The notes below the pieces were generated by a model. The model saw nothing but the letters and a program-made list of their open reading frames with translations, was not told where the DNA came from and did no database searches. Of a stretch of 64,000 bases of DNA, positions 1 to 64,000 are shown piece by piece (position 1 is the stretch's first letter; each line of letters begins with the position of its first letter). Position numbers and translations under genes: made by a program. Source of the DNA: Ruminococcus flavefaciens (GTDB taxonomy: Bacteria > Bacteroidota > Bacteroidia > Bacteroidales > P3); contig JAMPAI010000003.1 in NCBI GenBank assembly GCA_023667315.1, forward strand, positions 1-64,000, read 5' to 3'.

Positions 1-2
1 CC

Positions 3-905
3 GCCCCGGCGCCTGTTCCCGCGCCCGCGCCCGAACTCCGCCCCGTGGCTCCGGCTCCCGTGGAACGCCCCCGTCCGACGGGCAACGTGCGCCGTCCGCT
101 CAATCCGCCGGTAAAGAAACCGCAGCCTAACATGCAGCCCACCTCTTCGGGCAAGGGTCTGGTGTTGGGCGACCGCAAGAAACCCGCCGCCCCCGCCCCG
201 CGCAGGCCGAACGAACACCCGTTCTACAGCCAGTGGTGGTTTATCCTGGTGTGCGTGCTGGCGGTGCTTTCCATCGTGTTGTTCGGCATCCGGCCGGTGC
301 GCGAGAAGGTAACTTCCGCCTTCAAGCCCAAGACCACCGAAATGCAGGTGGAGGAAAAGATGGAGGAAGCCTTGAACGCGCTCGTTGAAGGCCTGGATAT
401 GATGATCGACGAAGAAACCGCGCCCGCCAAGGAGGATGAGCGCGAAAGGCAGGTGGCCGAGGAAAACGCGGAGATTGCCCGTCAGGTAAAGGCCGGACAG
501 GAGCAGAAGCAGCAACAGGAAGCGCAGGTAAAGAAAGCGCAGCAGGCCAAGGAACAGCCTAAGCCTGCCGCCAAGCCTGCCGCCAAACCCGCCCAGCCCA
601 AGGCACAGCCCGCCAAGACACAGCCCAAGGCACAACCCGCCGCCAAGCCCGCGCAGAAGGCCGACGTGCAGAAACCCGTGGCCGGCAAATACTACCTGAT
701 CGTGGGCGGATTCGCCGTAGAGAACAACGCCCGCAACAAGTACAACGAAATGCGCGCCAACGGCTACAGCGCCACGCTGCTCTATCTGGAAGCCAAGAAC
801 ATGTACTACGTGAGCGTGAAGACCTGCGCCGACAAGAACGAGGCCCTCAACGAAAGGGCGGCTTTCCGGAACAGGAACGTGGATTGTTGGATTTTTGCAA
901 ACTAA
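3..905 (+). CDS. SPOR-domain inner-membrane protein, 5' end outside window
   Basis: The frame is open to the first base of the window, so the true start lies upstream; the GTG at 45 is only the first possible start visible. The visible part begins with a Pro/Ala-rich stretch, then a single transmembrane segment (WWFILVCVLAVLSIVLFGI, about 65-83 counted from the GTG at 45). A charged coiled region and a Lys/Ala/Pro-rich linker (AAKPAQPKAQPAKTQPK) follow, and a C-terminal SPOR domain starts near GKYYLIVGGFAVENNARNKY and ends at the stop. SPOR domains bind denuded glycan strands of septal peptidoglycan, so a role in cell division or envelope maintenance is inferred. trmB begins 7 nt after the stop and probably shares the transcript. 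The upstream part may carry the HU/CCDC81-like domain often fused to SPOR in Bacteroidales, but that is outside the window. Confidence 0.85.
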   Translation, partial: APAPVPAPAPELRPVAPAPVERPRPTGNVRRPLNPPVKKPQPNMQPTSSGKGLVLGDRKKPAAPAPRRPNEHPFYSQWWFILVCVLAVLSIVLFGIRPVREKVTSAFKPKTTEMQVEEKMEEALNALVEGLDMMIDEETAPAKEDERERQVAEENAEIARQVKAGQEQKQQQEAQVKKAQQAKEQPKPAAKPAAKPAQPKAQPAKTQPKAQPAAKPAQKADVQKPVAGKYYLIVGGFAVENNARNKYNEMRANGYSATLLYLEAKNMYYVSVKTCADKNEALNERAAFRNRNVDCWIFAN

Positions 906-911
906 ACCGGT

Positions 912-1580
912 TTGGGAAAGAATAAGCTGGCCCGGTTCGAAGAGAACCTGAGCTTCAAGAACCTGTTTCAATTTCCTGCCACGATACAGCCGTGGCAGGC
1001 TCCCTTATGGGGCAAGTGGCAGGCGGAATACTACGGGAACGACCACCCGGTGGTGCTGGAGATAGGCTGCGGCAAGGGCGACTACACCGTGGGGCTGGCC
1101 CGGCTGCATCCTGAAAAGAACTTCGTGGGGCTCGACATCAAGGGCGCCCGGCTCTGGCGGGGCTGCAAGACGGCCACCGAAGACAATATGCCCAACGTGG
1201 CCTTCGTGCGTACCCGCGCCGAGTTCATTGATCGCGTGTTCGCCCAGGGCGAGGTGTCCGAAATCTGGATCACCTTTCCCGACCCCCAGCCCTCCAAGCC
1301 CAACAAACGCCTCTGCTCCCCGATGTTCTTAGACCGTTACCGCAAGATCTTTCCGCAGGGCAAGGGCATCGTTCACCTTAAGACCGACGACACCGACCTG
1401 TACGAATACTGCCTCAACGAGGTGGTGCTTCCCGCCGCCTATCCGGTGCTCTACAACACGAGCGACCTGTATGCCGAGACCGAGGATATGGGCGAGGCGC
1501 CGCAGGTGCAGACCACCTACGAGAAACGCTGGCTCTCCGAAGGCCGCAAGATAAAGTATCTCTGTTTTAAACTCACGTAG
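912..1580 (+). CDS. trmB: tRNA (guanine-N7-)-methyltransferase TrmB
   Basis: Predicted enzyme methylating N7 of G46 in the tRNA variable loop using S-adenosylmethionine. The protein has 222 residues, normal for TrmB. It starts with MGKNKLARFEENLSF, as is common in Bacteroidota TrmB. It carries the Rossmann SAM-binding motif VLEIGCGKGDYTVGLA (about residues 47-62) and the family signature ITFPDPQPSKPNKR (about 118-131). The start chosen is TTG at 912: no ATG is available near the N terminus and the conserved family N terminus begins here. It lies 6 bases after the SPOR gene stop and 4 bases before the porin gene, so the three are probably one operon. Confidence 0.93.
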   Translation: MGKNKLARFEENLSFKNLFQFPATIQPWQAPLWGKWQAEYYGNDHPVVLEIGCGKGDYTVGLARLHPEKNFVGLDIKGARLWRGCKTATEDNMPNVAFVRTRAEFIDRVFAQGEVSEIWITFPDPQPSKPNKRLCSPMFLDRYRKIFPQGKGIVHLKTDDTDLYEYCLNEVVLPAAYPVLYNTSDLYAETEDMGEAPQVQTTYEKRWLSEGRKIKYLCFKLT

Positions 1581-1584
1581 TTCC

Positions 1585-3600
1585 ATGCGCGGGTTCGGCA
1601 TTCCGAAAATAACGTTTATGTGCGCGGCGGTGTTCCTCGTAAGTTTCTCCGCCCTCGCGCAGGAACCCGTTCCCACCCAAGAAACGGAAGCGGCGCCGGT
1701 AAGTTCGCTCACGCCCCAGCAGTACCGCGATTCCGTGCGCCGGGCAAAGCTGGCGGGGCTGGCCAAGAACCGGGGCGAGACCGTTTATTTCTACGACCTG
1801 CCCATGCAGAGCGGCCTGCCGGTGTTCGACACCATGACCTATCCCTTAGACGGATTCCAGATTTACGACGAGGCCTACCTCCACAACGATTTCCGCGCCA
1901 ACCGGGGCAATTTCGGCATGCCCGACCAGTTGCTGGAATATATGCCCCACACCGAATCGGGCTTCCGCCTGCGCACCAATCCCTTCTCCTCCTGGTTCTA
2001 CACGCCGCAGAACACGCCTTTCTTCCAGACCAAGAACCCTTACACCACGCTGTATTTCGTAAACAACTTCGGCAAGGACTTCAATTATTTCAAGGCCACC
2101 TATTACCAGAACGTGGCGCGCGGCCTCAACTTGGGCGTGGATTTCCGGGTCTATGACGTTTACGGCAACTACATCAACAGCCGCAGCAACCAGTACAACG
2201 TACGCTTTTCGGGCAACTATATAAGCCGCGATTCCAAGTACCGCATTATTTTCGGATACTTCCACAATGTGGCCTCGGTAGGGGAGAACGGCGGGTTGAA
2301 GGCCGACTCGCTTTTCTTCAAGAACAGCAACAACAACCGTCTGCGTATGCCCGTGAATATGGAGAAGGCGAGCAACCGCTGGCGCGAGAACAAGTATTTC
2401 TTCAAGCAGTCGTATCATTTCTACAAGACCCACAGGGATTCCATTCCCGAAAACAACCGAAGTTACGGATTCCTGACCCACGAGTTCGAGGTGGAAGACC
2501 TCTATATGCGTTACCGCGACCAGACTACGGCTTCCGATGGCTTTTACGACAACTTCCTGCTTTCACCAGACCGGAGCGACGACAAGACGAACCTTATGCA
2601 GATGACCAACCGCATCTACTACAGCAGCGCCGATATGGAATACATTCCGTTCGGCTACCGCTTCAAGGTGGCGGCGGGCGTCAAGAACGAATACATACGC
2701 TGGCACGACCAGATGCAGTTCGAGGAATTCGTGCAGCTCTATCCGTTCGTGCGCCTGCAGTTCGACTTCGCCGACCGGGTGGTGCTGGACGCTTACGCAG
2801 ACTTTGGTTTAGGCAATTACGGTTTCGGGGATATGGCGGCCTGGGTCAGGCTGAAGTATCTGTTTAAGAACGACCGCGAGCGGAGCCTCTCCAAACGCGA
2901 CGGCATACAGCTGCATCTGGGCTATAGCGACCGTACCACCGATTTGATTTACGTCTATCACCTTTCGAACCATCATTACTGGGATGATAACGCAGCCGGG
3001 CACGACGGGCGGATGGGGTTCGGCTGGAAAAGCATGGACTACAACATGCAGCTCGATTTCTCGTACAAGGGCTGGTGGGCGAGGGCAAAGGCTTCCTGGC
3101 TGAACAACTATACGTTTTTCAAGAAGAACGGTCCCGAAGCCGCCTGGGATGATTTTTGGGTCGCCACCGCGGTGTTGGGCAAGAACGCCCATATCGGCAA
3201 GTACGTGGGCTTGGACAACCTGCTGATGTTCTCCTATGTTTCGGACGAACGCTATATGCACCTGCCTCTTTTCTCGCTGCAGGAGAACCTTTACGGCATC
3301 ATTCCCATCAAGAATATCGCCAAGATACAGATCGGGCTGGAGTTTATCTATAACACGAGCTATTACGCCGACGCCTACGACCCTTCCCTGGCCAGCTATT
3401 ATTGGCAGGATGAGGTGAAGACGGGCAACTTCTTCTTTATGAATGTGTTCCTGAACCTTCAGATAAAGCGCGCCAATTTCTTCGTAAAGGGCGTGAACAT
3501 CGCCGAGGGGCTGTTTAATCGGAACTATATGCAGACCCCGCATTATCCGCTGCTGGACCGTTGCTTCCGCTTCGGTATTTCGTGGCGGTTTTTCGATTGA
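1585..3600 (+). CDS. Putative outer-membrane porin (Porin_10-like)
   Basis: A 671-residue protein with a signal peptide (cleavage probably after FSALA, about residue 25). The rest is rich in alternating aromatic/polar beta-strands and ends in an aromatic residue pair (FGISWRFFD), as in outer-membrane beta-barrels. The stretch TESGFRLRTNPFSSWFYTPQ and the following FFQTKNPYTTLYFVNNFG resemble the Bacteroidota putative porin family (Porin_10). Substrate is unknown. The ATG at 1585 lies 4 bases after the trmB stop. A second ATG at 1618 would cut into the signal peptide, so the first is preferred. No clear terminator follows; the gyrB promoter lies downstream. Confidence 0.8.
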   Translation: MRGFGIPKITFMCAAVFLVSFSALAQEPVPTQETEAAPVSSLTPQQYRDSVRRAKLAGLAKNRGETVYFYDLPMQSGLPVFDTMTYPLDGFQIYDEAYLHNDFRANRGNFGMPDQLLEYMPHTESGFRLRTNPFSSWFYTPQNTPFFQTKNPYTTLYFVNNFGKDFNYFKATYYQNVARGLNLGVDFRVYDVYGNYINSRSNQYNVRFSGNYISRDSKYRIIFGYFHNVASVGENGGLKADSLFFKNSNNNRLRMPVNMEKASNRWRENKYFFKQSYHFYKTHRDSIPENNRSYGFLTHEFEVEDLYMRYRDQTTASDGFYDNFLLSPDRSDDKTNLMQMTNRIYYSSADMEYIPFGYRFKVAAGVKNEYIRWHDQMQFEEFVQLYPFVRLQFDFADRVVLDAYADFGLGNYGFGDMAAWVRLKYLFKNDRERSLSKRDGIQLHLGYSDRTTDLIYVYHLSNHHYWDDNAAGHDGRMGFGWKSMDYNMQLDFSYKGWWARAKASWLNNYTFFKKNGPEAAWDDFWVATAVLGKNAHIGKYVGLDNLLMFSYVSDERYMHLPLFSLQENLYGIIPIKNIAKIQIGLEFIYNTSYYADAYDPSLASYYWQDEVKTGNFFFMNVFLNLQIKRANFFVKGVNIAEGLFNRNYMQTPHYPLLDRCFRFGISWRFFD

Positions 3601-3630
3601 TTCCGAGATTTTTACGAATAACCTTCCAGT

Positions 3631-3650
3631 TGTTGATAAATGTTGATAAA
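3631..3650 (+). repeat. Tandem TGTTGATAAA boxes upstream of gyrB
   Basis: Two adjacent identical 10-mers, TGTTGATAAA TGTTGATAAA, lie 40 and 50 bp upstream of the gyrB -7 box. TGTTGATAA differs by one base from the complement of the classical DnaA box (TGTGGATAA). It also resembles the CTGTT(A/C)ATAA motif found upstream of the three T9SS genes of this window. Function is not established; a regulatory binding site for gyrB is inferred from position. Confidence 0.45.
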
Positions 3651-3666
3651 ATAGGGCGGGAACGGC

Positions 3667-3697
3667 TTGTAAAAGCGCGTTCCAAAACGTATCTTTG
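3667..3697 (+). promoter_or_regulatory. Promoter of gyrB
   Basis: A -33-like TTG (3667-3669), 20 bp spacer and -7 box TATCTTTG (3690-3697) fit the Bacteroidota consensus TTTG-N19-21-TAnnTTTG. The predicted transcript would have a short leader before the ATG at 3728. Confidence 0.7.
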
Positions 3698-3727
3698 TAG
3701 GTTATTTGAATTTATAATTTATTGAAG

Positions 3728-5722
3728 ATGAGTGAGATGGAAAACAACGGAATGGAAAGTCCGGAAATGAAGCAAGGCGAATACACCGCCCAGAACATTC
3801 AGGTACTGGAAGGTTTGGAGGCGGTGCGCAAGCGTCCCGCCATGTATATCGGCGACGTGAACGTGCGCGGTCTGCACCATTTGGTGTATGAAGTGGTGGA
3901 CAACTCGATCGACGAGGCTCTGGCCGGCTACTGTACCCATGTGGAGGTTACCATTCACGAAGACGATTCGATTTCGGTGCGCGACAACGGCCGCGGTATC
4001 CCTACCGATATGCACCCCAAGGAAAAGAAAAGCGCCTTGGAAGTGGTTATGACCGTTCTGCACGCCGGGGGTAAGTTCGACAAGGGCACCTACAAGGTTT
4101 CCGGCGGTCTGCACGGGGTGGGGGTTTCCTGCGTGAACGCCCTTTCCGACCATATGCAGGTGGATGTATTCCGCGAAGGCAAGCACTTCGTGCAGGAATA
4201 TTCCAAGGGACGTCCCCAATACGCGGTAAAGGTGGTGGGCGACGCCACCGACGAGGAACGGGGCACGCTGGTTCATTTTCATCCCGATGCCGAGATTTTC
4301 TCGGTGTCCGTTTACGACTACAACGTGTTGGCGGCCCGTCTGCGCGAGCTGGCCTTCCTCAACAAGGGCTTGCGTCTGAGCCTTACCGACCGTCGCCAGC
4401 AGAATGAAGACGGCACGTACAAGACCGACAGTTTCTATTCGGCCGAAGGCTTGAAAGACTTTATCGCCTACCTGGATGCCACCCGCACCGTGCTGATGCC
4501 CGAACCCATCTATATCGAGGGCGAGAAGAACGGCGTTCCGGTGGAACTGTCGATGGAGTATAACGACGGCTTCTCCGAAAACCTGCATTCCTACGTAAAC
4601 AACATCAACACCATAGAAGGCGGTACCCACCTTACCGGTTTTCGCCTGGGGCTTACCAAGACCTTGGGCGACTATGCCCGCAAGTCGGGCATGCTCGACA
4701 AGCTCGACAAGCAGAAGATCGAGATCAAGGGCGACGACTTCCGCGAAGGCCTTACGGCCGTTATCTCGGTAAAGGTGGCCGAACCCCAGTTCGAAGGCCA
4801 GACCAAGACCAAGCTCGGCAACAGTGAGGTTTCGGCCGTGGTGTCGCAGCTGGTGAGTGAGAAGCTGGCCTACTTCCTGGAAGAACACCCCAAGGAAGCC
4901 AAGATGATCGTGGAAAAGGTGGTGTTGGCCGCCACCGCCCGTCACGCCGCGCGCAAGGCCCGCGAATTGGTGCAGCGCAAGAGCGTGTTCTCCGGCGGCA
5001 GCCTGCCCGGAAAGCTGGCCGACTGTTCGGAACGCAATCCCGAAATGTGCGAGCTGTTCCTCGTCGAAGGGGACTCCGCGGGCGGAACCGCCAAGCAGGG
5101 CCGCGACCGCAAGATCCAGGCCATCCTGCCTTTGCGCGGTAAGATCCTCAACGTGGAAAAGGCCATGCAGCACAAGGTGTTCGAAAGTGAGGAAATCAAG
5201 AACATCTACACCGCCTTGGGCGTGAGTCTGGGCACCGAAGAAGACAGCAAGGCACTCAATATGGAAAAACTCCGATACCACAAGGTGATCATCATGACCG
5301 ATGCCGATGTGGACGGAAGCCATATCACCACGCTGATCCTTACGTTCTTCTTCCGCCATATGCGCGAGATGATCGAGCAGGGTTACGTCTATATCGCCAC
5401 GCCGCCTTTGTTTATGGTTAAGAAAGGAAAGACGGAACGCTACTGCTGGACTGACGAGGAACGTGCCGCCCTGGTGGAAGAACTGAGCGAGGGAGGCAAG
5501 ATAAAGAACATCGCGGTGCAGCGTTACAAAGGTCTCGGTGAAATGAACGACCACCAGCTGTGGAACACCACCATGAACCCGGCCACGCGCACCCTGCGTC
5601 AGGTAACGATCGAGAACGCCACCGAAGCCGACCGCGTGTTCTCCATGCTGATGGGCGACGATGTGGAACCCCGCCGCGAGTTTATCCAGCAGAACGCCCG
5701 CTACGCCAATATCGATGCGTAG
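3728..5722 (+). CDS. gyrB: DNA gyrase subunit B
   Basis: ATP-hydrolysing subunit of DNA gyrase, which introduces negative supercoils together with GyrA. The protein has 664 residues. The GHKL ATPase domain shows NSIDEALAGY, DNGRGIP and GGLHGVGVSCVNALS. The TOPRIM domain shows EGDSAGGTAKQGRDRK and TDADVDGSH, the latter with the metal-binding acidic residues. The C terminus has the usual QRYKGLGEMN and ends at RYANIDA. The ATG at 3728 is chosen; a TTG two codons earlier is also in frame but ATG is the better start. The gene has its own promoter (3667-3697) and no obvious terminator before tRNA-Asn. ParE is the main alternative, but the length and TOPRIM context fit GyrB. Confidence 0.95.
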   Translation: MSEMENNGMESPEMKQGEYTAQNIQVLEGLEAVRKRPAMYIGDVNVRGLHHLVYEVVDNSIDEALAGYCTHVEVTIHEDDSISVRDNGRGIPTDMHPKEKKSALEVVMTVLHAGGKFDKGTYKVSGGLHGVGVSCVNALSDHMQVDVFREGKHFVQEYSKGRPQYAVKVVGDATDEERGTLVHFHPDAEIFSVSVYDYNVLAARLRELAFLNKGLRLSLTDRRQQNEDGTYKTDSFYSAEGLKDFIAYLDATRTVLMPEPIYIEGEKNGVPVELSMEYNDGFSENLHSYVNNINTIEGGTHLTGFRLGLTKTLGDYARKSGMLDKLDKQKIEIKGDDFREGLTAVISVKVAEPQFEGQTKTKLGNSEVSAVVSQLVSEKLAYFLEEHPKEAKMIVEKVVLAATARHAARKARELVQRKSVFSGGSLPGKLADCSERNPEMCELFLVEGDSAGGTAKQGRDRKIQAILPLRGKILNVEKAMQHKVFESEEIKNIYTALGVSLGTEEDSKALNMEKLRYHKVIIMTDADVDGSHITTLILTFFFRHMREMIEQGYVYIATPPLFMVKKGKTERYCWTDEERAALVEELSEGGKIKNIAVQRYKGLGEMNDHQLWNTTMNPATRTLRQVTIENATEADRVFSMLMGDDVEPRREFIQQNARYANIDA

Positions 5723-5749
5723 TGCGGTAAAATAAATTTTGGCGAAACA

Positions 5750-5780
5750 TTTGTACGTTCCAAAAAATGTAGTACATTTG
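5750..5780 (+). promoter_or_regulatory. Promoter of tRNA-Asn
   Basis: Perfect match to the Bacteroidota promoter consensus: TTTG at 5750-5753, 19 bp spacer, TACATTTG at 5773-5780. The mature tRNA begins 31 bases after the -7 box. Confidence 0.8.
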
Positions 5781-5810
5781 CAGCCGCTTTGGTGAAAGCT
5801 GGAGCGAGAA

Positions 5811-5884
5811 GCTTCCTTAGCTCAGCCGGTTAGAGCATCTGACTGTTAATCAGAGGGTCCTAGGTTCAAGTCCTAGAGGGAGCG
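5811..5884 (+). tRNA. tRNA-Asn (anticodon GUU)
   Basis: Full cloverleaf of 74 nt: acceptor GCTTCCT pairs with AGGGAGC (5877-5883, one G-T pair) with discriminator G. D stem GCTC/GAGC, anticodon stem TCTGA/TCAGA with loop CTGTTAA (anticodon GTT), T stem CTAGG/CCTAG with loop TTCAAGT. CCA is not encoded. Confidence 0.96.
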
Positions 5885-5886
5885 CG

Positions 5887-5919
5887 AAAGGGGAAACCGA
5901 AAAGGTTTCCCCTTTTTGT
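5887..5919 (+). terminator. Terminator of tRNA-Asn
   Basis: Stem AAAGGGGAAACC / GGTTTCCCCTTT with loop GAAAA, followed by TTTTTG. It starts three bases after the tRNA. Confidence 0.88.
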
Positions 5920-5954
5920 TTTTAAGGGAATCCGATGCCGGGGCTAGGGCTAAA

Positions 5955-5989
5955 AGAAAGGGGCGCAGATGCAATCTGCGCCCCTTTCT
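5955..5989 (-). terminator. Terminator of the first T9SS cargo gene
   Basis: Perfect 16-bp inverted repeat (5955-5970 and 5974-5989) with a 3-base loop, GC-rich in the centre and A/T at the ends. On the minus strand it is followed by TTTTAG. It lies 23 bases after the stop of the gene ending at 6013 and may act in both directions. Confidence 0.8.
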
Positions 5990-6012
5990 GGCATTATCGC
6001 GGGTCGGATGGA

Positions 6013-9000
6013 CTATCTTACCACCACGCGCTTAACGATGGAGCCCTTGGCGTTGGAGAGGCGGATAAAGTAGATGCCGCTTTGGTTCAGCATCACTTCG
6101 TTCTTGCTGGCGGAAAGTTCGGCGGTGCGGATTACGAGGCCGCCAACCGTGAAGATTTCCATGCGGGCGCTTTCGGTAAGCTCAACATACACCAGACCGT
6201 CGGTGGGGTTGGGATAGATGCCGGCCACAATCTGGTCCATGCCTTCGTTGGCCACCTTCTTGATGGTGAAGTTCTGACCCTTGGTCCAGTGGTCGCCGTC
6301 TTCGCAAACGGAGGCCACCGCCCAAGCGTATTCCACATTGGGCTTTACGGCCTTGAAGGTGTAGGATTTGGTCTTTACGCTAAGCTGTTCCACCGTGTCC
6401 TTGCTGTTGTTTGCAGCCAGCAAGACCACCTTGTATTCGGAAGCGGCACCCTTCCACGAAGCCGTGGCGGTTTCCGCCTCGTTGTCGATCGTTACCTTAA
6501 GGCCGGTGGGCGCGGCGCATTCGTCCGGATCATCGCCACCGCCCTGTTTGGCCACGATGTCGGCTTTGGAACGGGGCGATACCTGAACGGTGCCGTTATA
6601 TGTGCCGGCCACGCATACCAGGTCGAACTCGCCTTGCGGAAGTTTTTCCCCGATAAAGTCGGCATTGCGCAAGAAGGTATGGATGGCGATGGTGTCCGTT
6701 CCCTGCAGGGCCTTGTTCGTGGTGTTCGATTTCCACGTGCCTTCGGTTTCCAGAAGTTCCAGTCCCGTAAGTTTCACCACCCGGCTGCAATAGGTGTCGA
6801 TGCCGGCCTTCAGGCCGGCTACCGTTACCTCGATGGGGGCAATGGCGTTGTCGTGCGAGGTGGCCGCAGGCAGGTCTCCCACCATAACCAGCTGGAGCTG
6901 TTTTCCGTATTCATCCAATCGGCCGTAAACCCCTTCGATACCGTCGCCCACGGCGTAGGTGCCGCTTACCAGGTCTGTGGCATCGTCAATCAGGATACCG
7001 GCCTTGTCGTCCTGAATATATTTGTAGTTGCGGTTCTTGTCCATGGCCGTCAGCACCACTTTCCCCTTTACCTTGTAGAGGGTTCCCTTTGTGCCGGCCC
7101 TGAGGGCGGCAAGGTCTTCCACTTCCACCGCTTCAACCGCCGTGGCCGTTACCTTTACGGTCTTGGTGAGTTCACCGCTGGCAAGGGTAATGTTCACGCT
7201 GTCTAAAGCCTTGGTGCCGTTATAGGTAATCGTGAGTTCGGCACCGCCTTCACCCATCACGGCCTCTTTGGCCAAGGTGGCAGGAGATACGCTGAAATTG
7301 CCCTCGGGGCAGGTAACGGTTACGTCGGCTTCGAGCAAGCGTCCCTTTACGCTCAGTTTCCGGCTTACGGGCGTTCCTATGGTGGTGCTCATCGTCGAAG
7401 ATTCAACGGTAAGCGTGGGTTCCTGAGGCATTTCCCTAAGCCTTATATTGTCGAGTACAAAACGGTTGTTCGCGTCCGTGCCCGTAAACTTGATTTTGGT
7501 ATTTGCCGTGCCGTTGTCGAATTCAAACTCATAGCTCTTCATGTTCGAGCCGCTTCCGTTCGACAGCCCCGTTACTGCAACGGTTTCCTCATTAACGACA
7601 ATATTGAAGGTTTTGGCGTCGCCGTTCCAGGCATCCGCGTCGAAGGTCAGGATAAAGTTGCCGCCGTCGGCACTCAGGTCGAGGGAGGGGGTTTCGAGCG
7701 AACCTAAATTCTTGCTTGTGCCGACCCTCACCTTACCACTCGCGCCATATACATTGGTGGCCGTCCAACCGGGCTTAATGGTATTCTCGTCCATTTTGTC
7801 GCTTATGTCGTTCGTGCCCTTTACCTTGTCGAAGGGTTCGTAGAAGATAACGCCGGGTTCGGGCAGCGTAACCGTATAGGTCTTGGAAACGGTGGCACTC
7901 GTGTCCATCCTTTCCTTTACGGCAAAGGCCTTGAACGTATAGGTGCCGGATTCATCCAATTTAACGGGTTCGGTATAGCGGGTATAGGCTCCCTCGTTCA
8001 GCGAATAGAATACGGTGGCATTTTCGGTTTCGCTGTTGAGGCTTATTTCGATGGCCTCGTAGGCAGTAGCGGCTTCCGGCGTAAAGGCGGGTGCCGCCAC
8101 ATCGGGCAGGTCCACCACGAACGTGCGCGTGGCCACTACCGGTGGATCCAGTTCCCCGTCTATTTTTGTCAATTCGATTTCCGCTTCGTATCTGCCGGAA
8201 TATTCAAAATCCACCTTGATCGGATTTTCTACCGAGGAACCCGAAACCGAGGTAAAGACGTTGCCGCCCGCAATGGAATAGCGTACAAGGCCGTCGGCAT
8301 CGATGCCGGGAGTAAAGTTCTGCGTGGTATAGGAAAACTCCACCCTGCTGCCTTCTATCACCTGGTTGTTGTCGGGCGAAAGAATGGTAAGCGAGGCTTC
8401 GTCGGTGCGTTTGGTGGTGAACGCGCTGTCTGCCGCCTCACTGTTGCGGTCTTCGGCGCAGCGCGAGGTAATCGAGAAGGTGTATCGGGTGGCGGGCGTC
8501 AGGTCGGTGCATTTATACTGGGTTTCGGCAACGGTTTCTTTCGCCACTTGGGTTTCTCCGTTCATCACGCTTATTTCGTAGCCCAAGGCGGGTGCGGTTT
8601 CGGGCGCGTTCCAGGTAATGGTGGCGGTGGTCTGCTGGGCATTGATGGAAATGCCGCTTACCGCATCGCACGGCTCGGGGAATGTCGGGGTGGGGCCGGC
8701 CTGATAGATTTTAAGGTTTTGAAGGTAAAAACGTTTTGCACCGCTTGCTTCTATTTTAATGGTGGCGTGAACCGTACTTCTGTCCGATTCGGGAATCTTA
8801 AACCTGAAGGCGTATTCGGTAAATGCCGAAGGCAAGACAGATTCAGTAGTCTGTGCATAGTTTCCGTTAACCGTTACCTTAAGTTTCGTTTGATCGTTGT
8901 TGTATGTCTTGGCAACCAGATAAAGCGTGAATTCATCCATCAGATATTGTTCCGGCAATTGTGCCGAACCGTTTGAGCTTCCAGAGCCAAACCGAATGGC

Positions 9001-10200
9001 GTTATTCTCGTTCGCAACAAAACTAACCGTCCAGTCTGAGCCGATATTGGTTCCATCCACTTTCGAAAAATCTTTCTCGAATACCACGATGCCGTCGATC
9101 TTCATAGGAATTTGCAGGCTGAACTCTTTTAGAACACTCACCGCGGGCGTTAAAGAATTTCCATCATTGTCCACTAATTCGAAACTGGCTATGTAATCGC
9201 CTGAAACAAGTTCATGAGTAACCGAGGTTTTATCGGTAACCGTTTCTTCTATTTCTTGATTGTCTCCTAAAATTTCGTACTTAACCTTGCCGTCGGTACC
9301 GATCTCGAAATTGCCGGCGATAAACGTAAATGTGGTGGTGCCGTCTTCGGCGATATCCACTGTGACATTAAGCGTTTTTTGGTCGGCTTCGGGGGTCGTG
9401 AACGTTCCGGTTGCTTTGTCGCCGGTCGCATCCCCGCAATCGGGTGCGATAAAATAGGTGTATTCGGTATTTGCGGTAAGATTGTTGGCCGTAAATTCAG
9501 TGCCGTCAACATTATTGCTGCTTATTAAATCATTACCCGCATAAATTTCCACGTTGTAGCCGTTGGCGGGGGCTTCTTGGGGTGCCGTCCAGTTTAAGAG
9601 GACGGAGGTTGAACCAAGTGGCATGGCGGTGACATTTGAAACCTTGCCGCAAGCGTTTTCCTTTTTATAAAGCTGAATGGCCGTTTGACCGCTTTTATAA
9701 GATGCAAAAAGTTTACTGCTGGAATTGTAGCGAATGGTTCTGCCTCCCGAAGTTGCGGTAATGACACAATTTCCGGAACTGAACGCAACAGTCCATGTAA
9801 AAGGGGTTTCTTGAGACTGTAAATAATTATCGGATCCAGAAGTAGGGCAATTCAGATATAAAGAGGAAACATTATCTACGATAAGCCAATTTTCTCCGGA
9901 TTTGACAAGATTCACTGCAAAAACCTTGGAATCAGAGGCGTCTGTTGCAAGGTTGGGTGTTATTTTGTTATTGGTGATTGTAATGGCGGCGGCACCTCTA
10001 TTGTTTTTATTTTGAAGCCCCATCCCCATTTTAGCTGCCTCATTTACGATAATATAGGAGCCTTCTGTCAGTTCATCGGCTGAGGTAACCTTTACGTAGG
10101 TGGTTTCTTGTGCCGAAAGCCTGTTGCTTCCGAAAGAGAATAACACGGCGGAGAGTAGGCCTATCGCCCATAACCGCAAGCAATGCTTTGCGTTTTTCAT
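6013..10200 (-). CDS. Large T9SS-secreted multidomain surface protein, paralog A
   Basis: Predicted extracellular protein of 1395 residues exported by Sec and then T9SS. Signal peptide about 1-30 (ending SNRLSAQ). A beta-rich N-terminal domain (EGSYIIVNEAAKMGMGLQNK) is followed by a fibronectin type III-like domain (about 185-270). Then come a jelly-roll-like segment (370-520), a second FN3 (525-610), a chitobiase C-terminal-like segment (720-790), a second jelly roll (800-945) and a BACON-like segment (950-1030). An OB-fold-like module (KGKVVLTAMDKNRNYKYIQD) and a last FN3 precede the type A T9SS sorting domain (IYPNPTDGLVYVELTESA to KRVVVR). Domain names are inferred by eye; ligand unknown. 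It has its own promoter and terminator, and is a paralog of the genes at 10473 and 16993. Confidence 0.88.
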   Translation of the reverse strand: MKNAKHCLRLWAIGLLSAVLFSFGSNRLSAQETTYVKVTSADELTEGSYIIVNEAAKMGMGLQNKNNRGAAAITITNNKITPNLATDASDSKVFAVNLVKSGENWLIVDNVSSLYLNCPTSGSDNYLQSQETPFTWTVAFSSGNCVITATSGGRTIRYNSSSKLFASYKSGQTAIQLYKKENACGKVSNVTAMPLGSTSVLLNWTAPQEAPANGYNVEIYAGNDLISSNNVDGTEFTANNLTANTEYTYFIAPDCGDATGDKATGTFTTPEADQKTLNVTVDIAEDGTTTFTFIAGNFEIGTDGKVKYEILGDNQEIEETVTDKTSVTHELVSGDYIASFELVDNDGNSLTPAVSVLKEFSLQIPMKIDGIVVFEKDFSKVDGTNIGSDWTVSFVANENNAIRFGSGSSNGSAQLPEQYLMDEFTLYLVAKTYNNDQTKLKVTVNGNYAQTTESVLPSAFTEYAFRFKIPESDRSTVHATIKIEASGAKRFYLQNLKIYQAGPTPTFPEPCDAVSGISINAQQTTATITWNAPETAPALGYEISVMNGETQVAKETVAETQYKCTDLTPATRYTFSITSRCAEDRNSEAADSAFTTKRTDEASLTILSPDNNQVIEGSRVEFSYTTQNFTPGIDADGLVRYSIAGGNVFTSVSGSSVENPIKVDFEYSGRYEAEIELTKIDGELDPPVVATRTFVVDLPDVAAPAFTPEAATAYEAIEISLNSETENATVFYSLNEGAYTRYTEPVKLDESGTYTFKAFAVKERMDTSATVSKTYTVTLPEPGVIFYEPFDKVKGTNDISDKMDENTIKPGWTATNVYGASGKVRVGTSKNLGSLETPSLDLSADGGNFILTFDADAWNGDAKTFNIVVNEETVAVTGLSNGSGSNMKSYEFEFDNGTANTKIKFTGTDANNRFVLDNIRLREMPQEPTLTVESSTMSTTIGTPVSRKLSVKGRLLEADVTVTCPEGNFSVSPATLAKEAVMGEGGAELTITYNGTKALDSVNITLASGELTKTVKVTATAVEAVEVEDLAALRAGTKGTLYKVKGKVVLTAMDKNRNYKYIQDDKAGILIDDATDLVSGTYAVGDGIEGVYGRLDEYGKQLQLVMVGDLPAATSHDNAIAPIEVTVAGLKAGIDTYCSRVVKLTGLELLETEGTWKSNTTNKALQGTDTIAIHTFLRNADFIGEKLPQGEFDLVCVAGTYNGTVQVSPRSKADIVAKQGGGDDPDECAAPTGLKVTIDNEAETATASWKGAASEYKVVLLAANNSKDTVEQLSVKTKSYTFKAVKPNVEYAWAVASVCEDGDHWTKGQNFTIKKVANEGMDQIVAGIYPNPTDGLVYVELTESARMEIFTVGGLVIRTAELSASKNEVMLNQSGIYFIRLSNAKGSIVKRVVVR

Positions 10201-10301
10201 GGTGTTGTTTTTGTTAGGTAGTTGCTATAGTCCGTTAACTGGTTATACAAACGTTTTCTGCCAAAGTGTGCGCTTCGGAGGAAAGCCCTTTTGTAATCCT
10301 A

Positions 10302-10349
10302 CAAAAATAACAATATGCCGTAAGGAAAAAAAGAGATAGTTATGAACAG
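10302..10349 (-). promoter_or_regulatory. Promoter and upstream motif of paralog A
   Basis: On the minus strand the -7 box TATTTTTG (10309-10302) is followed by GTAGGATT. The motif CTGTTCATAA (10349-10340) lies exactly 30 bp upstream of the box. The same arrangement is seen at 16008-16055 and 20738-20785. The leader before the ATG at 10200 is about 100 nt. Confidence 0.65.
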
Positions 10350-10407
10350 GTACTAAACGTGAGGCTATTTCAATATTTCGGAAAATGCAGGCGATAGGGG
10401 GAGCAAA

Positions 10408-10439
10408 AAAAGGGGAGCATCCTTTCGGAAGCCCCCCTC
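10408..10439 (-). terminator. Probable terminator of paralog B
   Basis: Imperfect stem-loop formed by AGGGGAGCATCC and GGAAGCCCCCCT, followed on the minus strand by a run of T (complement of the A run at 10405-10411). It lies 34 bases after the stop of the gene at 10473. Confidence 0.6.
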
Positions 10440-10472
10440 GATCGGTCTGAGACCGGAAACTGCAAAACCTTA

Positions 10473-13400
10473 CTATCTTACCACCACGCGCTTAACGATG
10501 GAGCCCTTGGCGTTGGAGAGGCGGATAAAGTAGATGCCGCTTTGGTTCAGCATCAATTCGTTCTTGCCGGCGGTAAGCTCGGCGGTGCGGACTACGAGGC
10601 CGCCAGCCGTGAAGATTTCCATGCGGGCGCTTTCGGTAAGCTCAACATACACCAGGCCGCTGGTGGGGTTGGGATAGATGCCGGCCACCACCTGTTCCAT
10701 GCCTTCGTTGGCCACCTTCTTGATGGTGAAGTCCTGACCCTTGGTCCAGTGGTCGCCGTCTTCGCAAACGGAAGCCACCGCCCAGGCGTATTCCACATTG
10801 GGCTTTACGGCCTTGAAGGTGTAGGACTTGGTCTTTACGCTAAGCTGTTCCACCGTGTCCTTGCTGTTTTTTGCATCCAACAAGACCACCTTGTATTCGG
10901 AAGCGGCGCCTTTCCAAGAAGCCGTGGCGGTTTCCGCCTCGTTGTCGATCGTTACCTTAAGGCCGGTGGGCGCGGCACATTCGCTGCCTTCCTGCTCGAT
11001 GATGTCGGCCTTGGAACGGGGAGCCACACGCACGGTATTGTTTTCTACCGCGGCAAGACCCACCAAGTCGAACACTCCCTGCGGCAAGGCCTCGCCCAGG
11101 AAGTCGGCGTTCTCAAGAATCGTACGGACGTTTACATCGGCATCACCCTGCAGAGCCTTGTAGGTGGTGGCCACAGCCCATACACCCTCGGCACTTTCGA
11201 GTTCCAGACCCGTCAGTTTCACCACGCGGCTGCAGAGCGTATCGATGCCGGCCTTCAAGTCGGCCGCCGAAACCTCGATGGGCGTAATGGCGTTGCCGTG
11301 CGAGGAAGCCTCCGGCAGGTTGCCCACCATGGCAAGCTGCAACTGACCTTTATAGTTGCCCAGTCGGCCGTAAACCCCTTCAATACCGTCGCCCACGGCG
11401 TAGGTGTTCTGAACCAGCGCCGTAGCATCGTCGATCATGATACCTGCGTGTTCATCCTGAATCCACTTGTAGTTGCGGTAGTTGTTGTCCATGGCGGTAA
11501 CCACTACCTTGCCGCTCACCTTGTAGATCTTGCCTTGGGTGCCCTTGCACAGCTCGCTCAAGGAGGCCACGGTAACCACTTCCTCAGCCGAGGCATACAC
11601 CTTCATCGTTTCGGTCAAGTCGCCCGAAGTAAAGGTGATTTCCGCCGTGTCGAGGGTCTTGTTTCCGTTAAAGGTAACCGTAACGACGGCACCTTCGCCC
11701 ATCACGTCCGCCTTGGCCAGCGTGGCGGGAGCCACCGTGAAGTTAGGCGCGTTGCAGGCCACCGTCACGTCGGCATCGAGCAGCTTGCCCTTTACTGTCA
11801 CTTCTTTCGAAACGGATACCCCTTGGAAGGTGGCCACCGTCATGTTGGCGGGAGCCATGATCGTGGGAACCTGCGGCAACACCTGGTAAACACGGATGCT
11901 GTCTAAGTAGAATCGGTTGTTGGCTGCGTTGACCGCCTCAAAGGTGATTTTCATGTCGGCCATACCGTTGGTGAACATATAGACATACTCCGACATCTTC
12001 GTCTTGTCGAGGCCTTCCACCGAAACGGTGTCTTCTCCGGCAATCAAACGGATTGTAGTGGCATCCTTGGCGTTGTCGAATGCCCGTGCTGTAAAGACTA
12101 CATAATACTTGCCGTTGTCGTGGCTGAGGTTGAGGGCGGGTGAAACCAACTTGCCGCCCTTGCTGCTCGTACCGCCCTTGATTTCGTTTACTTCGGGATA
12201 CATATTTGCACCCGACCAGCCCGATACATCCGCAATTTTGTCAAAATCGGTAATGGCCGTAGTAGAGGCGGTCTCGCTCTTGCTGAAGTCTTCGAACAGA
12301 ACCAAATCGCCTTCAATGGCAATGCCCTCGGCAATCGTGTAGGTGGCCGTAACCGTGGCGCTCGTGTCCATGCGTTCCTTGGTGGCGAAGGCCTTAAGGG
12401 TGGCGGTCTCTTTCAGCACGATTTTGGCACCTTCCGTATAGGCAACAAATGCCTCATCGCCCTTGGCGTAGAAAATCGAGGCGCCATCGGTGCCGCAGGC
12501 CAAGGTGACTTCCACAGAATCCGTGTAACGACCCGCTCCGGGAGCGAATACAGGAGCCTCTACATCGGGCAGGTTCACGCTGAAACGGCGTTCGGCCTTG
12601 TCAACCCCGGGCAAAGCCGTCTCGCCCTTCACCAATTCCGCTTCCACCGTATATTCGCCCGTAGGCAGGGCGTGTTTGGTGAGGGTGTCGGCGGTCTTCA
12701 CCACCACACCGTTGCTGAACGTGATGCGGATGGCTGTGTCGTTGTCGGAAACGCCCAAGTTCCTTACATTGCGGACATACACCCGCACCGTTACGCTGTC
12801 GGTGAATTCCTGCATGCTGGTGGGCAACTCTATCGCGATGGTGGGATCGGTGGCCGCCTTGGTGGTGAATTCCTTCACATCGCTCCATTCGCTTTCCTGC
12901 GTGGCGCTGCAAAGGCTCTTTACCTGAAAGTAGTACTTCGTTGCGGGGGTAAGGAGGTTTTCAATGCGATAGGCCTTTTCCACTCCGCTCACCTTTGCCT
13001 TAACGGCTTCAGACATATCGACATTGAGGCTGTAGCGGACGGAATCCGCGGCGGCCTTGCTCGTCCAGCGGATGGTGGCGGAATAAGACTGGGCCGTCGC
13101 TTCCAAAGGTACAGGTTCCACACAGGGAGCCCCCGCCATATCGGCCTTGTTGCGGGCGGTGATTTGCGCCTTGTCCTTATAGATACCGAGAATACCCGTT
13201 ACATTCAGGATTTCGGCCGGAATGCTTTGTCCCATATAATCTGCGCCGGTAAAGGTGGTGTAGAAATCCAAGGTATCCCGACCTTGTGCCATGGGATATG
13301 TGTAGGTTTTGTTTGCCGTAAACTCTCCGCTTTGCGTGAACGCTACATTTTCCACGCAGACCAGGGCGTTCTGCACCGTGGCGATGCGGGCGTGGCAATC

Positions 13401-15905
13401 GGCCACGGTAAGCGTATCCACATAAATGGCGTGATTGTGTTCCACGGCAGCCAATGTGCCGACAGGCGTAAATCTGCGAAGATTCTGGCTGGTGATGTCC
13501 AGCTTGCCGAGCACATTCTCCAACACATCTTCCACATTGATGGCATCGTATCCGGCGGTAGCGTTAAGGAGCAACATGGAGGCACCGTTATCCTTGTCGA
13601 TGTCCTGCACCCAGATTCGGTTGTTGTAACTGTCCTTATGGGTTACTACCATCTTGCCTTTTACGCGGTAGTGAACGTTCGTTTCGCTGCTATACAGACC
13701 TGCGAGCGTTTCCAGTTCCCGCACCTCGGTAGTGGTGGCCGTTACGGTAAACTTGTCGGTCATTGCGCCGTAGGTCAATGTGATGTCCACCGTTTCGGAG
13801 GTCTTGGCGCCGTTGTAGGAAACGGTGATTTCGGCACCGCCATCCGCCATCACCGCATCGCGGGTCAGTTCGGCAGGCGTTACGCTGAAATTACCTTCGG
13901 GACAGGCAATCGTTACCTTGTCGGTGGCTTCGGGTAGCGCCCAGCCGATTACCTTCATCTTGCCCTCCACGGACATGCCTTGGTAGGTGCCGGTAAGCGC
14001 CAGCGTTTTTTGCTCGAAATAAATGGAGGGATGTTTCACCTCGATGTTACGGTGAACATAGTGTCCCAAGTTAACCACCACCGTGTCATTGCCTTCACCC
14101 TCGGTCTTGGCTGTTACGTTCGCCAGATAGAGGTCGATATGATACTGGCCGTCTTCCAAACCGCTTATCACCACGGGAGAAGCCTTGGTGTAGAGGGTCT
14201 TGATGGCGGGGGCGGTGGAAGGATTTTCGATGTCGGTCTTCACTTCCACTTTCACTAATTTGCTGTCACCCAACTCGAAGTTGGTGGTGGTGAAGGCAAA
14301 TTCCACATCGCCCGAAAAAACTGCATCGTTGTCGGGTTCGGTAATGGTGAGCGAAGGCTGGTCGGCGGAAAGGGTGGTGAATGTGGCGCCCACGGGGTCG
14401 CTTTCGAAATCTTCTCCGCACAGCGACACAATCGAATATTCATATCTCGTTTCGGGGGTCAGTTCGGATGCCCATACAATCTGCGTGGCATCGGTCACCG
14501 TTACCGATTTTTCGTAGCCTTCGCCCTTTACGGTTACCTTGTAGCCGTTGGCGGGAGCCGGGTCCGGAGCGTTCCACACAATCGTAACGTCGTTCTGGCG
14601 GGGCGTCACCCCACCGTCGGCCGGCACCGTTACCGCATTGCAGACAGGGGTGGCAGCCTCTTGATAGATTTTTACATCGTCTATGTAATAGCGTTTTTTT
14701 GATGCTGCACTAAATTCCACAACCGTAGCCGTGGTTCCGCCATCAAAATCCAACTTATATGTCGTTTTTGTAGTTGTGAGAGTCTGCGTCTTGGAGGCGG
14801 TTCCACCCTTGACCGTGGCTGAACTGCCATCACTGCCATATGAATAGGCCGCAAACTCCACGGTATAGAGTCCACCGTTCCCACTTAAATCAAGTGCCGG
14901 CGTTTTGATGGAGCCTGCATTATTGCTACTTGCCAAACGGATTTCGCCTTCATTGCAATACACTTGCGTCAGCGTGGTATTCCATTTCGGTAATTGCGTT
15001 TTTGTTGCGCTGCCAGTTCCCGTGCAAGCGGTAAAATCGTCTTCAAAAAAGATGGTTTTATTTTCTACGGAGATATTCACCGTAACCGAGGAAAGTACGT
15101 CTTCGCCGTGCTTAATGGTGACAACACCGGTATAATTACCCTGTTTCAATGCTTCCTTTTCAGCCAATGTAAGCGTAAAAGCGGTTTCCGTTTGGGCCAC
15201 CGTTGTGGGTGAAGCCGTAAAGGGAGCATCGGCGTTTACCGAAACGGTCAAGGCTTGTTCAAGGGAACTTGCCTTAAAGGATAATGTTTCATTAAAGAAA
15301 TTACCCAATAATACAGAATAGTTTTTAGTGCTCGTTTTGGGGCTTACACTCGGAACGTTCGAAGCCGCAGCTTTTTTGTAAAGAAATACACCGTCTCCTG
15401 AATTGTCGGTATACATCCTAAAATCCTTATTCTGGTAGCACCTAAGCTTGCGCTTACTCCCTTGAATAACGGCCGCACCATCGTTTCCAATAGTTACCGA
15501 AAAATAGTCCGCTGTTTCTGAGGAAGGAGTGTTTGTGCTCGAAGTATTATCAGCCAAATAATTACCATTCACCAAATCGTGAAAAGCAAACTTACCTTCG
15601 TCATTTTTTAGAAGCGTGAACTCGCAAGCATTGCCCTTCGATGTGCTTGTTGCTATAGTCGGTTCGGTTATGGTTTCTCCACTAACGGACACCTGCACTG
15701 CTGTTCTTTTAGTGGAACTTTCCGTAGCCGTCATGGCATAACCGCCATCACCTACAATCAGCACCACATCATCGGCGCTTAATTCGGCCACGTCTTTCAC
15801 CAAGGTGTAGGTATCCTGTGCCGCCGCACGTCCGCCTGCAAACAGCAGGAGCGTCGAAGCACAGAGCATTGTTAGCAATGTTCGGAAAAAAACTTGCTTT
15901 TTCAT
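10473..15905 (-). CDS. Giant T9SS-secreted multidomain surface protein, paralog B
   Basis: An 1810-residue predicted surface protein, the longest of the three paralogs here. Signal peptide about 1-29 (ending GGRAAAQ), then an N-terminal beta domain (about 30-190) and a BACON-like domain. After these come a jelly-roll segment (about 290-420), FN3, BACON-like, an OB-fold-like module (HYRVKGKMVVTHKDSYNN) and FN3. A chitobiase C-terminal-like segment (about 1120-1200), a second jelly roll, BACON and OB-fold set (YKVSGKVVVTAMDNNYRN), FN3 and the type A T9SS sorting domain (IYPNPTSGLVYVELTE to KRVVVR) complete it. The extra length relative to paralog A appears to come from duplication of the jelly roll/BACON/OB set. 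The last 500 bp or so are almost identical to paralog A, indicating recent duplication or gene conversion. Binding partner unknown. Confidence 0.88.
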   Translation of the reverse strand: MKKQVFFRTLLTMLCASTLLLFAGGRAAAQDTYTLVKDVAELSADDVVLIVGDGGYAMTATESSTKRTAVQVSVSGETITEPTIATSTSKGNACEFTLLKNDEGKFAFHDLVNGNYLADNTSSTNTPSSETADYFSVTIGNDGAAVIQGSKRKLRCYQNKDFRMYTDNSGDGVFLYKKAAASNVPSVSPKTSTKNYSVLLGNFFNETLSFKASSLEQALTVSVNADAPFTASPTTVAQTETAFTLTLAEKEALKQGNYTGVVTIKHGEDVLSSVTVNISVENKTIFFEDDFTACTGTGSATKTQLPKWNTTLTQVYCNEGEIRLASSNNAGSIKTPALDLSGNGGLYTVEFAAYSYGSDGSSATVKGGTASKTQTLTTTKTTYKLDFDGGTTATVVEFSAASKKRYYIDDVKIYQEAATPVCNAVTVPADGGVTPRQNDVTIVWNAPDPAPANGYKVTVKGEGYEKSVTVTDATQIVWASELTPETRYEYSIVSLCGEDFESDPVGATFTTLSADQPSLTITEPDNDAVFSGDVEFAFTTTNFELGDSKLVKVEVKTDIENPSTAPAIKTLYTKASPVVISGLEDGQYHIDLYLANVTAKTEGEGNDTVVVNLGHYVHRNIEVKHPSIYFEQKTLALTGTYQGMSVEGKMKVIGWALPEATDKVTIACPEGNFSVTPAELTRDAVMADGGAEITVSYNGAKTSETVDITLTYGAMTDKFTVTATTTEVRELETLAGLYSSETNVHYRVKGKMVVTHKDSYNNRIWVQDIDKDNGASMLLLNATAGYDAINVEDVLENVLGKLDITSQNLRRFTPVGTLAAVEHNHAIYVDTLTVADCHARIATVQNALVCVENVAFTQSGEFTANKTYTYPMAQGRDTLDFYTTFTGADYMGQSIPAEILNVTGILGIYKDKAQITARNKADMAGAPCVEPVPLEATAQSYSATIRWTSKAAADSVRYSLNVDMSEAVKAKVSGVEKAYRIENLLTPATKYYFQVKSLCSATQESEWSDVKEFTTKAATDPTIAIELPTSMQEFTDSVTVRVYVRNVRNLGVSDNDTAIRITFSNGVVVKTADTLTKHALPTGEYTVEAELVKGETALPGVDKAERRFSVNLPDVEAPVFAPGAGRYTDSVEVTLACGTDGASIFYAKGDEAFVAYTEGAKIVLKETATLKAFATKERMDTSATVTATYTIAEGIAIEGDLVLFEDFSKSETASTTAITDFDKIADVSGWSGANMYPEVNEIKGGTSSKGGKLVSPALNLSHDNGKYYVVFTARAFDNAKDATTIRLIAGEDTVSVEGLDKTKMSEYVYMFTNGMADMKITFEAVNAANNRFYLDSIRVYQVLPQVPTIMAPANMTVATFQGVSVSKEVTVKGKLLDADVTVACNAPNFTVAPATLAKADVMGEGAVVTVTFNGNKTLDTAEITFTSGDLTETMKVYASAEEVVTVASLSELCKGTQGKIYKVSGKVVVTAMDNNYRNYKWIQDEHAGIMIDDATALVQNTYAVGDGIEGVYGRLGNYKGQLQLAMVGNLPEASSHGNAITPIEVSAADLKAGIDTLCSRVVKLTGLELESAEGVWAVATTYKALQGDADVNVRTILENADFLGEALPQGVFDLVGLAAVENNTVRVAPRSKADIIEQEGSECAAPTGLKVTIDNEAETATASWKGAASEYKVVLLDAKNSKDTVEQLSVKTKSYTFKAVKPNVEYAWAVASVCEDGDHWTKGQDFTIKKVANEGMEQVVAGIYPNPTSGLVYVELTESARMEIFTAGGLVVRTAELTAGKNELMLNQSGIYFIRLSNAKGSIVKRVVVR

Positions 15906-16007
15906 GGTATTAGGTTTTGGGGTTAATTACAATAATCCGTCAACTAATGTAAAAGCGTGTTTCGGTCAAAGTTTGTGCTTCGGGGAAGCAGCGCTTTTGT
16001 AATCCTA

Positions 16008-16055
16008 CAAAAATAACAATATGAAGCAAGTTAAAAAAGAGATAGTTATTAACAG
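16008..16055 (-). promoter_or_regulatory. Promoter and upstream motif of paralog B
   Basis: -7 box TATTTTTG (16015-16008) with downstream GTAGGATT and the motif CTGTTAATAA (16055-16046) 30 bp upstream. Long parts of the intervening sequence match the promoter of paralog A. The leader is about 100 nt. Confidence 0.65.
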
Positions 16056-16133
16056 GCTGTTGATTACGGGAGGAGTGATTTTATTAAATCCTTATATGGT
16101 GTAATTCTGTCCTTGCTTAGGTTGAGCGATATT

Positions 16134-16412
16134 TTACTTTTTGTACAACTCCGCGTGGGTGCCGGTACGAACCAGTCTTACCACTTTTATTTTTGACTCT
16201 ATATCATAAATCAACAGCCAATCGGGAGATATATGGCAATCCCAAAATCCTTTCCAATTACCGGACAACTTATGAGGGATATATTTCTTGTCAACTTGAC
16301 CGTTTTGGGCTAACTGTTCAAGCACTTCTTCCAAACGTTTTCGAGGAAGGCCTTGTTTGTCGGCTCTCTTAAGGTCTTTCTTGAACTGTGTGGTATAATC
16401 GAGTGCAAACAT
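16134..16412 (-). CDS. YafQ/RelE-family toxin of a type II toxin-antitoxin module
   Basis: A 92-residue protein resembling YafQ-type ribosome-dependent mRNA interferases. It contains FKKDLKRADKQGL near the N terminus, the core HKLSGNWKGFWDCHISPDW with LLIYDI, and the C-terminal RTGTHAELYKK, whose His corresponds to the catalytic His of YafQ. It would cleave mRNA at the ribosome unless bound by the antitoxin. The frame is open further upstream, but the ATG at 16412 is chosen because it overlaps the antitoxin stop (TAATG, 1-base overlap), typical of coupled TA genes. The module lies between two T9SS paralogs. Confidence 0.88.
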   Translation of the reverse strand: MFALDYTTQFKKDLKRADKQGLPRKRLEEVLEQLAQNGQVDKKYIPHKLSGNWKGFWDCHISPDWLLIYDIESKIKVVRLVRTGTHAELYKK

Positions 16413-16810
16413 TAGCCGAGGATTTGTTTTATAAGATCTTTGGGAGATTTCGCATGAAACACCCGTCCGGCCCGTGCATCGGCCATCGCCTTTATTGTGC
16501 ATGCATTCGGCTTATATTCGCCACCTTTCGCCTTGCTTACCCGCTGTTTTGCAAACCTATTCGTAACCTTTATGGAGGCCGTTGGGCTCACCTTGGCGTT
16601 TGCCGATTTGGTCTTGGCAACTTTGAGGGTTGCCAAGTTTTTTTCTTTCTTGATGTCGGGCAGTTCCCAGCCCCGCACCTTGGCCAGGTCCTCCACAAAC
16701 GACTTATCTTTCGCGGGCACCACATATTGCACCAGGCAACCTCTCGCGATGCCTCTCCGCCCGTAAACAGGTTCCGGCTCCGCCGCTATCATTTTTTTAG
16801 TTTTCATCAT
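16412..16810 (-). CDS. Antitoxin with atypical long basic linker
   Basis: A 132-residue protein directly upstream of, and overlapping, the toxin gene. The C terminus (ACTIKAMADARAGRVF then AKSPKDLIKQIL) looks like the toxin-neutralising tail of RelB/DinJ-type antitoxins. The segment LVQYVVPAKDKSFVEDLAKV followed by RGWEL resembles the short N-terminal domain of many Bacteroidales antitoxins and is not an obvious ribbon-helix-helix. Between these is a Lys/Ala/Ser-rich linker of about 45 residues, making the protein longer than usual for this class. The ATG at 16810 (first of two consecutive ATGs) is chosen; an open frame continues to 16918 but would contain the predicted promoter and operator. 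Identification rests on position and the C-terminal pattern. Confidence 0.75.
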   Translation of the reverse strand: MMKTKKMIAAEPEPVYGRRGIARGCLVQYVVPAKDKSFVEDLAKVRGWELPDIKKEKNLATLKVAKTKSANAKVSPTASIKVTNRFAKQRVSKAKGGEYKPNACTIKAMADARAGRVFHAKSPKDLIKQILG

Positions 16811-16832
16811 GATGTGTTTTATCGGGAAAAAT

Positions 16833-16886
16833 CTCAACCCATCTTTGAGCCTCAAATATACACATTCCTCTCCACACCTCCCCAAA
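16833..16886 (-). promoter_or_regulatory. Promoter and likely operator of the toxin-antitoxin operon
   Basis: On the minus strand a -7 box TATATTTG (16860-16853) has a possible -33 TTTG (16886-16883) 22 bp upstream. The palindrome TTTGAGCCTCAAA (16844-16856) overlaps the -7 box, and a further CTCAA half-site lies at 16833-16837. Autorepression by the antitoxin at such a site is the usual arrangement and is inferred here. Confidence 0.55.
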
Positions 16887-16941
16887 AACTTACTGTCAAC
16901 GGTTGGTTTTCCACGCAACCAGAGTTCACGAGGGACATAAA

Positions 16942-16969
16942 AAAGGGGCGTCCGGATGGACGCCCCTTT
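16942..16969 (-). terminator. Terminator of paralog C
   Basis: Perfect 12-bp stem AAAGGGGCGTCC / GGACGCCCCTTT with a GGAT loop, 23 bases after the stop of the gene at 16993. On the minus strand it is followed by TTTTATG. Confidence 0.8.
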
Positions 16970-16992
16970 CAGTCGGTCAAAGACCGGAATCT

Positions 16993-19900
16993 TTACCTTA
17001 CCACCACGCGCTTAACGATGGAGCCCTTGGCGTTGGAAAGGCGGATAAAGTAGATGCCGCTGTGGTTGAACATCATTTCGTGCTTGCCTGCGGCAAGCTC
17101 GGACCTGCGAACGATGGCGCCGGAAACCGTAAAGATTTCCATGCGTACGTTTTCGGTAAGTTCAACGTAAACCAAGCCGCTGGTGGGGTTGGGATAAACT
17201 CCGGCTACCACATGGTCCATGGCGCGGTTGGCCGTGGTGTCGGGGGTATCGCCGCCCGGTTCGGTAATGATATCGTCTTTGGTGCGGGGCGAAACCTGAA
17301 CGGTGCCGTTATACACCCCGGCAAGGGCGATAAGGTCGAATTCGCCTTCGGGCTTGTCTTCGCCCACAAAGTTACCGTAGCGGACAAAGGTGCGGATAAT
17401 GATGGTGTCTTTGCCGTCGCTGGCGGTGTCGTTGGCGTTACCGGCCCACTGGCCTTCGGCATTGTTCAGCGTCAAGCCATTGATGCGAACCAGACGCGAG
17501 CAATATTTTTCGATGCTGTCGTTCAGGTCGGCAATCGTAACCACTTCGGGCGTAACCGTGTTGTTGTGCGAACTGGCGGCGGGGAAATCGCCGATCGGTT
17601 CCAGCTGAAGCTGACCACCGTTGTTGCTCAACTTGCCGCAGATGCCGGTAAGGCCGTCGCCCACTTCGTATTGGGTGGTTACCAAACGGTCCTTGTCGAA
17701 AATCTGGATACCGGCCTTGTCGTCCTGGAACCATTTGTAGTTGTAGTTCGAATCTTTGGCGGTAAGGATCACTTCGCCCTTGATTCGGTAGATAACGCCC
17801 TGTTCGCTTTCGTAAAGGGCGGCCAGGTTGTCGAGTTCCTCAATCGCCGTGGCGGTGGCCTTTACCTTAACCAGCTTCGTTACATTGCCGCTCGAAAGGG
17901 TAAGCGGCACGCTGTCGGCAAGTTTGGCACCGTTGTAGGTTACGGTAAGTTCGGCACCGTCGCCCATTACGGCCTCTTTGCTCAGGGTGGCGGGCGTTAT
18001 GCTGAAGTTGCCTTCGGGATAGGTTACGGCAACGTCGGCGGCCAGCAGTTTACCTTTTACGGTAAGCTTTTGCGTTACGGCTACACCCTGATAGGTGGAC
18101 AATCTTACGGTGGAAGCCACGTTGATCATGGGTTCGTTGGGCAACACCTGATAGATGCGGATGCTGTCGAGGAAGAAACGGTTGTTGCTGGCCACGCCTG
18201 CTTCGAATCTGATTTTGGTTTCTTCCGTGCCGTTCTCAAATTCGAATACAAATTGCTTCAGCGTGGTAACCTCGTCGTTCTGCCCCGTGGTATTGGCAAG
18301 CCCCGATACCGTTACGGTTTCATCGCCGGCAATAAGGCGGATATTGTCTTTGTCGTTGTTCCAGGCAGCGGCATAGAACGACACCACATATTTGCCGTTG
18401 TTGGCGCTCAAGTCGATGGCCGGGCTTTCGAGAGAGCCGGGATTGTTGCTGGCTACACCCAAGCGGATAACGCCGCCACCGGGATGGCCATAAGCTTTCA
18501 CGGCCGTCCATCCGGGATTGTCAGTATAATCGTCCAGTTTTTCCGTGATTTCCGTGGCGGTGGCGGGCACCTTGTCGAAGTATTCTTCAAACACGATTTC
18601 GCCTTCAATCTTCACGGCAATCTGAATGGTGAGGGTCTTGACATAGCTGTCGCCCATGCCTTCCTTCACGGCAATGGCCTTGACGGTCGAGGTGCGGGCA
18701 ATGGTGATGGGCGCTTCGTATTTCGTGCTTTCCTTCGTGGGCGTGGAGCCGTCGAGGGTGTAATAAATCTCCGCACCCTCTGTGGCGCTCGTGATGGTAA
18801 GCTGCTGGGCATCGGCATACACGATGTCTTCTTCCAGGTTGAACACAGGGTCAGCCACCGCTTCAAGCAAGCGGATGATGTCGGAGAAATAGCGGGGCGA
18901 TACTTGAACGGTACCCTTGTTGATGCCCACTACGCAGACCAAATCGAAGGAATCGGTGGTCTTGGGCTGACCGATAAAGTCGCCGGTGCTGAGAGACGGA
19001 TAGATGACGATTTTGTTTCCATCGAGGTCTATGGCCGTGTCGGCTTTGGATTTAGTCCATTTTCCGTCGTTCGCATCCGCCGTCGTCAACATTAGCCTTT
19101 GGATTCTAACCAGTCTGGAGCAATAGGTGTTCATGTTGGCGACCGTCAATTGTTCGAGGGTAACCACCGTGGTGTCCACCTTGTTGTCATGCGAAACGGC
19201 TTCCGGCTGGGTTTCCGTGAATTTCACCTCGAGCAAGTCGTTGTAATTTTGGAGTTGTCCGTTCACATTGGCCACGGCATCGCCGATTCCATATTTGGGG
19301 AGAAGGGTTTTGGAACCATAGAGCAGCATGCCTCCGGTGGCATCCTGAATCCAGATGCTGGCGTTGGTGCTGATCGTGTCCATGGCCGATACAACGGCTT
19401 CGCCGGTCAGCTTAAAGTAGCCGTTGACAGCTCCTGCCCTGAGGTCGGCGATGGTGGCCACCTTAACCAATACATTCTTTACGGTGAAGTGGCGGACATC
19501 GGTGGCGCCTTCCACGGCGCTGTAGGTCTTGTTGTCGCCCTCGCCGCTCACGTTAACGAGCGAGTAGGTGGCGGTGTAGCTGCCGTTGCCCAATTCCACC
19601 GCGATAGAGGCGTCCTTGCTGTAGAGGGTGGTGTCTTTGGTGCCGTTGTTGATGACGAGCCTTACCATTTTGTCATCGCCCAGTTCAAAGTTGGCTACGT
19701 TCCAAGAGAAGGTGACGTCGTCGTTGAATACGGCGGCTTCAGCGGGCGCGGTGGCGGTAACCGAAGCGGCGTCGGCGGCCTGGGTGGTGAAGGTGCCGGT
19801 TACGGCATCGCCGGCCAGTTCGGCCGAGCAGAGGGCGGTAATCGAATAGGTGTATTCGGTGCCGGCCGTCAGTTGGCTAAGTTGCAGGAAGGTGGTCTTG

Positions 19901-20628
19901 ACCGTGTCGGCCGATACCTCTGCGGTGCCGTTCATAACCTTAACCGCATAGCCAAGGGCGGGTGCGGATTCGGGTGCCGTCCAGGAAAGCATGGCGGTGG
20001 TCTGCTGGGCAACCACGGCCGCATCGCTTACCTTGCCGCAAGAGGTAAGCACTTGCTTTTTGTAAATACAAAGGCTGTCTTGATTTGATGAGCTTTTGTA
20101 ACACGAAAACAATTTTGAAGAAACGTTATGTTTTAATTGATATGCATTTGAGTCGGCTGCCAAATTGATAGAGGCAATTCCACTGGCTTTGATCGAAATG
20201 GTCCATTCCGTAAAAACATTCGACAACTTTACATAATTGCTTGACTGATTATTGGAAGTGTTTGCAAGATATGTTTTTTCAGAATCAGAAATCTTATCTT
20301 CTATTGTGAAATTGCCATTTTCCAATTTTGTAATGACAAACTCATACGCGCTTTCTTTATCGCCGGCTTCTGTTGCGATATTTATGGAAATACCTCCCGC
20401 AACAATTTCTGTTTCAACTTGAGGCCTATTGTTTGTATTTTGATACCCCATGGCATATTTGCCATCTGAGCTTACAATTAAGTACGCCTTGCCCGACTCC
20501 AATTGTTCCAGAGATGTTATTTTTTCGTAAATACTCTGCGCTTGGAGCGATCCGCTTCCGAAGGCAAAGAAAACTGCGGGCAGCAGGCACAACGCCAACC
20601 TCCACAAGAAGTGTTTTGCACTTTTCAT
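16993..20628 (-). CDS. Large T9SS-secreted multidomain surface protein, paralog C
   Basis: A 1211-residue predicted surface protein. Signal peptide about 1-30 (ending SGSLQAQ) and a beta-rich N-terminal domain (GKAYLIVSSDGKYAMGYQN) related to that of paralog A. FN3 follows (about 190-275), then an OB-fold-like module (about 390-575), a chitobiase C-terminal-like segment (PTKESTKYEAPITIARTS), a jelly roll (about 675-830), BACON-like and a second OB-fold module (YRIKGEVILTAKDSNYNYK). It ends in a type A T9SS sorting domain (VYPNPTSGLVYVELTENV to KRVVVR). Unlike A and B it lacks the FN3 domain before the sorting domain. The N-terminal quarter (19.9-20.6 kb) is visibly more AT-rich than the rest. 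Ligand unknown. Confidence 0.88.
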   Translation of the reverse strand: MKSAKHFLWRLALCLLPAVFFAFGSGSLQAQSIYEKITSLEQLESGKAYLIVSSDGKYAMGYQNTNNRPQVETEIVAGGISINIATEAGDKESAYEFVITKLENGNFTIEDKISDSEKTYLANTSNNQSSNYVKLSNVFTEWTISIKASGIASINLAADSNAYQLKHNVSSKLFSCYKSSSNQDSLCIYKKQVLTSCGKVSDAAVVAQQTTAMLSWTAPESAPALGYAVKVMNGTAEVSADTVKTTFLQLSQLTAGTEYTYSITALCSAELAGDAVTGTFTTQAADAASVTATAPAEAAVFNDDVTFSWNVANFELGDDKMVRLVINNGTKDTTLYSKDASIAVELGNGSYTATYSLVNVSGEGDNKTYSAVEGATDVRHFTVKNVLVKVATIADLRAGAVNGYFKLTGEAVVSAMDTISTNASIWIQDATGGMLLYGSKTLLPKYGIGDAVANVNGQLQNYNDLLEVKFTETQPEAVSHDNKVDTTVVTLEQLTVANMNTYCSRLVRIQRLMLTTADANDGKWTKSKADTAIDLDGNKIVIYPSLSTGDFIGQPKTTDSFDLVCVVGINKGTVQVSPRYFSDIIRLLEAVADPVFNLEEDIVYADAQQLTITSATEGAEIYYTLDGSTPTKESTKYEAPITIARTSTVKAIAVKEGMGDSYVKTLTIQIAVKIEGEIVFEEYFDKVPATATEITEKLDDYTDNPGWTAVKAYGHPGGGVIRLGVASNNPGSLESPAIDLSANNGKYVVSFYAAAWNNDKDNIRLIAGDETVTVSGLANTTGQNDEVTTLKQFVFEFENGTEETKIRFEAGVASNNRFFLDSIRIYQVLPNEPMINVASTVRLSTYQGVAVTQKLTVKGKLLAADVAVTYPEGNFSITPATLSKEAVMGDGAELTVTYNGAKLADSVPLTLSSGNVTKLVKVKATATAIEELDNLAALYESEQGVIYRIKGEVILTAKDSNYNYKWFQDDKAGIQIFDKDRLVTTQYEVGDGLTGICGKLSNNGGQLQLEPIGDFPAASSHNNTVTPEVVTIADLNDSIEKYCSRLVRINGLTLNNAEGQWAGNANDTASDGKDTIIIRTFVRYGNFVGEDKPEGEFDLIALAGVYNGTVQVSPRTKDDIITEPGGDTPDTTANRAMDHVVAGVYPNPTSGLVYVELTENVRMEIFTVSGAIVRRSELAAGKHEMMFNHSGIYFIRLSNAKGSIVKRVVVR

Positions 20629-20737
20629 TTTATTGGTTTTGATGTTTTTATCTTATCTTCAATATCTTACAATCTTAAAGAAGACATCCGTATCTCTCCC
20701 TGAAGCCCGCTCTGTGGACGACTCTTTTAAAATCCTA

Positions 20738-20785
20738 CAAAAGTAGCGATATAAAACAAGTTGGGAAAGGAATACTTATTAACAG
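20738..20785 (-). promoter_or_regulatory. Promoter and upstream motif of paralog C
   Basis: -7 box TACTTTTG (20745-20738) followed by GTAGGATT, and CTGTTAATAA (20785-20776) exactly 30 bp upstream. This is the third copy of the arrangement seen in front of paralogs A and B, with more substitutions between the two conserved elements. Confidence 0.65.
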
Positions 20786-20833
20786 ATTCTTGTTTTTGGT
20801 GGATAACTCCGGGAGAAGGGGAGGATTTCTTTG

Positions 20834-21646
20834 CTACTGTTCGAACTTCCCCTCTTTAAAGTATTCGTATAAAAAGAGAGGGAACGAATTTAAGACAGAA
20901 ACCTGGCAGGGTTGTTTTTCCACATATTTCCGCAATTGATTCGTGTAGATATCCGCTTGGGCTATCAAACGCTTGTCCACGGGAAACTTTTCAGATCCTT
21001 GACACAGATAATGGGCTTTCCCGACATTCATGCGCACCAAATGACTCCAATTTTGTTGAACATTATCCATTCGTTCGGAGGGACAATCGGCATTACCTTT
21101 CAAACACCGATCGGGAAGTTCGATGTAATCCAAAGACTTATAGAAAGAAAATTCCCGTGCCGACCTTTTGAAGCCACGGCATGCCGACCTTTCAACAACA
21201 TAGCGGCTATAATCCGTGTCGGGCAATTCTTTCGTATAACATATCGATTCCAGCATCGGGTAATGAATATACAACTTGCCGTTGCCCGTTTCATCGTCAA
21301 AATACGCCAACATTTTCCGCACCCGCTCGTTGTTTTCTCTCAAGGTACCGGTCTTTTGTTGAAAATCGTAATCGAAAAACAGGTATATGTCCGAAATATC
21401 GGCATCCTGCACGTTCTCCAAAGATGTGTCGTTCCGTTCCTTTAATATATCCTTAAGTACGGCAAGCGTATTGCCGTCGTGCGACGTGTGTCCGAAAGTG
21501 TCGTATGCCTCCAGCTTCCGATACAGATCATAGATGTCGCTCCGATAGATACAAATGGACGAATCTTTTCTTCCCTCAAAGAAAAGATTCAGCAAGGTAT
21601 CGAATATCTTCGAATCTCTTTTGCCTTCAAACACAAATAACGTCAT
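20834..21646 (-). CDS. TOPRIM-like effector paired with an AAA ATPase (candidate defence protein)
   Basis: A 270-residue protein that I cannot assign to a named family. The N terminus MTLFVFEGKRDSKIF places a Glu (residue 7) and an Asp (11) like the first acidic motif of TOPRIM/OLD-type nucleases. IYLFFDYDFQQ (about 88-97) has a DxD like the second. YPMLESICY follows, similar in character to other ATPase-associated TOPRIM proteins. The start ATG at 21646 overlaps the ATPase stop by four bases (ATGA), so the two are translated together. Two-gene ATPase plus TOPRIM systems such as PARIS (AriA/AriB) and AbiL-type modules are known antiphage systems; assignment to either is inference. Base composition is AT-richer than neighbouring housekeeping genes, suggesting transfer. 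Confidence 0.6.
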   Translation of the reverse strand: MTLFVFEGKRDSKIFDTLLNLFFEGRKDSSICIYRSDIYDLYRKLEAYDTFGHTSHDGNTLAVLKDILKERNDTSLENVQDADISDIYLFFDYDFQQKTGTLRENNERVRKMLAYFDDETGNGKLYIHYPMLESICYTKELPDTDYSRYVVERSACRGFKRSAREFSFYKSLDYIELPDRCLKGNADCPSERMDNVQQNWSHLVRMNVGKAHYLCQGSEKFPVDKRLIAQADIYTNQLRKYVEKQPCQVSVLNSFPLFLYEYFKEGKFEQ

Positions 21647-22740
21647 ACCCGAAACGCGTTTCCACGAAACAATTTCTCGATATTGTGTCCAAAGCGCAAT
21701 TCCTTTTCCGTACACTCGTTGAGTGGCTTTATCTTGTTGTCGTCAAGGATAAAGTTGCAGTCGGGACGCAAGAGGTCGTTCGTCATTAAAAATGTGTTGT
21801 GCGAACTGGTATAAACCTGACAATCGAGGTTAAATAATCTCTTGCAGACTTCGAGCGACAGTTTGAAATGATAGAAAGCATCGAATTCATCGATAAACAC
21901 GAACGAGGTTTCACTCATTTTCTTCAACCAATAGTAGAGCAACATCAACGAACGGGTTCCGGTAGAAGCTACATCGTTGAAAGGAATTAATGTCCCTCCA
22001 ATATTGCAAAGCAATTGTTTATTCACAGCATCGGGTTCGAATTGAAATGTTTGCTCGCTTATATCTTGCAAGAACTTAGAAAAATCGTTCAATAAGTCAT
22101 TGGAAATGATATATTCGTCTATGATCGTAACTCCTGTTTCAAGTCCGATATATTCGCGTACATCCAGATTCCGAAACCACAGCATGGAACCCACAAATTG
22201 CTGGAGTTTCATCAGATAATTGTCTTTGTCCAACGGGTACGAGGTCAGCAGGAAATTCACAATCGAAACGTTGTTGTCGTTGTTCTGCAGGTTCAACTTG
22301 ACATTCTTGTCCATCGGGAATGTCTTGTTGTTTATTGTAAATGTTTCTGTCTGCCTTTTGAATATATTTTTTCCGTCAACTTGCAACTGTTCGGCAATCA
22401 AGGCTCCGTTGTGGTTTTTCGAGTAGTTGTATGCAACTATTTGTTTGCCGAAGCGGAAGGTGTATTCAAAAGCGACAGGCTCTTCTGGATTCCTCGCACA
22501 AACGAAGTTTCGATAGTAATCGCCTTTTTTATTCTTTTGACTCAGATGATTCTCGATATCGAAAATCGCCAAACCGAAATTGGTTTTTCCCGAGCCGTTG
22601 GGGCCATAGATAATACCGTTTTTAACCACCCCGTCTTTGATGGCATAGGTGTTGAATTCATAATTTCCCGCTTTAGTCAAATCCCATTCGATTCTCTTGG
22701 CGAATCCCCGGTAGTTGGTAACGGCAAATTTGATTAACAT
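21643..22740 (-). CDS. AAA_15/COG1106-like ATPase (candidate defence protein)
   Basis: A 365-residue ATP-binding protein of the SMC/ABC-like AAA_15 type. N terminus MLIKFAVTNYRGF, Walker A GPNGSGKT (46-53), a signature-like segment STGTRSLMLLYYW (about 259-271), Walker B VFIDEFDAFYHF (281-292) and a switch SSHNTFLMTN (about 312-321). The frame is open upstream, but the ATG at 22740 is chosen because GGAGG lies 4 bases upstream (complement of 22745-22749), a rare strong Shine-Dalgarno here, and because the family N terminus starts there. It overlaps the downstream TOPRIM-like gene by 4 bases. The ATPase is expected to sense or regulate, with the partner as effector; this is inferred from known ATPase/TOPRIM systems. 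Confidence 0.78.
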   Translation of the reverse strand: MLIKFAVTNYRGFAKRIEWDLTKAGNYEFNTYAIKDGVVKNGIIYGPNGSGKTNFGLAIFDIENHLSQKNKKGDYYRNFVCARNPEEPVAFEYTFRFGKQIVAYNYSKNHNGALIAEQLQVDGKNIFKRQTETFTINNKTFPMDKNVKLNLQNNDNNVSIVNFLLTSYPLDKDNYLMKLQQFVGSMLWFRNLDVREYIGLETGVTIIDEYIISNDLLNDFSKFLQDISEQTFQFEPDAVNKQLLCNIGGTLIPFNDVASTGTRSLMLLYYWLKKMSETSFVFIDEFDAFYHFKLSLEVCKRLFNLDCQVYTSSHNTFLMTNDLLRPDCNFILDDNKIKPLNECTEKELRFGHNIEKLFRGNAFRV

Positions 22741-22744
22741 TGAA

Positions 22745-22809
22745 CCTCCATATTTACGTAAACTCCGCAAATATAGGTAAAAATCCATTATTCCGTAAAA
22801 AAATTACGG
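22745..22809 (-). promoter_or_regulatory. Promoter, ribosome binding site and operator-like dyad of the ATPase/TOPRIM operon
   Basis: On the minus strand: -33-like TTTA (22799-22796), 20 bp spacer, -7 box TATATTTG (22775-22768), and a strong Shine-Dalgarno GGAGG (22749-22745). A perfect dyad CCGTAA-AAAAA-TTACGG (22793-22809) covers the -33 element, a position suited to a repressor. Confidence 0.6.
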
Positions 22810-22859
22810 CAATTAGTGTTGTGTCATCCAAGAATCCTTATTGCCATTTCTCTGATTGC

Positions 22860-23783
22860 CTATTTATGGCGTATGTCCACGCCCCACATCAGTTTTTCGC
22901 GGATGGCGTCGAAGAAGTTGCGGTCGGGTGGGTAGATGGCGATGAACTTGAAGCCCGCCTTGCGGATCTTGAAACTGAACGGGCCGGCAAACTCCACCAT
23001 GGCCGAGTCAAGCATGACCCGGCATCCCTTGTTGCCCCTTGTCTTTACCATGATTTCCTGATAGCCTTCCAAAATGAGCGGCCGCACGGTAAGGGTATGG
23101 GAGGCGATGGGCGTAACCAGCATATTGTCGGCAGAGGGTATCAGGATGGGGCCTCCGCAACTCAGCGAATAGGCGGTGGAGCCGGTGGGGGTCGAGAACA
23201 GCACCCCGTCGCCGTAGTAGGTGTTCATGAACTGGCCGTCCACGAACACGTCTAACAGCACCAGCGGCGAGGCGTCGTTCTTATACACCGTCACTTCGTT
23301 GAGCGCGTAGGGGAACGCAAAGGGATTCTCGTTTTCCTGCTCGCCGTAAAAATCGAACTCGTCCGCTTCCAGAACCAGGCGGTTCTCGCGGCGGAAATGG
23401 TCGAAAAAGCCGGGTTGCAGCTGCGTCTTGATGCCGTCGGCGTTGAGCGCGTTCAAAAAGCCCAGACGGCCGAAGTTGATGCCTAATACGGGAACACTGG
23501 TGTCTTTTACGAGATGCAGGGTGTCGAGCATCGTGCCGTCACCGCCCAGGCACACGAGCAGGTCGGTGTCATCGGGCAGCTCGTCGGTGTAGATGCGGTC
23601 GGGTTCGTCCAGGTAGCGGGCGGCGAGCGAGGGAAAGTCCCTGCGCATGCGCTCCGACAGGTCTTGGGCGAAGTAGAACCTTGCCGGCTCCTCCCAAGTC
23701 TGGTCGAGCACCGAGAGCAGTTCCTCGAACATGCTCAATTCCACCAACTTGGCGGCTATACCGTAAAAGGCGATTTTCTTCAT
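22860..23783 (-). CDS. nadK: NAD kinase
   Basis: Phosphorylates NAD to NADP. The protein has 307 residues. It contains the family motif GGDGTMLDTL (about 84-93) for nucleotide binding and the conserved region GVLFSTPTGSTAYSLSCGG (about 190-208). The frame is open upstream, but the ATG at 23783 (MKKIAFYGIAAK) is chosen because it gives the family N terminus and lies directly after the stop of the upstream T9SS cargo gene (1 base between them). It is therefore probably co-transcribed with that gene. The convergent or downstream limit is not marked by a clear terminator; the promoter of the ATPase/TOPRIM operon lies 100 bp further on. Confidence 0.94.
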   Translation of the reverse strand: MKKIAFYGIAAKLVELSMFEELLSVLDQTWEEPARFYFAQDLSERMRRDFPSLAARYLDEPDRIYTDELPDDTDLLVCLGGDGTMLDTLHLVKDTSVPVLGINFGRLGFLNALNADGIKTQLQPGFFDHFRRENRLVLEADEFDFYGEQENENPFAFPYALNEVTVYKNDASPLVLLDVFVDGQFMNTYYGDGVLFSTPTGSTAYSLSCGGPILIPSADNMLVTPIASHTLTVRPLILEGYQEIMVKTRGNKGCRVMLDSAMVEFAGPFSFKIRKAGFKFIAIYPPDRNFFDAIREKLMWGVDIRHK

Positions 23784-23784
23784 G

Positions 23785-26700
23785 CTAACGTTTGATGAGT
23801 TTGCGCGTGGCTGCCTTGCTGTTGCCGGCACCCCGTACCATATACACGCCCGGCCTCAGATCCTGCAGGGAAAGCCTGATCCTTTCCTGTCTTTGCAGCA
23901 CCAGATGGCGGCAGACACGTCCCTGCATATCGAAAATATACAGGCTCGTGGCCTGTTCGGGAATCAGGATTTCCACGAAATCGGCGGCCGGGTTGGGCTG
24001 GATGCGGAACTCGTTTAGGGCGAACGTGCCGATGCCCGTGGTGTCGGTACCCGTCGTATCCACCGGCTTTTCCTTTATTTTCGCTTCCAGCCAGAGGCTG
24101 TCCACACGGAAGGTTCCCCCTACGGGAAGGTTCACGCATTCGATGCCGAACGCATATACTCCCAAGGCGCTGATTTCTATCTCTTTTTCGAGCGTATTCA
24201 CACCCAGGGCCTCCTGTTCGTCCACCAGGCGCGAGCCTGCGATGCTGTTGTTGCCGTAGGCCAGCAGGTTCAGCTTAACCGTGGCGCCGGCGGCATTGGT
24301 GGCGTCGTAACGGTAGCGCAGCAGATAGGTGCCGGTGGAATCCGGCTCAAAGCAGGCGGACATGCGCGGCGAACCCACCACGCTGATGTTCGCGTCCCTG
24401 AACGGTACCGTTTGCGGGCTGTGCACGCTGAAACTTGTCCGGACCGTATCATCGCGGCGATCCAATTCCTCCTTAAGACCCAACCAGACTTCAACCGTAT
24501 GTTCGCCGCCGGAGAACATGGGCATGGGCAGCGAAACGGTGTATTCCTCACCGTCCATCATTTCCTTTTGGAAGGAAATGTCCTGCGCAGGTCCGTTGTC
24601 GTAGCGGATATGGGTTGTAACATTTTCCGGCATCGAGAAACCGCCCGCCGTAACCTTAAACGAGAGGCGACCTATCGCCATCGTATCGCATTCCGACATA
24701 TTGCCCGAAACGTGCAGGTCGGAAACGCGGTAGTCGGTGGAATTGGTCTGCAGGCTGTCCACCAGAATAAAGTCGTCTATGTACAGCGGCGCCGTATTGC
24801 CGCCCAGTTCGGCCTTGAGGCTGAGGAATGCCGCGCCTGTTTCGGGAAACCTTATATAGGCGTAGAGAAAATCGTATTCGGTGGAGGCAGGTTGCGGAAA
24901 TACGGCGAGTTGATTGAGGAAGCCCGTGTTGTCGTAGCGGTTGTAGGCGTAGAAAAGGCGCAGGCTATCGTTGGTGCCGATATTGTTGGCATCGCGTTTA
25001 TAGAAGAAAGACACCCGGTAGGTCTTGTCTTTTTCAACCTTCAGCAGGGGCGTTACTAAAAAGTCGGAAATTTCCGAAGAACCCACGTTGCATTTTGCCG
25101 CCCATTCGCCCGAATGGGCCGTTTCCGTGCCGAACTGCATCTGCCAAACCCGTCGGGCCGACGGATACGACTGCCAGTCGTCCATCGATTTTTCGGCGAA
25201 TTTTTCCACGAAAGGCAGTTCCCGTGCCAGAACCTTGGAAACCGTAACGGTTACCGTATCGGGAACTTCGTCCGAACCGGTCTTTTCCGCCCAGAACCTT
25301 ACCGTCTGCGTGCTTTCGCTGTTAAAGGAGGCTCGCCTGTTGAACGTATAGGTGGAACTTACCTGCGACAAGAGGTTGGATGCGGGCGTTTCCCGGCACA
25401 CTTCCTCATCATCGATCTGATAGCAGTACCTTATGTCCTTGGCTTCCACGGTATTCGAGGAGAAGTTGCGCACGGTCATTCCGAGGCTTACCGTAAGGCC
25501 GAAGCGGGCTTCGTACGGAACGTCGGCATACAGGGCGTGTACGGAGAACCTTTCCCGCGCTCCCAGCGAAACGTTATCTACAAAAACGGTATAGTTTTCC
25601 AAGGCCTGCGGGTCGGTTACAATGTCGTTTACCTCCGTTACGTTGCGGATCGAAAGTATATGATAACCGCTTTCTTCCACGGCAAACACGCAACGCACCG
25701 TATCGTAAGTGCTGCCGCTAACGGATTTCCTGCCCTTGATCCCTGTCTGTCCCTCATACGCCAGGTCGTAGCGTGGGCCTTCGCGCTGCACATAATATTC
25801 CAGGGCTCCGGAATTCGACGAGCTCATCTTGGTACGGAAATTCAGGTAGTAGTCTTTTCCCGATTCAAGGTAGAAGGGCTTGAACACCATCCAGTCGTCG
25901 GCTTTTGTCGCGCCCTGCTTGCCGGGAATCCCTATCGAACGGGCGGAATAGATGCTGTTGAAGCCCGAATTCTCGCCGTACAACGCCCAGCCGCCGGGGG
26001 TACCGGCCTCCTTGGAAAGGTTACCGTCGTAATCGATAAAGTCGAGGTTCTGTCCCACCAGGTATTGCGGGTCGTCGCTCGAAGTTCCGTCAAAATCGAA
26101 GAAGTAATCCATCGTGTTGGTGTCGGCTTGCGAAACGGTTATCCGTTTTATCTGCAGACTGCCTTCGGAAGACGGTCCGTAGGCATGAAAGGCCAATGCG
26201 CGATTGGCGTCATCCTTGGCGAGGTAATACACCACCATGCTGCGGTCGCTCCGGTCTTCGAAACGGTCTTGTTTCCAAATCAGTTCCTTAGCCGGGAGGT
26301 TATCCCGACCGGCATTCAGGCAGGCATAGAGCGCCAGCGACTTGTAGCCCGCCAACTCAGACCTGAAGGTGAACTCCACACGGTACAGCTTGTCTTTCTT
26401 GAACGAAAACTGCGGAGAAACCAGATAGTCGTTGTTATTGTAGCCGTTCTGCCTAACGGTCGAAACCACCGGATAACAGTGGGTACCTTCCTGCACAAAA
26501 CGCCAGTTCGGTTCGGCATAGAACGAATCACTGATCATCGCCCATGCATACGGCACCGCCTCGGTAAATTCGTACCGGGCAGGCAAGGTGGCGATGCCCG
26601 AACTGCCGACCCTTACCCAACACGACACCGTATCGTTGCTCCGATCCAAATCGGCGGCCTCGTCAACCCAGAAACTGAGGCGATGGTCGCCCGGCTGAAG

Positions 26701-27621
26701 ATCGGGTAGGGTCTTGAATGTAATGCGGCTAATCTTGTCTGAGGCGATTTCCTGCGAAAAGCTTTCCTTTACGGCCGTGCCGCCATCCACCGAGTAACAG
26801 GCCTCGAAGTTCCTTACCGTACCTCCGCCACGGTTCATCACAAAGGCCGAAAAAGCCTGCGTGCCGGCCTGCGGGTCGGTATAGGGACTTATAATCTGGC
26901 CAGCCGCCAGATCCGTGCCTACGATTTCGTCTATCTGCAGCCCGGTAAGGTAGAATTTCTCCCCGTTCTTGGTGTTCTTGGTGTTGGCGTAAAGGTTATC
27001 GATAATGATGAACGAGATGCAGTAATCCCCGCTTTCGGGAATCAGGTCGGAGGAAATGTGGTAGGTGTAGGTGGAGTCTCCCGCCTTGGGCATCTTGCCT
27101 TCGTTATGAATCAGCACGCTGCGCACCTTGCCGTTGGCGTCTTTTATCGGGTCGGGCGTGTTGTAATACACCCCCCATTTGCCGCCGTAATACGGTTCTC
27201 CGTCTATCACCGAATGCAGGCGCACCACCAGATGCTTGCCCGAGGTGAGGTTGATGTTTTTGTAGTCCGCACGGACGGTATAGCTTGTGTTGTCGTCTTT
27301 TTCCAAGTGAAAAATCGGGCTGAACGCAGCCGGCTCGATGGTTGCGGCATCATCGTTGTCGGTAAAACATGCGGCCAGATTTTCGCCGGAAACCGCAGAA
27401 AATCCCCATCGGTCGGATGCCACCACCACGGATTCGGTACCGCCGCCATCCTGAATAGCCTTGAATTTCCAGTAGTCATTATGCGCGCCGGGCGCTGTTG
27501 TCGTGCCGAAATCGGCCGTATAGGGAAATGTGGAGATGGCGGGATTCTGCGCGAACGCACCCCAAATCAAGAGCAAACCTAAACCTAAAACGGTCAAGAT
27601 TTTTTCTGCTGAATTTTTCAT
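23785..27621 (-). CDS. T9SS-secreted surface protein with repeated jelly-roll modules
   Basis: A 1278-residue predicted surface protein. Signal peptide about 1-24 (ending WGAFA). It contains several repeated beta-sandwich segments, each with a pattern like YLVSPQFSFKKDKLYRVEFT (about residue 400), WMVFKPFYLESGKDYYLNF and FLVTPLLKVEKDKTYRVSFF. This is typical of jelly-roll modules in secreted Bacteroidota adhesins and peptidases. CARDB-like segments (DRSNDTVSCWVRVG, HTVEVWLGLKEELDRRDDTV) alternate with them. It ends with a type A T9SS sorting domain (FRIQPNPAADFVEILIPEQA to KAATRKLIKR). It is not closely related to the three paralogs upstream in the window. nadK follows after one base. Function beyond surface display is unknown. 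Confidence 0.85.
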   Translation of the reverse strand: MKNSAEKILTVLGLGLLLIWGAFAQNPAISTFPYTADFGTTTAPGAHNDYWKFKAIQDGGGTESVVVASDRWGFSAVSGENLAACFTDNDDAATIEPAAFSPIFHLEKDDNTSYTVRADYKNINLTSGKHLVVRLHSVIDGEPYYGGKWGVYYNTPDPIKDANGKVRSVLIHNEGKMPKAGDSTYTYHISSDLIPESGDYCISFIIIDNLYANTKNTKNGEKFYLTGLQIDEIVGTDLAAGQIISPYTDPQAGTQAFSAFVMNRGGGTVRNFEACYSVDGGTAVKESFSQEIASDKISRITFKTLPDLQPGDHRLSFWVDEAADLDRSNDTVSCWVRVGSSGIATLPARYEFTEAVPYAWAMISDSFYAEPNWRFVQEGTHCYPVVSTVRQNGYNNNDYLVSPQFSFKKDKLYRVEFTFRSELAGYKSLALYACLNAGRDNLPAKELIWKQDRFEDRSDRSMVVYYLAKDDANRALAFHAYGPSSEGSLQIKRITVSQADTNTMDYFFDFDGTSSDDPQYLVGQNLDFIDYDGNLSKEAGTPGGWALYGENSGFNSIYSARSIGIPGKQGATKADDWMVFKPFYLESGKDYYLNFRTKMSSSNSGALEYYVQREGPRYDLAYEGQTGIKGRKSVSGSTYDTVRCVFAVEESGYHILSIRNVTEVNDIVTDPQALENYTVFVDNVSLGARERFSVHALYADVPYEARFGLTVSLGMTVRNFSSNTVEAKDIRYCYQIDDEEVCRETPASNLLSQVSSTYTFNRRASFNSESTQTVRFWAEKTGSDEVPDTVTVTVSKVLARELPFVEKFAEKSMDDWQSYPSARRVWQMQFGTETAHSGEWAAKCNVGSSEISDFLVTPLLKVEKDKTYRVSFFYKRDANNIGTNDSLRLFYAYNRYDNTGFLNQLAVFPQPASTEYDFLYAYIRFPETGAAFLSLKAELGGNTAPLYIDDFILVDSLQTNSTDYRVSDLHVSGNMSECDTMAIGRLSFKVTAGGFSMPENVTTHIRYDNGPAQDISFQKEMMDGEEYTVSLPMPMFSGGEHTVEVWLGLKEELDRRDDTVRTSFSVHSPQTVPFRDANISVVGSPRMSACFEPDSTGTYLLRYRYDATNAAGATVKLNLLAYGNNSIAGSRLVDEQEALGVNTLEKEIEISALGVYAFGIECVNLPVGGTFRVDSLWLEAKIKEKPVDTTGTDTTGIGTFALNEFRIQPNPAADFVEILIPEQATSLYIFDMQGRVCRHLVLQRQERIRLSLQDLRPGVYMVRGAGNSKAATRKLIKR

Positions 27622-27747
27622 GACTATTTCTGGAAATTAAGTTAATACCGCGCGAAGTTACTAAATTATCGCTACTTGAACCGCATCTGTCAAATATTGA
27701 AGAATGATTTTGCGGGAGAACCCCCGCAGTTGGCTGATTCCGGAAAC

Positions 27748-28000
27748 AAAAACGCGTTTTGAATGGCGAGATGCGAGACGAAAGCCTAAGTGGAAGGCGG
27801 GAGTTTACTTTAGTACGTGACCGAGATAAACTTTGGCTGACAACGCAGCAGAAGCCCGACCATCATAGAAAGAAAAACGCGTTTTGAATGGCGAGATGCA
27901 AGACGAAAGCCTAAGTGGAACGCGGGAGCTTACTTTAGTAAGTGACCAAGTGCCACTTAGGCTTTCGGCGAAGCAGATCGCCGTTCAAAACGCGTTTTTG
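27748..28000. repeat. Intergenic direct and inverted repeat element next to tRNA-Ser
   Basis: A 75-bp unit beginning AAAAACGCGTTTTGAATGG is present at 27748-27822 and again at 27873-27947 with a handful of substitutions. The second copy continues into its own inverted complement: CCACTTAGGCTTTCG pairs with CGAAAGCCTAAGTGG, and CGCCGTTCAAAACGCG pairs with the start of the unit with one mismatch. 27873-28000 can therefore fold into a long hairpin. An inner hairpin CTTAC-TTTA-GTAAG is also present. The element ends one base before the tRNA-Ser. It looks like a full plus a partial copy of a repeated extragenic palindrome or MITE-like element. Confidence 0.75.
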
Positions 28001-28087
28001 CGGAAAGAGGGGGATTCGAACCCCCGGTAGGGAAACCCCTACGACAGTTTAGCAAACTGTTGGTTTAAGCCACTCACCCATCTTTCC
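28001..28087 (-). tRNA. tRNA-Ser (anticodon GCU)
   Basis: 87-nt type II tRNA on the minus strand: acceptor GGAAAGA (28087-28081) pairs with TCTTTCC (28008-28002), discriminator G. The anticodon arm ACAGT/ACTGT encloses a loop containing GCT. There is a long variable arm (GTAGGG...CCCTAC) and a T arm GGGGG-TTCGAAT-CCCCC. CCA is not encoded. Confidence 0.95.
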
Positions 28088-28157
28088 AATGAGAACGTTC
28101 CTTGCGAAACGTTTCGGCTTCCCCGCAGAGAATCTGCACATTCCCAGCAAAGGAGCA

Positions 28158-28188
28158 CAAAGGTACGAAAAAATTAAGAATTTTTAAA
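28158..28188 (-). promoter_or_regulatory. Promoter of tRNA-Ser
   Basis: On the minus strand TTTA (28188-28185), 19 bp spacer, -7 box TACCTTTG (28165-28158). It lies about 70 bp upstream of the tRNA and transcribes away from the gene at 28254. Confidence 0.65.
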
Positions 28189-28253
28189 TATTTTTTCTTC
28201 GATAAAATCCGATTTCTGGATTCTATACATAGGATAACTAGAAATAATCGGAT

Positions 28254-30095
28254 ATGAAACACCTATCGTTGCACCTCAATGCACGGCAAATTCTGCTGTG
28301 TCTGAGTAAGTTGATTTTTGTCGGAATCGGATTCGCCGCCGGCCTTGCGCCGCTGCCCGCCCAGGATTTTACGGGTATCGGCAAGCGTAAACCCTTTTCT
28401 TTTTCGGGAACGGCGGGGGCGCAGGCCTCTACCCGCCTGAATTCGGACGGCAGTTCGGATCCGTTCGCCTACATTCTTTCGGCCCAGCTCAACCCGGTGG
28501 TGTATGGCTTTTCGCTGCCGCTCTCGTTGAGTTTCGCCGACAGCCGCTTTTCTTACGCGCAGCCCTTCTCGCGCATCTCGTTTACGCCTTCCTACAAATG
28601 GATCAAGGCCTATCTGGGGCGCACCTCGATGGATATGCACCCCTACGGCCTGGCCGGCCACCAGTTCGACGGGGCGGGCATCCAACTGGAGTCGGCCTCG
28701 TTTCCGGTGCATTTCTCGGCCATGTACGGCCGATTGCTCAAGGCGCGCCATGCCGACACCCTGCAACGGAGCGGGGAGAACCTGTTGCCGGCCTATATCC
28801 CGGCCAACTATGCCCGCACGGGCTTCGCGTTCAAGCTCGGCTTCACGCATAAGAAGCAGCAGCTCGACCTGCATTTCTTCCGGGCGGGCGACCGTTATAG
28901 ATCCTTGCCCGAAGACTGGCGGAGGCAGGTGGCGCCGCAGCAGAACGCCGTGCTCGCGCTGGATTTTGCGTTCGAGCTCTACAAGGGTCTGACCCTGAAA
29001 GGACAGGCGGGGGTAAGCGCCCATACCTCCGACACCCGTGCCCAAAAAGAGAAGAAAAAGGGCTTGTGGGGCGGCTTGATGCGGCCTTTCCTGCCCCAAT
29101 ATGCCTCCACCTCGTTGAGCACGGCCTATAAGGTACAGTTGGCCTACAAGGGCATCAGCGTGGCCTACGAGCGCGTGGGACCCGAGTACGCCAGCCTGGG
29201 GGCGGCCTATTTCAACCGCGATTTCGAGAACGCGGTGGTGGCCTTTACCCATGCCTTTAAGAAAGTGGCGGTGAACGCCGAGTTGGGATGGCAGCGCGAC
29301 GACCTCAAGAATACCAAATCGAGCCGAATGAACCGCATCGTGGGTTCGGCCTATGTCAATTACAAGATAGACGAACGTTTCGCGCTTACGGCCTCGTATT
29401 CGAACTTTACGATGCACACCCAGCTTAAGCCGGTGGATCTGGGGCGGCCCGACGACCCGCTGGTCTATGATCCCGACACGGTGTCGTACCGTCAGATAGC
29501 GCAGCAGGCCTCGTTCGGTCTCGATTTCCACACCCGGCCCACGGCGCGTTACAGACAGCAGGGCGGCCTGGAGTTCTCCTACCAGAGTTCGCGCGAGAAA
29601 ACGCAGCAGGTGTTCAGCGATTATTTCTATGCCGCCGCCCGGCACGGCATAGAGCTTACGGGCGAATACCGCCTCAATACGGCGCTCAATTTCAGCACCC
29701 GTATCGATAGGATGGGCGAACGCAAGACCACCTTCAACTACCATATCGGCCCGTCGGCGACCCTTGCCAAGGCCTTGTTCGACAAGACCCTGAACCTGTC
29801 GGCGGGATTGAGCTATTATTTCGAGATGAACGGATCCAAGGCGGCCGGCGGCATCGCCGACTTGCGGCTGCGGGCGGCCTACACGCTCAAGAAAGCTCAC
29901 GAGTTCGAGCTGCAGGTAAGCGGCAAGCTCCGTTCGGCCTTCGCCGCGGCCACCTATAGGAAAGGGCAGGAGTTCTTCGCCCAGGTTTCGTACCGCTACC
30001 GTTTCTCCATCAATCCTTTCGAAAAGAAAAAAGAAAAGGCCGCGAAAGCCCCCGTGGGCAAGAAGCAGGAAAACAAGGAGAACGATGGGGAATAA
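28254..30095 (+). CDS. Predicted outer-membrane beta-barrel protein
   Basis: A 613-residue protein with a hydrophobic N-terminal export signal ending near LAPLPAQ (about residue 36). After the signal comes a succession of amphipathic beta-strands with alternating aromatic residues (for example FSLPLSLSFADSRFSYAQ, YVNYKIDERFALTASYSN), indicating a large barrel. The C terminus is a Lys-rich tail (EKKKEKAAKAPVGKKQEN), so the barrel does not end at the last residue. I do not recognise a named family. It converges on the por operon and shares a terminator with it; its proximity to T9SS genes suggests, but does not show, a link with secretion. No promoter matching the usual consensus is obvious upstream. 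Confidence 0.75.
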   Translation: MKHLSLHLNARQILLCLSKLIFVGIGFAAGLAPLPAQDFTGIGKRKPFSFSGTAGAQASTRLNSDGSSDPFAYILSAQLNPVVYGFSLPLSLSFADSRFSYAQPFSRISFTPSYKWIKAYLGRTSMDMHPYGLAGHQFDGAGIQLESASFPVHFSAMYGRLLKARHADTLQRSGENLLPAYIPANYARTGFAFKLGFTHKKQQLDLHFFRAGDRYRSLPEDWRRQVAPQQNAVLALDFAFELYKGLTLKGQAGVSAHTSDTRAQKEKKKGLWGGLMRPFLPQYASTSLSTAYKVQLAYKGISVAYERVGPEYASLGAAYFNRDFENAVVAFTHAFKKVAVNAELGWQRDDLKNTKSSRMNRIVGSAYVNYKIDERFALTASYSNFTMHTQLKPVDLGRPDDPLVYDPDTVSYRQIAQQASFGLDFHTRPTARYRQQGGLEFSYQSSREKTQQVFSDYFYAAARHGIELTGEYRLNTALNFSTRIDRMGERKTTFNYHIGPSATLAKALFDKTLNLSAGLSYYFEMNGSKAAGGIADLRLRAAYTLKKAHEFELQVSGKLRSAFAAATYRKGQEFFAQVSYRYRFSINPFEKKKEKAAKAPVGKKQENKENDGE

Positions 30096-30142
30096 AAAAA
30101 GAAAAGTGTTACCCAAAACCGCGATCGAAGAGGGGATAACGA

Positions 30143-30172
30143 AAAAAGGGAAGCCATGCGGCTTCCCTTTTT
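30143..30172. terminator. Bidirectional terminator between the barrel gene and porN
   Basis: Perfect stem AAAAAGGGAAGCC / GGCTTCCCTTTTT with loop ATGC, with A/T runs at both ends. It lies 47 bases after the plus-strand gene and 19 bases after the porN stop. Confidence 0.9.
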
Positions 30173-30191
30173 GCGTTTGTGTCGGCAACGA

Positions 30192-31052
30192 TTAATACTC
30201 CCAGAGGTCGTGCTCTATTTCGAAGAGCTTTTCCTCGATGCGTTCGGCTTCCCTCATGATGTTGGCACCCTGCGCGTATTGCTGGATCTGACGGTCCTGC
30301 TGGTTGTCGATCTTGGTGATGTAGCTCTGGAACCAGCGGTCCCAGGCGAATACATCGTCGTACGACTTGCGCATCGCGCTGTTGTGACGGTTAAAGGACT
30401 CGGTCTTGGCAAAGAGCGGACGGATCGAGGGGTAGTAGAGCCAGAACAAGGTCTGGTTTCCCTTGAACTGACCGCTTTCCTCATCGAACACCTGGATCAC
30501 CGGTGCGATGCCCAGCACGCGGATGTCGCGTCTGGAACGCTGCTTGTCGATAAACCAGTCTTCCTTAAGACGGATCATCTTTACGTTGTGAATCTGGAAC
30601 GAAGAAGTATCCATCGAGGTGATGAACTGGCCGGGATTGTCCAGGTCTTCTTTCTGCAACTCGGAAATCTGCGTGTTCTGACGGATGAATTCCTCGTAGG
30701 TAAGCTGCTTGCGGAAGTCGTCGGTAAGGGCATCGTAAGCCACGATGCTGCCGTCCTCCATACCTTTCATGATCAGGCTCATCAGGCTGATACGGTCTTG
30801 AACCGGCGTAACGGGATAGTACAGGTACTGGTTCATCTTCATGCGGAAATCCACCATGCGCCATACACGCCATTTGATATACACGTCGGCTTCGCGTACA
30901 TAGACGTATTCGCGCGGCAGACGGTCGGCGGTGTTTTCCTTTATGAAGAAGTTGTCCAAAGGAGGAGTGTCTTCTAGAACCTGAGCCTTGAGCGAGCCTG
31001 TGGAAACGGCGGTCAAGGCGACCATCAGAATGGAAAGGGCAAATCGTTTCAT
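30192..31052 (-). CDS. porN: T9SS component PorN/GldN
   Basis: Periplasmic component of the T9SS trans-envelope ring, which works with the lipoprotein PorK at the outer membrane. The protein has 286 residues with a signal peptide (about 1-23, ending GSLKA). The characteristic GldN N-terminal region reads YVREADVYIKWRVWRMVDFR (about 51-70), with NQYLYYPVTP after it. Further family-like stretches are LTYEEFIRQNTQISEL and the C-terminal region with MYSPGTAG-like shadow absent, i.e. YDDVFAWDRWFQSYI in the real frame. Last gene of porP-K-L-M-N; 34 bases separate it from porM and the operon terminator follows. Confidence 0.95.
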   Translation of the reverse strand: MKRFALSILMVALTAVSTGSLKAQVLEDTPPLDNFFIKENTADRLPREYVYVREADVYIKWRVWRMVDFRMKMNQYLYYPVTPVQDRISLMSLIMKGMEDGSIVAYDALTDDFRKQLTYEEFIRQNTQISELQKEDLDNPGQFITSMDTSSFQIHNVKMIRLKEDWFIDKQRSRRDIRVLGIAPVIQVFDEESGQFKGNQTLFWLYYPSIRPLFAKTESFNRHNSAMRKSYDDVFAWDRWFQSYITKIDNQQDRQIQQYAQGANIMREAERIEEKLFEIEHDLWEY

Positions 31053-31086
31053 AATCGTTTATTTTTTCTCTCGGGGAGAGAATATG

Positions 31087-32658
31087 CTATTTAATGGTTA
31101 GAATCATGTCCCCCAACATACGGTTGCCTTCCGGCATGGCGGCGTAGATGTCGGTGAAGAATATCTTGTCGCCGCGCTTGCAACGCTTGAAGTTGTCGAT
31201 CATTCCCTGGGTGAACTTGTTGCCGTTGGAGTTCATCATAGGGGACAACTCGCCGTCTCTCGACACCTGAACGTTGAAGGCCGCGATCTTGAGGTTCAAC
31301 TCGAATTCGAAGTCCTTCATCGACACCAAGAGGCCTCCGGCATTGGCCAGCGTGTTCTTGTCGATACGTTTCACGCCCTCTTCCTGGCCGTTGATGCGGG
31401 CCACGGGGTCGGGAACACGCTTCACGCGGAAGGTCTTGCTGCCCATCAGGGTCCTTTTGCCGTGATCTTCCTTCGCGTAGACGTTCACCGTGGCCTCCAC
31501 CCCGGGTTTGCTGACCCGTACCACGTATTCACCGGGTTTCACCTTGCTGATCGTGCCGTTGGTTATCTCCACCTGCGTATTCTCATCGGTAATTCCGCCG
31601 GCGATGGCCGAAACGGGATTGTCAACCCCCACGTAGAACACGTTCATCTTGTCCGCGCTCACGGTGGCGGTGGACTGCCGCACATCGTACTCAAACTGGA
31701 AAGGATAGGACTTGACCCCGAAAGAGGCCGGTACATGAATCGTGCCGTTTACCTTTTTCTTGCCGATGGTGTTGGCCGCCGCCTTGTACTGAATGGAACC
31801 TCCCGCACCTTCGTATTCCCGGCCGTCGATGGTGGCGGTTATCTTGGCCTTGGAGTCGAAGGCGGCCACGAAAACGCTGGCCTCGAAGCTCGATCCCACC
31901 AGCACACTGTTGGAAACGGGCACAACGCGGGCGGAGATGGTGTCGAACTTGAAGTCTTCATCGCTCACGGAAGAATAGAGGTAGGAGATGATGTCGTTCT
32001 CGGAGTTCAGCACATCGTTCTGGATTTTGTTGAGCAGGGCCAGGTCGGCCACGATAATCGTGTGCGAGAAGTGGAACACCTCCCAACTCTGTTCCTCTCC
32101 GTTGGCATTGTGGTATTTTGTTCCCGACACGTGCAGGGAACGCAGCGGAATGTTCGGGCGATCCCTTTCCTCCACCTGCTCTAAAAGGAAGTCACGGTAT
32201 TCGTGCAGCTTCTCGTGAAGTTCGTAGGCCCGGCCGCTTTTGCTGTTGTCTAAGCCCAGAAAGAACCGGGTCGGGTCATCGTAGTTGTCCTGCCTGCCTA
32301 TGTTTCTCGGGTTGAGCTGCTCGGCTTCCTCGTAGGGAATCTGTTCGGTAAAGGCGATAAGGTCGATCTTTGTGCGCTGAAGGTATTCGTAGAATTCCTT
32401 GGTCTTTTCCTGGACTTTTTTCGCTTTTTCCCAATACTTGCCCACTTTCGCCTCGTTGGCGGTGTAGGCGGACATAAAACGCTGGTACAGGTCGGCGTTT
32501 TTCTGCACGTAATTGCTGTTGGTCGTTTCCATGGATTCGTTGATCGTAAGGAACGAGTCCAATACGGCCACCGACACGTTCAATGCCAGCAGGGCGGTGT
32601 ACACGAGGTACATCATCCCGATCATCTTTTGCCTTGGCGTCTCTTTTGCTCCTGACAT
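31087..32658 (-). CDS. porM: T9SS motor component PorM/GldM
   Basis: Inner-membrane protein with a long periplasmic part that, together with PorL, forms the proton-driven T9SS motor and reaches the PorK/N ring. The protein has 523 residues. The N terminus MSGAKETPRQKMIGMMYLVY leads into one transmembrane helix (about 14-34). The conserved NISY-type opening is followed by long helical and then beta-rich periplasmic domains (for example VSADKMNVFYVGVDNPVSA, about 325). It lies 42 bases downstream of porL and 34 bases upstream of porN in the same operon. Length and layout are normal for GldM/PorM. Confidence 0.95.
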   Translation of the reverse strand: MSGAKETPRQKMIGMMYLVYTALLALNVSVAVLDSFLTINESMETTNSNYVQKNADLYQRFMSAYTANEAKVGKYWEKAKKVQEKTKEFYEYLQRTKIDLIAFTEQIPYEEAEQLNPRNIGRQDNYDDPTRFFLGLDNSKSGRAYELHEKLHEYRDFLLEQVEERDRPNIPLRSLHVSGTKYHNANGEEQSWEVFHFSHTIIVADLALLNKIQNDVLNSENDIISYLYSSVSDEDFKFDTISARVVPVSNSVLVGSSFEASVFVAAFDSKAKITATIDGREYEGAGGSIQYKAAANTIGKKKVNGTIHVPASFGVKSYPFQFEYDVRQSTATVSADKMNVFYVGVDNPVSAIAGGITDENTQVEITNGTISKVKPGEYVVRVSKPGVEATVNVYAKEDHGKRTLMGSKTFRVKRVPDPVARINGQEEGVKRIDKNTLANAGGLLVSMKDFEFELNLKIAAFNVQVSRDGELSPMMNSNGNKFTQGMIDNFKRCKRGDKIFFTDIYAAMPEGNRMLGDMILTIK

Positions 32659-32700
32659 GGTGGAAAAACTGGTTTTTGAGTGTTCTTAAAGGTCGCGGAA

Positions 32701-33432
32701 TTAATTCTTGTCCGGTTGAGCCATCTGCATGGCCGAGAGCATCTGGCCGTACATCTTGTTCAGGGTCGCGACCTTCTGCGAGAGGTCATCGATTTCCTGA
32801 CGGTATTTCTGCGAGCTTTCGAGCGAACTGCTCAAAGTTTCCATAATCCTGTTCACGTCTTCCTGCAGCTTCACCCCGGCTTCGGTCTGCGCCTTGGACA
32901 CCTGCAGCTGGTTCACGTAGAACTGGTTGAGCTGGTTTATGTTGGCGGTCATCTGCGTCATCTCCTCGGCATAGGTCTTGTTGATGCTGACCACACTGGT
33001 AAGGTTGCTGAGGTTGGCGGTGGTTTCGGTGAGTTTTTCCAATCCGCTGCTCAAACGGTCGAACACTTCGGGGGTTACGTTGGCCTTTTCCAGCATTTCC
33101 TGCAGTTTGTCGGCCAGCACATTGTCCGAACCCAGGCCGGAACCGCCGCCGGCATAGCAGGGAGCCTGCCCTTCTTCGTACATGGGCGAACCGTCGGGAT
33201 TGTTCTTCAGGGCGGGATAGACACGGTCCCACTCGAATTCGGCGTGCTGCTTCTCGAACGTGGAGAAGATAAAGATGATGGCTTCGATACTCATACCCAC
33301 GATAAGCATCAGGTTGGCGCCGGGGTAGTGGTTGATCTTGAAAAGCGCACCTACGATAACGATGGCCGCACCCCAACCGTAAAGGTTGCCCATGAACTTC
33401 TTGAATGCGGGTTTATCTGCGAAACTTGCCAT
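32701..33432 (-). CDS. porL: T9SS motor component PorL/GldL
   Basis: Inner-membrane protein that forms, with PorM, the proton-conducting motor of T9SS. The protein has 243 residues. Two transmembrane helices lie near the N terminus (about 17-33 and 41-58). The short loop between them reads KINHYPGAN, and Glu50 in the second helix (LIVGMSIEAIIFI) corresponds to the conserved membrane Glu of GldL. The rest is a cytoplasmic coiled-coil-rich tail (ANLSNLTSVVSINKTYAEE and on) ending SAMQMAQPDKN. It lies 73 bases after porK and 42 bases before porM. Confidence 0.95.
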   Translation of the reverse strand: MASFADKPAFKKFMGNLYGWGAAIVIVGALFKINHYPGANLMLIVGMSIEAIIFIFSTFEKQHAEFEWDRVYPALKNNPDGSPMYEEGQAPCYAGGGSGLGSDNVLADKLQEMLEKANVTPEVFDRLSSGLEKLTETTANLSNLTSVVSINKTYAEEMTQMTANINQLNQFYVNQLQVSKAQTEAGVKLQEDVNRIMETLSSSLESSQKYRQEIDDLSQKVATLNKMYGQMLSAMQMAQPDKN

Positions 33433-33505
33433 TTCTACTGTTTGGTTTTGAGATTGAGTGTTTTAGTTTTGAGATTGGATGTTTTGGAACGGTTGGGTCT
33501 TTCCG

Positions 33506-34882
33506 TTAATACACGTTGGAGCCGCTGCCGCCGGTCATCATTCCGCTGGCCAGCAGGGGCTGGATGCAGCGGAAGCCCACGTAAGACTTGCAGGTGTCCT
33601 GGTATTCGAACGAACGGTAATAGACCTTGCAGATGTCTGCGAAATCCTTGAACGAACCGCCGCGCACAACCTTGCGTTTCAGTCCCACGCCGTCTTCGGG
33701 CCTGGCATCGTAGGTAAAGACGGGGTTGAAGTCGTGGTTGTTGGCGATCGATTCATCGTAGGCGTCGATACACCATTCGGCCACGTTGCCCATCATGTCG
33801 TACAGGCCGTAGTCGTTGGGCGCGTAGTGTCCCACGACGCAGGGATAGAGCGATCCGTCGGCGGAGTAGTCGCCGCGCCCGGGCTTGAAGTTACCCAGCA
33901 GGCATCCGTTGATGTTGCGGGCATAGTTGCCGCCCCAGGGATAGGGGCTGGCGTCGAGGCCGCCGCGGGCGGCATATTCCCACTGGGCTTCGGTGGGCAG
34001 GCGGAATTCCTGGGTTTCGGGATAGCCCTTGGCCATCATGGCGTCGTTGTAGATCTTGCTGCGCCATTTGCAGAAGGCCTCGGCCTGTTTCCAGTTTACG
34101 CCTACCACGGGATAGTTGTCATACAGGGGGCTTGAGAAGTAGCCGGCAACCATGGGGTCGTTGTACGAATACGACCAGTCGAAGATCCAGCAGAGCGTGT
34201 CGGGATAAACGTTCACCACGTGCTTCTGCATGAATTGCTGGCGCGAACGCATCGATTGCGGGCGGCTCACGAACGAACCGTAATAGACGCCGTCGTCGGG
34301 CATCTCGTTGTCGTCCTTGTTCCACGACTTACGCGAGGCCGAGTAGAAGTCGTACGACCAGTACTCGTAGTTTAGCTTGCGCACGTCGATTTCCTTGCGG
34401 TGGGCGAAGCGTTCCTCAACGGGCAGGTAGAGGTCCGCCAGGGCTTCTTCCACTTCGGGCGTACGCTTGATCTTGGTCTTCCAGTTGATTTCCGGTTCGG
34501 CGTCTTCGTCCTCGCTTTCAATCTGGAAGCCTTCGATGCCGTTCTCGGCCAACAGGCGACGGGTGTGGTATTCCTTTACGTATTCCACAAACTGACGGTA
34601 CTCGTTGTTGGTGATTTCCGTTTCATCCATGAAAAAATCGCTGATGGTCACCGTGCGGATATTGAGCATCTGGTAGGAGGGGTCGAAACCGCCCGCACCC
34701 CAGACGAAACTGCCGCCGGGAACATACACCATCCCGAAAGGAACCTGTACGCCGGGTGCCTTGCGTCCGGCCACCCCGACCAGTTCACCGCTGCCCGCGT
34801 TGCCGCATCCCCACAGGAGGATGGCCGCGAAAACGGCCACGGTCAAATTCCGAACATCCCATAAATTCGCTACTCTTCTCAT
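33506..34882 (-). CDS. porK: T9SS outer-membrane lipoprotein PorK/GldK
   Basis: Lipoprotein of the T9SS outer-membrane-associated ring, with a formylglycine-generating-enzyme (sulfatase-modifying factor) fold. The protein has 458 residues. A signal sequence ends in a lipobox with Cys26 (ILLWGC). The FGE-like fold starts at FGMVYVPGGSFVWGAGG and includes DETEITNNEYRQFVEY, FRLPTEAQWEYAARGG, NVAEWCIDAY and VVRGGSFKDF. The frame is open far upstream, but the ATG at 34882 gives the lipoprotein signal and leaves 38 bases to porP. The FGE catalytic cysteines do not appear conserved, in line with a structural role for GldK. Confidence 0.95.
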   Translation of the reverse strand: MRRVANLWDVRNLTVAVFAAILLWGCGNAGSGELVGVAGRKAPGVQVPFGMVYVPGGSFVWGAGGFDPSYQMLNIRTVTISDFFMDETEITNNEYRQFVEYVKEYHTRRLLAENGIEGFQIESEDEDAEPEINWKTKIKRTPEVEEALADLYLPVEERFAHRKEIDVRKLNYEYWSYDFYSASRKSWNKDDNEMPDDGVYYGSFVSRPQSMRSRQQFMQKHVVNVYPDTLCWIFDWSYSYNDPMVAGYFSSPLYDNYPVVGVNWKQAEAFCKWRSKIYNDAMMAKGYPETQEFRLPTEAQWEYAARGGLDASPYPWGGNYARNINGCLLGNFKPGRGDYSADGSLYPCVVGHYAPNDYGLYDMMGNVAEWCIDAYDESIANNHDFNPVFTYDARPEDGVGLKRKVVRGGSFKDFADICKVYYRSFEYQDTCKSYVGFRCIQPLLASGMMTGGSGSNVY

Positions 34883-34920
34883 TATATGTATGGTTAATGT
34901 TTTCGTTTTATGCAAGACCC

Positions 34921-35955
34921 TTACAGGTATCTCGCGTTCTTGTATTCCGTGTTCACCTGTTCGCCTTCCAGGCCGAAGCAGTACTTCACGGAAATCTCGA
35001 AGGCCCCGCCTATGGTGGAGGCCTTGATGAACCGGGAAGCCGTGATGTCGTAAGACGCCCCGATCTGCAGTTTGGCGATGTTTATGCCCGCCAAAATGGA
35101 GACGGCGTCCTGAAACCGATAGGAAAGCCCCGCCCAAAAGCGCTTGTTGAACGTTCCCGTCACGGCCAAACTCCAACTTACCGTAGTGAAGTCCGTTTCA
35201 AGGTATGCCGTAGGGGTGAACTCCACTTTCGGCAGCGAGCTGAAACTGAACGAATAGCCCCCGTTTACCGCGATGTGCCGCGACGGCCGGAAGCTTATCT
35301 TTTCACTTTTGTGAGCCACGAGGTTGTTGGCCGCGATGCCCACGAAGTAGTTGGCGTTTCCCAAAAGGTAGAACCCCACGCTCACGTCGCCGTACATGCC
35401 GTTTTCCTTCTGTTTTCCGGTAAGGATACGGTCGGAAGCGTTTTCGGGATCGAACTTGCTGAAATCGAGGCCTTTCGACTCCAGCTGGGCGCGCACGCCC
35501 ATGCCGATGGTTCCGAAAGAGGTCTGCAGGTGGTACGAATACCCGATCTTTACGTGTATATCCTTGAAATAAGCCGCGTTGAACGAGGCCACTTCCAAGC
35601 CCACCCCGCCTTTAAGTATCTTTAAAGGCATGTCGGCCAGCAGGATCGTGGAATTTGGGGCGACCCCCTTCTGGCCGCTGCCTCCCCGTCCCATGCCTAG
35701 CCATTGCTGGCGGTGCAGGGCCGAAACGGCGATACCGTTCGACAGACCCGCATAACCTGCGTTATACGCATAGGTGTTGAGCATGAACTGTGTCAACTGG
35801 TTGCCTTCCTGCTGGGCAGGAAGAGAACCGCTGCACAGGACGCAGGCGAGCAGGCAGGCCACCCGCGTCCGCTTCCGGCAAAAAGTTGTTGAAAACTTTT
35901 TGCCGATAAGGTTGATAACGGTAAGGTGATTCCTATCTACCTGGCTTACTGGCAT
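34921..35955 (-). CDS. porP: T9SS outer-membrane protein PorP (PorP/SprF family)
   Basis: Outer-membrane beta-barrel accessory protein of T9SS, 344 residues. The N-terminal extension is unusually long before the hydrophobic signal core (ACLLACVLCSGSLPAQ, about 33-48). The mature protein opens with NQLTQFMLNTYAYNAGYAGL, typical of the PorP/SprF family, and contains HRQQWLG and NSTILLADMPL. Barrel strands follow to GGAFEISVKYCFGLEG near the C terminus. The ATG at 35955 is the only ATG before the signal; a GTG just upstream of ACLLAC would give a shorter signal and cannot be excluded. First gene of the porP-K-L-M-N operon, with a strong promoter upstream. Confidence 0.93.
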   Translation of the reverse strand: MPVSQVDRNHLTVINLIGKKFSTTFCRKRTRVACLLACVLCSGSLPAQQEGNQLTQFMLNTYAYNAGYAGLSNGIAVSALHRQQWLGMGRGGSGQKGVAPNSTILLADMPLKILKGGVGLEVASFNAAYFKDIHVKIGYSYHLQTSFGTIGMGVRAQLESKGLDFSKFDPENASDRILTGKQKENGMYGDVSVGFYLLGNANYFVGIAANNLVAHKSEKISFRPSRHIAVNGGYSFSFSSLPKVEFTPTAYLETDFTTVSWSLAVTGTFNKRFWAGLSYRFQDAVSILAGINIAKLQIGASYDITASRFIKASTIGGAFEISVKYCFGLEGEQVNTEYKNARYL

Positions 35956-36008
35956 ATATGCTTTAAATCCTCTTGCTGGAAATGCACAAAACCATGCATT
36001 TTAACTGG

Positions 36009-36039
36009 CAAAGGTAATTAAAAGTTGGCGTAAATCAAA
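36009..36039 (-). promoter_or_regulatory. Promoter of the por (T9SS core) operon
   Basis: Perfect consensus on the minus strand: TTTG (36039-36036), 19 bp spacer, TACCTTTG (36016-36009). The -33 element lies inside the last codons of the upstream gene (stop at 36018). The leader to the porP ATG is about 50 nt. Confidence 0.78.
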
Positions 36040-36752
36040 TTCACGAAGTTCCGCATCTGGTCCACGTTGTCCAGATCGGGCTTCTGTTCTTCGATGTATC
36101 GGTTAATGTAATTGGCCGCCGCCGGGAAATGCTTGAGCAGGCTTTTCTTGGTGAGCGGGGTGACCTTTCCGTCCTTGAGCAGGAAAAGGCGGTCGTCGAT
36201 GCTCAGTTCGGAGTTGGCGGCGAAGTCGTAGTTCACATTGGTAAAGGTGGTTTGCCCGCTGTAGGAGCCGGAGGAGGTTCCGTTGTTGCTGCTGAAGCCC
36301 GACACGGCGCGGATGGAGGAGGTGGAGCCGCCCGTGCCGTAGGCGCCCGTTTTCTTTTCCTCGATGTTTACCTTGCGTGAGAGGATCAGGCTTACCTTGT
36401 TGTTGAGGACGATCTCGCCCAGGCCGGAGAGCACGGGCACGAACTGGCGGTCGCCGATCTGGATCATCAGCACGTCGGCCAGGTTGTCGAGGCGGCGCAG
36501 GGTGTCTTCGGGGCTTTCGGGCTTGTCGTTGCGGAAAAGCACCTGGGGCTCGTAGTGGTTGTAGTTGAGCCTACCGTTGTAAACGCTTCCGTTTTTGAAG
36601 TAAACGGTGCCCTTGGTGCAGTGGGGAAACGCGAAGAGGATGCTGTCCTGCTGTTGCTTGGTCAGGTCTCCCATGGTGATCTTTTTCTGTCCTTGGGCGG
36701 TGAAGCATACGCAGAGGGCGAATGCAAGAAAGAACAAAACTTTTGTTTTCAT
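36018..36752 (-). CDS. Exported protein of unknown function
   Basis: A 244-residue protein with a signal peptide (MKTKVLFFLAFALCVCFTAQG, cleavage about 20-22). It has a short motif-like stretch GTVYFKNGSVYNGRLNYNHY near 48-67, followed by a beta-rich region (QFVPVLSGLGEIVLNNKVSL). A Ser/Gly/Thr-rich linker (about 145-170, GFSSNNGTSSGSYSGQT) and a helical C terminus (KKSLLKHFPAAANYINRYIE) follow. I do not recognise the family; it looks periplasmic or surface-attached. It lies 24 bases after the lipoprotein gene at 36777, so the two probably form an operon, and its 3' end contains the -33 element of the por promoter. Confidence 0.75.
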   Translation of the reverse strand: MKTKVLFFLAFALCVCFTAQGQKKITMGDLTKQQQDSILFAFPHCTKGTVYFKNGSVYNGRLNYNHYEPQVLFRNDKPESPEDTLRRLDNLADVLMIQIGDRQFVPVLSGLGEIVLNNKVSLILSRKVNIEEKKTGAYGTGGSTSSIRAVSGFSSNNGTSSGSYSGQTTFTNVNYDFAANSELSIDDRLFLLKDGKVTPLTKKSLLKHFPAAANYINRYIEEQKPDLDNVDQMRNFVNLIYANF

Positions 36753-36776
36753 GTCTATGCGGTGTTGAGTGGTTGT

Positions 36777-37211
36777 TTAGTTTGAAACCTGAAAGGTTCT
36801 GTCGGTCATGTAGGTGATGTGGTATTTGCGCAGGGCGTAGCGGGACACGATGCCGCTGCCGAAGCCGCTGAAACTGCTGTATTCCCCTCCGCAGTCCCTG
36901 CCCGTCAGACGGTCTTTGCTCTTGTCGTACCGCACGTGGCAGCCCGATTCCCAGTCCAGGGGGCAGGCCTGCTCGAAGGCCACGTATTCTTCTTCCATGT
37001 CGCCGATGTGATAGACGACCACGCCGCTGTAGCCGTAGGGAAAGTACTTGAAGCTTCCCACGGACAGCAGGGTGTTGTCTAGATCGTACGGACGTACGGT
37101 AAAGTTCACGGTGGTGTCGGGAATGTTCCCGTGGCTTATCTGATGCCCGCAGGAGTGCAGGCAGAGGCCGGAAACAAGCAGTATGGGGACGAAAAAAAAT
37201 CGTGCGCGCAT
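36777..37211 (-). CDS. Small lipoprotein with Rieske-like cysteine spacing
   Basis: A 144-residue predicted lipoprotein. The signal sequence ends in a likely lipobox with Cys21 (LCLHSC). The mature part has two Cys-containing segments, ACPLDWESGCHVRYD and TGRDCGGEYSSFSGFGSG, with a final RKYHITYM. The layout resembles Rieske-type domains, but the ligand histidines of the CxH motifs are missing, so iron-sulfur binding is doubtful. The ATG at 37211 is chosen; an upstream in-frame ATG at 37229 would place the -7 promoter box (37217-37224) inside the gene. Function unknown. Confidence 0.65.
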   Translation of the reverse strand: MRARFFFVPILLVSGLCLHSCGHQISHGNIPDTTVNFTVRPYDLDNTLLSVGSFKYFPYGYSGVVVYHIGDMEEEYVAFEQACPLDWESGCHVRYDKSKDRLTGRDCGGEYSSFSGFGSGIVSRYALRKYHITYMTDRTFQVSN

Positions 37212-37216
37212 GACGG

Positions 37217-37224
37217 CAAAGATA
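37217..37224 (-). promoter_or_regulatory. -7 box immediately upstream of the lipoprotein gene
   Basis: TATCTTTG on the minus strand, ending 5 bases before the ATG at 37211. No convincing -33 element was found at the right distance. If used, the mRNA would be leaderless or nearly so. Confidence 0.4.
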
Positions 37225-37277
37225 CACATTGTTTAAAAATATCGTAATTTCGTGCCCCGATAACGGAGGATTTGATT

Positions 37278-37730
37278 ATGGGTGTCATTTTCTTTACGCT
37301 CCTTGCCGTGGCGCTGGGTTGCGGGGTGGGCTCGAAGGCGGGGAAAGATAAAAGACGGTACGAAAGGAGGCGTCGGCAGGGCACGGTTCCCGCCGGAGAG
37401 GATCTTTTGACGCAGAAAGATGTGCCGCCCGTTCCAGCTCAGGCTTTGTCCGACACCTTTTGGAACGTGCCGGAGGAATCGCTGGAAAGGTTGGAGGAAG
37501 AGTTTTCCCTTGAATCCCCTTCCGGTGAAGAGGCGTTCGAGGCAGGCCGTTACGAAGAGGCGATGACCCGGGAAGATGAGGAATGCAGAGAGGCGGACTT
37601 GAACGCTTCGCGGCAGTCGGGTGCAGAAGCCAATCCTGCATGGCGCGAAGCAGACCGGTCGGGAAACAGCGGCTTTTCGCTGCGCGAGGCCGTTATCGCC
37701 CAGACCGTTTTGGAGCGCAAATACCATTAG
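37278..37730 (+). CDS. Hypothetical protein with N-terminal membrane anchor
   Basis: A 150-residue protein starting MGVIFFTLLAVALGCGVGSK, i.e. a single hydrophobic segment that could be a membrane anchor or a lipoprotein signal with Cys15. After this it is highly charged and Glu/Arg-rich (ERRRRQG, EESLERLEEEFSLESPS, RYEEAMTREDEECREAD), probably helical and soluble. The ATG at 37278 is preferred over an in-frame TTG at 37272 because a good Shine-Dalgarno GGAGGA (37265-37270) is spaced for it. No family recognised; whether it is expressed is not certain, but start signals and GC-rich codon use support a real gene. Confidence 0.55.
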   Translation: MGVIFFTLLAVALGCGVGSKAGKDKRRYERRRRQGTVPAGEDLLTQKDVPPVPAQALSDTFWNVPEESLERLEEEFSLESPSGEEAFEAGRYEEAMTREDEECREADLNASRQSGAEANPAWREADRSGNSGFSLREAVIAQTVLERKYH

Positions 37731-37744
37731 GATATGCCGGTCGG

Positions 37745-37776
37745 TTAGCGGAACGAAAAAAAAATTCATACCTTTG
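37745..37776 (+). promoter_or_regulatory. Promoter in front of greA
   Basis: -7 box TACCTTTG (37769-37776) is an exact consensus match; a weak -33 TTAG (37745-37748) lies 20 bp upstream. The predicted start site is just before the leader terminator at 37809. Confidence 0.6.
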
Positions 37777-37808
37777 CCGCTGTCTTTTGAACCACGGGAA
37801 TATTGCAC

Positions 37809-37835
37809 GACCCTTAACGCCAAGGGTCTTTTTGT
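37809..37835 (+). terminator. Intrinsic terminator in the greA leader
   Basis: Stem GACCCTT / AAGGGTC with a loop AACGCC, followed by TTTTTGTTT. It lies between the predicted promoter (-7 box 37769-37776) and the greA ATG (37898), so it would stop most transcripts after about 50 nt. It could alternatively terminate the hypothetical gene ending at 37730. Confidence 0.75.
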
Positions 37836-37897
37836 TTATTAAGCCCAGGCGTTTTGACCGTTTTCCGGCGGGAAAAACTCCGAAAAAAACAAGCATT

Positions 37898-38371
37898 ATG
37901 GGAGAGATTAAGTATTACAGCAAGGAAGGCTTGCAGAAACTTAGGGACGAACTGGAACGCCTCATCAAGGTGGAGCGTCCCAAAATCTCGCAGCAGATAG
38001 CCGAAGCCCGCGACAAGGGCGACCTGTCGGAAAATGCCGAATACGATGCGGCCAAGGAAGCCCAGGGGCTGTGCGAGCTCAAGATTTCCAAGCTGCAGAT
38101 GGAGTTGGCCAACGCCCGTATCCTGGACGAATCGAAGATGGATACCTCCAAGGTGCTGCTGCTCTCCACGGTAACCATCCGCAACGCCAAGACCAAGGCG
38201 CAGATGAAATATACCCTGGTGTCCGAAAACGAGGCCGACTTGAAGTCGGGCAAGATTTCCATCAGCTCGCCCATCGCGCAAGGGCTGTTGGGCAAGAAAG
38301 TGGGCGACAAGGTGGAAGTGAAGGTTCCGGCGGGTGTCATCGAATTTGAAATCACCGAAATAACGCGATAG
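37898..38371 (+). CDS. greA: Transcription elongation factor GreA
   Basis: Rescues backtracked RNA polymerase by stimulating transcript cleavage. The protein has 157 residues, normal for GreA. The N-terminal coiled coil contains the tip residues in RDKGDLSENAEYDAAKEAQ (Asp and Glu at the loop, about 40-46). The C-terminal FKBP-like domain has ISISSPIAQGLLGKKVGD (about 122-139). The open frame extends upstream to 37583, but the ATG at 37898 (MGEIKYYSKEGLQKL) gives the family N terminus. The HIT gene follows after two bases, so they form an operon. The leader carries an intrinsic terminator (37809-37835), suggesting attenuation. Confidence 0.95.
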   Translation: MGEIKYYSKEGLQKLRDELERLIKVERPKISQQIAEARDKGDLSENAEYDAAKEAQGLCELKISKLQMELANARILDESKMDTSKVLLLSTVTIRNAKTKAQMKYTLVSENEADLKSGKISISSPIAQGLLGKKVGDKVEVKVPAGVIEFEITEITR

Positions 38372-38373
38372 TC

Positions 38374-38772
38374 ATGGCGAGCATCTTTTCTAAGATCGTA
38401 GCGGGCGAGATACCCTGCTACAAGGTGGCCGAAGACGGCAAGCACCTGGCTTTTCTCGATATCGCACCCGTTACCAAGGGGCATGTGCTGGTGATTCCCA
38501 AGAAGGAAACCGACTATATCTTCGATCTGGAAGACGCGGAACTGGCCGAACTCATGGTGTTCGCCAAGAAGGTGGCCAAGGCCTTGATCAAGGTGTTTCC
38601 CGCGCCCAGGATCGGCATGTCGGTAATCGGCCTGGACGTGCCGCACACTCATGTGCACCTTATGCCGATACACGGGGGCAACGACATCGATTTCGGAAAG
38701 GAGAAGCTTAAGCTCGAAGCCTCCGAAATGCAGGCGATCGCCGATGCGGTTCTAAAGGAATTCGTGGGATAG
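38374..38772 (+). CDS. HIT-family nucleotide hydrolase
   Basis: A 132-residue histidine-triad protein expected to hydrolyse AMP-linked substrates. The N terminus MASIFSKIVAGEIPCYKVAE is typical of the HinT-like branch. The core contains LDIAPVTKGHVLVIPKKE (about 29-46), and the active site is HTHVHLMPI (about 91-99) with the HxHxH triad. It starts 2 bases after the greA stop and ends 6 bases before the convergent ruvC gene, leaving no room for a separate terminator. The substrate in this organism is unknown. Confidence 0.92.
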   Translation: MASIFSKIVAGEIPCYKVAEDGKHLAFLDIAPVTKGHVLVIPKKETDYIFDLEDAELAELMVFAKKVAKALIKVFPAPRIGMSVIGLDVPHTHVHLMPIHGGNDIDFGKEKLKLEASEMQAIADAVLKEFVG

Positions 38773-38778
38773 CGCTTG

Positions 38779-39375
38779 CTACTTTACCCGGTCGGGATGT
38801 TGTTCGAGGAAAGAGGCCCAGTCGGTCTTTTTCCTCGAATTTTTTTTGATGCCGGCCAGGGGGGGGGCTTTGGCCAATCCCTCGAATTTGCTGTGTATTC
38901 CGTGGCAGATGGCGGCGGCCATCGCGTCGGTGGCGTCTAGGAAACGCGGCTGGTCGGCCTGCATGCCCAACACGCGGAACACCATGGCGCACACCTGCTC
39001 CTTGGAGGCGTTGCCGTTGCCGGTAAGCGACTGCTTTATCTTTAACGGTGCGTATTCATATACCTGCACGCCTTTCGACATGGCGGCGGCGATGGCCACC
39101 CCCTGCGCCCGTCCCAACTTGATGAGCGACTGCACGTTCTTGCCGTAAAAGGGGGTTTCGATCGACATGCAGTCGGGCGAAAAGGCATCGATGATACGCA
39201 CCACCTCTTCGTGGATTTTTTCAAGCCGTACCAACGGGTCTTCCGTTTTGGTAAGGTTCAGCACCCCCATCTCGATGTAGGAGAACTTCTGCCCCTCGGC
39301 GCGGATCAGGCCGTAGCCCATGATGCGCGTGCCGGGGTCGATGCCCAGGATGGTTTTAGAGGATGAGCATGGCAT
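38779..39375 (-). CDS. ruvC: Holliday junction endonuclease RuvC
   Basis: Cleaves Holliday junctions during recombinational repair, working with RuvAB. The protein has 198 residues. The RNase H-like fold is shown by [16 protein letters not shown] (first catalytic Asp, about 9-24), [10 protein letters not shown] (Glu, about 73-82) and [14 protein letters not shown] (last Asp pair, about 147-160). The ATG at 39375 overlaps the end of queA by 20 bases, so the two are translated from one mRNA. The C terminus runs to LEQHPDRVK, slightly longer than in E. coli. Confidence 0.94.
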
Positions 39376-40411
39376 CGCCGAACGTAAGGAATCGGTATTC
39401 TTTCTTGATGGCTTCCTCGTAGGCCTTCATGATAAGCTCGAAGCCTCCGAAGGCGCACACCGACATGAAGAGCGACGAAAGCGGGGCGTGGAAATTGCTT
39501 ATCATGCAGTTGGGAATCGTAAAGTCGTAGGGAGGGAAGATGAACTTGTTGGTCCAGCCGTCGTAGGGCTTGAGTTTGCCGCCGAACGAAACCGACGATT
39601 CGATGCCCTTGAGCGCCGACGTGCCCACGGCGCAGATTTTCTTGCGCGCGTCGATGCCCCGGTTCACGATGTCGGCTGCTTTCTCGGTAATGATGAGCTT
39701 TTCGGAATCCATGCGGTGCTTGGTAAGGTCTTCCACATCGATCTCGCGCACGTTGCCCAGACCGCAGTGCAGGGTCAGGAAAGCCGTGTCGATTCCTTTG
39801 ATTTCCATACGCTTGAGTAGCGAACGACTGAAGTGCAGGCCGGCCGTGGGTGCCATGACTGCGCCTTCTTCGGTGGCGAATACGGTCTGGTATCGTTCCT
39901 CATCTTCGGGTTCCACGCTGCGAACCTGCAGGATATGGTCGGGAATGGGGGGCTGCCCCAGGTGGTAGATGAGCGCCTTGAAGTCTTCGTAGGTGCCGTC
40001 GTACAGAAAACGGAGCGTACGTCCGCGCGAGGTGGTGTTGTCGATTACCTCGGCCACCAGTTCGTCGTTTTGTCCGAAATAAAGCTTGTTGCCGATACGT
40101 ATCTTGCGTGCAGGATCCACATAGACATCCCACAGCAGCGATTCGCGGTTCAGCTCTCGCAACAGGAAAACGGTGATCATGGCACCCGTCTTTTCCTTCT
40201 CGCCCGAAAGGCGGGCCGGGAAAACGCGGGTGTTGTTCATCACCAATACATCGCCTTCGTCGAAATATTTCAGGATGTCTTTGAAAACCTTATGCTCGAT
40301 TTTCTGCTTCTTGCGGTCCACCACCATCAGCTTGCAGTCGTCGCGGTCGGGCGTGGGATGGGTGGCCACCAATTTGGCAGGCAGGTTATAGTTGAATTGA
40401 GAGAGTTTCAT
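39356..40411 (-). CDS. queA: S-adenosylmethionine:tRNA ribosyltransferase-isomerase QueA
   Basis: Transfers and isomerises the ribosyl part of S-adenosylmethionine onto preQ1 at tRNA position 34, giving epoxyqueuosine. The protein has 351 residues. Family motifs seen are [19 protein letters not shown] at the N terminus, [19 protein letters not shown] (about 61-79), APTAGLHFS (about 190-198) and [12 protein letters not shown] (about 215-226). The open frame continues upstream but the ATG at 40411 is the family start. Promoter on the minus strand at 40475-40505, divergent from the DUF368 gene; ruvC overlaps the 3' end. Confidence 0.95.
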
Positions 40412-40474
40412 TGCCAAAGACTTATAGTTGTCGATAAAGGCTTTTGGACAGGGCATACCTATCCAAAAAGGGCG

Positions 40475-40505
40475 CGAAATTACTGAAAAGTTGGGAAAAA
40501 GTCAA
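40475..40505 (-). promoter_or_regulatory. Promoter of queA-ruvC
   Basis: Minus strand TTG (40505-40503), 20 bp spacer, TAATTTCG (40482-40475). One base differs from the -7 consensus. It overlaps the divergent promoter of the DUF368 gene. Confidence 0.5.
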
Positions 40506-40522
40506 TTTTTGGCGTTACTTTG
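40492..40522 (+). promoter_or_regulatory. Promoter of the DUF368 gene
   Basis: TTG (40492-40494), 20 bp spacer, TTACTTTG (40515-40522), one base away from the -7 consensus TAnnTTTG. The -33 region is shared with the divergent queA promoter. Confidence 0.5.
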
Positions 40523-40557
40523 CGCCCGTGAACACAACGCAAAAGCAGGGAAGAGCC

Positions 40558-41475
40558 ATGAAAAAGAACTTGGGTCATTACGGACTGGTGGCGCTGAAGG
40601 GAATCGCCATGGGGGCCGCCGACGTGGTGCCGGGCGTGTCGGGCGGCACGATCGCCTTTATCGCAGGCATTTACGACGAGCTGATCGATTCGATCAAGAG
40701 CGTCAACCTCGCCAATCTCAAGCTGCTGTTTACCGGAGAGTTCCGCGCGTTCTGGAAGGCCGTGAACGGTAACTTCCTGTTGAGTCTGATTGTTGGTATC
40801 GGCATCAGTATCTTTTCGTTGGCGCGGGTCATCACGGTGCTTCTGCGCGAATATCCGGTATTGGTGTTCGCCTTTTTCTTCGGATTGATCGTGGCTTCGG
40901 CCTGGTTCGTGTCGAGAGACATACGGGAATGGAACTGGAAAACGGTGCTGGGGATGATTGTGGGCATCGTCCTGGCGGTGTGGGTTACCTCGGTAACCGC
41001 CGCCCAGACGCCCGAATCCCTTTGGTTCGTGTTCCTGTGCGGCTTCGTGGCCATCTGCGCGATGATTCTGCCGGGCATTTCGGGCAGCTTCATCCTGCTG
41101 TTGATGGGCAAGTACGAGTATATCATGGAGGCGGTAAAGAACCTGGACGCCTCGGTCTTGGGCGTGTTCGCGGTGGGGGCGGTGGTGGGCATCGCCAGTT
41201 TCGCCCGCCTGCTTTCGTTCGCCTTGCGCCGTTTCCGCGCCATGACCTTGGCAGTGCTTACCGGCTTTATCATCGGCTCGCTCAACAAGGTGTGGCCGTG
41301 GAAGGAAACTGTGCAGAGTTATGTGGACAGCCACGGAGTGGAGAAACCGCTGGTGGAGAGCAATATATTGCCCGATGCCTTTGTTTGGCAGGCGGTGCTG
41401 CTGATGCTGGCCGGATTCTTCCTGGTGTGGGGAATGGAAAGGCTGTCGGGACGCAAGCCGGCTGAACGGAAATAA
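40558..41475 (+). CDS. DUF368 membrane protein, probable undecaprenyl-phosphate translocase
   Basis: A 305-residue polytopic inner-membrane protein of the DUF368 family. The family hallmark is at the N terminus (GAADVVPGVSGGTIAFIAGI, about 20-39), and a related internal repeat (AMILPGISGSFILLLMGKYE) lies near residue 168. At least seven hydrophobic segments are visible. DUF368 proteins have been shown in other bacteria to return undecaprenyl phosphate across the cytoplasmic membrane (PopT); the same role here is inferred from the family. The frame is open upstream, but the ATG at 40558 starts the family sequence MKKNLGHYGLVALKGIA. It ends 14 bases before the convergent regulator gene. Confidence 0.88.
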   Translation: MKKNLGHYGLVALKGIAMGAADVVPGVSGGTIAFIAGIYDELIDSIKSVNLANLKLLFTGEFRAFWKAVNGNFLLSLIVGIGISIFSLARVITVLLREYPVLVFAFFFGLIVASAWFVSRDIREWNWKTVLGMIVGIVLAVWVTSVTAAQTPESLWFVFLCGFVAICAMILPGISGSFILLLMGKYEYIMEAVKNLDASVLGVFAVGAVVGIASFARLLSFALRRFRAMTLAVLTGFIIGSLNKVWPWKETVQSYVDSHGVEKPLVESNILPDAFVWQAVLLMLAGFFLVWGMERLSGRKPAERK

Positions 41476-41489
41476 CGGATTAGGAAACC

Positions 41490-43166
41490 TTAGAGCGTTT
41501 CGATAAAGGCCGCCAGATCGGTGTTGGTGGTGTGCAGCCCTAATTTCTTGCGCAGGCGGAAACGCGCCTGTTCCACGCTGCCCACCGTGGTGTGGGTCAG
41601 GTTGGCTATTTCCTTGGAGGTCATGCCCAGTTTAAGGTAGGCGCAGAGTTTCTTCTCGTTGGGGCTCAGGTTGGGGAATTTCTCGTTGAGGCTCTTGAAA
41701 AAGCCCGTGTGCACCTGCTCGAAACGCAGTTCGAACTCGTTCCAGGCGTTGTCGTTTATCGAGGTGGACAATTTGCGGATAACGTTGTTGATAACCGACT
41801 GGTCGTTTTTCTTTAGCCCGTGCCTGGACTGCGAGAGTTCGGCGATGCTGTCGGAAATGGCCTTGTTCTTCTGCTGTATCTGGATGGCCTTGGAGGTGAT
41901 TTCCCGGTTGCGCTGGTCTAAGGTTAGCAGGATGTTCTGCTGCTGCAGCCTGGCATTGTTCAGCTTGAAGCGCTGGCGGGAAAGGAACAGCCACAGCAGC
42001 GCGGACACCACAACCAGACATAAGGCACCGATACTCCATGAGATGTTGCGTTTGCGGCTGGCGGCCTGCAGCTGCTCCATCTGTTGCCCGTATTGGAATT
42101 CGAGGTTGAGGCGGTAAAGGTCGTTCCGGGTGTTCTTTCTGTTGAACGAGTCGGTAAGTTCGTTCTGAAGTCTGGCATAGTTGTATGCCTGGCGGAAGTC
42201 GCCTTGCCGTTCGTAAATCAAAGACAGGTGTTCGGCCACGTAAAGCCTGATTTCCAATAGGTCGAGATTGGAAGCGATGGTGTCGACCTCTTTGAATATC
42301 GATAGTGCCGTATCGTAGGTTTCGGAGGTCAGGTAGATGTATCCGGTGTAGTAAAGGGCTTGCGCGATGGATATCTGGTTGTTGCGCTCCAAGGCGGAGG
42401 TCAGTGCCTCCCGGCCGTAATGCAGGGCCTGGCGATAGTTGCCGAGTTCGATATTGATGCGGCAGAGGTTTTGGTAGATGACGGCGGTGCTATACGGAAT
42501 ATTTTGTTCTTCAATTAGTCTAATTTGGTTATGCAGCAGTTGCTCGCCTTCTTCCGACTTGTTGTCGTACAGAAGGCAGAGTGCCATGTTGCCGTTGAGC
42601 AGGATCCGTTCCCGCATATCTACGGTGTCGGCTACCTTAAGGCCTTTCTGTAGGTATTCCTGTGCCTTTTCGATGTTGGATTGTTTGGCGTACAGCACGG
42701 CCAGTGCGTTATAGAAGGCGGCCGTAGGCGTTTTGTCGGACAGGTTCTCGTAAATGCGGAGGGCATCGGTAAGGTTGGTGTAGGCGGCATCGAAAATACC
42801 CATCTCCATATAGGTGACGCCGGTAAGGTGCAGGGATTTGGCGAACAATTGCCTGTCGTCTATGCGCTGGGCCAGTTCCCGGATGTTCCTGCACAGATCC
42901 AGCGAGGTTTCGTAATTGCCCTTGTTGCGGTTTACATGGGCAATATATGTGAGCGCAAGTGCTTGGTTGTAAAGATCTTTCTTGGTCAGTCCGATACGGT
43001 AGACCTCGTTGGCGAAATACAGGCAGGAGTCTTCATTGATAAATTTGTAGTAATCGGCTGATTTTATGAAATTTTCGGCTGTTTTCTTTTGCGCGCGGGC
43101 ATTCCATGCAAGCCCTGTAGTCAAGAACAAGGCTAAAAAAGAGCGGATAACGGCCTTTCCAATCAT
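41490..43166 (-). CDS. TPR-repeat membrane protein with LuxR-type helix-turn-helix
   Basis: A 558-residue predicted sensor-regulator. A cleavable-looking signal (about 1-25, ending WNARAQ) is followed by a series of tetratricopeptide repeats (about 35-340, for example NLTDALRIYENLSDKTPTA, SIAQALYYTGYIYL). One transmembrane helix (WSIGALCLVVVSALLWLFL, about 370-390) and a coiled coil come next. The cytoplasmic LuxR-like helix-turn-helix is near the C terminus (LSPNEKKLCAYLKLGMTSK then EIANLTHTTVGSVEQARFRL). This architecture is common in Bacteroidota. The TPR part would be periplasmic and the DNA-binding part cytoplasmic. It is divergent from the T9SS cargo gene at 43491, a plausible but unproven target. 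Confidence 0.85.
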   Translation of the reverse strand: MIGKAVIRSFLALFLTTGLAWNARAQKKTAENFIKSADYYKFINEDSCLYFANEVYRIGLTKKDLYNQALALTYIAHVNRNKGNYETSLDLCRNIRELAQRIDDRQLFAKSLHLTGVTYMEMGIFDAAYTNLTDALRIYENLSDKTPTAAFYNALAVLYAKQSNIEKAQEYLQKGLKVADTVDMRERILLNGNMALCLLYDNKSEEGEQLLHNQIRLIEEQNIPYSTAVIYQNLCRINIELGNYRQALHYGREALTSALERNNQISIAQALYYTGYIYLTSETYDTALSIFKEVDTIASNLDLLEIRLYVAEHLSLIYERQGDFRQAYNYARLQNELTDSFNRKNTRNDLYRLNLEFQYGQQMEQLQAASRKRNISWSIGALCLVVVSALLWLFLSRQRFKLNNARLQQQNILLTLDQRNREITSKAIQIQQKNKAISDSIAELSQSRHGLKKNDQSVINNVIRKLSTSINDNAWNEFELRFEQVHTGFFKSLNEKFPNLSPNEKKLCAYLKLGMTSKEIANLTHTTVGSVEQARFRLRKKLGLHTTNTDLAAFIETL

Positions 43167-43490
43167 GCCGCAAAGATAAACATTATCTTAAAAGAGCCGC
43201 TGCAGGGGTGTGTTTTTTTGTGCTTCCGAACAGTTTTTATATACGTTATTTTATTGTTCCGATTCGTTTTGGCGATATGTTAGATTGTTGTTTTATTTTG
43301 TATTGGGCGTAATCGCTAAGGTAAAGTAAGGTACGTTTTTCGTTGTTGCTAATGGTTTGTCGTGGAAGCTTTTTCAGACCTTTGGAAAATATTATAATAA
43401 CTTTACAATCCTGACAAAGAGACTCTAAAGAGTTTTTAAAGGTGGAAGACAAAGAAAGGGATTAATTACTAACAAACAAAATTCAAAACA
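43167..43490. other. Divergent intergenic region between the regulator and a T9SS cargo gene
   Basis: 324 bp, AT-rich relative to the flanking genes. It holds a -7 box TATCTTTG on the minus strand (43178-43171) only 4 bases from the regulator ATG. On the plus strand TAACTTTA (43398-43405) is an imperfect -7 box for the T9SS gene, without a well-placed -33. A 68-codon open frame on the minus strand (43246-43452) is not supported. I see no RNA gene here. Confidence 0.6.
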
Positions 43491-46334
43491 ATGAAGAAGA
43501 CATTTTTCTTTTTGTTGACGCTGCTGTTGGCCTGCGGCTTCGCCTGGGCGGACGGCGTGAGCGTGTCGGGTAAGGTTACCGTAACGGCGCGAGGAACGCA
43601 AACCACCCCTAACATGGGCGATTCGGTGCTGTTGCGCAACGAATCGATAACCAAGGTGGCGAAATTGGTGGAGGATGAAGCGACCAGGAGTTACGGTTAT
43701 GAGTTTTCCGATGTCGCTGCCGGTAAATATGCATTGGTTTACAATGGATTTGTTCATGGATTGTACGTGGCGGCCATCGACACCATTACAGTGGAAAATG
43801 CCGATATTGTACACGATATTGCAGCGGTTGCGGACCCTTCTCGTGTTGATCTTACGATAATTCCGCAAATTCTCGTTAATCAATATGGAGGTATGTATCC
43901 TTCAACGCTGCAAGGTATATCTGTCAATTGCAAGATAAAGGGGGAAGCAGGGGAAGGAACAACTGTTGTCTCGGACTATAGTGGAGCCAAGTTTGCCTAT
44001 CTTGACACAGCCTATACATATGCCATTACATTGCAAAAAGAAGGTTATAAGGATTCTGTTTTTGATACTAAGGCGTTTGAAATACAGGGAAGTGATGTTG
44101 TTGGAAAAACGATAAATGTTCTAATGCAGGAAGACCTGGGCAATCAGGTAACGCTTAAGGGGACGGTTTCCGTAGATGGATATAACGGTGTTCCCAAGTT
44201 ACCCGAACTCTATCTGGCGCTTATGTGGGGCGATAAAACCTACACCACCAAAATCGAGAACGGGGCATACGAGTTTGGCGATAAAATCCCCGTAGGCGAA
44301 GTGACGTATTATTTAACCGCCTCTACTTATGAACCCACCCGTAATTTGTCGAAGAATTGGGTATTCAAGGGGGATTCCAAGGACACGAACGTAATGGAAT
44401 ATACCTTGGAGGGAGCTGACAACGCCACGGTTACCAACAACCTTACGCTTAAGCGTATCAAGGTGGAACTTACCGGGAAAGTGGTGGACACGATGACGAA
44501 TCCCGGTAGAACGCAGGGGATAAATAACGCTTCTGTAAAATTGGGGGAAATTACGGCCACTACCAATTACAACGGCGAATATACCTTTAACGGTTTAACG
44601 GACGGTACCTATACCATCGAGTATTCCAGCGCAGGATATGCCGGCTTTAGTCAAGAGGTGACCATCAATATGAGCCAGATGGCCCTTGACAGTACGGTTA
44701 CCTTGCCTAATGTTTCATTGAAACCGCAGGAAGGCGAATATGTGTTTAGTGGTAACTTAAGTTACTATGATGCCAGCCACGCTTCTGTGCCATTGCAAAA
44801 TGCAAAAGTGATATGTTATGAAGATTATACCTGCAATACCAAATTGGATAGCACGTATAGCGATGAGAACGGGAATTGGTCTCTCAAGGTAACGAGTTTC
44901 GCCAATAAAACGTTCTATTTCCGTGCATTCCACGAAGATATTGAAGTGGCTGACTATCCTTCATCAGGAAACACTTACCAAGAGCAGGTTCCTGTAAGCA
45001 TTTCTTGTACCGCCAAAACCCCCGACCTGTTGGGTATGGAAAACGCTCATGCCGAACAGATCGGTCTCGAAGCGAAAGTAAGGCTTTCGTGGGACTGGCC
45101 GGAAGAATTGAGAAACGGCTATAAGGATCAAAACGGTAACGGAACCTATATGATTTCCAGGATTACGGTGCACCGTCGACTGGAAAACGGTTCGGGTGCG
45201 GAACAGATCGGTATTGTAACGCCGGATCCGTATTATGCCTTGCCTCCCACCGAATATATCGATTCCACCACCGCGTTGGCAATAGGACAGGGTTATGTAT
45301 ATCATTTTGAAATCATGTACAGCAGCCCCTCCTATAAATCCATTGAGGTTACCGATCCCGACAACCTTACGCTTACCTTGCGTGACAGGCTTCCGGATTC
45401 GAATACGGTGACACTGGTTTCCGAACCTGTCAAATGGGGTACGGTTGCCGGCGCCGGCAAATATGTGGAAGACCGTATGGTGAAGGTTACGGCCACGCCC
45501 AACGAGAACTGCGAGTTCAAGGGATGGCTGGATAAAAACGGCGATACCGTCAATAAGGGGATGGAATTTTCCTTCCGTCTGGTTTGCGACACCGTGCTTA
45601 CCGCCGTGTTCGACACCGTGATTCCCACGGCAACCGTAAGCCTGAGTCTCAACAAAGCCAACTGGGGCACGATTGCCGGCGCCGGCGAATTTCCGGTGGG
45701 CAGTGCGGTGACGGTTAACGCCCTGCCCAAGAAAAACTGCACGTTCAAGGGCTGGGTGAGCGCCGAAGACACCGTTTCGCGCGAAAAGGACTTTACCTTT
45801 ACCCTTGTTTCCGACACCACGCTTACCGCCATTTTCGACACGGTGATTTCCGGAGATGATCCTGTGGTGGTTCCCGACTCGGTTACCCTGACCCTGAACG
45901 TGAACGATGCCGCGTTCGGCGAAGTTCTCGGTGCCGGCAAATACGAAAAGGGCGAAGAAGTTACCGTCAAGGCTACCGCCAATACCGGCTACGAGTTCGT
46001 GGCCTGGATGAGTGGCGAGGATACGGTGGCCCGCACCGCCGAGTTCAAGCTTACCCTGAACAGCGACAGCACGCTTACCGCCGTATTCGCCAAGACCACG
46101 GTGGCCAACGGCAAGGAAGAACTGGCGCAGTGGAACGCCTATGCCGAAAACGGCCAGATCGTTCTGCGCGGCAATGTTCCCGGCCGCTACGAAGTGTATT
46201 CGGTGGCCGGCGTTCAGGTAAGCCGGGGCATCCTGAACGGAGAATGCCGCGTGGATGTACGCGGCAGCGGCCTGTATATGATCCGCCGCATTTCCTCCAC
46301 CGGCATTTCGGTCAAGAAAGTAATGGTGCGCTAA
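43491..46334 (+). CDS. T9SS-secreted protein with carboxypeptidase-regulatory-like and InlB-type repeats
   Basis: A 947-residue predicted surface protein. Signal peptide about 1-21 (ending GFAWA). Several carboxypeptidase regulatory-like beta-sandwich domains follow (GEITATTNYNGEYTFNGLTD near 360 is the clearest; others near 45-100, 220-290 and 420-490). FN3-like sequence (RLSWDWPEELRNGYKD) comes next. Three tandem InlB-type/bacterial repeat units lie about 637-709, 715-783 and 800-868, each with a WGT or FGE, GAG(K/E)(Y/F) and FKGW or FVAW core. A short sorting domain ends in KKVMVR. Probably adhesive. The region 43.85-44.15 kb is AT-richer than the rest, suggesting a patchwork origin. Followed by a strong terminator. 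Confidence 0.85.
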   Translation: MKKTFFFLLTLLLACGFAWADGVSVSGKVTVTARGTQTTPNMGDSVLLRNESITKVAKLVEDEATRSYGYEFSDVAAGKYALVYNGFVHGLYVAAIDTITVENADIVHDIAAVADPSRVDLTIIPQILVNQYGGMYPSTLQGISVNCKIKGEAGEGTTVVSDYSGAKFAYLDTAYTYAITLQKEGYKDSVFDTKAFEIQGSDVVGKTINVLMQEDLGNQVTLKGTVSVDGYNGVPKLPELYLALMWGDKTYTTKIENGAYEFGDKIPVGEVTYYLTASTYEPTRNLSKNWVFKGDSKDTNVMEYTLEGADNATVTNNLTLKRIKVELTGKVVDTMTNPGRTQGINNASVKLGEITATTNYNGEYTFNGLTDGTYTIEYSSAGYAGFSQEVTINMSQMALDSTVTLPNVSLKPQEGEYVFSGNLSYYDASHASVPLQNAKVICYEDYTCNTKLDSTYSDENGNWSLKVTSFANKTFYFRAFHEDIEVADYPSSGNTYQEQVPVSISCTAKTPDLLGMENAHAEQIGLEAKVRLSWDWPEELRNGYKDQNGNGTYMISRITVHRRLENGSGAEQIGIVTPDPYYALPPTEYIDSTTALAIGQGYVYHFEIMYSSPSYKSIEVTDPDNLTLTLRDRLPDSNTVTLVSEPVKWGTVAGAGKYVEDRMVKVTATPNENCEFKGWLDKNGDTVNKGMEFSFRLVCDTVLTAVFDTVIPTATVSLSLNKANWGTIAGAGEFPVGSAVTVNALPKKNCTFKGWVSAEDTVSREKDFTFTLVSDTTLTAIFDTVISGDDPVVVPDSVTLTLNVNDAAFGEVLGAGKYEKGEEVTVKATANTGYEFVAWMSGEDTVARTAEFKLTLNSDSTLTAVFAKTTVANGKEELAQWNAYAENGQIVLRGNVPGRYEVYSVAGVQVSRGILNGECRVDVRGSGLYMIRRISSTGISVKKVMVR

Positions 46335-46343
46335 CCACTTACA

Positions 46344-46380
46344 GGGGACGGAAGGCCCTTACGCCTTCCGCCCCCTCTTT
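46344..46380 (+). terminator. Terminator of the T9SS gene at 43491
   Basis: Stem GGGGACGGAAGGC / GCCTTCCGCCCC with one bulged A, followed by CTCTTT. It begins ten bases after the stop codon. Confidence 0.8.
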
Positions 46381-46408
46381 ATTTCTTCTGCGACGTAAAG
46401 ACTAAAAT

Positions 46409-47908
46409 ATGAAGACTCTAAGTAAAGTATTGGCTGCCGGAATCTTATTTGCCGGTGCATTATGTTTCGGCCGGGCGCAGAACGGACTGATCGAGTGGTG
46501 CCAGCCCGACACAATTACCAAGGTTTCCACCGCCAACACGGGCGGAATCTATGTCTATACCTACGATGACCGGGGCAACGCCCTCGTTACCGAATATTTC
46601 GAGACAAACGCAAACGGGGAGGTCCCCCAACAGAAAATAACGGCGGTATATAACCGCTTCGACCTGGTCGATACCACCGTAAGCTACAGTTACCGCAACG
46701 GTGCGTATATGGCGGCGGCCCGCAAGATTTCCACCTACGACAAGCGTGGCAACCACATCACCCTGACTAACGAAAACAGCGGCGACGGCACAATCTGGGT
46801 CAACGCCAGCCGCTACACTTACACATACAACGAACAGGGCCTTAAGACGGCCACGCTGGTGGAAGTTCCCGCTTCGGGCTTTCCCGACAAATGGGTCAAC
46901 TCGCAGAAAGCCGATTACGCCTACGACGCGCAGGGACGGGAGATCTCGTACGAACAATACGTATGGAACGGAACGGACTGGGCGCATTACCGCAGCACCT
47001 TCAATGTATATGAAGGCGATTTACTGAAGGAAGAATCGGGCAAGGGGCTTACCGACGAGGGCGTGTTTACGGATACATACAAGATTCAATATACCTACAA
47101 TGCGGCCGGCAGCGAAACCGAATGGCTCTACCTTGTCTTTGAAGACGGAGGCTGGACAAACGCCTACCGCCGCGATTTTTCCTACGATGAAACTACGGGA
47201 CGCCGCACCGAGTATGTTTCCTATGAATGGAATACCGCACTGAGTGAACCCCGATGGACGGGAACTACCAGGGAAACCTATTTCTACAATGAGAAAGGTC
47301 TGCGTTACAAGGTGGATCAGTACGCCAAGGTGGAAAATGCCGAAGAGTGGAGCAAGACGATTTCGGTCGAATATACGTTTAGCGCGTTCGGTCGCCGTAC
47401 ATCCATGTTGCGCAGCGACTACCGCGATGAAGGCGGGGTGTCGAGATACGAGTTCGAACTCAACGGGAAGGATGATGATGTCCGTGCCTCGTGTTTCGAA
47501 AAGAAAGGCGAGGAATGGATTCCCGCCGATAGATATGATCTGCAGCTGCAATGGCACGACGGCACGGAAATACTCTACGCCAACAGCCCCGCCATGCACG
47601 AACTTACGGTACACTATGCCTCGGGTATCAAAACACCTGTAAACTACGGTGATCTGGCCAACGAAACGCGGCGCGGCGCGGTTTTCGCAATCAGGGTATA
47701 TCCCAATCCCGCCCGCGACGTACTGCGCGTGGAAACGGAAGAAGACGGGATGTACGATATCGAGCTGTTCGATATTTCGGGACGCAGGCTTTCGGCACGT
47801 TATGCCGTTTCGCAGGCCGAGTTCAACGTGGAACGTTTTTCGGGCATGTGCTTTGTGCGCGTAAGCAAGGACGGCCAGGCCGTTTCGCGTAAAGTGGTCG
47901 TATTATAG
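46409..47908 (+). CDS. T9SS-secreted protein with YD/RHS-like repeats
   Basis: A 499-residue predicted surface protein. Signal peptide about 1-24 (ending CFGRAQ). From about residue 45 to 350 there is a series of short repeats built on Y-x-YD/N-x-x-G (YTYDDRGNALVTEYF, STYDKRGNHITLTNE, YTYNEQGLKTATLVE, YAYDAQGREISYEQY, YTYNAAGSETEWLYL). This is the pattern of YD/RHS-like beta repeats. A type A T9SS sorting domain closes the protein (IRVYPNPARDVLRVETEEDG to SRKVVVL). The next gene starts 29 bases later without an intervening terminator, so the two are probably co-transcribed. Function unknown; no toxin domain as in true RHS proteins is present. Confidence 0.82.
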   Translation: MKTLSKVLAAGILFAGALCFGRAQNGLIEWCQPDTITKVSTANTGGIYVYTYDDRGNALVTEYFETNANGEVPQQKITAVYNRFDLVDTTVSYSYRNGAYMAAARKISTYDKRGNHITLTNENSGDGTIWVNASRYTYTYNEQGLKTATLVEVPASGFPDKWVNSQKADYAYDAQGREISYEQYVWNGTDWAHYRSTFNVYEGDLLKEESGKGLTDEGVFTDTYKIQYTYNAAGSETEWLYLVFEDGGWTNAYRRDFSYDETTGRRTEYVSYEWNTALSEPRWTGTTRETYFYNEKGLRYKVDQYAKVENAEEWSKTISVEYTFSAFGRRTSMLRSDYRDEGGVSRYEFELNGKDDDVRASCFEKKGEEWIPADRYDLQLQWHDGTEILYANSPAMHELTVHYASGIKTPVNYGDLANETRRGAVFAIRVYPNPARDVLRVETEEDGMYDIELFDISGRRLSARYAVSQAEFNVERFSGMCFVRVSKDGQAVSRKVVVL

Positions 47909-47937
47909 ATTGGTATTCAACAAGAAAGAACATCGAT

Positions 47938-50900
47938 ATGAAAAATTGGATGTCAGGCTTTTTGCTTGCGTTGGCTTTCGCAGGCATGGCCGCTTCGGTC
48001 TGCGCGCAGAATGTGGCGCCCGCCAAACCGGAGGTTAAGTCGATTAGGGATGATAAGGTGTCGTTGGCTTGGGGAAATACCGAACAAATCTACGGTATTC
48101 TCGACGGCTTCGAAGACCATAAGGATTTCGCCGTCAACTCGCCGGGCAAGTTGGGCTGGAGCTATTGGGATATGGATAACGACAGGACGTATGCCATAGG
48201 TTCGTATGTGTATGAAAACGTGGGGGCGGCCATGGCGTTTCAGGTTTGGGTGCCCTCCAAGGCCATTCCGGCCTATACGGACGAAAAGGGTTTGCCTCAT
48301 TCGGGCGACAGGTGTCTGATCTCGATGGGGGTGTACGGGGATCAACGGAACGACTGGCTGATCAGCCCCGATCTGGAGACCTGCCGTTTCGGGGAAAACC
48401 CGACCCTGTCTTTCTGGGCCAGGTCGTTGAGCGGCAGTTATGGCCTGGAGTCCATAAAGATTGCTTATTCCACCACGGATATGGCGGTGTCTTCGTTTAC
48501 TTTCCTCAATAACGGTGAGTCCATCGAGATTCCGGAAAGTTCGGCGGATCATCCGGACATGTACTATTTTTCGTACACGATACCCAAGGAAGCCCGTTAC
48601 GTGGCCATCAACTGTGTGACGAACGGAGGTCAGGCGCTGTTGATCGACGATATCGCCATCGCCACCAACAAGTTGATGCCCAACAAGGCGGCCAATTACC
48701 TTACAGGCTTCAACCTGTACCGCGACGGCGTGAAGGTGAACGGCGCACTGATAGACGGACATGCCTACGAAGACGTGGTTCCCGCCTACGGCAGGCACGA
48801 ATATCAACTGGAAGCCGTCTATCAGGGCGGAGAGCCCGTAAAGGGCGAAGTGCTGGAAGTGGATGTGCCCAACATTCACCTGCTTCCGTTTATCGAGACC
48901 TTCAACACCTATAGCTTCGAGACCAATTTCTGGGAAGTGAGCTGTCCGGAGGGGGAGGCCGATTGCGGTTGGAAACCGGGTTACCGTTCGTATGGATTGG
49001 TGGATAACGCTGCCGAATTCTATCCCTATCCGAGCTGGAAGGACTATGGCGGATTCTGCCTGACAAGCATGGAATTGGATGCTGCCGGCATGGAAGGCGT
49101 CATGATGTGCTATGATTTGGCCTTGGTCGCCTATACCGGTGCCATGCCCACCGGAGAGGAGCGTACCGTCGAAAGTCTGTCGGTGGAGGTGTTCGACGGC
49201 ACCCAATGGCAGGAAGTGGCCAAACACACCAGCGAGAAGGGCAGTTTCGGCTACGACCGTTTTTATGTGGATCTGTCGCGGGTGGCGGCGAACAGGAAGT
49301 TCAATATCCGTTTCAATGCCACGGGTAAGAACGCCCGCAGCATCATTTCGTGGTTCGTGGCCTATGTAAGGGTTTACGAAAAGGCGAAGGCCCGGGTTTC
49401 GGGTACGGTTGCCTGTGCCGGAACGCCGGTGGAGGGAGCACAGGTTCAGATTACCGGTTCGGAAAACGATGTCTATACGGCCGTCACGAACGCGCAAGGC
49501 ATTTATTCGATGCCCGATGTGGATGCCGATACCTATACGCTGAAGGCAAGCCTCACCGGTTACAATTCCTATACCGAGGAAAACATCAAGATAGAGAAGG
49601 GCGGTAAAACGCTCGATATCGCGATGACCAAGCCCGTCATCTCGCTGGCGTCCGCCTCGCAGACGCATACCCTGGTGGCCGAAGCCTCGGCGGAAGGCAC
49701 GATGAACCTGCGGAATGGGGGCAACGGAGCGGCGCGCGCAAGCCTCTGGGTGGATTACGGAACGAATCCCGTAAGGGTGGGGCCTGCGTTCGAGGCGATA
49801 AAAACCTTTAACACCTCCACCATCCTTCAGGCGGCCATCGGTTTCGACGGCGATTATTTCTATCTGGCGCGCAGCGATGAATACGGCGATGCGCTGATCC
49901 ATAGGTACGATAGGGATAACTCGTATGTGGGTTCGTTTACGCCCGACATCAACGTGCGCCGTTATTTCGGCATGGCGTTCGACGGCCAGTATTTCTTTAC
50001 GGCCAACGGCGACAGCATTGTGCGCATCTTCGATTTCGTGAGGGAAGAGCCGGTAGGGCGGATCGTTACCCATATCGAGGGCATCTGCCATATCACCTAC
50101 GACGAAGTGCGCGATGCCTTCTGGGTGGGCTCGCTGAATACCCTGGCCTTGGTGGATAGAAACGGAAATACGCTGGAGGATGAAATCATATACAATTCCG
50201 AAGAAGTGCTGTTCTCCGGCGTGGCCTACGACCGCTACTTTAAGGACGGCCCCTGCCTGTGGATCATGGACCGCTCGCGCGGCAACCACCCCCTGAGTTC
50301 CTTGACCAAGGCGGTGATCCGTCGTATCGACCTGAACGACATGGAGATTAAAGACGATTACGCCTATCCCTGCAACCTCTTGCCCGGCTTTAAGTACGGC
50401 AACGCTACCGACGGGCAGTTCTGGGGCGAAGGGCTGTTCGGCACCACCCGTTACAAAGACGGGCATTTCGTGCTGATGGGCGTGATTGCCTCCAATCCCG
50501 GCCTGGTGGGCGTTATCGATATGTATCCGGTAACGGACTGGCTCGAAATAGACGAATACGCTTTCGATGTGGAGGCTTCCGGCAGCAAGGCGCTCGTCTA
50601 TACGGTAAATGCCGCCGATATGCTGGAAAACCAAACGAACAAGGCAACGGTAACCGTTCGCATGAATCCTTACGCCCAACCGCTTACCTACGAGGTTACG
50701 GCACAGGTGAACGCCAAGGCGGCCGCCGCCAGGCCGCTTGAGTTGAAAGCCACGGCGCAGAACGATGTGGCTGCCAGGTTGGATTGGAACGCACCTGCCT
50801 CGGCCACTGTTCCGGCCAGCTACAATATCTACCGCAACGGCCAGAAGATCGGCAGTTCCACCGAACGCAGCTATACCGACAACAACCTCAAATACGGCAC

Positions 50901-53900
50901 GCACGTGTATGCGGTGTCGGCGGTGTATGCGGGCGATAAGGAATCGGCCCTGAGCAACGAGGTGAAAGTGGAAATTGAAGCGGGTGTTCCTTGTTATGCT
51001 CCTTATGGCTTAACGGCGCAGAACGTGCGCAACCGGGAAATATCCCTTACGTGGAAAGATCCTTCCACGCTCGGCATGCAGCCGGTTACCCTGCGTTGGG
51101 ATAACGGCCGTAACGCTACCGGAATAGCGGGCACCACCGGCACCCCCTTTATCGCGGCCGTTTCGTGGAGCCCGCAAGACCTTGCCGATTACCGCAACAT
51201 GACCTTGGCTTCGGTAAGCTTTGTACCCTCCACGACCCAGGCCACGTTTACCTTGCTGTTGTACGAAAACGATGTGGAGGTTTACCGTCAGCCGGTAAAG
51301 GAAACCCTCGTGGTGGATCAGCCGCTTAAGGTGGCCTTGACCACGCCTTATAAGATCAGCGACCGAAAGGAACTGAAGGTGGGATTCGAGGTGAACGTTA
51401 CCGGGGATGGCGAGCTGGGTATCGGTGTGGACGACGGCCCGGCCGTGGATTTCAAGGGCAATTGGCTCTATATGGAAGACTATGGCTGGTTCACGCTCTC
51501 CCTAATAGGAATGCCCGAACGGAATTTCAATATTGCCATGGAACTTACGCCTAAAACCGGCGATGCAGAAGCGGCCGCCAATAGCTACAATGTGTATCGC
51601 AACGGAGACAAGATAAACCAAAGCCCGGTAACCGCCTGCGCGTACACAGACCCCGTTACCACACCGGGTGTCTATACCTATACGGTGACGGCCGTTCACG
51701 ACAACGGAGAATCGTATGCGTCGAAATCGGCACGCGCCCAGATCGTGGATGTTTCCTCGCACGATATACCCGAAGACCTTGCGGCCAGCGTTTCGATGAA
51801 CCGCTATGTGAACCTGCACTGGAACTATCCCAATATGCACGAAGGACTGAGCAAGGCTCCCGCCTACAGGCCTTTCGGCTATATCCTCGATTTCGAACTG
51901 GCCAACAGTGCCGAAGCGGCGGTGGTTACCGACGGGCAGTATATCTACACCGCCATGCGTAACAAGAACGGGGAGTTCAACAAGTACAGCATGGCCGGCG
52001 ACTTTATCGAAAGCTTTACGATAGAAAACGTCGGTTCGGTAATCAACATAGCCTACGACGGCCGGTATTTCTACACCAGCGGCAACAGCGCCACAATGTA
52101 TTGCCTCGACTTTGAAAGCCGCCGTATCGTGGAAGAAATAAGCCTTGCCTATACCGCGCGCCACTGTGCCTACATTCCCGAACTGGATAATGGCAAGGGC
52201 GGTTTCGAAGTGGGAGATTGGACAACCTCTTATCTGGTAAATAAATCGGGGGCCTTTATCGGACAGGGTTATTCGGGGCTGGACGGTGCTTACGGCGCCG
52301 CTTACCACAACGGCAAGATTTACTACGCGCAGCAGGGTGAAGCCGGTCTTTGCGAGATTATGGAAGTGGATCTTGAAACGCTCCAGCCTACGGGCAACAG
52401 CGTGGATCTGCGGAACTACACGCAGATCGGGCTACCCTCGGATGCCCGTTCCGGCGGTTTGACTTCCTTTGAGGTCGCCAACGGAACCGCCGTGTTGATC
52501 GTGAATATCCAGCTGCCGGACGCGAACAACCGCCTGGTGTTTATAGAATCCGAGAAGAATGCCTACATCTCCGGCTTTAATGTTTACCGTGGCGGAGAAA
52601 AGGTGAATAAGGAACTTGTTCCGGTACGCGAATACACCGATACGGTGATGGATGCAGGTACTTATAATTACACGGTTTCGGCAGTCTATGTGGATGAGGA
52701 GGAAAGCGACAAGAGCGATGCCGTGGCGGTAAAGATTTACGAGCCGCAGCATTGTGAGGCTCCCGTTGATGCACGTGGTACGGTACGGGGGCGCAACGTA
52801 AGGTTGCAGTGGGCTTCGGTTATCGACCAGACGGTTCCCGCCGATGATATGGAATCCTATACGCATCTGGCTACGGGAAATGTGGGGGCTTGGAAAACCA
52901 TAGACGGAGATGGTGAAAATATCTATATGTCTGAAGATCTTTCGTTTGCTGGAATGGATCGGGCCAAGACCTTTTTTGTCATAGACATGGATCAAATAGG
53001 GGAATCATCGTCTTCGTATGTGTATTCGGGTAAGAAAACTTTTGTTTCGTTTGGAGCATGGGATAGTGAGAATGTGTCGAAAACGGACGACTGGTTGATA
53101 ACCGATGCCAGAACAACGGGAGGTACGGCGGTTGCCGAGTGGATTTCGTTTTTGGCGCGAGGCCTGGATGCCGGATATAAGGAAAGTTTCTATGTGGCAT
53201 ATAGTTCAACGACTGCCGATGTGGCCGATTTCTTACCGTTAAAGACCACGGCCGAGCGAGTGGATTACTTATGGACACGTTACACTTACAACCTGCCTGC
53301 CGATGCGAAATACGTGGCAATTCACTATACTTCGTTGGAAGGCCGGGCGTTGTTTATCGATGATGTCAGCTTAGGTGTTGGAACCTGCCCGTTTACGGTG
53401 GGCAGTGAATTCGGCATAGGAGAAGAGTTTACCGAAGCGGTGGCGGGTTACTATGTTTACCGCAACGGTCAGCAGATTACACCCGAACCGATTAGGGCGA
53501 ATGCTTTCTTCGACGGGAACTTAGCCAACGGGGAATATTCCTACGAAGTAAAGGCGTTGTACAATACTTCCTGCGAAAGCCCCAAGAGCGAATCCGTAAA
53601 GGTAAAGGTGGAATATCAGAATCCATGCAATGCCCCTGAAGGCCTTGTGGCCGATGTCGTGGGCACGGATGTGTTGATGAGTTGGCTGGAGCCTTTTTAT
53701 GACGAATCCCTCGATTTAACGTATGTAAAGAGTGCGGATATGGCAGGATCCACCGGTTGGACCACCGCCACTACTTATTATGTAGCCTGCAAATGGGAGC
53801 CGTCAGACCTGATGGGTGTTTACGGTTACCGGCTCGATGCGGTGGCGGCTTTATTCTATGACGCGCCTACATCGCTCGACCTGTTGATTTATCAGGGGGG

Positions 53901-54615
53901 AGAATTGATGTACGAACAGACCGTAACCCGAGAATGTGCCTCAATGGAAGTTTCGGTATTTACGCTGGCCACCCCGTATCAAATCGACTTTACGAAAGAT
54001 TTGATGATTGGTTTCCGGATTGAGGCTGAAGCCGGAGACTACGGCATCATTTATGTTTCAGGCGAAGCTGACGAAGGTTACGGTAACCTTTATTCCGACG
54101 ATGGTACGACTTGGTATTCTGCGTATTCTTATACCGGACAATGGAAAGGCAACTGGTTCCTGATTGCGGCATTGGATATGGCCTTGCCGGCTACGGGCAG
54201 CGATCTGCAGGGCTACCGTGTTTACCGGGATGGATCTGCCCTGAACACCGACCTGATTTCGGAACGGATCTATACCGATAAGAATGTTATGGGCGGAACA
54301 CATACGTATCGGGTAGCCGCTGTTTACGGTTCCTGCGGCGAAAAGCAGAGCAAACAAGTGATGGTGGTCGTTGCGGGCAACGAAGGCCAAGACAAGGCTA
54401 TGGTTGTCGTTTCACCGAATCCCGCCCACGAAACGGTAAAGGTTTCAGGTCAGTACACCAGACTCGAGATCTTGGATCTGCAGGGAAAGGTGCTCTTGAT
54501 CCGCGCTGCGGGAAATGACGAAACCCTCGATATCAGCGGTCTTGCCGCCGGTATCTATATGGTGCGGATTTCTACTGTATCGGGTACACAGGTTCAGAAA
54601 CTAGTGGTTTGGTAG
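47938..54615 (+). CDS. Giant T9SS-secreted adhesin-like protein
   Basis: A 2225-residue predicted surface protein, the largest in the window. Signal peptide about 1-24 (ending ASVCAQ). A first jelly-roll module of the cleaved-adhesin type (about 50-235, with GDQRNDWLISPDLETCRFG) is followed by FN3. A second such module (about 310-480), a carboxypeptidase regulatory-like domain (VSGTVACAGTPVEGAQVQ, about 485-560) and a propeller-like segment (GFDGDYFYLARSDEYGDALI, about 620-860) come next. Several FN3 domains recur with the line YNIYRNGQKIGSS or YNVYRNGDKINQSP. A second propeller-like segment lies near 1330-1530 and another cleaved-adhesin-like module near 1640-1820. The sorting domain ends in VQKLVVW. 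Gingipain-type adhesins have similar modules; no peptidase domain is seen. Ligand unknown. Confidence 0.87.
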   Translation: MKNWMSGFLLALAFAGMAASVCAQNVAPAKPEVKSIRDDKVSLAWGNTEQIYGILDGFEDHKDFAVNSPGKLGWSYWDMDNDRTYAIGSYVYENVGAAMAFQVWVPSKAIPAYTDEKGLPHSGDRCLISMGVYGDQRNDWLISPDLETCRFGENPTLSFWARSLSGSYGLESIKIAYSTTDMAVSSFTFLNNGESIEIPESSADHPDMYYFSYTIPKEARYVAINCVTNGGQALLIDDIAIATNKLMPNKAANYLTGFNLYRDGVKVNGALIDGHAYEDVVPAYGRHEYQLEAVYQGGEPVKGEVLEVDVPNIHLLPFIETFNTYSFETNFWEVSCPEGEADCGWKPGYRSYGLVDNAAEFYPYPSWKDYGGFCLTSMELDAAGMEGVMMCYDLALVAYTGAMPTGEERTVESLSVEVFDGTQWQEVAKHTSEKGSFGYDRFYVDLSRVAANRKFNIRFNATGKNARSIISWFVAYVRVYEKAKARVSGTVACAGTPVEGAQVQITGSENDVYTAVTNAQGIYSMPDVDADTYTLKASLTGYNSYTEENIKIEKGGKTLDIAMTKPVISLASASQTHTLVAEASAEGTMNLRNGGNGAARASLWVDYGTNPVRVGPAFEAIKTFNTSTILQAAIGFDGDYFYLARSDEYGDALIHRYDRDNSYVGSFTPDINVRRYFGMAFDGQYFFTANGDSIVRIFDFVREEPVGRIVTHIEGICHITYDEVRDAFWVGSLNTLALVDRNGNTLEDEIIYNSEEVLFSGVAYDRYFKDGPCLWIMDRSRGNHPLSSLTKAVIRRIDLNDMEIKDDYAYPCNLLPGFKYGNATDGQFWGEGLFGTTRYKDGHFVLMGVIASNPGLVGVIDMYPVTDWLEIDEYAFDVEASGSKALVYTVNAADMLENQTNKATVTVRMNPYAQPLTYEVTAQVNAKAAAARPLELKATAQNDVAARLDWNAPASATVPASYNIYRNGQKIGSSTERSYTDNNLKYGTHVYAVSAVYAGDKESALSNEVKVEIEAGVPCYAPYGLTAQNVRNREISLTWKDPSTLGMQPVTLRWDNGRNATGIAGTTGTPFIAAVSWSPQDLADYRNMTLASVSFVPSTTQATFTLLLYENDVEVYRQPVKETLVVDQPLKVALTTPYKISDRKELKVGFEVNVTGDGELGIGVDDGPAVDFKGNWLYMEDYGWFTLSLIGMPERNFNIAMELTPKTGDAEAAANSYNVYRNGDKINQSPVTACAYTDPVTTPGVYTYTVTAVHDNGESYASKSARAQIVDVSSHDIPEDLAASVSMNRYVNLHWNYPNMHEGLSKAPAYRPFGYILDFELANSAEAAVVTDGQYIYTAMRNKNGEFNKYSMAGDFIESFTIENVGSVINIAYDGRYFYTSGNSATMYCLDFESRRIVEEISLAYTARHCAYIPELDNGKGGFEVGDWTTSYLVNKSGAFIGQGYSGLDGAYGAAYHNGKIYYAQQGEAGLCEIMEVDLETLQPTGNSVDLRNYTQIGLPSDARSGGLTSFEVANGTAVLIVNIQLPDANNRLVFIESEKNAYISGFNVYRGGEKVNKELVPVREYTDTVMDAGTYNYTVSAVYVDEEESDKSDAVAVKIYEPQHCEAPVDARGTVRGRNVRLQWASVIDQTVPADDMESYTHLATGNVGAWKTIDGDGENIYMSEDLSFAGMDRAKTFFVIDMDQIGESSSSYVYSGKKTFVSFGAWDSENVSKTDDWLITDARTTGGTAVAEWISFLARGLDAGYKESFYVAYSSTTADVADFLPLKTTAERVDYLWTRYTYNLPADAKYVAIHYTSLEGRALFIDDVSLGVGTCPFTVGSEFGIGEEFTEAVAGYYVYRNGQQITPEPIRANAFFDGNLANGEYSYEVKALYNTSCESPKSESVKVKVEYQNPCNAPEGLVADVVGTDVLMSWLEPFYDESLDLTYVKSADMAGSTGWTTATTYYVACKWEPSDLMGVYGYRLDAVAALFYDAPTSLDLLIYQGGELMYEQTVTRECASMEVSVFTLATPYQIDFTKDLMIGFRIEAEAGDYGIIYVSGEADEGYGNLYSDDGTTWYSAYSYTGQWKGNWFLIAALDMALPATGSDLQGYRVYRDGSALNTDLISERIYTDKNVMGGTHTYRVAAVYGSCGEKQSKQVMVVVAGNEGQDKAMVVVSPNPAHETVKVSGQYTRLEILDLQGKVLLIRAAGNDETLDISGLAAGIYMVRISTVSGTQVQKLVVW

Positions 54616-54642
54616 TTAGTCGGTTTCCGACATCTTTATGGC

Positions 54643-54679
54643 GGGGGAGGCTTCATGCGGAGTCTCCCCCGTTTGTTTT
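54643..54679 (+). terminator. Terminator of the giant T9SS gene
   Basis: Stem GGGGGAGGCT / AGTCTCCCCC (one G-T pair) with loop TCATGCGG, followed by GTTTGTTTT. It begins 27 bases after the stop. Confidence 0.8.
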
Positions 54680-54692
54680 ATGAGGCTTGGTG

Positions 54693-54724
54693 TTGGTTAA
54701 ATGCTGTAATTATGTATATCTTTA
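54693..54724 (+). promoter_or_regulatory. Possible promoter of the FGE-fold lipoprotein gene
   Basis: TTGG (54693-54696), 20 bp spacer, TATCTTTA (54717-54724), one base from the -7 consensus. It gives a leader of about 20 nt to the ATG at 54749. Confidence 0.5.
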
Positions 54725-54748
54725 CAAAACAACCAACACAAAACAAAA

Positions 54749-55591
54749 ATGAAGAATGCATTAAAGTTAAGCATGATAGGCGCACTGTTATGCTTTTTGA
54801 CCGCTTCTTGCGACAACGACAAGGGGGGCGGCGATGGAAACGGGAACGGCGACACACCGAAAAATTACACGGAAACGGCCTTCGGGATGAATTTGCAGAT
54901 GGTGTATGTGGCAGGCGGAGAATTCGAAATGGGCAGCACGGTGGAACAGGATGTGGAAGCCGCCTCGAACGAAGCTCCGGTCCGTACCGTAAGCCTGGAT
55001 CCGTATTATATCGGCAAGTTCGAGATAACGCAATCCCAGTGGGAAGCCGTAATGGGAACCACGATACGGGAGCAGATGGAACTTACGGGCTGGGAAGAAC
55101 TTTACGGAGAGGGGATCGATTATCCGATGTATTATGTAAACTGGCAGGAGGCCAAGGCCTTTTGCGATAGTTTGAGCAAGAAAACCGGCAAAAGATACGC
55201 GCTCCCTACCGAGGCACAATGGGAATACGCGGCCAAAGGCGGCCAGAAAAGCGAGGGATATAAGTACAGCGGCGGAGACAATATCGAAGAGGTGGCCTGG
55301 TACGAAGAAAACAGCGAGGAAACTACACATCCGGTGGGATTGAAGAAGGCAAACGAACTGGGTATTTTCGATATGAGCGGCAATGTAAGGGAATGGTGTT
55401 CGGATTGGTACGATATTTATGATGAGGCCGACACCGAAAATCCCCAAGGCCCCGAATTGAGCGAAGTGCGGGTGGAACGTAGCGGAAGTTTCGGCAGCGA
55501 TGCCCGGCGTTGCCGGTCCACAGACCGTCGTAGCTTTAAGCCTACCTACAGAAGTTTCTACCTTGGCTTCAGGGTGGTGCAGATTCTGTAG
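54749..55591 (+). CDS. Formylglycine-generating-enzyme-fold (SUMF1-like) lipoprotein
   Basis: A 280-residue predicted lipoprotein. The signal ends in a lipobox with Cys21 (LTASC) followed by a flexible DNDKGGGDGNGNGD linker. The FGE fold shows QMVYVAGGEFEMGST (about 50-64), IGKFEITQSQWEAVMGT, YALPTEAQWEYAAKGGQ, NVREWCSDWYD and SFYLGFRVVQ. The C-terminal region has only a single Cys (ARRCRSTDRR) where active FGEs carry a pair, so sulfatase-activating activity is doubtful. A structural or surface role like that of PorK is possible. It follows the T9SS cargo cluster but has its own terminator and probable promoter. Confidence 0.85.
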   Translation: MKNALKLSMIGALLCFLTASCDNDKGGGDGNGNGDTPKNYTETAFGMNLQMVYVAGGEFEMGSTVEQDVEAASNEAPVRTVSLDPYYIGKFEITQSQWEAVMGTTIREQMELTGWEELYGEGIDYPMYYVNWQEAKAFCDSLSKKTGKRYALPTEAQWEYAAKGGQKSEGYKYSGGDNIEEVAWYEENSEETTHPVGLKKANELGIFDMSGNVREWCSDWYDIYDEADTENPQGPELSEVRVERSGSFGSDARRCRSTDRRSFKPTYRSFYLGFRVVQIL

Positions 55592-55596
55592 CCGAG

Positions 55597-55639
55597 AAAC
55601 GCGAAAGGGCTTCCATACGGAAGCCCTTTCGCGTTTTTT
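55597..55639 (+). terminator. Terminator of the FGE-fold lipoprotein gene
   Basis: Perfect 18-bp stem (55597-55614 with 55619-55636, centre AAAGGGCTTCC / GGAAGCCCTTT) and loop ATAC, continued by T residues. It starts 5 bases after the stop codon. Confidence 0.9.
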
Positions 55640-55677
55640 CATTATCTTCGCAGGTTAAATAAAATCACAACAGACAA

Positions 55678-57216
55678 ATGGAACTGACCGATCAGGAGAT
55701 ATTCAGGCGCAAGGCCAAGGAAGAGCTGGAGAATATGGGCATCAGCCCTTATCCCGCCCCCACATTCGAAGTGAACGCCAACGCGCAGGAAATCCTTGCC
55801 AAATTTCCGCAAGACAATTCCCTGTTTCAGAATGTAAGCATTGCCGGACGTATCATGAGCCGCCGCGTCATGGGGGCGGCCTCGTTCGTGGAGCTGCAGG
55901 ACGAAACGGGACGTATCCAGCTATACGTAAAGCGCGACGAAATCTGTCCCGGCGAAGACAAGAGCCTCTACAATACCGTATTCAAGAAACTTACCGACAT
56001 CGGCGACATCGTGGGCGTGAAGGGCTTCGTGTTCACCACCCAGATGGGCACCACCAGCATTCACGTAACCTCGTTTACGATGCTCAGCAAGTCGCTCAGG
56101 CCGCTGCCCATCGTCAAGGAAAAAGACGGACAGACCTTCGACGCCTTTACCGACCCCGAACAGCGCTACCGCCAGCGTTATGTGGATTTGATCGTGAACC
56201 CGCAGGTGCGCAAGGTGTTCGTGCAGCGCACCCAGTTGGTGAACACCATGCGGCAGTTTCTGGCCGAAAAGGGCTATCTGGAAGTGGAAACGCCCATTCT
56301 GCAGCCTTTGTACGGAGGCGCCGCCGCCCGTCCTTTCAAGACACATCACAACACCCTCGACACCACGCTCTACCTGCGTATCGCCAACGAGCTTTACCTC
56401 AAGCGCCTGGTGGTGGGCGGCTACAACGGCGTGTTCGAGTTCTCCAAAGACTTCCGCAACGAGGGCATGGACCGCTTCCACAACCCCGAGTTCACCCAGA
56501 TGGAACTGTACGTGGCCTACAAAGACTACGAATGGATGATGAACCTCGTGGAAGAAATGGTGGAACGGGTGGCCATGGCCCTGCACGGCACCACGAAAGT
56601 GCAGGTAGGCGAGAACGTAATCGACTTCAAGCGCCCCTGGAAACGTTACACGATGTTCGAGGCCATCGAACACTTTACGGGCATCGATGTTTCGCAGATG
56701 GACGAAGCCCAGTTGCGGCAGACCGCGCGTAGCCTGGGCGTTCCGGTGGATGACACGATGGGCAAGGGCAAGCTGATCGACGAGATTTTCGGCGAGACCT
56801 GCGAATCCAAGCTGATTCAGCCCACCTTTATCTACGACTATCCCATCGAGATGTCGCCCCTTACCAAGAAACACCGCTCCAAGGAAGGCCTTACCGAACG
56901 GTTCGAGGCCATGTGCAACGGCAAGGAACTTTGCAACGCCTATTCGGAGCTGAACGATCCCATCGACCAGCGGGAACGTTTTCAGGCGCAGCTCGAACTG
57001 GGCAAGCGGGGCGACGAGGAAAGCATGGTCCTGGACGAAGACTTCCTGCGCGCCCTCGAGTTCGGTATGCCGCCCACCGCGGGTCTGGGCATCGGCATCG
57101 ACCGCCTGAGCATGATCATGACCAACTCCAATTCGATTCAGGACGTGTTGTTCTTTCCGCAGATGAAGCCGGAGGCAAAGGCCGACAGTGCGGAAAAGGC
57201 AGCCGAAAAGGAATAG
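55678..57216 (+). CDS. lysS: Lysyl-tRNA synthetase (class II)
   Basis: Charges tRNA-Lys with lysine. The protein has 512 residues, close to the usual class II LysRS length. The N-terminal OB-fold anticodon-binding domain includes [20 protein letters not shown] (about 59-78). The catalytic domain shows motif 2 ([20 protein letters not shown], about 260-279) and motif 3 ([20 protein letters not shown], about 462-481). The start at 55678 ([20 protein letters not shown]) is the family N terminus. A possible -7 box TATCTTCG lies at 55643-55650, directly after the upstream terminator. The next gene begins 24 bases after the stop, so lysS probably heads a four-gene operon. Confidence 0.95.
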
Positions 57217-57240
57217 CGTTCGGACCTTTTGCCCGTGGCG

Positions 57241-57978
57241 ATGGAAAAAAAGAAAGTTCAGCTTTTCGTGCCGTGCTGCATAGACCAGCTCTATCCGCAA
57301 ACGGCCTTCAACACCATCAAGGTGCTGGAGCATCTGGGGGTGGAGGTGGTCTATAACCCGGAGCAGATCTGCTGCGGGCAGACGGCCTTCAAGAACGGCT
57401 ACTGGGACGAGGCCAAGGAGATAGGCGAGAAGTTCCTCAACGATTTCGGCTCGGGGCTTCCGGTGGTCTGCCCCTCGGCTTCCTGCGTGGGCTATATCAA
57501 GAACTATTACTGGAAACTGTTCTTCAATACAGGCCTGCACCTCGAATACCGCAAGCTGCGCGAGAACATCTACGAATTTACCGACTATATCGTGAACGTG
57601 CTGCGGGTGTCGGACACGGGCAGCCGCTTCGCGCACAAGGTTACCTATCACGATTCGTGCAGCGCCTTGCGCGAGTACGGACTGGTGGAGGAACCCCGGA
57701 TACTGCTGCAGAACGTAAGGGAACTGGAACTGGTGGAGATGGACAAGACGGAGCAGTGCTGCGGTTTCGGCGGTATGTTCTCGATGGGCTTCGAACCGGT
57801 TTCGGTGGCCATGACCGAGCAGAAGGTAAACAACGCCCTGGCCACGGAGGCCGAATACATCGTTTCGACCGATGCCACCTGCCTCGGCAATATGGAGGCG
57901 TACATTAAAAAGCAAAAACTGCCCGTCAAGTGCATGCACATCGCCGATGTGCTCGCCCAGGGCCTGGAAAAGAAATGA
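57241..57978 (+). CDS. CCG-domain iron-sulfur oxidoreductase subunit (LutA/GlpC-like)
   Basis: A 245-residue protein made of two cysteine-rich CCG domains as in LutA (lactate utilisation) and heterodisulfide reductase B-like subunits. The first domain has FVPCCIDQLYP, ICCGQTAFKNG and CPSASCVGYI. The second has YHDSCSALREYG, QCCGFGGMFSM and TDATCLGNMEAYI. These cysteines normally bind an unusual Fe-S cluster. In known operons LutA acts with LutB and LutC, but neither is next to it here, so the electron partner is unknown. The ATG at 57241 is chosen over an in-frame TTG at 57229. It lies 24 bases after lysS and overlaps the next gene by 4 bases. Confidence 0.88.
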   Translation: MEKKKVQLFVPCCIDQLYPQTAFNTIKVLEHLGVEVVYNPEQICCGQTAFKNGYWDEAKEIGEKFLNDFGSGLPVVCPSASCVGYIKNYYWKLFFNTGLHLEYRKLRENIYEFTDYIVNVLRVSDTGSRFAHKVTYHDSCSALREYGLVEEPRILLQNVRELELVEMDKTEQCCGFGGMFSMGFEPVSVAMTEQKVNNALATEAEYIVSTDATCLGNMEAYIKKQKLPVKCMHIADVLAQGLEKK

Positions 57979-59879
57979 GCGACGCGATAAAACACGAATG
58001 CGGCATCGCCCTGTTGCGGCTGCGCAAACCCATCGAGTACTACAAGCAGAAATACGGCGACAGCCTCTACGGCCTGGGCAAGATGTACCTGCTTATGGAG
58101 AAGCAGCACAACCGGGGGCAGGACGGCGCGGGTATGGCGGGCATCAAGTTCGGCATGCCGCCGGGAAGCACCTACACCGATGTGGTGCGCAGCAATTCGG
58201 CCACGCCCATCAAGGAGATCTTCCAGCAGACCTACGCACAGATAGAAAAAGCCGTGGGCTCCGACGAACGCCGCTATTCCGACATGGACTGGGTAAAGCA
58301 GAACCTGCCTTTCAGCGGCGAGCTGTTTCTGGGACACCTGCGCTACGGCACCTTCGGCAAGAACGACATCCGCAACATCCATCCCTTTATACGTCAGAGC
58401 AACTGGAAGACCCGCAACCTGATCATCGCGGGCAACTTCAACCTTACCAATATCGGCGAGCTGTTCGACGATTTGGTGGATTCGGGGCAGCACCCGGTGA
58501 TGCTGGGCGACACGATTACGGTGCTTGAGAAACTGGCCAAGTTCCTCGACCACGAGAACCAGCGTCTCTACGACCAGTACAAGGCGCAGGGGCTCAGCAA
58601 GGTGGAGATTTCGGCCATCATGCCCAAGGCACTCGACATGAAGGCCATCGTGCAGAAAGTGGCTTCCTCCTGGGACGGCGGCTTCGTGTTCGGCGGCATG
58701 GTGGGCTACGGCGACGCCTTCGTGATCCGCGACCCCAAGGGTATCCGCCCCGCCTTCTACTATTTAGACGATGAGGTACTGGTGGTGGCCTCCGAACGCC
58801 CGGCCATACAGACGGTGTTCAACGTGCCCTTTACCGAAATAAAGGAACTGCCGGCGGGACACATCATCCTGTCGCACTACGGCGGCGAGGTGGAAATCTC
58901 GCCCTGCCTTGCGACCGACGGAAACCTGACCCCCTGCTCGTTCGAGCATATCTATTTCTCGCGCGGCACGGACGCCGAGATTTACCGCGAGCGCAAGCGC
59001 TTGGGCGCGCTCCTGGTGCCCGATGTGCTGAAAGCCATAGATCACGACCTGGAAAACACCGTGTTCACCTCCATTCCCAACACCGCGCAGGTGGCCTATA
59101 CGGGCATGCGCGAGGGGCTGTACGAATACAACGAGCGGCAGAAAGTGGAGGCGGTGATGCGCCTGGGAGCGAACCCGAAGCGGGAAGAGGTGGAAAAGAT
59201 TCTGATGTTCAGCCCGCGCATGGAACAGATTGTGGTGAAGGACGCCAAGATGCGCACCTTCATTACGGGCGACGACCAGCGCAAGAATCTGGTGAACCAT
59301 ATCTACGACGTTACCTACGGGCAGGTGCGCGAGTACCGCGACAACCTGGTGGCCATCGACGATTCGATCGTGCGGGGCACGACCCTGCGCGAGAGCATCT
59401 TGCAGATGCTGAACCGGCTTTGCCCGAAGAAGATCGTTATCGTGTCTTCGGCGCCGCAGATACGCTATCCCGACTGCTACGGCATCGACATGGCTAAACT
59501 GGGCGACTTTATCGCGTTCCAGGCCACGATAGCCCTGCTTAAGGAACGCGGCATGGAGGACATTCTCACCGATACCTACCGCAAGTGCAAGGAACAGCTC
59601 GAAAGGCCGAGGAGCGAGGCGGTGAACCACGTAAAGGCCATCTATGCGCCCTTTACCGACGTGGAGATTTCGGCCAAGATAGCGCAGATGCTCAAGACCG
59701 AAACGATCCAGGCCGAAGTGGAAGTGATCTATCAGACGGTGGAGAACCTGCACAAGGCATGCCCCAACTCGCAGGGCGATTGGTATTTTACGGGAAATTA
59801 CCCCACGCCGGGCGGCAACGCGGTGGCCTGCCGCGCCTTTGTGAACTACATGGAAAATAAAAATACGAGAGCATACTAA
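57975..59879 (+). CDS. PurF-like glutamine amidotransferase/phosphoribosyltransferase paralog
   Basis: A 634-residue protein with the layout of amidophosphoribosyltransferase, the first committed enzyme of purine synthesis. The N-terminal Ntn-type glutaminase domain has Cys9 (MSDAIKHECGIALL), which would become the nucleophile after propeptide removal, and the segment HNRGQDGAGMAG. A phosphoribosyltransferase domain carries the PRPP loop VAIDDSIVRGTTLRESI (about 460-476). It is well over 100 residues longer than classical PurF, because of insertions in the glutaminase domain and a C-terminal extension ending MENKNTRAY. Bacteroidota often carry such a long paralog beside a normal purF, so the exact reaction is uncertain. 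The ATG at 57975 overlaps the upstream stop (ATGA). Confidence 0.8.
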   Translation: MSDAIKHECGIALLRLRKPIEYYKQKYGDSLYGLGKMYLLMEKQHNRGQDGAGMAGIKFGMPPGSTYTDVVRSNSATPIKEIFQQTYAQIEKAVGSDERRYSDMDWVKQNLPFSGELFLGHLRYGTFGKNDIRNIHPFIRQSNWKTRNLIIAGNFNLTNIGELFDDLVDSGQHPVMLGDTITVLEKLAKFLDHENQRLYDQYKAQGLSKVEISAIMPKALDMKAIVQKVASSWDGGFVFGGMVGYGDAFVIRDPKGIRPAFYYLDDEVLVVASERPAIQTVFNVPFTEIKELPAGHIILSHYGGEVEISPCLATDGNLTPCSFEHIYFSRGTDAEIYRERKRLGALLVPDVLKAIDHDLENTVFTSIPNTAQVAYTGMREGLYEYNERQKVEAVMRLGANPKREEVEKILMFSPRMEQIVVKDAKMRTFITGDDQRKNLVNHIYDVTYGQVREYRDNLVAIDDSIVRGTTLRESILQMLNRLCPKKIVIVSSAPQIRYPDCYGIDMAKLGDFIAFQATIALLKERGMEDILTDTYRKCKEQLERPRSEAVNHVKAIYAPFTDVEISAKIAQMLKTETIQAEVEVIYQTVENLHKACPNSQGDWYFTGNYPTPGGNAVACRAFVNYMENKNTRAY

Positions 59880-59880
59880 G

Positions 59881-60933
59881 ATGAAAACGATTCTTGTTAC
59901 CGGCGGCGCCGGTTTTATCGGGTCCCATTTGGTTCGCCACTGGGTAAGGAAGTACCCGGACACGAAGGTGGTGAACCTCGACAAGCTTACCTATGCGGGC
60001 AACCTCGAGAACCTCAAAGACATCGAGGATATGCCCAACTATGTGTTCGAAAAGGGCGATATCGTGGATTCGGACTTCGTTACGGCACTGTTTGAGAAAT
60101 ACCGTTTCGACGGGGTGATCCACCTGGCGGCCGAATCGCATGTGGACAGGTCGATCTCGAACCCGATGGAGTTTATCCGCACCAATATCGTGGGCACGGT
60201 AACGCTGCTCAACGCGGCGCGGGCGGCCTGGAACGGCCATTTCGAGGGCAAGCGTTTCTACCACGTGAGCACCGACGAGGTGTATGGTTCCTTGGGTGAG
60301 GAGGGCTATTTCGCGGAAACCACGCGCTACGATCCGCGCAGCCCATATTCGGCATCCAAGGCCAGTTCCGACCACTTGGTGCGCGCCTACCACCATACCT
60401 ACGGCCTGCCGGTGGTCATTTCCAACTGCTCGAACAACTACGGCGGCTTCCAGTTTCCCGAAAAACTGATACCGCTGGTCATCAACAATATCCGAAACCA
60501 CAAGCCCTTGCCTATCTACGGCAAGGGGCAGAACGTGCGCGACTGGCTGTATGTGGTGGACCACGTGCAGGCCATCGACCTTATCTTCCATAAGGGGCAG
60601 GTGGGCGAGACCTACAATGTGGGCGGCCACAACGAAAAGCAGAATATCGAGTTGGTAAAGTTGCTCTGCCGTATGGTGGACAAGAAATTGGGACGCAAGG
60701 AAGGCGAGGCCGAATCGCTGATCACCTACGTGCAGGACCGCGCGGGTCACGACCTGCGCTACGCCATCGACTCCTCCAAATTGGTAAGCCAATTGGGCTG
60801 GAAACCCTCGGTAACCTTCGAGCAAGGCATGGAAATCACGGTGGATTGGTATCTCTCCAACGAAGAGTGGTTGAAGAATGTAACCTCGGGGGATTACCAG
60901 AACTATTATCAAAAGCAATACGCAAGGGCTTAA
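59881..60933 (+). CDS. rfbB: dTDP-glucose 4,6-dehydratase
   Basis: Converts dTDP-glucose to dTDP-4-keto-6-deoxyglucose, a step toward dTDP-rhamnose and related surface sugars. The protein has 350 residues. The NAD-binding motif GGAGFIGSH (about 7-15), VNLDKLTYAGNLENL (about 31-45), STDEVYGSL and the catalytic PYSASKASSDH (YxxxK) are all present. Later, YVVDHVQAIDL and NVGGHNEKQNIE are typical of RmlB. It starts one base after the purF-like stop, so it is co-transcribed with it. The other rml genes are not in the window. Confidence 0.94.
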   Translation: MKTILVTGGAGFIGSHLVRHWVRKYPDTKVVNLDKLTYAGNLENLKDIEDMPNYVFEKGDIVDSDFVTALFEKYRFDGVIHLAAESHVDRSISNPMEFIRTNIVGTVTLLNAARAAWNGHFEGKRFYHVSTDEVYGSLGEEGYFAETTRYDPRSPYSASKASSDHLVRAYHHTYGLPVVISNCSNNYGGFQFPEKLIPLVINNIRNHKPLPIYGKGQNVRDWLYVVDHVQAIDLIFHKGQVGETYNVGGHNEKQNIELVKLLCRMVDKKLGRKEGEAESLITYVQDRAGHDLRYAIDSSKLVSQLGWKPSVTFEQGMEITVDWYLSNEEWLKNVTSGDYQNYYQKQYARA

Positions 60934-61186
60934 AACGCCTAATCTGCGCGCTAACCAACCGCCGGAGGCACCGACCGCAGCGATGGGTGCGGGTTCTTTC
61001 GAGGCGCAGCCTCGGAAGTTATTCCATAGCGTGGGCCAAGCGCGCTGGGTGCGGGAGCGGCCGAAGCCTTGGCAAGCACCAATTGCCCTCAGCCATAGGA
61101 GCGCCGTCCGCGCAGGACGCGCTTTTCTTTTGGCTACTTTTCTTTGGCAAGACAAAGAAAAGTAGCATCGTTATTTAGAAAAAAAA
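60934..61186. repeat. Intergenic repeat-like region ending in a strong hairpin
   Basis: 253 bp with no supported gene. It is strongly GC-rich with many partial complementary blocks (for example GCGCCGTCC near GGACGCGC). Its right end holds a perfect 14-bp hairpin GCTACTTTTCTTTG / CAAAGAAAAGTAGC (61133-61146 with 61153-61166), followed by an A/T-rich tract. The hairpin could terminate both rfbB and the convergent MFS gene. Blocks of this style are often dispersed intergenic repeats; only a genome-wide search could show that here. Confidence 0.5.
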
Positions 61187-62401
61187 TTATTTTTTGGAGC
61201 GGAGTTTGCCGCTGAGGAGGGCGATGCAGGCCGCCAAGGCTGCTATCAACAGGAAGGTGGCGCGCAGCCCGATCCACTGGGCGAGATGCCCGATTACGGG
61301 CGGGCCGGCCACGAATCCGAAGAACCCTATCGTGGAAACGGCATTGATGGCGCGCCCCGCCACCACGCCCTGATGTTTGGAAACGGCACTGTAGCAGATG
61401 GGCACGATGGCCGAAACCCCCAGCCCCACAAGCGCGGAACCGATAACGGCGAGCGCGAAGTTAGACCAGACTGAAATCATCACGAAACCGAGCATGGTCG
61501 TCAATCCGCAAATCAGCATCACCTTGGCCTGGCCGAGACGGTTCACGATGCCGTCGGCCAAAAAGCGGCACGAGGCCATGGCCAGCATGCAGGCCGTGTA
61601 ACCGGCACGGATATAGCCTTCGGACACGCCGATCACCTGCTTGAAATAAACCGCGCTCCAGTCATAGACCGTGCCTTCGCACACCATGCCGGCGCCCGCC
61701 AGGAATCCCAACAGCAGCACGAATCCGTCCATGCCCTTAAAGATATTGAAGGTGGGCTTCTCGTCTTTGGCGGTTTCGGAAACCACGTCCTGCCGCATCG
61801 TGTAGCGGTGCAGGAACACCACCGTCAGGATGCCGAACAGCAGTATCAAGGTGTAGTGATGGAAGGGCACGATATGGCGCGCGGCCATGAACGAGCCCAC
61901 GATGCCGGCCGCGAATCCGGCCAGGCTCCACAGCCCGTGAAAGGTGGCCATGATGCTGCGTCCATAGACCTTCTCGACCGCCACGGCCTGCGTGTTCACC
62001 GACAGGTTGTGCAGGTTGGCCACCATGCCCAGAATGAAAAGCACCAGCGCGAAAATCCAGACACCGTAGGCGGGGAGGTTCCCCGAAAGCGAGAACACGA
62101 AAGGGATAAAGCCGAGGCAGCAGAGTGTAAAGGGGTAGAGCAGGGCGGCGCAAAACAGGGTGCGGCGGCTGGTAAAGCGTTCCACCAAGTAACCGGCAAT
62201 GGGAACGCCCAGCAACTGCCCGAACGGAAAGGCAAAGAGCAGCGTGCCCAAAGCCCCGTCGCTCAACGAAAAAATGGCCTTGAAGTCGGGAATCCGCGCC
62301 GCCCAGCTGGCGAACGTGAACCCCTGAAGGAAAAAGAAAACGCCAATGGCGATACGGTAGTATCTCTTGGGGGCGGTGAGTTGGGTTGCTTCGGTATCCA
62401 T
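61187..62401 (-). CDS. MFS transporter (YbjJ-like)
   Basis: A 404-residue inner-membrane protein with about twelve hydrophobic segments. The N terminus RYYRIAIGVFFFLQGFTFAS followed by WAARIPD resembles the YbjJ-like branch of the major facilitator superfamily. The loop between helices 2 and 3 reads GYLVERFTSRRTLF, the usual MFS signature region. A central cytoplasmic loop (DVVSETAKDEKPTF) separates the halves. Substrate unknown. The open frame extends upstream to 62512, but the ATG at 62401 is chosen because the longer version would contain the promoter at 62446-62475 and adds no membrane segment. It has an upstream palindrome (62488-62520). Confidence 0.85.
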   Translation of the reverse strand: MDTEATQLTAPKRYYRIAIGVFFFLQGFTFASWAARIPDFKAIFSLSDGALGTLLFAFPFGQLLGVPIAGYLVERFTSRRTLFCAALLYPFTLCCLGFIPFVFSLSGNLPAYGVWIFALVLFILGMVANLHNLSVNTQAVAVEKVYGRSIMATFHGLWSLAGFAAGIVGSFMAARHIVPFHHYTLILLFGILTVVFLHRYTMRQDVVSETAKDEKPTFNIFKGMDGFVLLLGFLAGAGMVCEGTVYDWSAVYFKQVIGVSEGYIRAGYTACMLAMASCRFLADGIVNRLGQAKVMLICGLTTMLGFVMISVWSNFALAVIGSALVGLGVSAIVPICYSAVSKHQGVVAGRAINAVSTIGFFGFVAGPPVIGHLAQWIGLRATFLLIAALAACIALLSGKLRSKK

Positions 62402-62445
62402 AATGCAGTTCCGTAGGAGCCTTTTTCTCGGCTCGATTTTCGGCG

Positions 62446-62475
62446 CGAAGATACGGAAAGATATGTTTCGGGAAA
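62446..62475 (-). promoter_or_regulatory. Probable promoter of the MFS transporter
   Basis: Minus strand TTTC (62475-62472), 18 bp spacer, TATCTTCG (62453-62446). It gives a leader of about 40 nt. A perfect palindrome lies 12 bp upstream of the -33 element. Confidence 0.5.
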
Positions 62476-62487
62476 GGGGGCGTTTAT

Positions 62488-62520
62488 TTGCAACCGTGGT
62501 TGAATCAACCACGGTTGCAA
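62488..62520. promoter_or_regulatory. Perfect 16-bp inverted repeat upstream of the MFS gene
   Basis: TTGCAACCGTGGTTGA (62488-62503), one base, TCAACCACGGTTGCAA (62505-62520). Each arm itself contains a smaller dyad CAACC-GT-GGTTG. On the minus strand it is followed by ATAAACGCC rather than a T run. It therefore looks more like an operator than a terminator, although termination of the upstream gene (stop at 62558) is possible. Confidence 0.55.
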
Positions 62521-62557
62521 ATATTCTATTAGGAATATTCGATTGAGAACAATGTAG

Positions 62558-64000
62558 TTATATCCGGATAATCGTGGCGCTCATGCCCTTGAACTGGGGC
62601 ATGCACTCGCCCACGCCGGCATGGATATAGGTGGGGTCGCAGATTACGTAGCTGCCGTCCTGTAAGGGAAAATAACTGCCCGGAGGTGTTGCTGAGGTGA
62701 ACTTCACTGCCGTGGCCAAATGCCCCGGATAGTTCAGCAATACCACGTTCAAGCCCACCAGTTCACGTACCAAGATGGCGAACAGGATGGAGCGGTCCTC
62801 GCAGTCACTGTACGGATAAAAAAAGGTTTCGTCTCCGAACAAGGGGCGTTCGTAGCCGAACTGTTGGTCATCGGTCTGGTATTCGAAGGCGGTCTGCACG
62901 AAATCCAACAACAAGGCTACGGCTTCTGTCTGACTCTTTCCGCCGATTTGGACGCGCAGGGCAGGGTAAAGTACTTCTTTCACTTCATCGCTCAAGGACG
63001 CGGACACGTAATGCTGCCATTGGCTGCACAGGGGGTAATGGTTGTAAAAATCCATCAGATTGCGGTTGGTGGCCAGGCTCACTTGCACGGAGGGATATTT
63101 ATCCGAACGGAAGGTACGGCTTTCCGTGGCATGGAACACCAAGGCAGGAATCTCCTCTTGGCGCAAGGAAGGCAGCTGTTCTTCAGGAAAAGCGTAATCG
63201 AACAGATGATAGCCGCCATGAGGCGCAAGGGTATCCATGATAAAGAACCTGTCTGATCCCTTGGATATATAACGGTATTGATAGAGCGTTTCCGAGAATG
63301 CAACCAGCAGCACCAAACGTTCTTCGACACGCGCCAGACGGACTTTGTAACCCGATTGCGTAAGCAGGTACATTTGCAGCAGCGTGGCTTCGGAACAGGG
63401 CTTCCCGAAAAACGATTCCGTGAGCGTTTGCAAGAGGTTGATATACCCCCAGTCGCCGAGCAGGAGGTTGTTGCGTAGCACCAGGCAGTCTAAGAGGGTC
63501 ATGTCCGTTTGGTCTGAGGCTAACGAACGCCAAACATCCGCCACTGTTTTCTCGCTAACGTCGGGCAGGGAGAAGCGTTGCGAGGCATCGAGCCGCACCT
63601 CACAAGGGGTATTGTAAAACTTGAAGGCGAAAGTGGAAGCACGGCGTGGAGCGGGTTCTATAATGGGTACGGGCGGGGTGGGTTGAGGTATGGTCGGAGC
63701 CAAAGGGGAAATATTGGCGAACGGCAGACGCTCTACCGGCACGGGCGATCTGTCTTCGGGATCCTTTATCACCGGCTCAGGCGGCTCAGGCAGTGGCGGC
63801 ACGGGAACAGCCGGTTCCGTTTTTACCGCAATCCACTTACGCTGCATAAAGTCCGCATAGTCGGCATTGGCCTTATTCCTGAACGCCTCATACCGTTGCC
63901 GCGCCTCCGATTCGAACTCGGCGAGATCTTGTTTTTGCTTCTCCGCGGACCTGTCGAAACCTTGTTTGCGTTGCTCCACAAACTTGTCGAAGTCGCTTTG
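62558..64000 (-). CDS. Transglutaminase-like protein, 5' end outside window
   Basis: The frame is open to the window edge, so the N terminus is missing; the GTG at 63979 is only an internal possible start. The visible N-terminal part is a charged coiled coil (FDRSAEKQKQDLAEFESEA) followed by a Pro-rich linker (EPAVPVPPLPEPPEPV). The C-terminal half has a transglutaminase-like arrangement: Cys in YPYSDCEDRSILFAILVREL, His in YPGHLATAVKF and Asp in YVICDPTYIHAG, in the order Cys-His-Asp. This pattern is typical of Bacteroidales proteins with a cysteine protease or transglutaminase fold. Substrate unknown. Residue numbers are not given because the start is not in the window. Confidence 0.75.
   Translation of the reverse strand, partial: QSDFDKFVEQRKQGFDRSAEKQKQDLAEFESEARQRYEAFRNKANADYADFMQRKWIAVKTEPAVPVPPLPEPPEPVIKDPEDRSPVPVERLPFANISPLAPTIPQPTPPVPIIEPAPRRASTFAFKFYNTPCEVRLDASQRFSLPDVSEKTVADVWRSLASDQTDMTLLDCLVLRNNLLLGDWGYINLLQTLTESFFGKPCSEATLLQMYLLTQSGYKVRLARVEERLVLLVAFSETLYQYRYISKGSDRFFIMDTLAPHGGYHLFDYAFPEEQLPSLRQEEIPALVFHATESRTFRSDKYPSVQVSLATNRNLMDFYNHYPLCSQWQHYVSASLSDEVKEVLYPALRVQIGGKSQTEAVALLLDFVQTAFEYQTDDQQFGYERPLFGDETFFYPYSDCEDRSILFAILVRELVGLNVVLLNYPGHLATAVKFTSATPPGSYFPLQDGSYVICDPTYIHAGVGECMPQFKGMSATIIRI

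What the first reader, a model, noticed from the sequence alone, without database searches (positions are those of the whole stretch)
20834..22740. Candidate undescribed two-gene antiphage system: AAA_15-like ATPase plus TOPRIM-like protein
An ATPase with full Walker A, signature-like and Walker B segments overlaps by four bases a 270-residue protein with TOPRIM-like acidic motifs (EGKRD and FDYD). ATPase/TOPRIM pairs include PARIS and AbiL-type defence systems, but the second protein does not match one I can name. The pair is AT-richer than its surroundings, has its own promoter with a strong Shine-Dalgarno, and lies next to a toxin-antitoxin module and a variable surface-protein array.
Basis: partly seen in the sequence, partly recalled or inferred. 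Interest (0 to 1): 0.72.

Follow-up and report, generated by a model that had tools for sequence, protein, structure and literature searches.

The report
Listed defence candidate with promoter palindrome
Two overlapping genes look like an anti-virus module that catalogues already list as an untested candidate, and relatives of it in distant bacteria carry the same 17-letter mirror-image DNA sequence in front, possibly the switch that controls it.

Summary
In detail: an ABC-type ATPase gene (21643-22740, minus) overlaps by 4 bp a 270-aa gene (20834-21646) with TOPRIM-like acidic motifs, at low GC. It is not undescribed: PADLOC lists both proteins as PDC-M12A (E 9e-133) and PDC-M12B (E 2e-64). 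The ATPase is AAA_21, not AAA_15. The partner fails the DUF4435 rule for PARIS and the RloB rule for AbiL/RloAB, but profile comparison links its EG…DxD core weakly to RloB. Homologous pairs sit on 4-kb plasmids, in Vibrio phages, inside a BREX locus and inside a type I R-M operon. New here: a 17-bp palindrome, CCGTAA-N5-TTACGG, overlaps the -33/-35 region of the pair's promoter in 80 of 83 upstream regions from four phyla (at most 2 mismatches of 12 fixed positions); its exact form occurs once in the 2.93-Mb genome. Best reading: an autorepressed toxin-antitoxin-like module; the ATPase holds a TOPRIM nuclease inactive until infection frees it, and the complex represses its own promoter. Binder, trigger, substrate and any anti-phage effect are inferred, untested.

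The parts
21643..22740 (-). PDC-M12A: OLD/RloA-like ABC ATPase, 365 aa (predicted sensor/antitoxin)
   Evidence: tree
20834..21646 (-). PDC-M12B: predicted TOPRIM-type nuclease (E7, D92, D94, E133 invariant), 270 aa
21643..21646 (-). ATGA start-stop overlap; the same -4 overlap in 74 of the 79 loci in which both genes were found
22793..22809 (.). 17-bp palindrome CCGTAAAAAAATTACGG (candidate operator); only exact match to CCGTAAN5TTACGG in the 2.93-Mb genome
22794..22799 (-). TTTACG, -35/-33-like hexamer inside the right arm of the palindrome
22768..22775 (-). TATATTTG, matches the Bacteroidota -7 box TAnnTTTG (motif recalled), 27 nt before the ATG
22745..22749 (-). GGAGG, Shine-Dalgarno-like, 4 nt before the ATG
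   Evidence: sequence

Best explanation
The pair is a PDC-M12 cassette: a self-contained, horizontally moving abortive-infection module built like a toxin-antitoxin pair. Protein A (ABC ATPase of the OLD/RloA kind) binds protein B, a metal-dependent TOPRIM-type nuclease, and keeps it inactive; a phage product disturbs A and frees B, which cuts nucleic acid (most likely RNA, perhaps tRNA as AriB does) and stops the infected cell. The A-B complex, or one of the two proteins, sits on the 17-bp palindrome over the -33/-35 region and keeps transcription low, so that activation also lifts repression. Shown here: family assignment, close pairing and overlap, invariant acidic residues, mobile and defence contexts, a recurring promoter box and palindrome. 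Inferred: TOPRIM fold, nuclease activity and substrate, inhibition of B by A, trigger, identity of the palindrome binder, repression rather than activation, and any anti-phage effect.
For: PADLOC: P0001 PDC-M12A 9.3e-133, AbiLi 2.3e-36, AriA 5.5e-16; P0002 PDC-M12B 2.2e-64. Five homologous pairs have PDC-M12A/B as best match, and the Fusobacterium B protein also matches AbiLii at 1.3e-5. A is found upstream of B in 79 of 80 loci (three of the A copies incomplete); in the 80th, L092, B starts 83 nt from the locus edge. B against RloB profile: 78-83%, E about 1e-5, aligning EG..E and DxD; NAD-kinase control 0.1%. Pfam RloB matches 15 of 70 members, best E 0.0011. Contexts: 4-kb plasmids, found in 9 of 5,426 E. 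coli genomes (7 with at least 80% of the query); Vibrio phages; BREX; hsdM-hsdS-[pair]-hsdR-like in L101. Palindrome: 80 of 83 upstreams with at most 2 mismatches, 67 exact; shuffled upstreams 0.24%; RloA upstreams 1 of 19. Precedents: AAA proteins neutralise TOPRIM_OLD toxins, one of them of the RloB node (PMC10440598, passages); AriA holds and frees the tRNase AriB (PMC12409363, sections 3 and 24); the PfiAT complex, but not its antitoxin alone, binds an N5-spaced pseudo-palindrome in its own promoter (PMC13048266, passages).
Against: No structure could be predicted. P0002 itself matches no Pfam family at E up to 10; the RloB link is weak and, at default settings, covers only residues 1-98. 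B against DUF4435 is 3-4%. Pfam and NCBIfam show no DNA-binding domain in A or B, so an own-protein repressor is indirect. The exact 17-mer also occurs in 64 of 69 viral-contig stretches without the pair, 34 of the 69 inside the ORF picked there by length (my count). With one mismatch the window has a second match at 16761. No single PADLOC family matches more than 5 of 76 downstream or 2 of 69 upstream immediate neighbours at E 1e-10; the share with any match was not obtained. A PARIS pair inside a Salmonella BREX island showed no activity against the phages tested (PMC11341690, passages), so embedding alone does not prove activity.
Confidence: 0.6

Rival explanations
1. Same cassette, but the palindrome is the site of a host regulator, or an activator site, rather than an autorepression operator.
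For: Neither A nor B has a recognised DNA-binding domain. Position alone cannot tell repression from activation.
Against: The same 17 bp, exact or nearly so, recurs before cassettes of Bacteroidota, Spirochaetota, Fusobacteriota and Pseudomonadota, and there is one exact copy in the window's genome, which does not fit a host regulon. No Pfam family matches more than 4 of 76 downstream or 2 of 69 upstream immediate neighbours (second neighbours were not scanned), so no third cassette gene is evident. The right arm overlaps the -35-like hexamer.
Confidence: 0.25
2. A DNA-cutting OLD/Gabija-like effector: B degrades or nicks phage or host DNA rather than RNA.
For: TOPRIM nucleases of OLD and Gabija are described as DNA-cutting (passages of PMC12839542, PMC12409363 and PMC10440598).
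Against: The two-gene architecture and the RloB likeness are nearer PARIS/AbiL; the separate-gene TOPRIM effector described in the sections read, AriB, is a tRNase. Sequence cannot decide.
Confidence: 0.3
3. A plasmid or element maintenance toxin-antitoxin pair with no role against phages.
For: Presence on tiny plasmids, TA-like overlap and a palindrome at the promoter.
Against: Embedding inside a BREX locus and a type I R-M operon, cargo of Vibrio phages, scattered chromosomal presence.
Confidence: 0.15

Closest known systems
PDC-M12 (PADLOC-DB 2.0.0 candidate system)
   Same: Both proteins match the A and B models over nearly their full length; homologues show the same order and 4-bp overlap.
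   Different: Nothing in kind; this is a Bacteroidota member. I found no statement of the palindrome or of the RloB likeness for PDC-M12: no held paper names it; the literature searches on regulation were limited.
AbiL / RloA-RloB
   Same: ATPase aligns with 23 RloA proteins over 344 columns (hhalign 99.7%); partner shares EG..E, DxD and, by a loose pattern, a later P-x-x-E.
   Different: PDC-M12A and RloA form separate supported groups; partner has no RloB match over the cut-off that was seen; of 19 RloA upstreams 1 has the palindrome, with 2 mismatches.
PARIS (AriA-AriB)
   Same: AAA_21 ATPase plus separate TOPRIM-like partner; weak AriA matches (profile 5.5e-16; solved AriA chain E 0.0056); ATPase against five ATPases beside DUF4435 genes 81.5% over 72 columns.
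   Different: Partner is not DUF4435, which the published detection rule requires (PMC9122126, passages).
AAA-neutralised TOPRIM_OLD toxin-antitoxin pairs (NetFlax)
   Same: Two-gene AAA plus TOPRIM_OLD architecture with neutralisation shown in assays (PMC10440598, passages).
   Different: Homology of those toxins to PDC-M12B was not tested here.

Membership tests
PDC-M12 | ATPase matches a PDC-M12A model | tested here: met
   E 9.3e-133, residues 1-364
PDC-M12 | Partner matches a PDC-M12B model | tested here: met
   E 2.2e-64, residues 1-269
PDC-M12 | Adjacent two-gene arrangement | tested here: met
   4-bp overlap
PDC-M12 | Anti-phage activity | not testable with these tools
   no experiment; 0 held papers name PDC-M12
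PARIS | AAA_15 or AAA_21 ATPase over cut-off | tested here: met
   AAA_21 52.8 bits, cut-off 27
PARIS | DUF4435 (PF14491) partner over cut-off | tested here: not met
   no Pfam match for P0002 at E up to 10; not among the 25 shown of 34 families matched by the 70 members; hhalign with five DUF4435 proteins 3-4%
AbiL / RloAB | RloB (PF13707) partner over cut-off | tested here: not met
   none for P0002; 15 of 70 members match at E up to 1, best 0.0011; hhalign 78-83%
AbiL / RloAB | RloA/AbiLi-type ATPase | tested here: inconclusive
   AbiLi profile 2.3e-36 and hhalign to RloA 99.7%, but the PDC-M12A model scores far better and the tree separates the groups
OLD / Gabija GajA | ATPase and TOPRIM in one polypeptide | tested here: not met
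   two separate genes
TOPRIM nucleases | Motif-I Glu and DxD | tested here: met
   E7, D92, D94 in 78 of 78
TOPRIM nucleases | TOPRIM fold | not testable with these tools
   structure prediction switched off
Autoregulated toxin-antitoxin module | Palindrome at own promoter | tested here: met
   80 of 83 upstreams
Autoregulated toxin-antitoxin module | Own protein binds the palindrome; B toxic, A neutralises | not testable with these tools
   bench work needed

The most novel reading that the evidence does not exclude
The ATPase-nuclease complex is itself a sequence-specific DNA-binding repressor: it sits on its own palindromic operator in resting cells, and the phage trigger that frees the nuclease also takes the complex off the operator, so that sensing, killing and induction are one event. 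The operator has stayed the same across four phyla because it co-evolves with the cassette, not with hosts.
Probability: 0.35. Interest if true: 0.75.

Novelty: new variant of a known kind. Interest (0 to 1): 0.52.

Why it matters
PDC-M12 is a listed candidate for which I found no mechanism. The link to RloB-type TOPRIM nucleases suggests a testable biochemistry, natural 4-kb E. coli plasmids give a ready test system, and an operator conserved over four phyla would be an unusual case of a defence cassette carrying its own portable switch. How ATPase/TOPRIM systems are held in check at the level of transcription is little known as far as I recall.

Tried and rejected
Undescribed system: rejected, PADLOC names it. 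PARIS membership: rejected on the partner. AbiL/RloAB membership: rejected on the partner cut-off; the tree separates the ATPases, though the program flags long branches and 10 of 47 inner branches as open. Solved-structure search with the partner profile gave SETD2 matches only, at E 0.49 or worse, taken as chance. PHROGs matches are of unknown function. NCBIfam gave nothing near a cut-off.

Palindrome as a general defence-regulon site: not supported. One exact site in the genome. With W at the five centre positions, 10 of 395 phylum genomes carry it: the two with a full-length partner (G000, G406), and 8 others with no match to PDC-M12A/B or RloA queries in the 3-kb locus; the reversed control pattern is found in 7 (my count). 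The third genome matched (G273, 26% over residues 80-151 inside a 1419-aa frame) lacks it; I take that match as spurious. Palindrome as an exclusive mark of the cassette: rejected, 64 of 69 viral-contig stretches lack the pair; by eye some of those lie before capsid-like or amidase-like phage genes. Leader-RNA hairpin: less likely, since the arms keep their sequence instead of covarying, AAAAA and TTTTT centres are both common (34 and 25), and the element lies upstream of the inferred start; the 119-nt gap folds at z -2.07. A second inverted repeat at 22749-22774 in the window is not among the best repeats printed for the other upstreams. The PDLC02981 search hit 198 of 198 genomes, presumably through generic ATPases, and was of no use. 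A viral-contig scan with the partner protein found no relative. Literature on regulation: one search matched 1,728 papers (10 listed; passages of three opened: none describes a palindrome for PARIS), one search matched 3 (of these PMC12707154 was opened), one search listed 20 of 150 (none new for PDC-M12).

Full report
What is there. Window 20834-22740 (minus strand) holds two overlapping genes: a 365-aa ATPase and a 270-aa partner joined by ATGA. The pair lies 119 bp downstream of an NAD kinase gene on the same strand and next to a 1211-aa protein with a type IX sorting tail. Its GC (0.41-0.43) and GC3 (0.52-0.54) are well below those of the NAD kinase (0.58 and 0.81). In four relatives of the genus (L016-L019) DNA similarity to window 12000-30000 starts at the end of the NAD kinase gene (22855-22863), with no match on the pair's side in the stretches fetched. 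In the closest (G004) trpS-, hflX- and miaA-like genes (named by eye) lie there instead; the window's genome has that DNA on another contig, and G004 has pieces similar to the window's surface-protein genes, but none to the pair, on another contig. So the pair sits at a break in gene order. The partner is found in 1 of 13 genomes of the genus, the window's own, and matched 3 of 395 of the phylum, the window's own included and the third match weak.

What it is. PADLOC-DB assigns the two proteins to PDC-M12A (9.3e-133) and PDC-M12B (2.2e-64), with weaker AbiLi (2.3e-36) and AriA (5.5e-16) matches for the ATPase. Pfam gives AAA_21 for the ATPase and nothing for the partner. The passages I read call PDC systems unpublished candidates (PMC11811056) or candidates found by guilt-by-embedding, most not yet validated (PMC12988326). 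A search for 'PDC-M12' found 0 papers in the held library.

Relatives. The ATPase gene is found in 79 of the 80, incomplete in L032, L044 and L061; in L092 the partner starts 83 nt from the locus edge. The overlap is exactly -4 in 74 of the 79; L058 and L079 join them if the start is set at the residue aligned to M1; L093 is -1, L102 +2, and L105 has an interrupted partner. Plasmid searches found 14 records, 9 of them Escherichia, all nine of 4.0-4.4 kb; two such small plasmids that I opened (E. coli, Raoultella) carry two other annotated genes each. Megablast found the E. coli version in 9 of 5,426 E. coli genomes, on plasmids only. Three Vibrio phage records carry it; the one opened is a filamentous phage. 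In a Fusobacterium record the pair lies directly after brxC and is followed, one gene on, by a methyltransferase gene that I take for pglX (Pfam Eco57I and MmeI). In L101 it lies between hsdS and an hsdR-like gene; in L040 and L045 it precedes type I and type III R-M genes. Flanks are diverse otherwise: the commonest PADLOC family matches 5 of 76 downstream neighbours and 2 of 69 upstream neighbours (one of 70 upstream neighbours, at a contig edge, was left out).

Partner protein. In 78 aligned homologues (window, 69 of the 80 loci, 7 others, and Fusobacterium) E7, G8, D92, D94, P130 and E133 are invariant. Profile comparison with 24 RloB proteins (of the 33 matches) gives 78-83% and E about 1e-5, aligning the EG..E and DxD segments, against 0.1% for the NAD-kinase control and 3-4% for five DUF4435 proteins (of 6 loci). 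The RloB consensus has SNPxFE where PDC-M12B has YPMxE; a loose pattern that takes the first DxD finds P-x-x-E a median of 38 residues on in both families, in 78 of 78 (34-82) and 17 of 24 (20-43), with no chance control. Fifteen of 70 members match Pfam RloB weakly. So a TOPRIM-type, RloB-like core is likely but unproven. The ATPase aligns with RloA over 344 columns (99.7%) and with five ATPases beside DUF4435 genes over 72 (81.5%). In a tree of 50 ATPases PDC-M12A (23), RloA (23) and AriA-like (4, so called for their DUF4435 neighbours) each form one side of a starred branch; long branches were flagged.

Promoter and palindrome. TAnnTTTG (a Bacteroidota -7 box, recalled) occurs within 120 nt upstream of the ATPase in 64 of 73 homologues, mostly 24-27 nt before the ATG, against 8 of 79 in-gene control stretches; the window has it 27 nt before the ATG, which alone would have a chance of 0.13. 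Upstream of it lies CCGTAA-N5-TTACGG. Of 83 upstream regions of up to 150 nt (window, 75 of the 80 loci, 7 others), 67 match all 12 fixed positions, 11 have one mismatch and 2 have two (the E. coli and Raoultella plasmids); L062, L065 and L084 do not match there. Shuffled upstreams reach two mismatches or fewer in 0.24%, and RloA upstreams in 1 of 19. L062 has an exact copy a little further off, 136 nt from the ATG; in all, 66 of the 80 loci (1.1 Mb together) hold an exact copy and none holds two. The element ends 34-87 nt before the ATG and, in the 64 of 80 cases where the -7 box follows, 13-18 nt before that box in 62 of them. Centres are AAAAA in 34 and TTTTT in 25 of 80. The Vibrio phage has it exactly, the Fusobacterium, Acinetobacter and Pectobacterium cassettes with one mismatch. 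In a 16-sequence alignment from four phyla the right arm TACGG is invariant while mean column identity is 31%. The window genome has one exact copy, at the pair. There the right arm gives TTTACG, 18 nt from TATATT. The simplest reading is a two-fold-symmetric protein site over the -33/-35 region, recognised by something that travels with the cassette; the only genes seen to travel with it are A and B. Many of the 83 come from related Bacteroidales, so they are not independent; the cross-phylum cases carry the argument.

Mechanism. By analogy with PARIS (ATPase holds AriB, trigger frees it, AriB cuts tRNA; PMC12409363, sections 3 and 24) and with AAA-neutralised TOPRIM_OLD toxins (PMC10440598, passages), A most likely restrains B. 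A toxin-antitoxin complex that binds an N5-spaced pseudo-palindrome in its own promoter, which its antitoxin alone does not, has been described for PfiAT (PMC13048266, passages); that is a precedent, not evidence for this pair. What B cuts, what triggers release and what binds the palindrome remain untested. A PARIS pair inside a Salmonella BREX island was inactive against the phages tried (PMC11341690, passages), a warning that embedding alone proves little.

Verdict.

Noticed in passing
window 16134-16810 (minus): YafQ-type toxin (Pfam E 3.2e-32) with a 132-aa upstream ORF, presumably its antitoxin but without a Pfam match; toxin GC 0.415, also AT-rich.
   Followed up: partly
window 6013-20628, 23785-27621, 43491-54615: Array of large secreted proteins; four of the five genes scanned (not that at 43491) have type IX secretion sorting tails, and those at 6-20 kb share similar C-terminal parts by eye.
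   Followed up: no
L124 (G000:C55:87252-87818) and G000:C77:43330-43836: The same genome has two further RloB-family matches; the one at C55 follows a 450-aa gene that grouped with the RloA ATPases.
   Followed up: no
L108, L110, L113, L115, L117, L126 upstream of RloA: Several RloA upstream regions hold other palindromes (for example TGAGAATTATTCTCA, TGCGTGAAAAGTTCACGCA), so palindromic promoter elements of different sequence may be common in ATPase/TOPRIM cassettes (not tested against chance).
   Followed up: no
L105:1114-1882: An interrupted PDC-M12B copy beside a full-length A gene: the ORF found is open only from the residue aligned to position 112.
   Followed up: no
L026 (NZ_CP084075.1): A 2.1-Mb Fusobacterium record, the size of a chromosome, is listed as a plasmid in the plasmid collection.
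   Followed up: no
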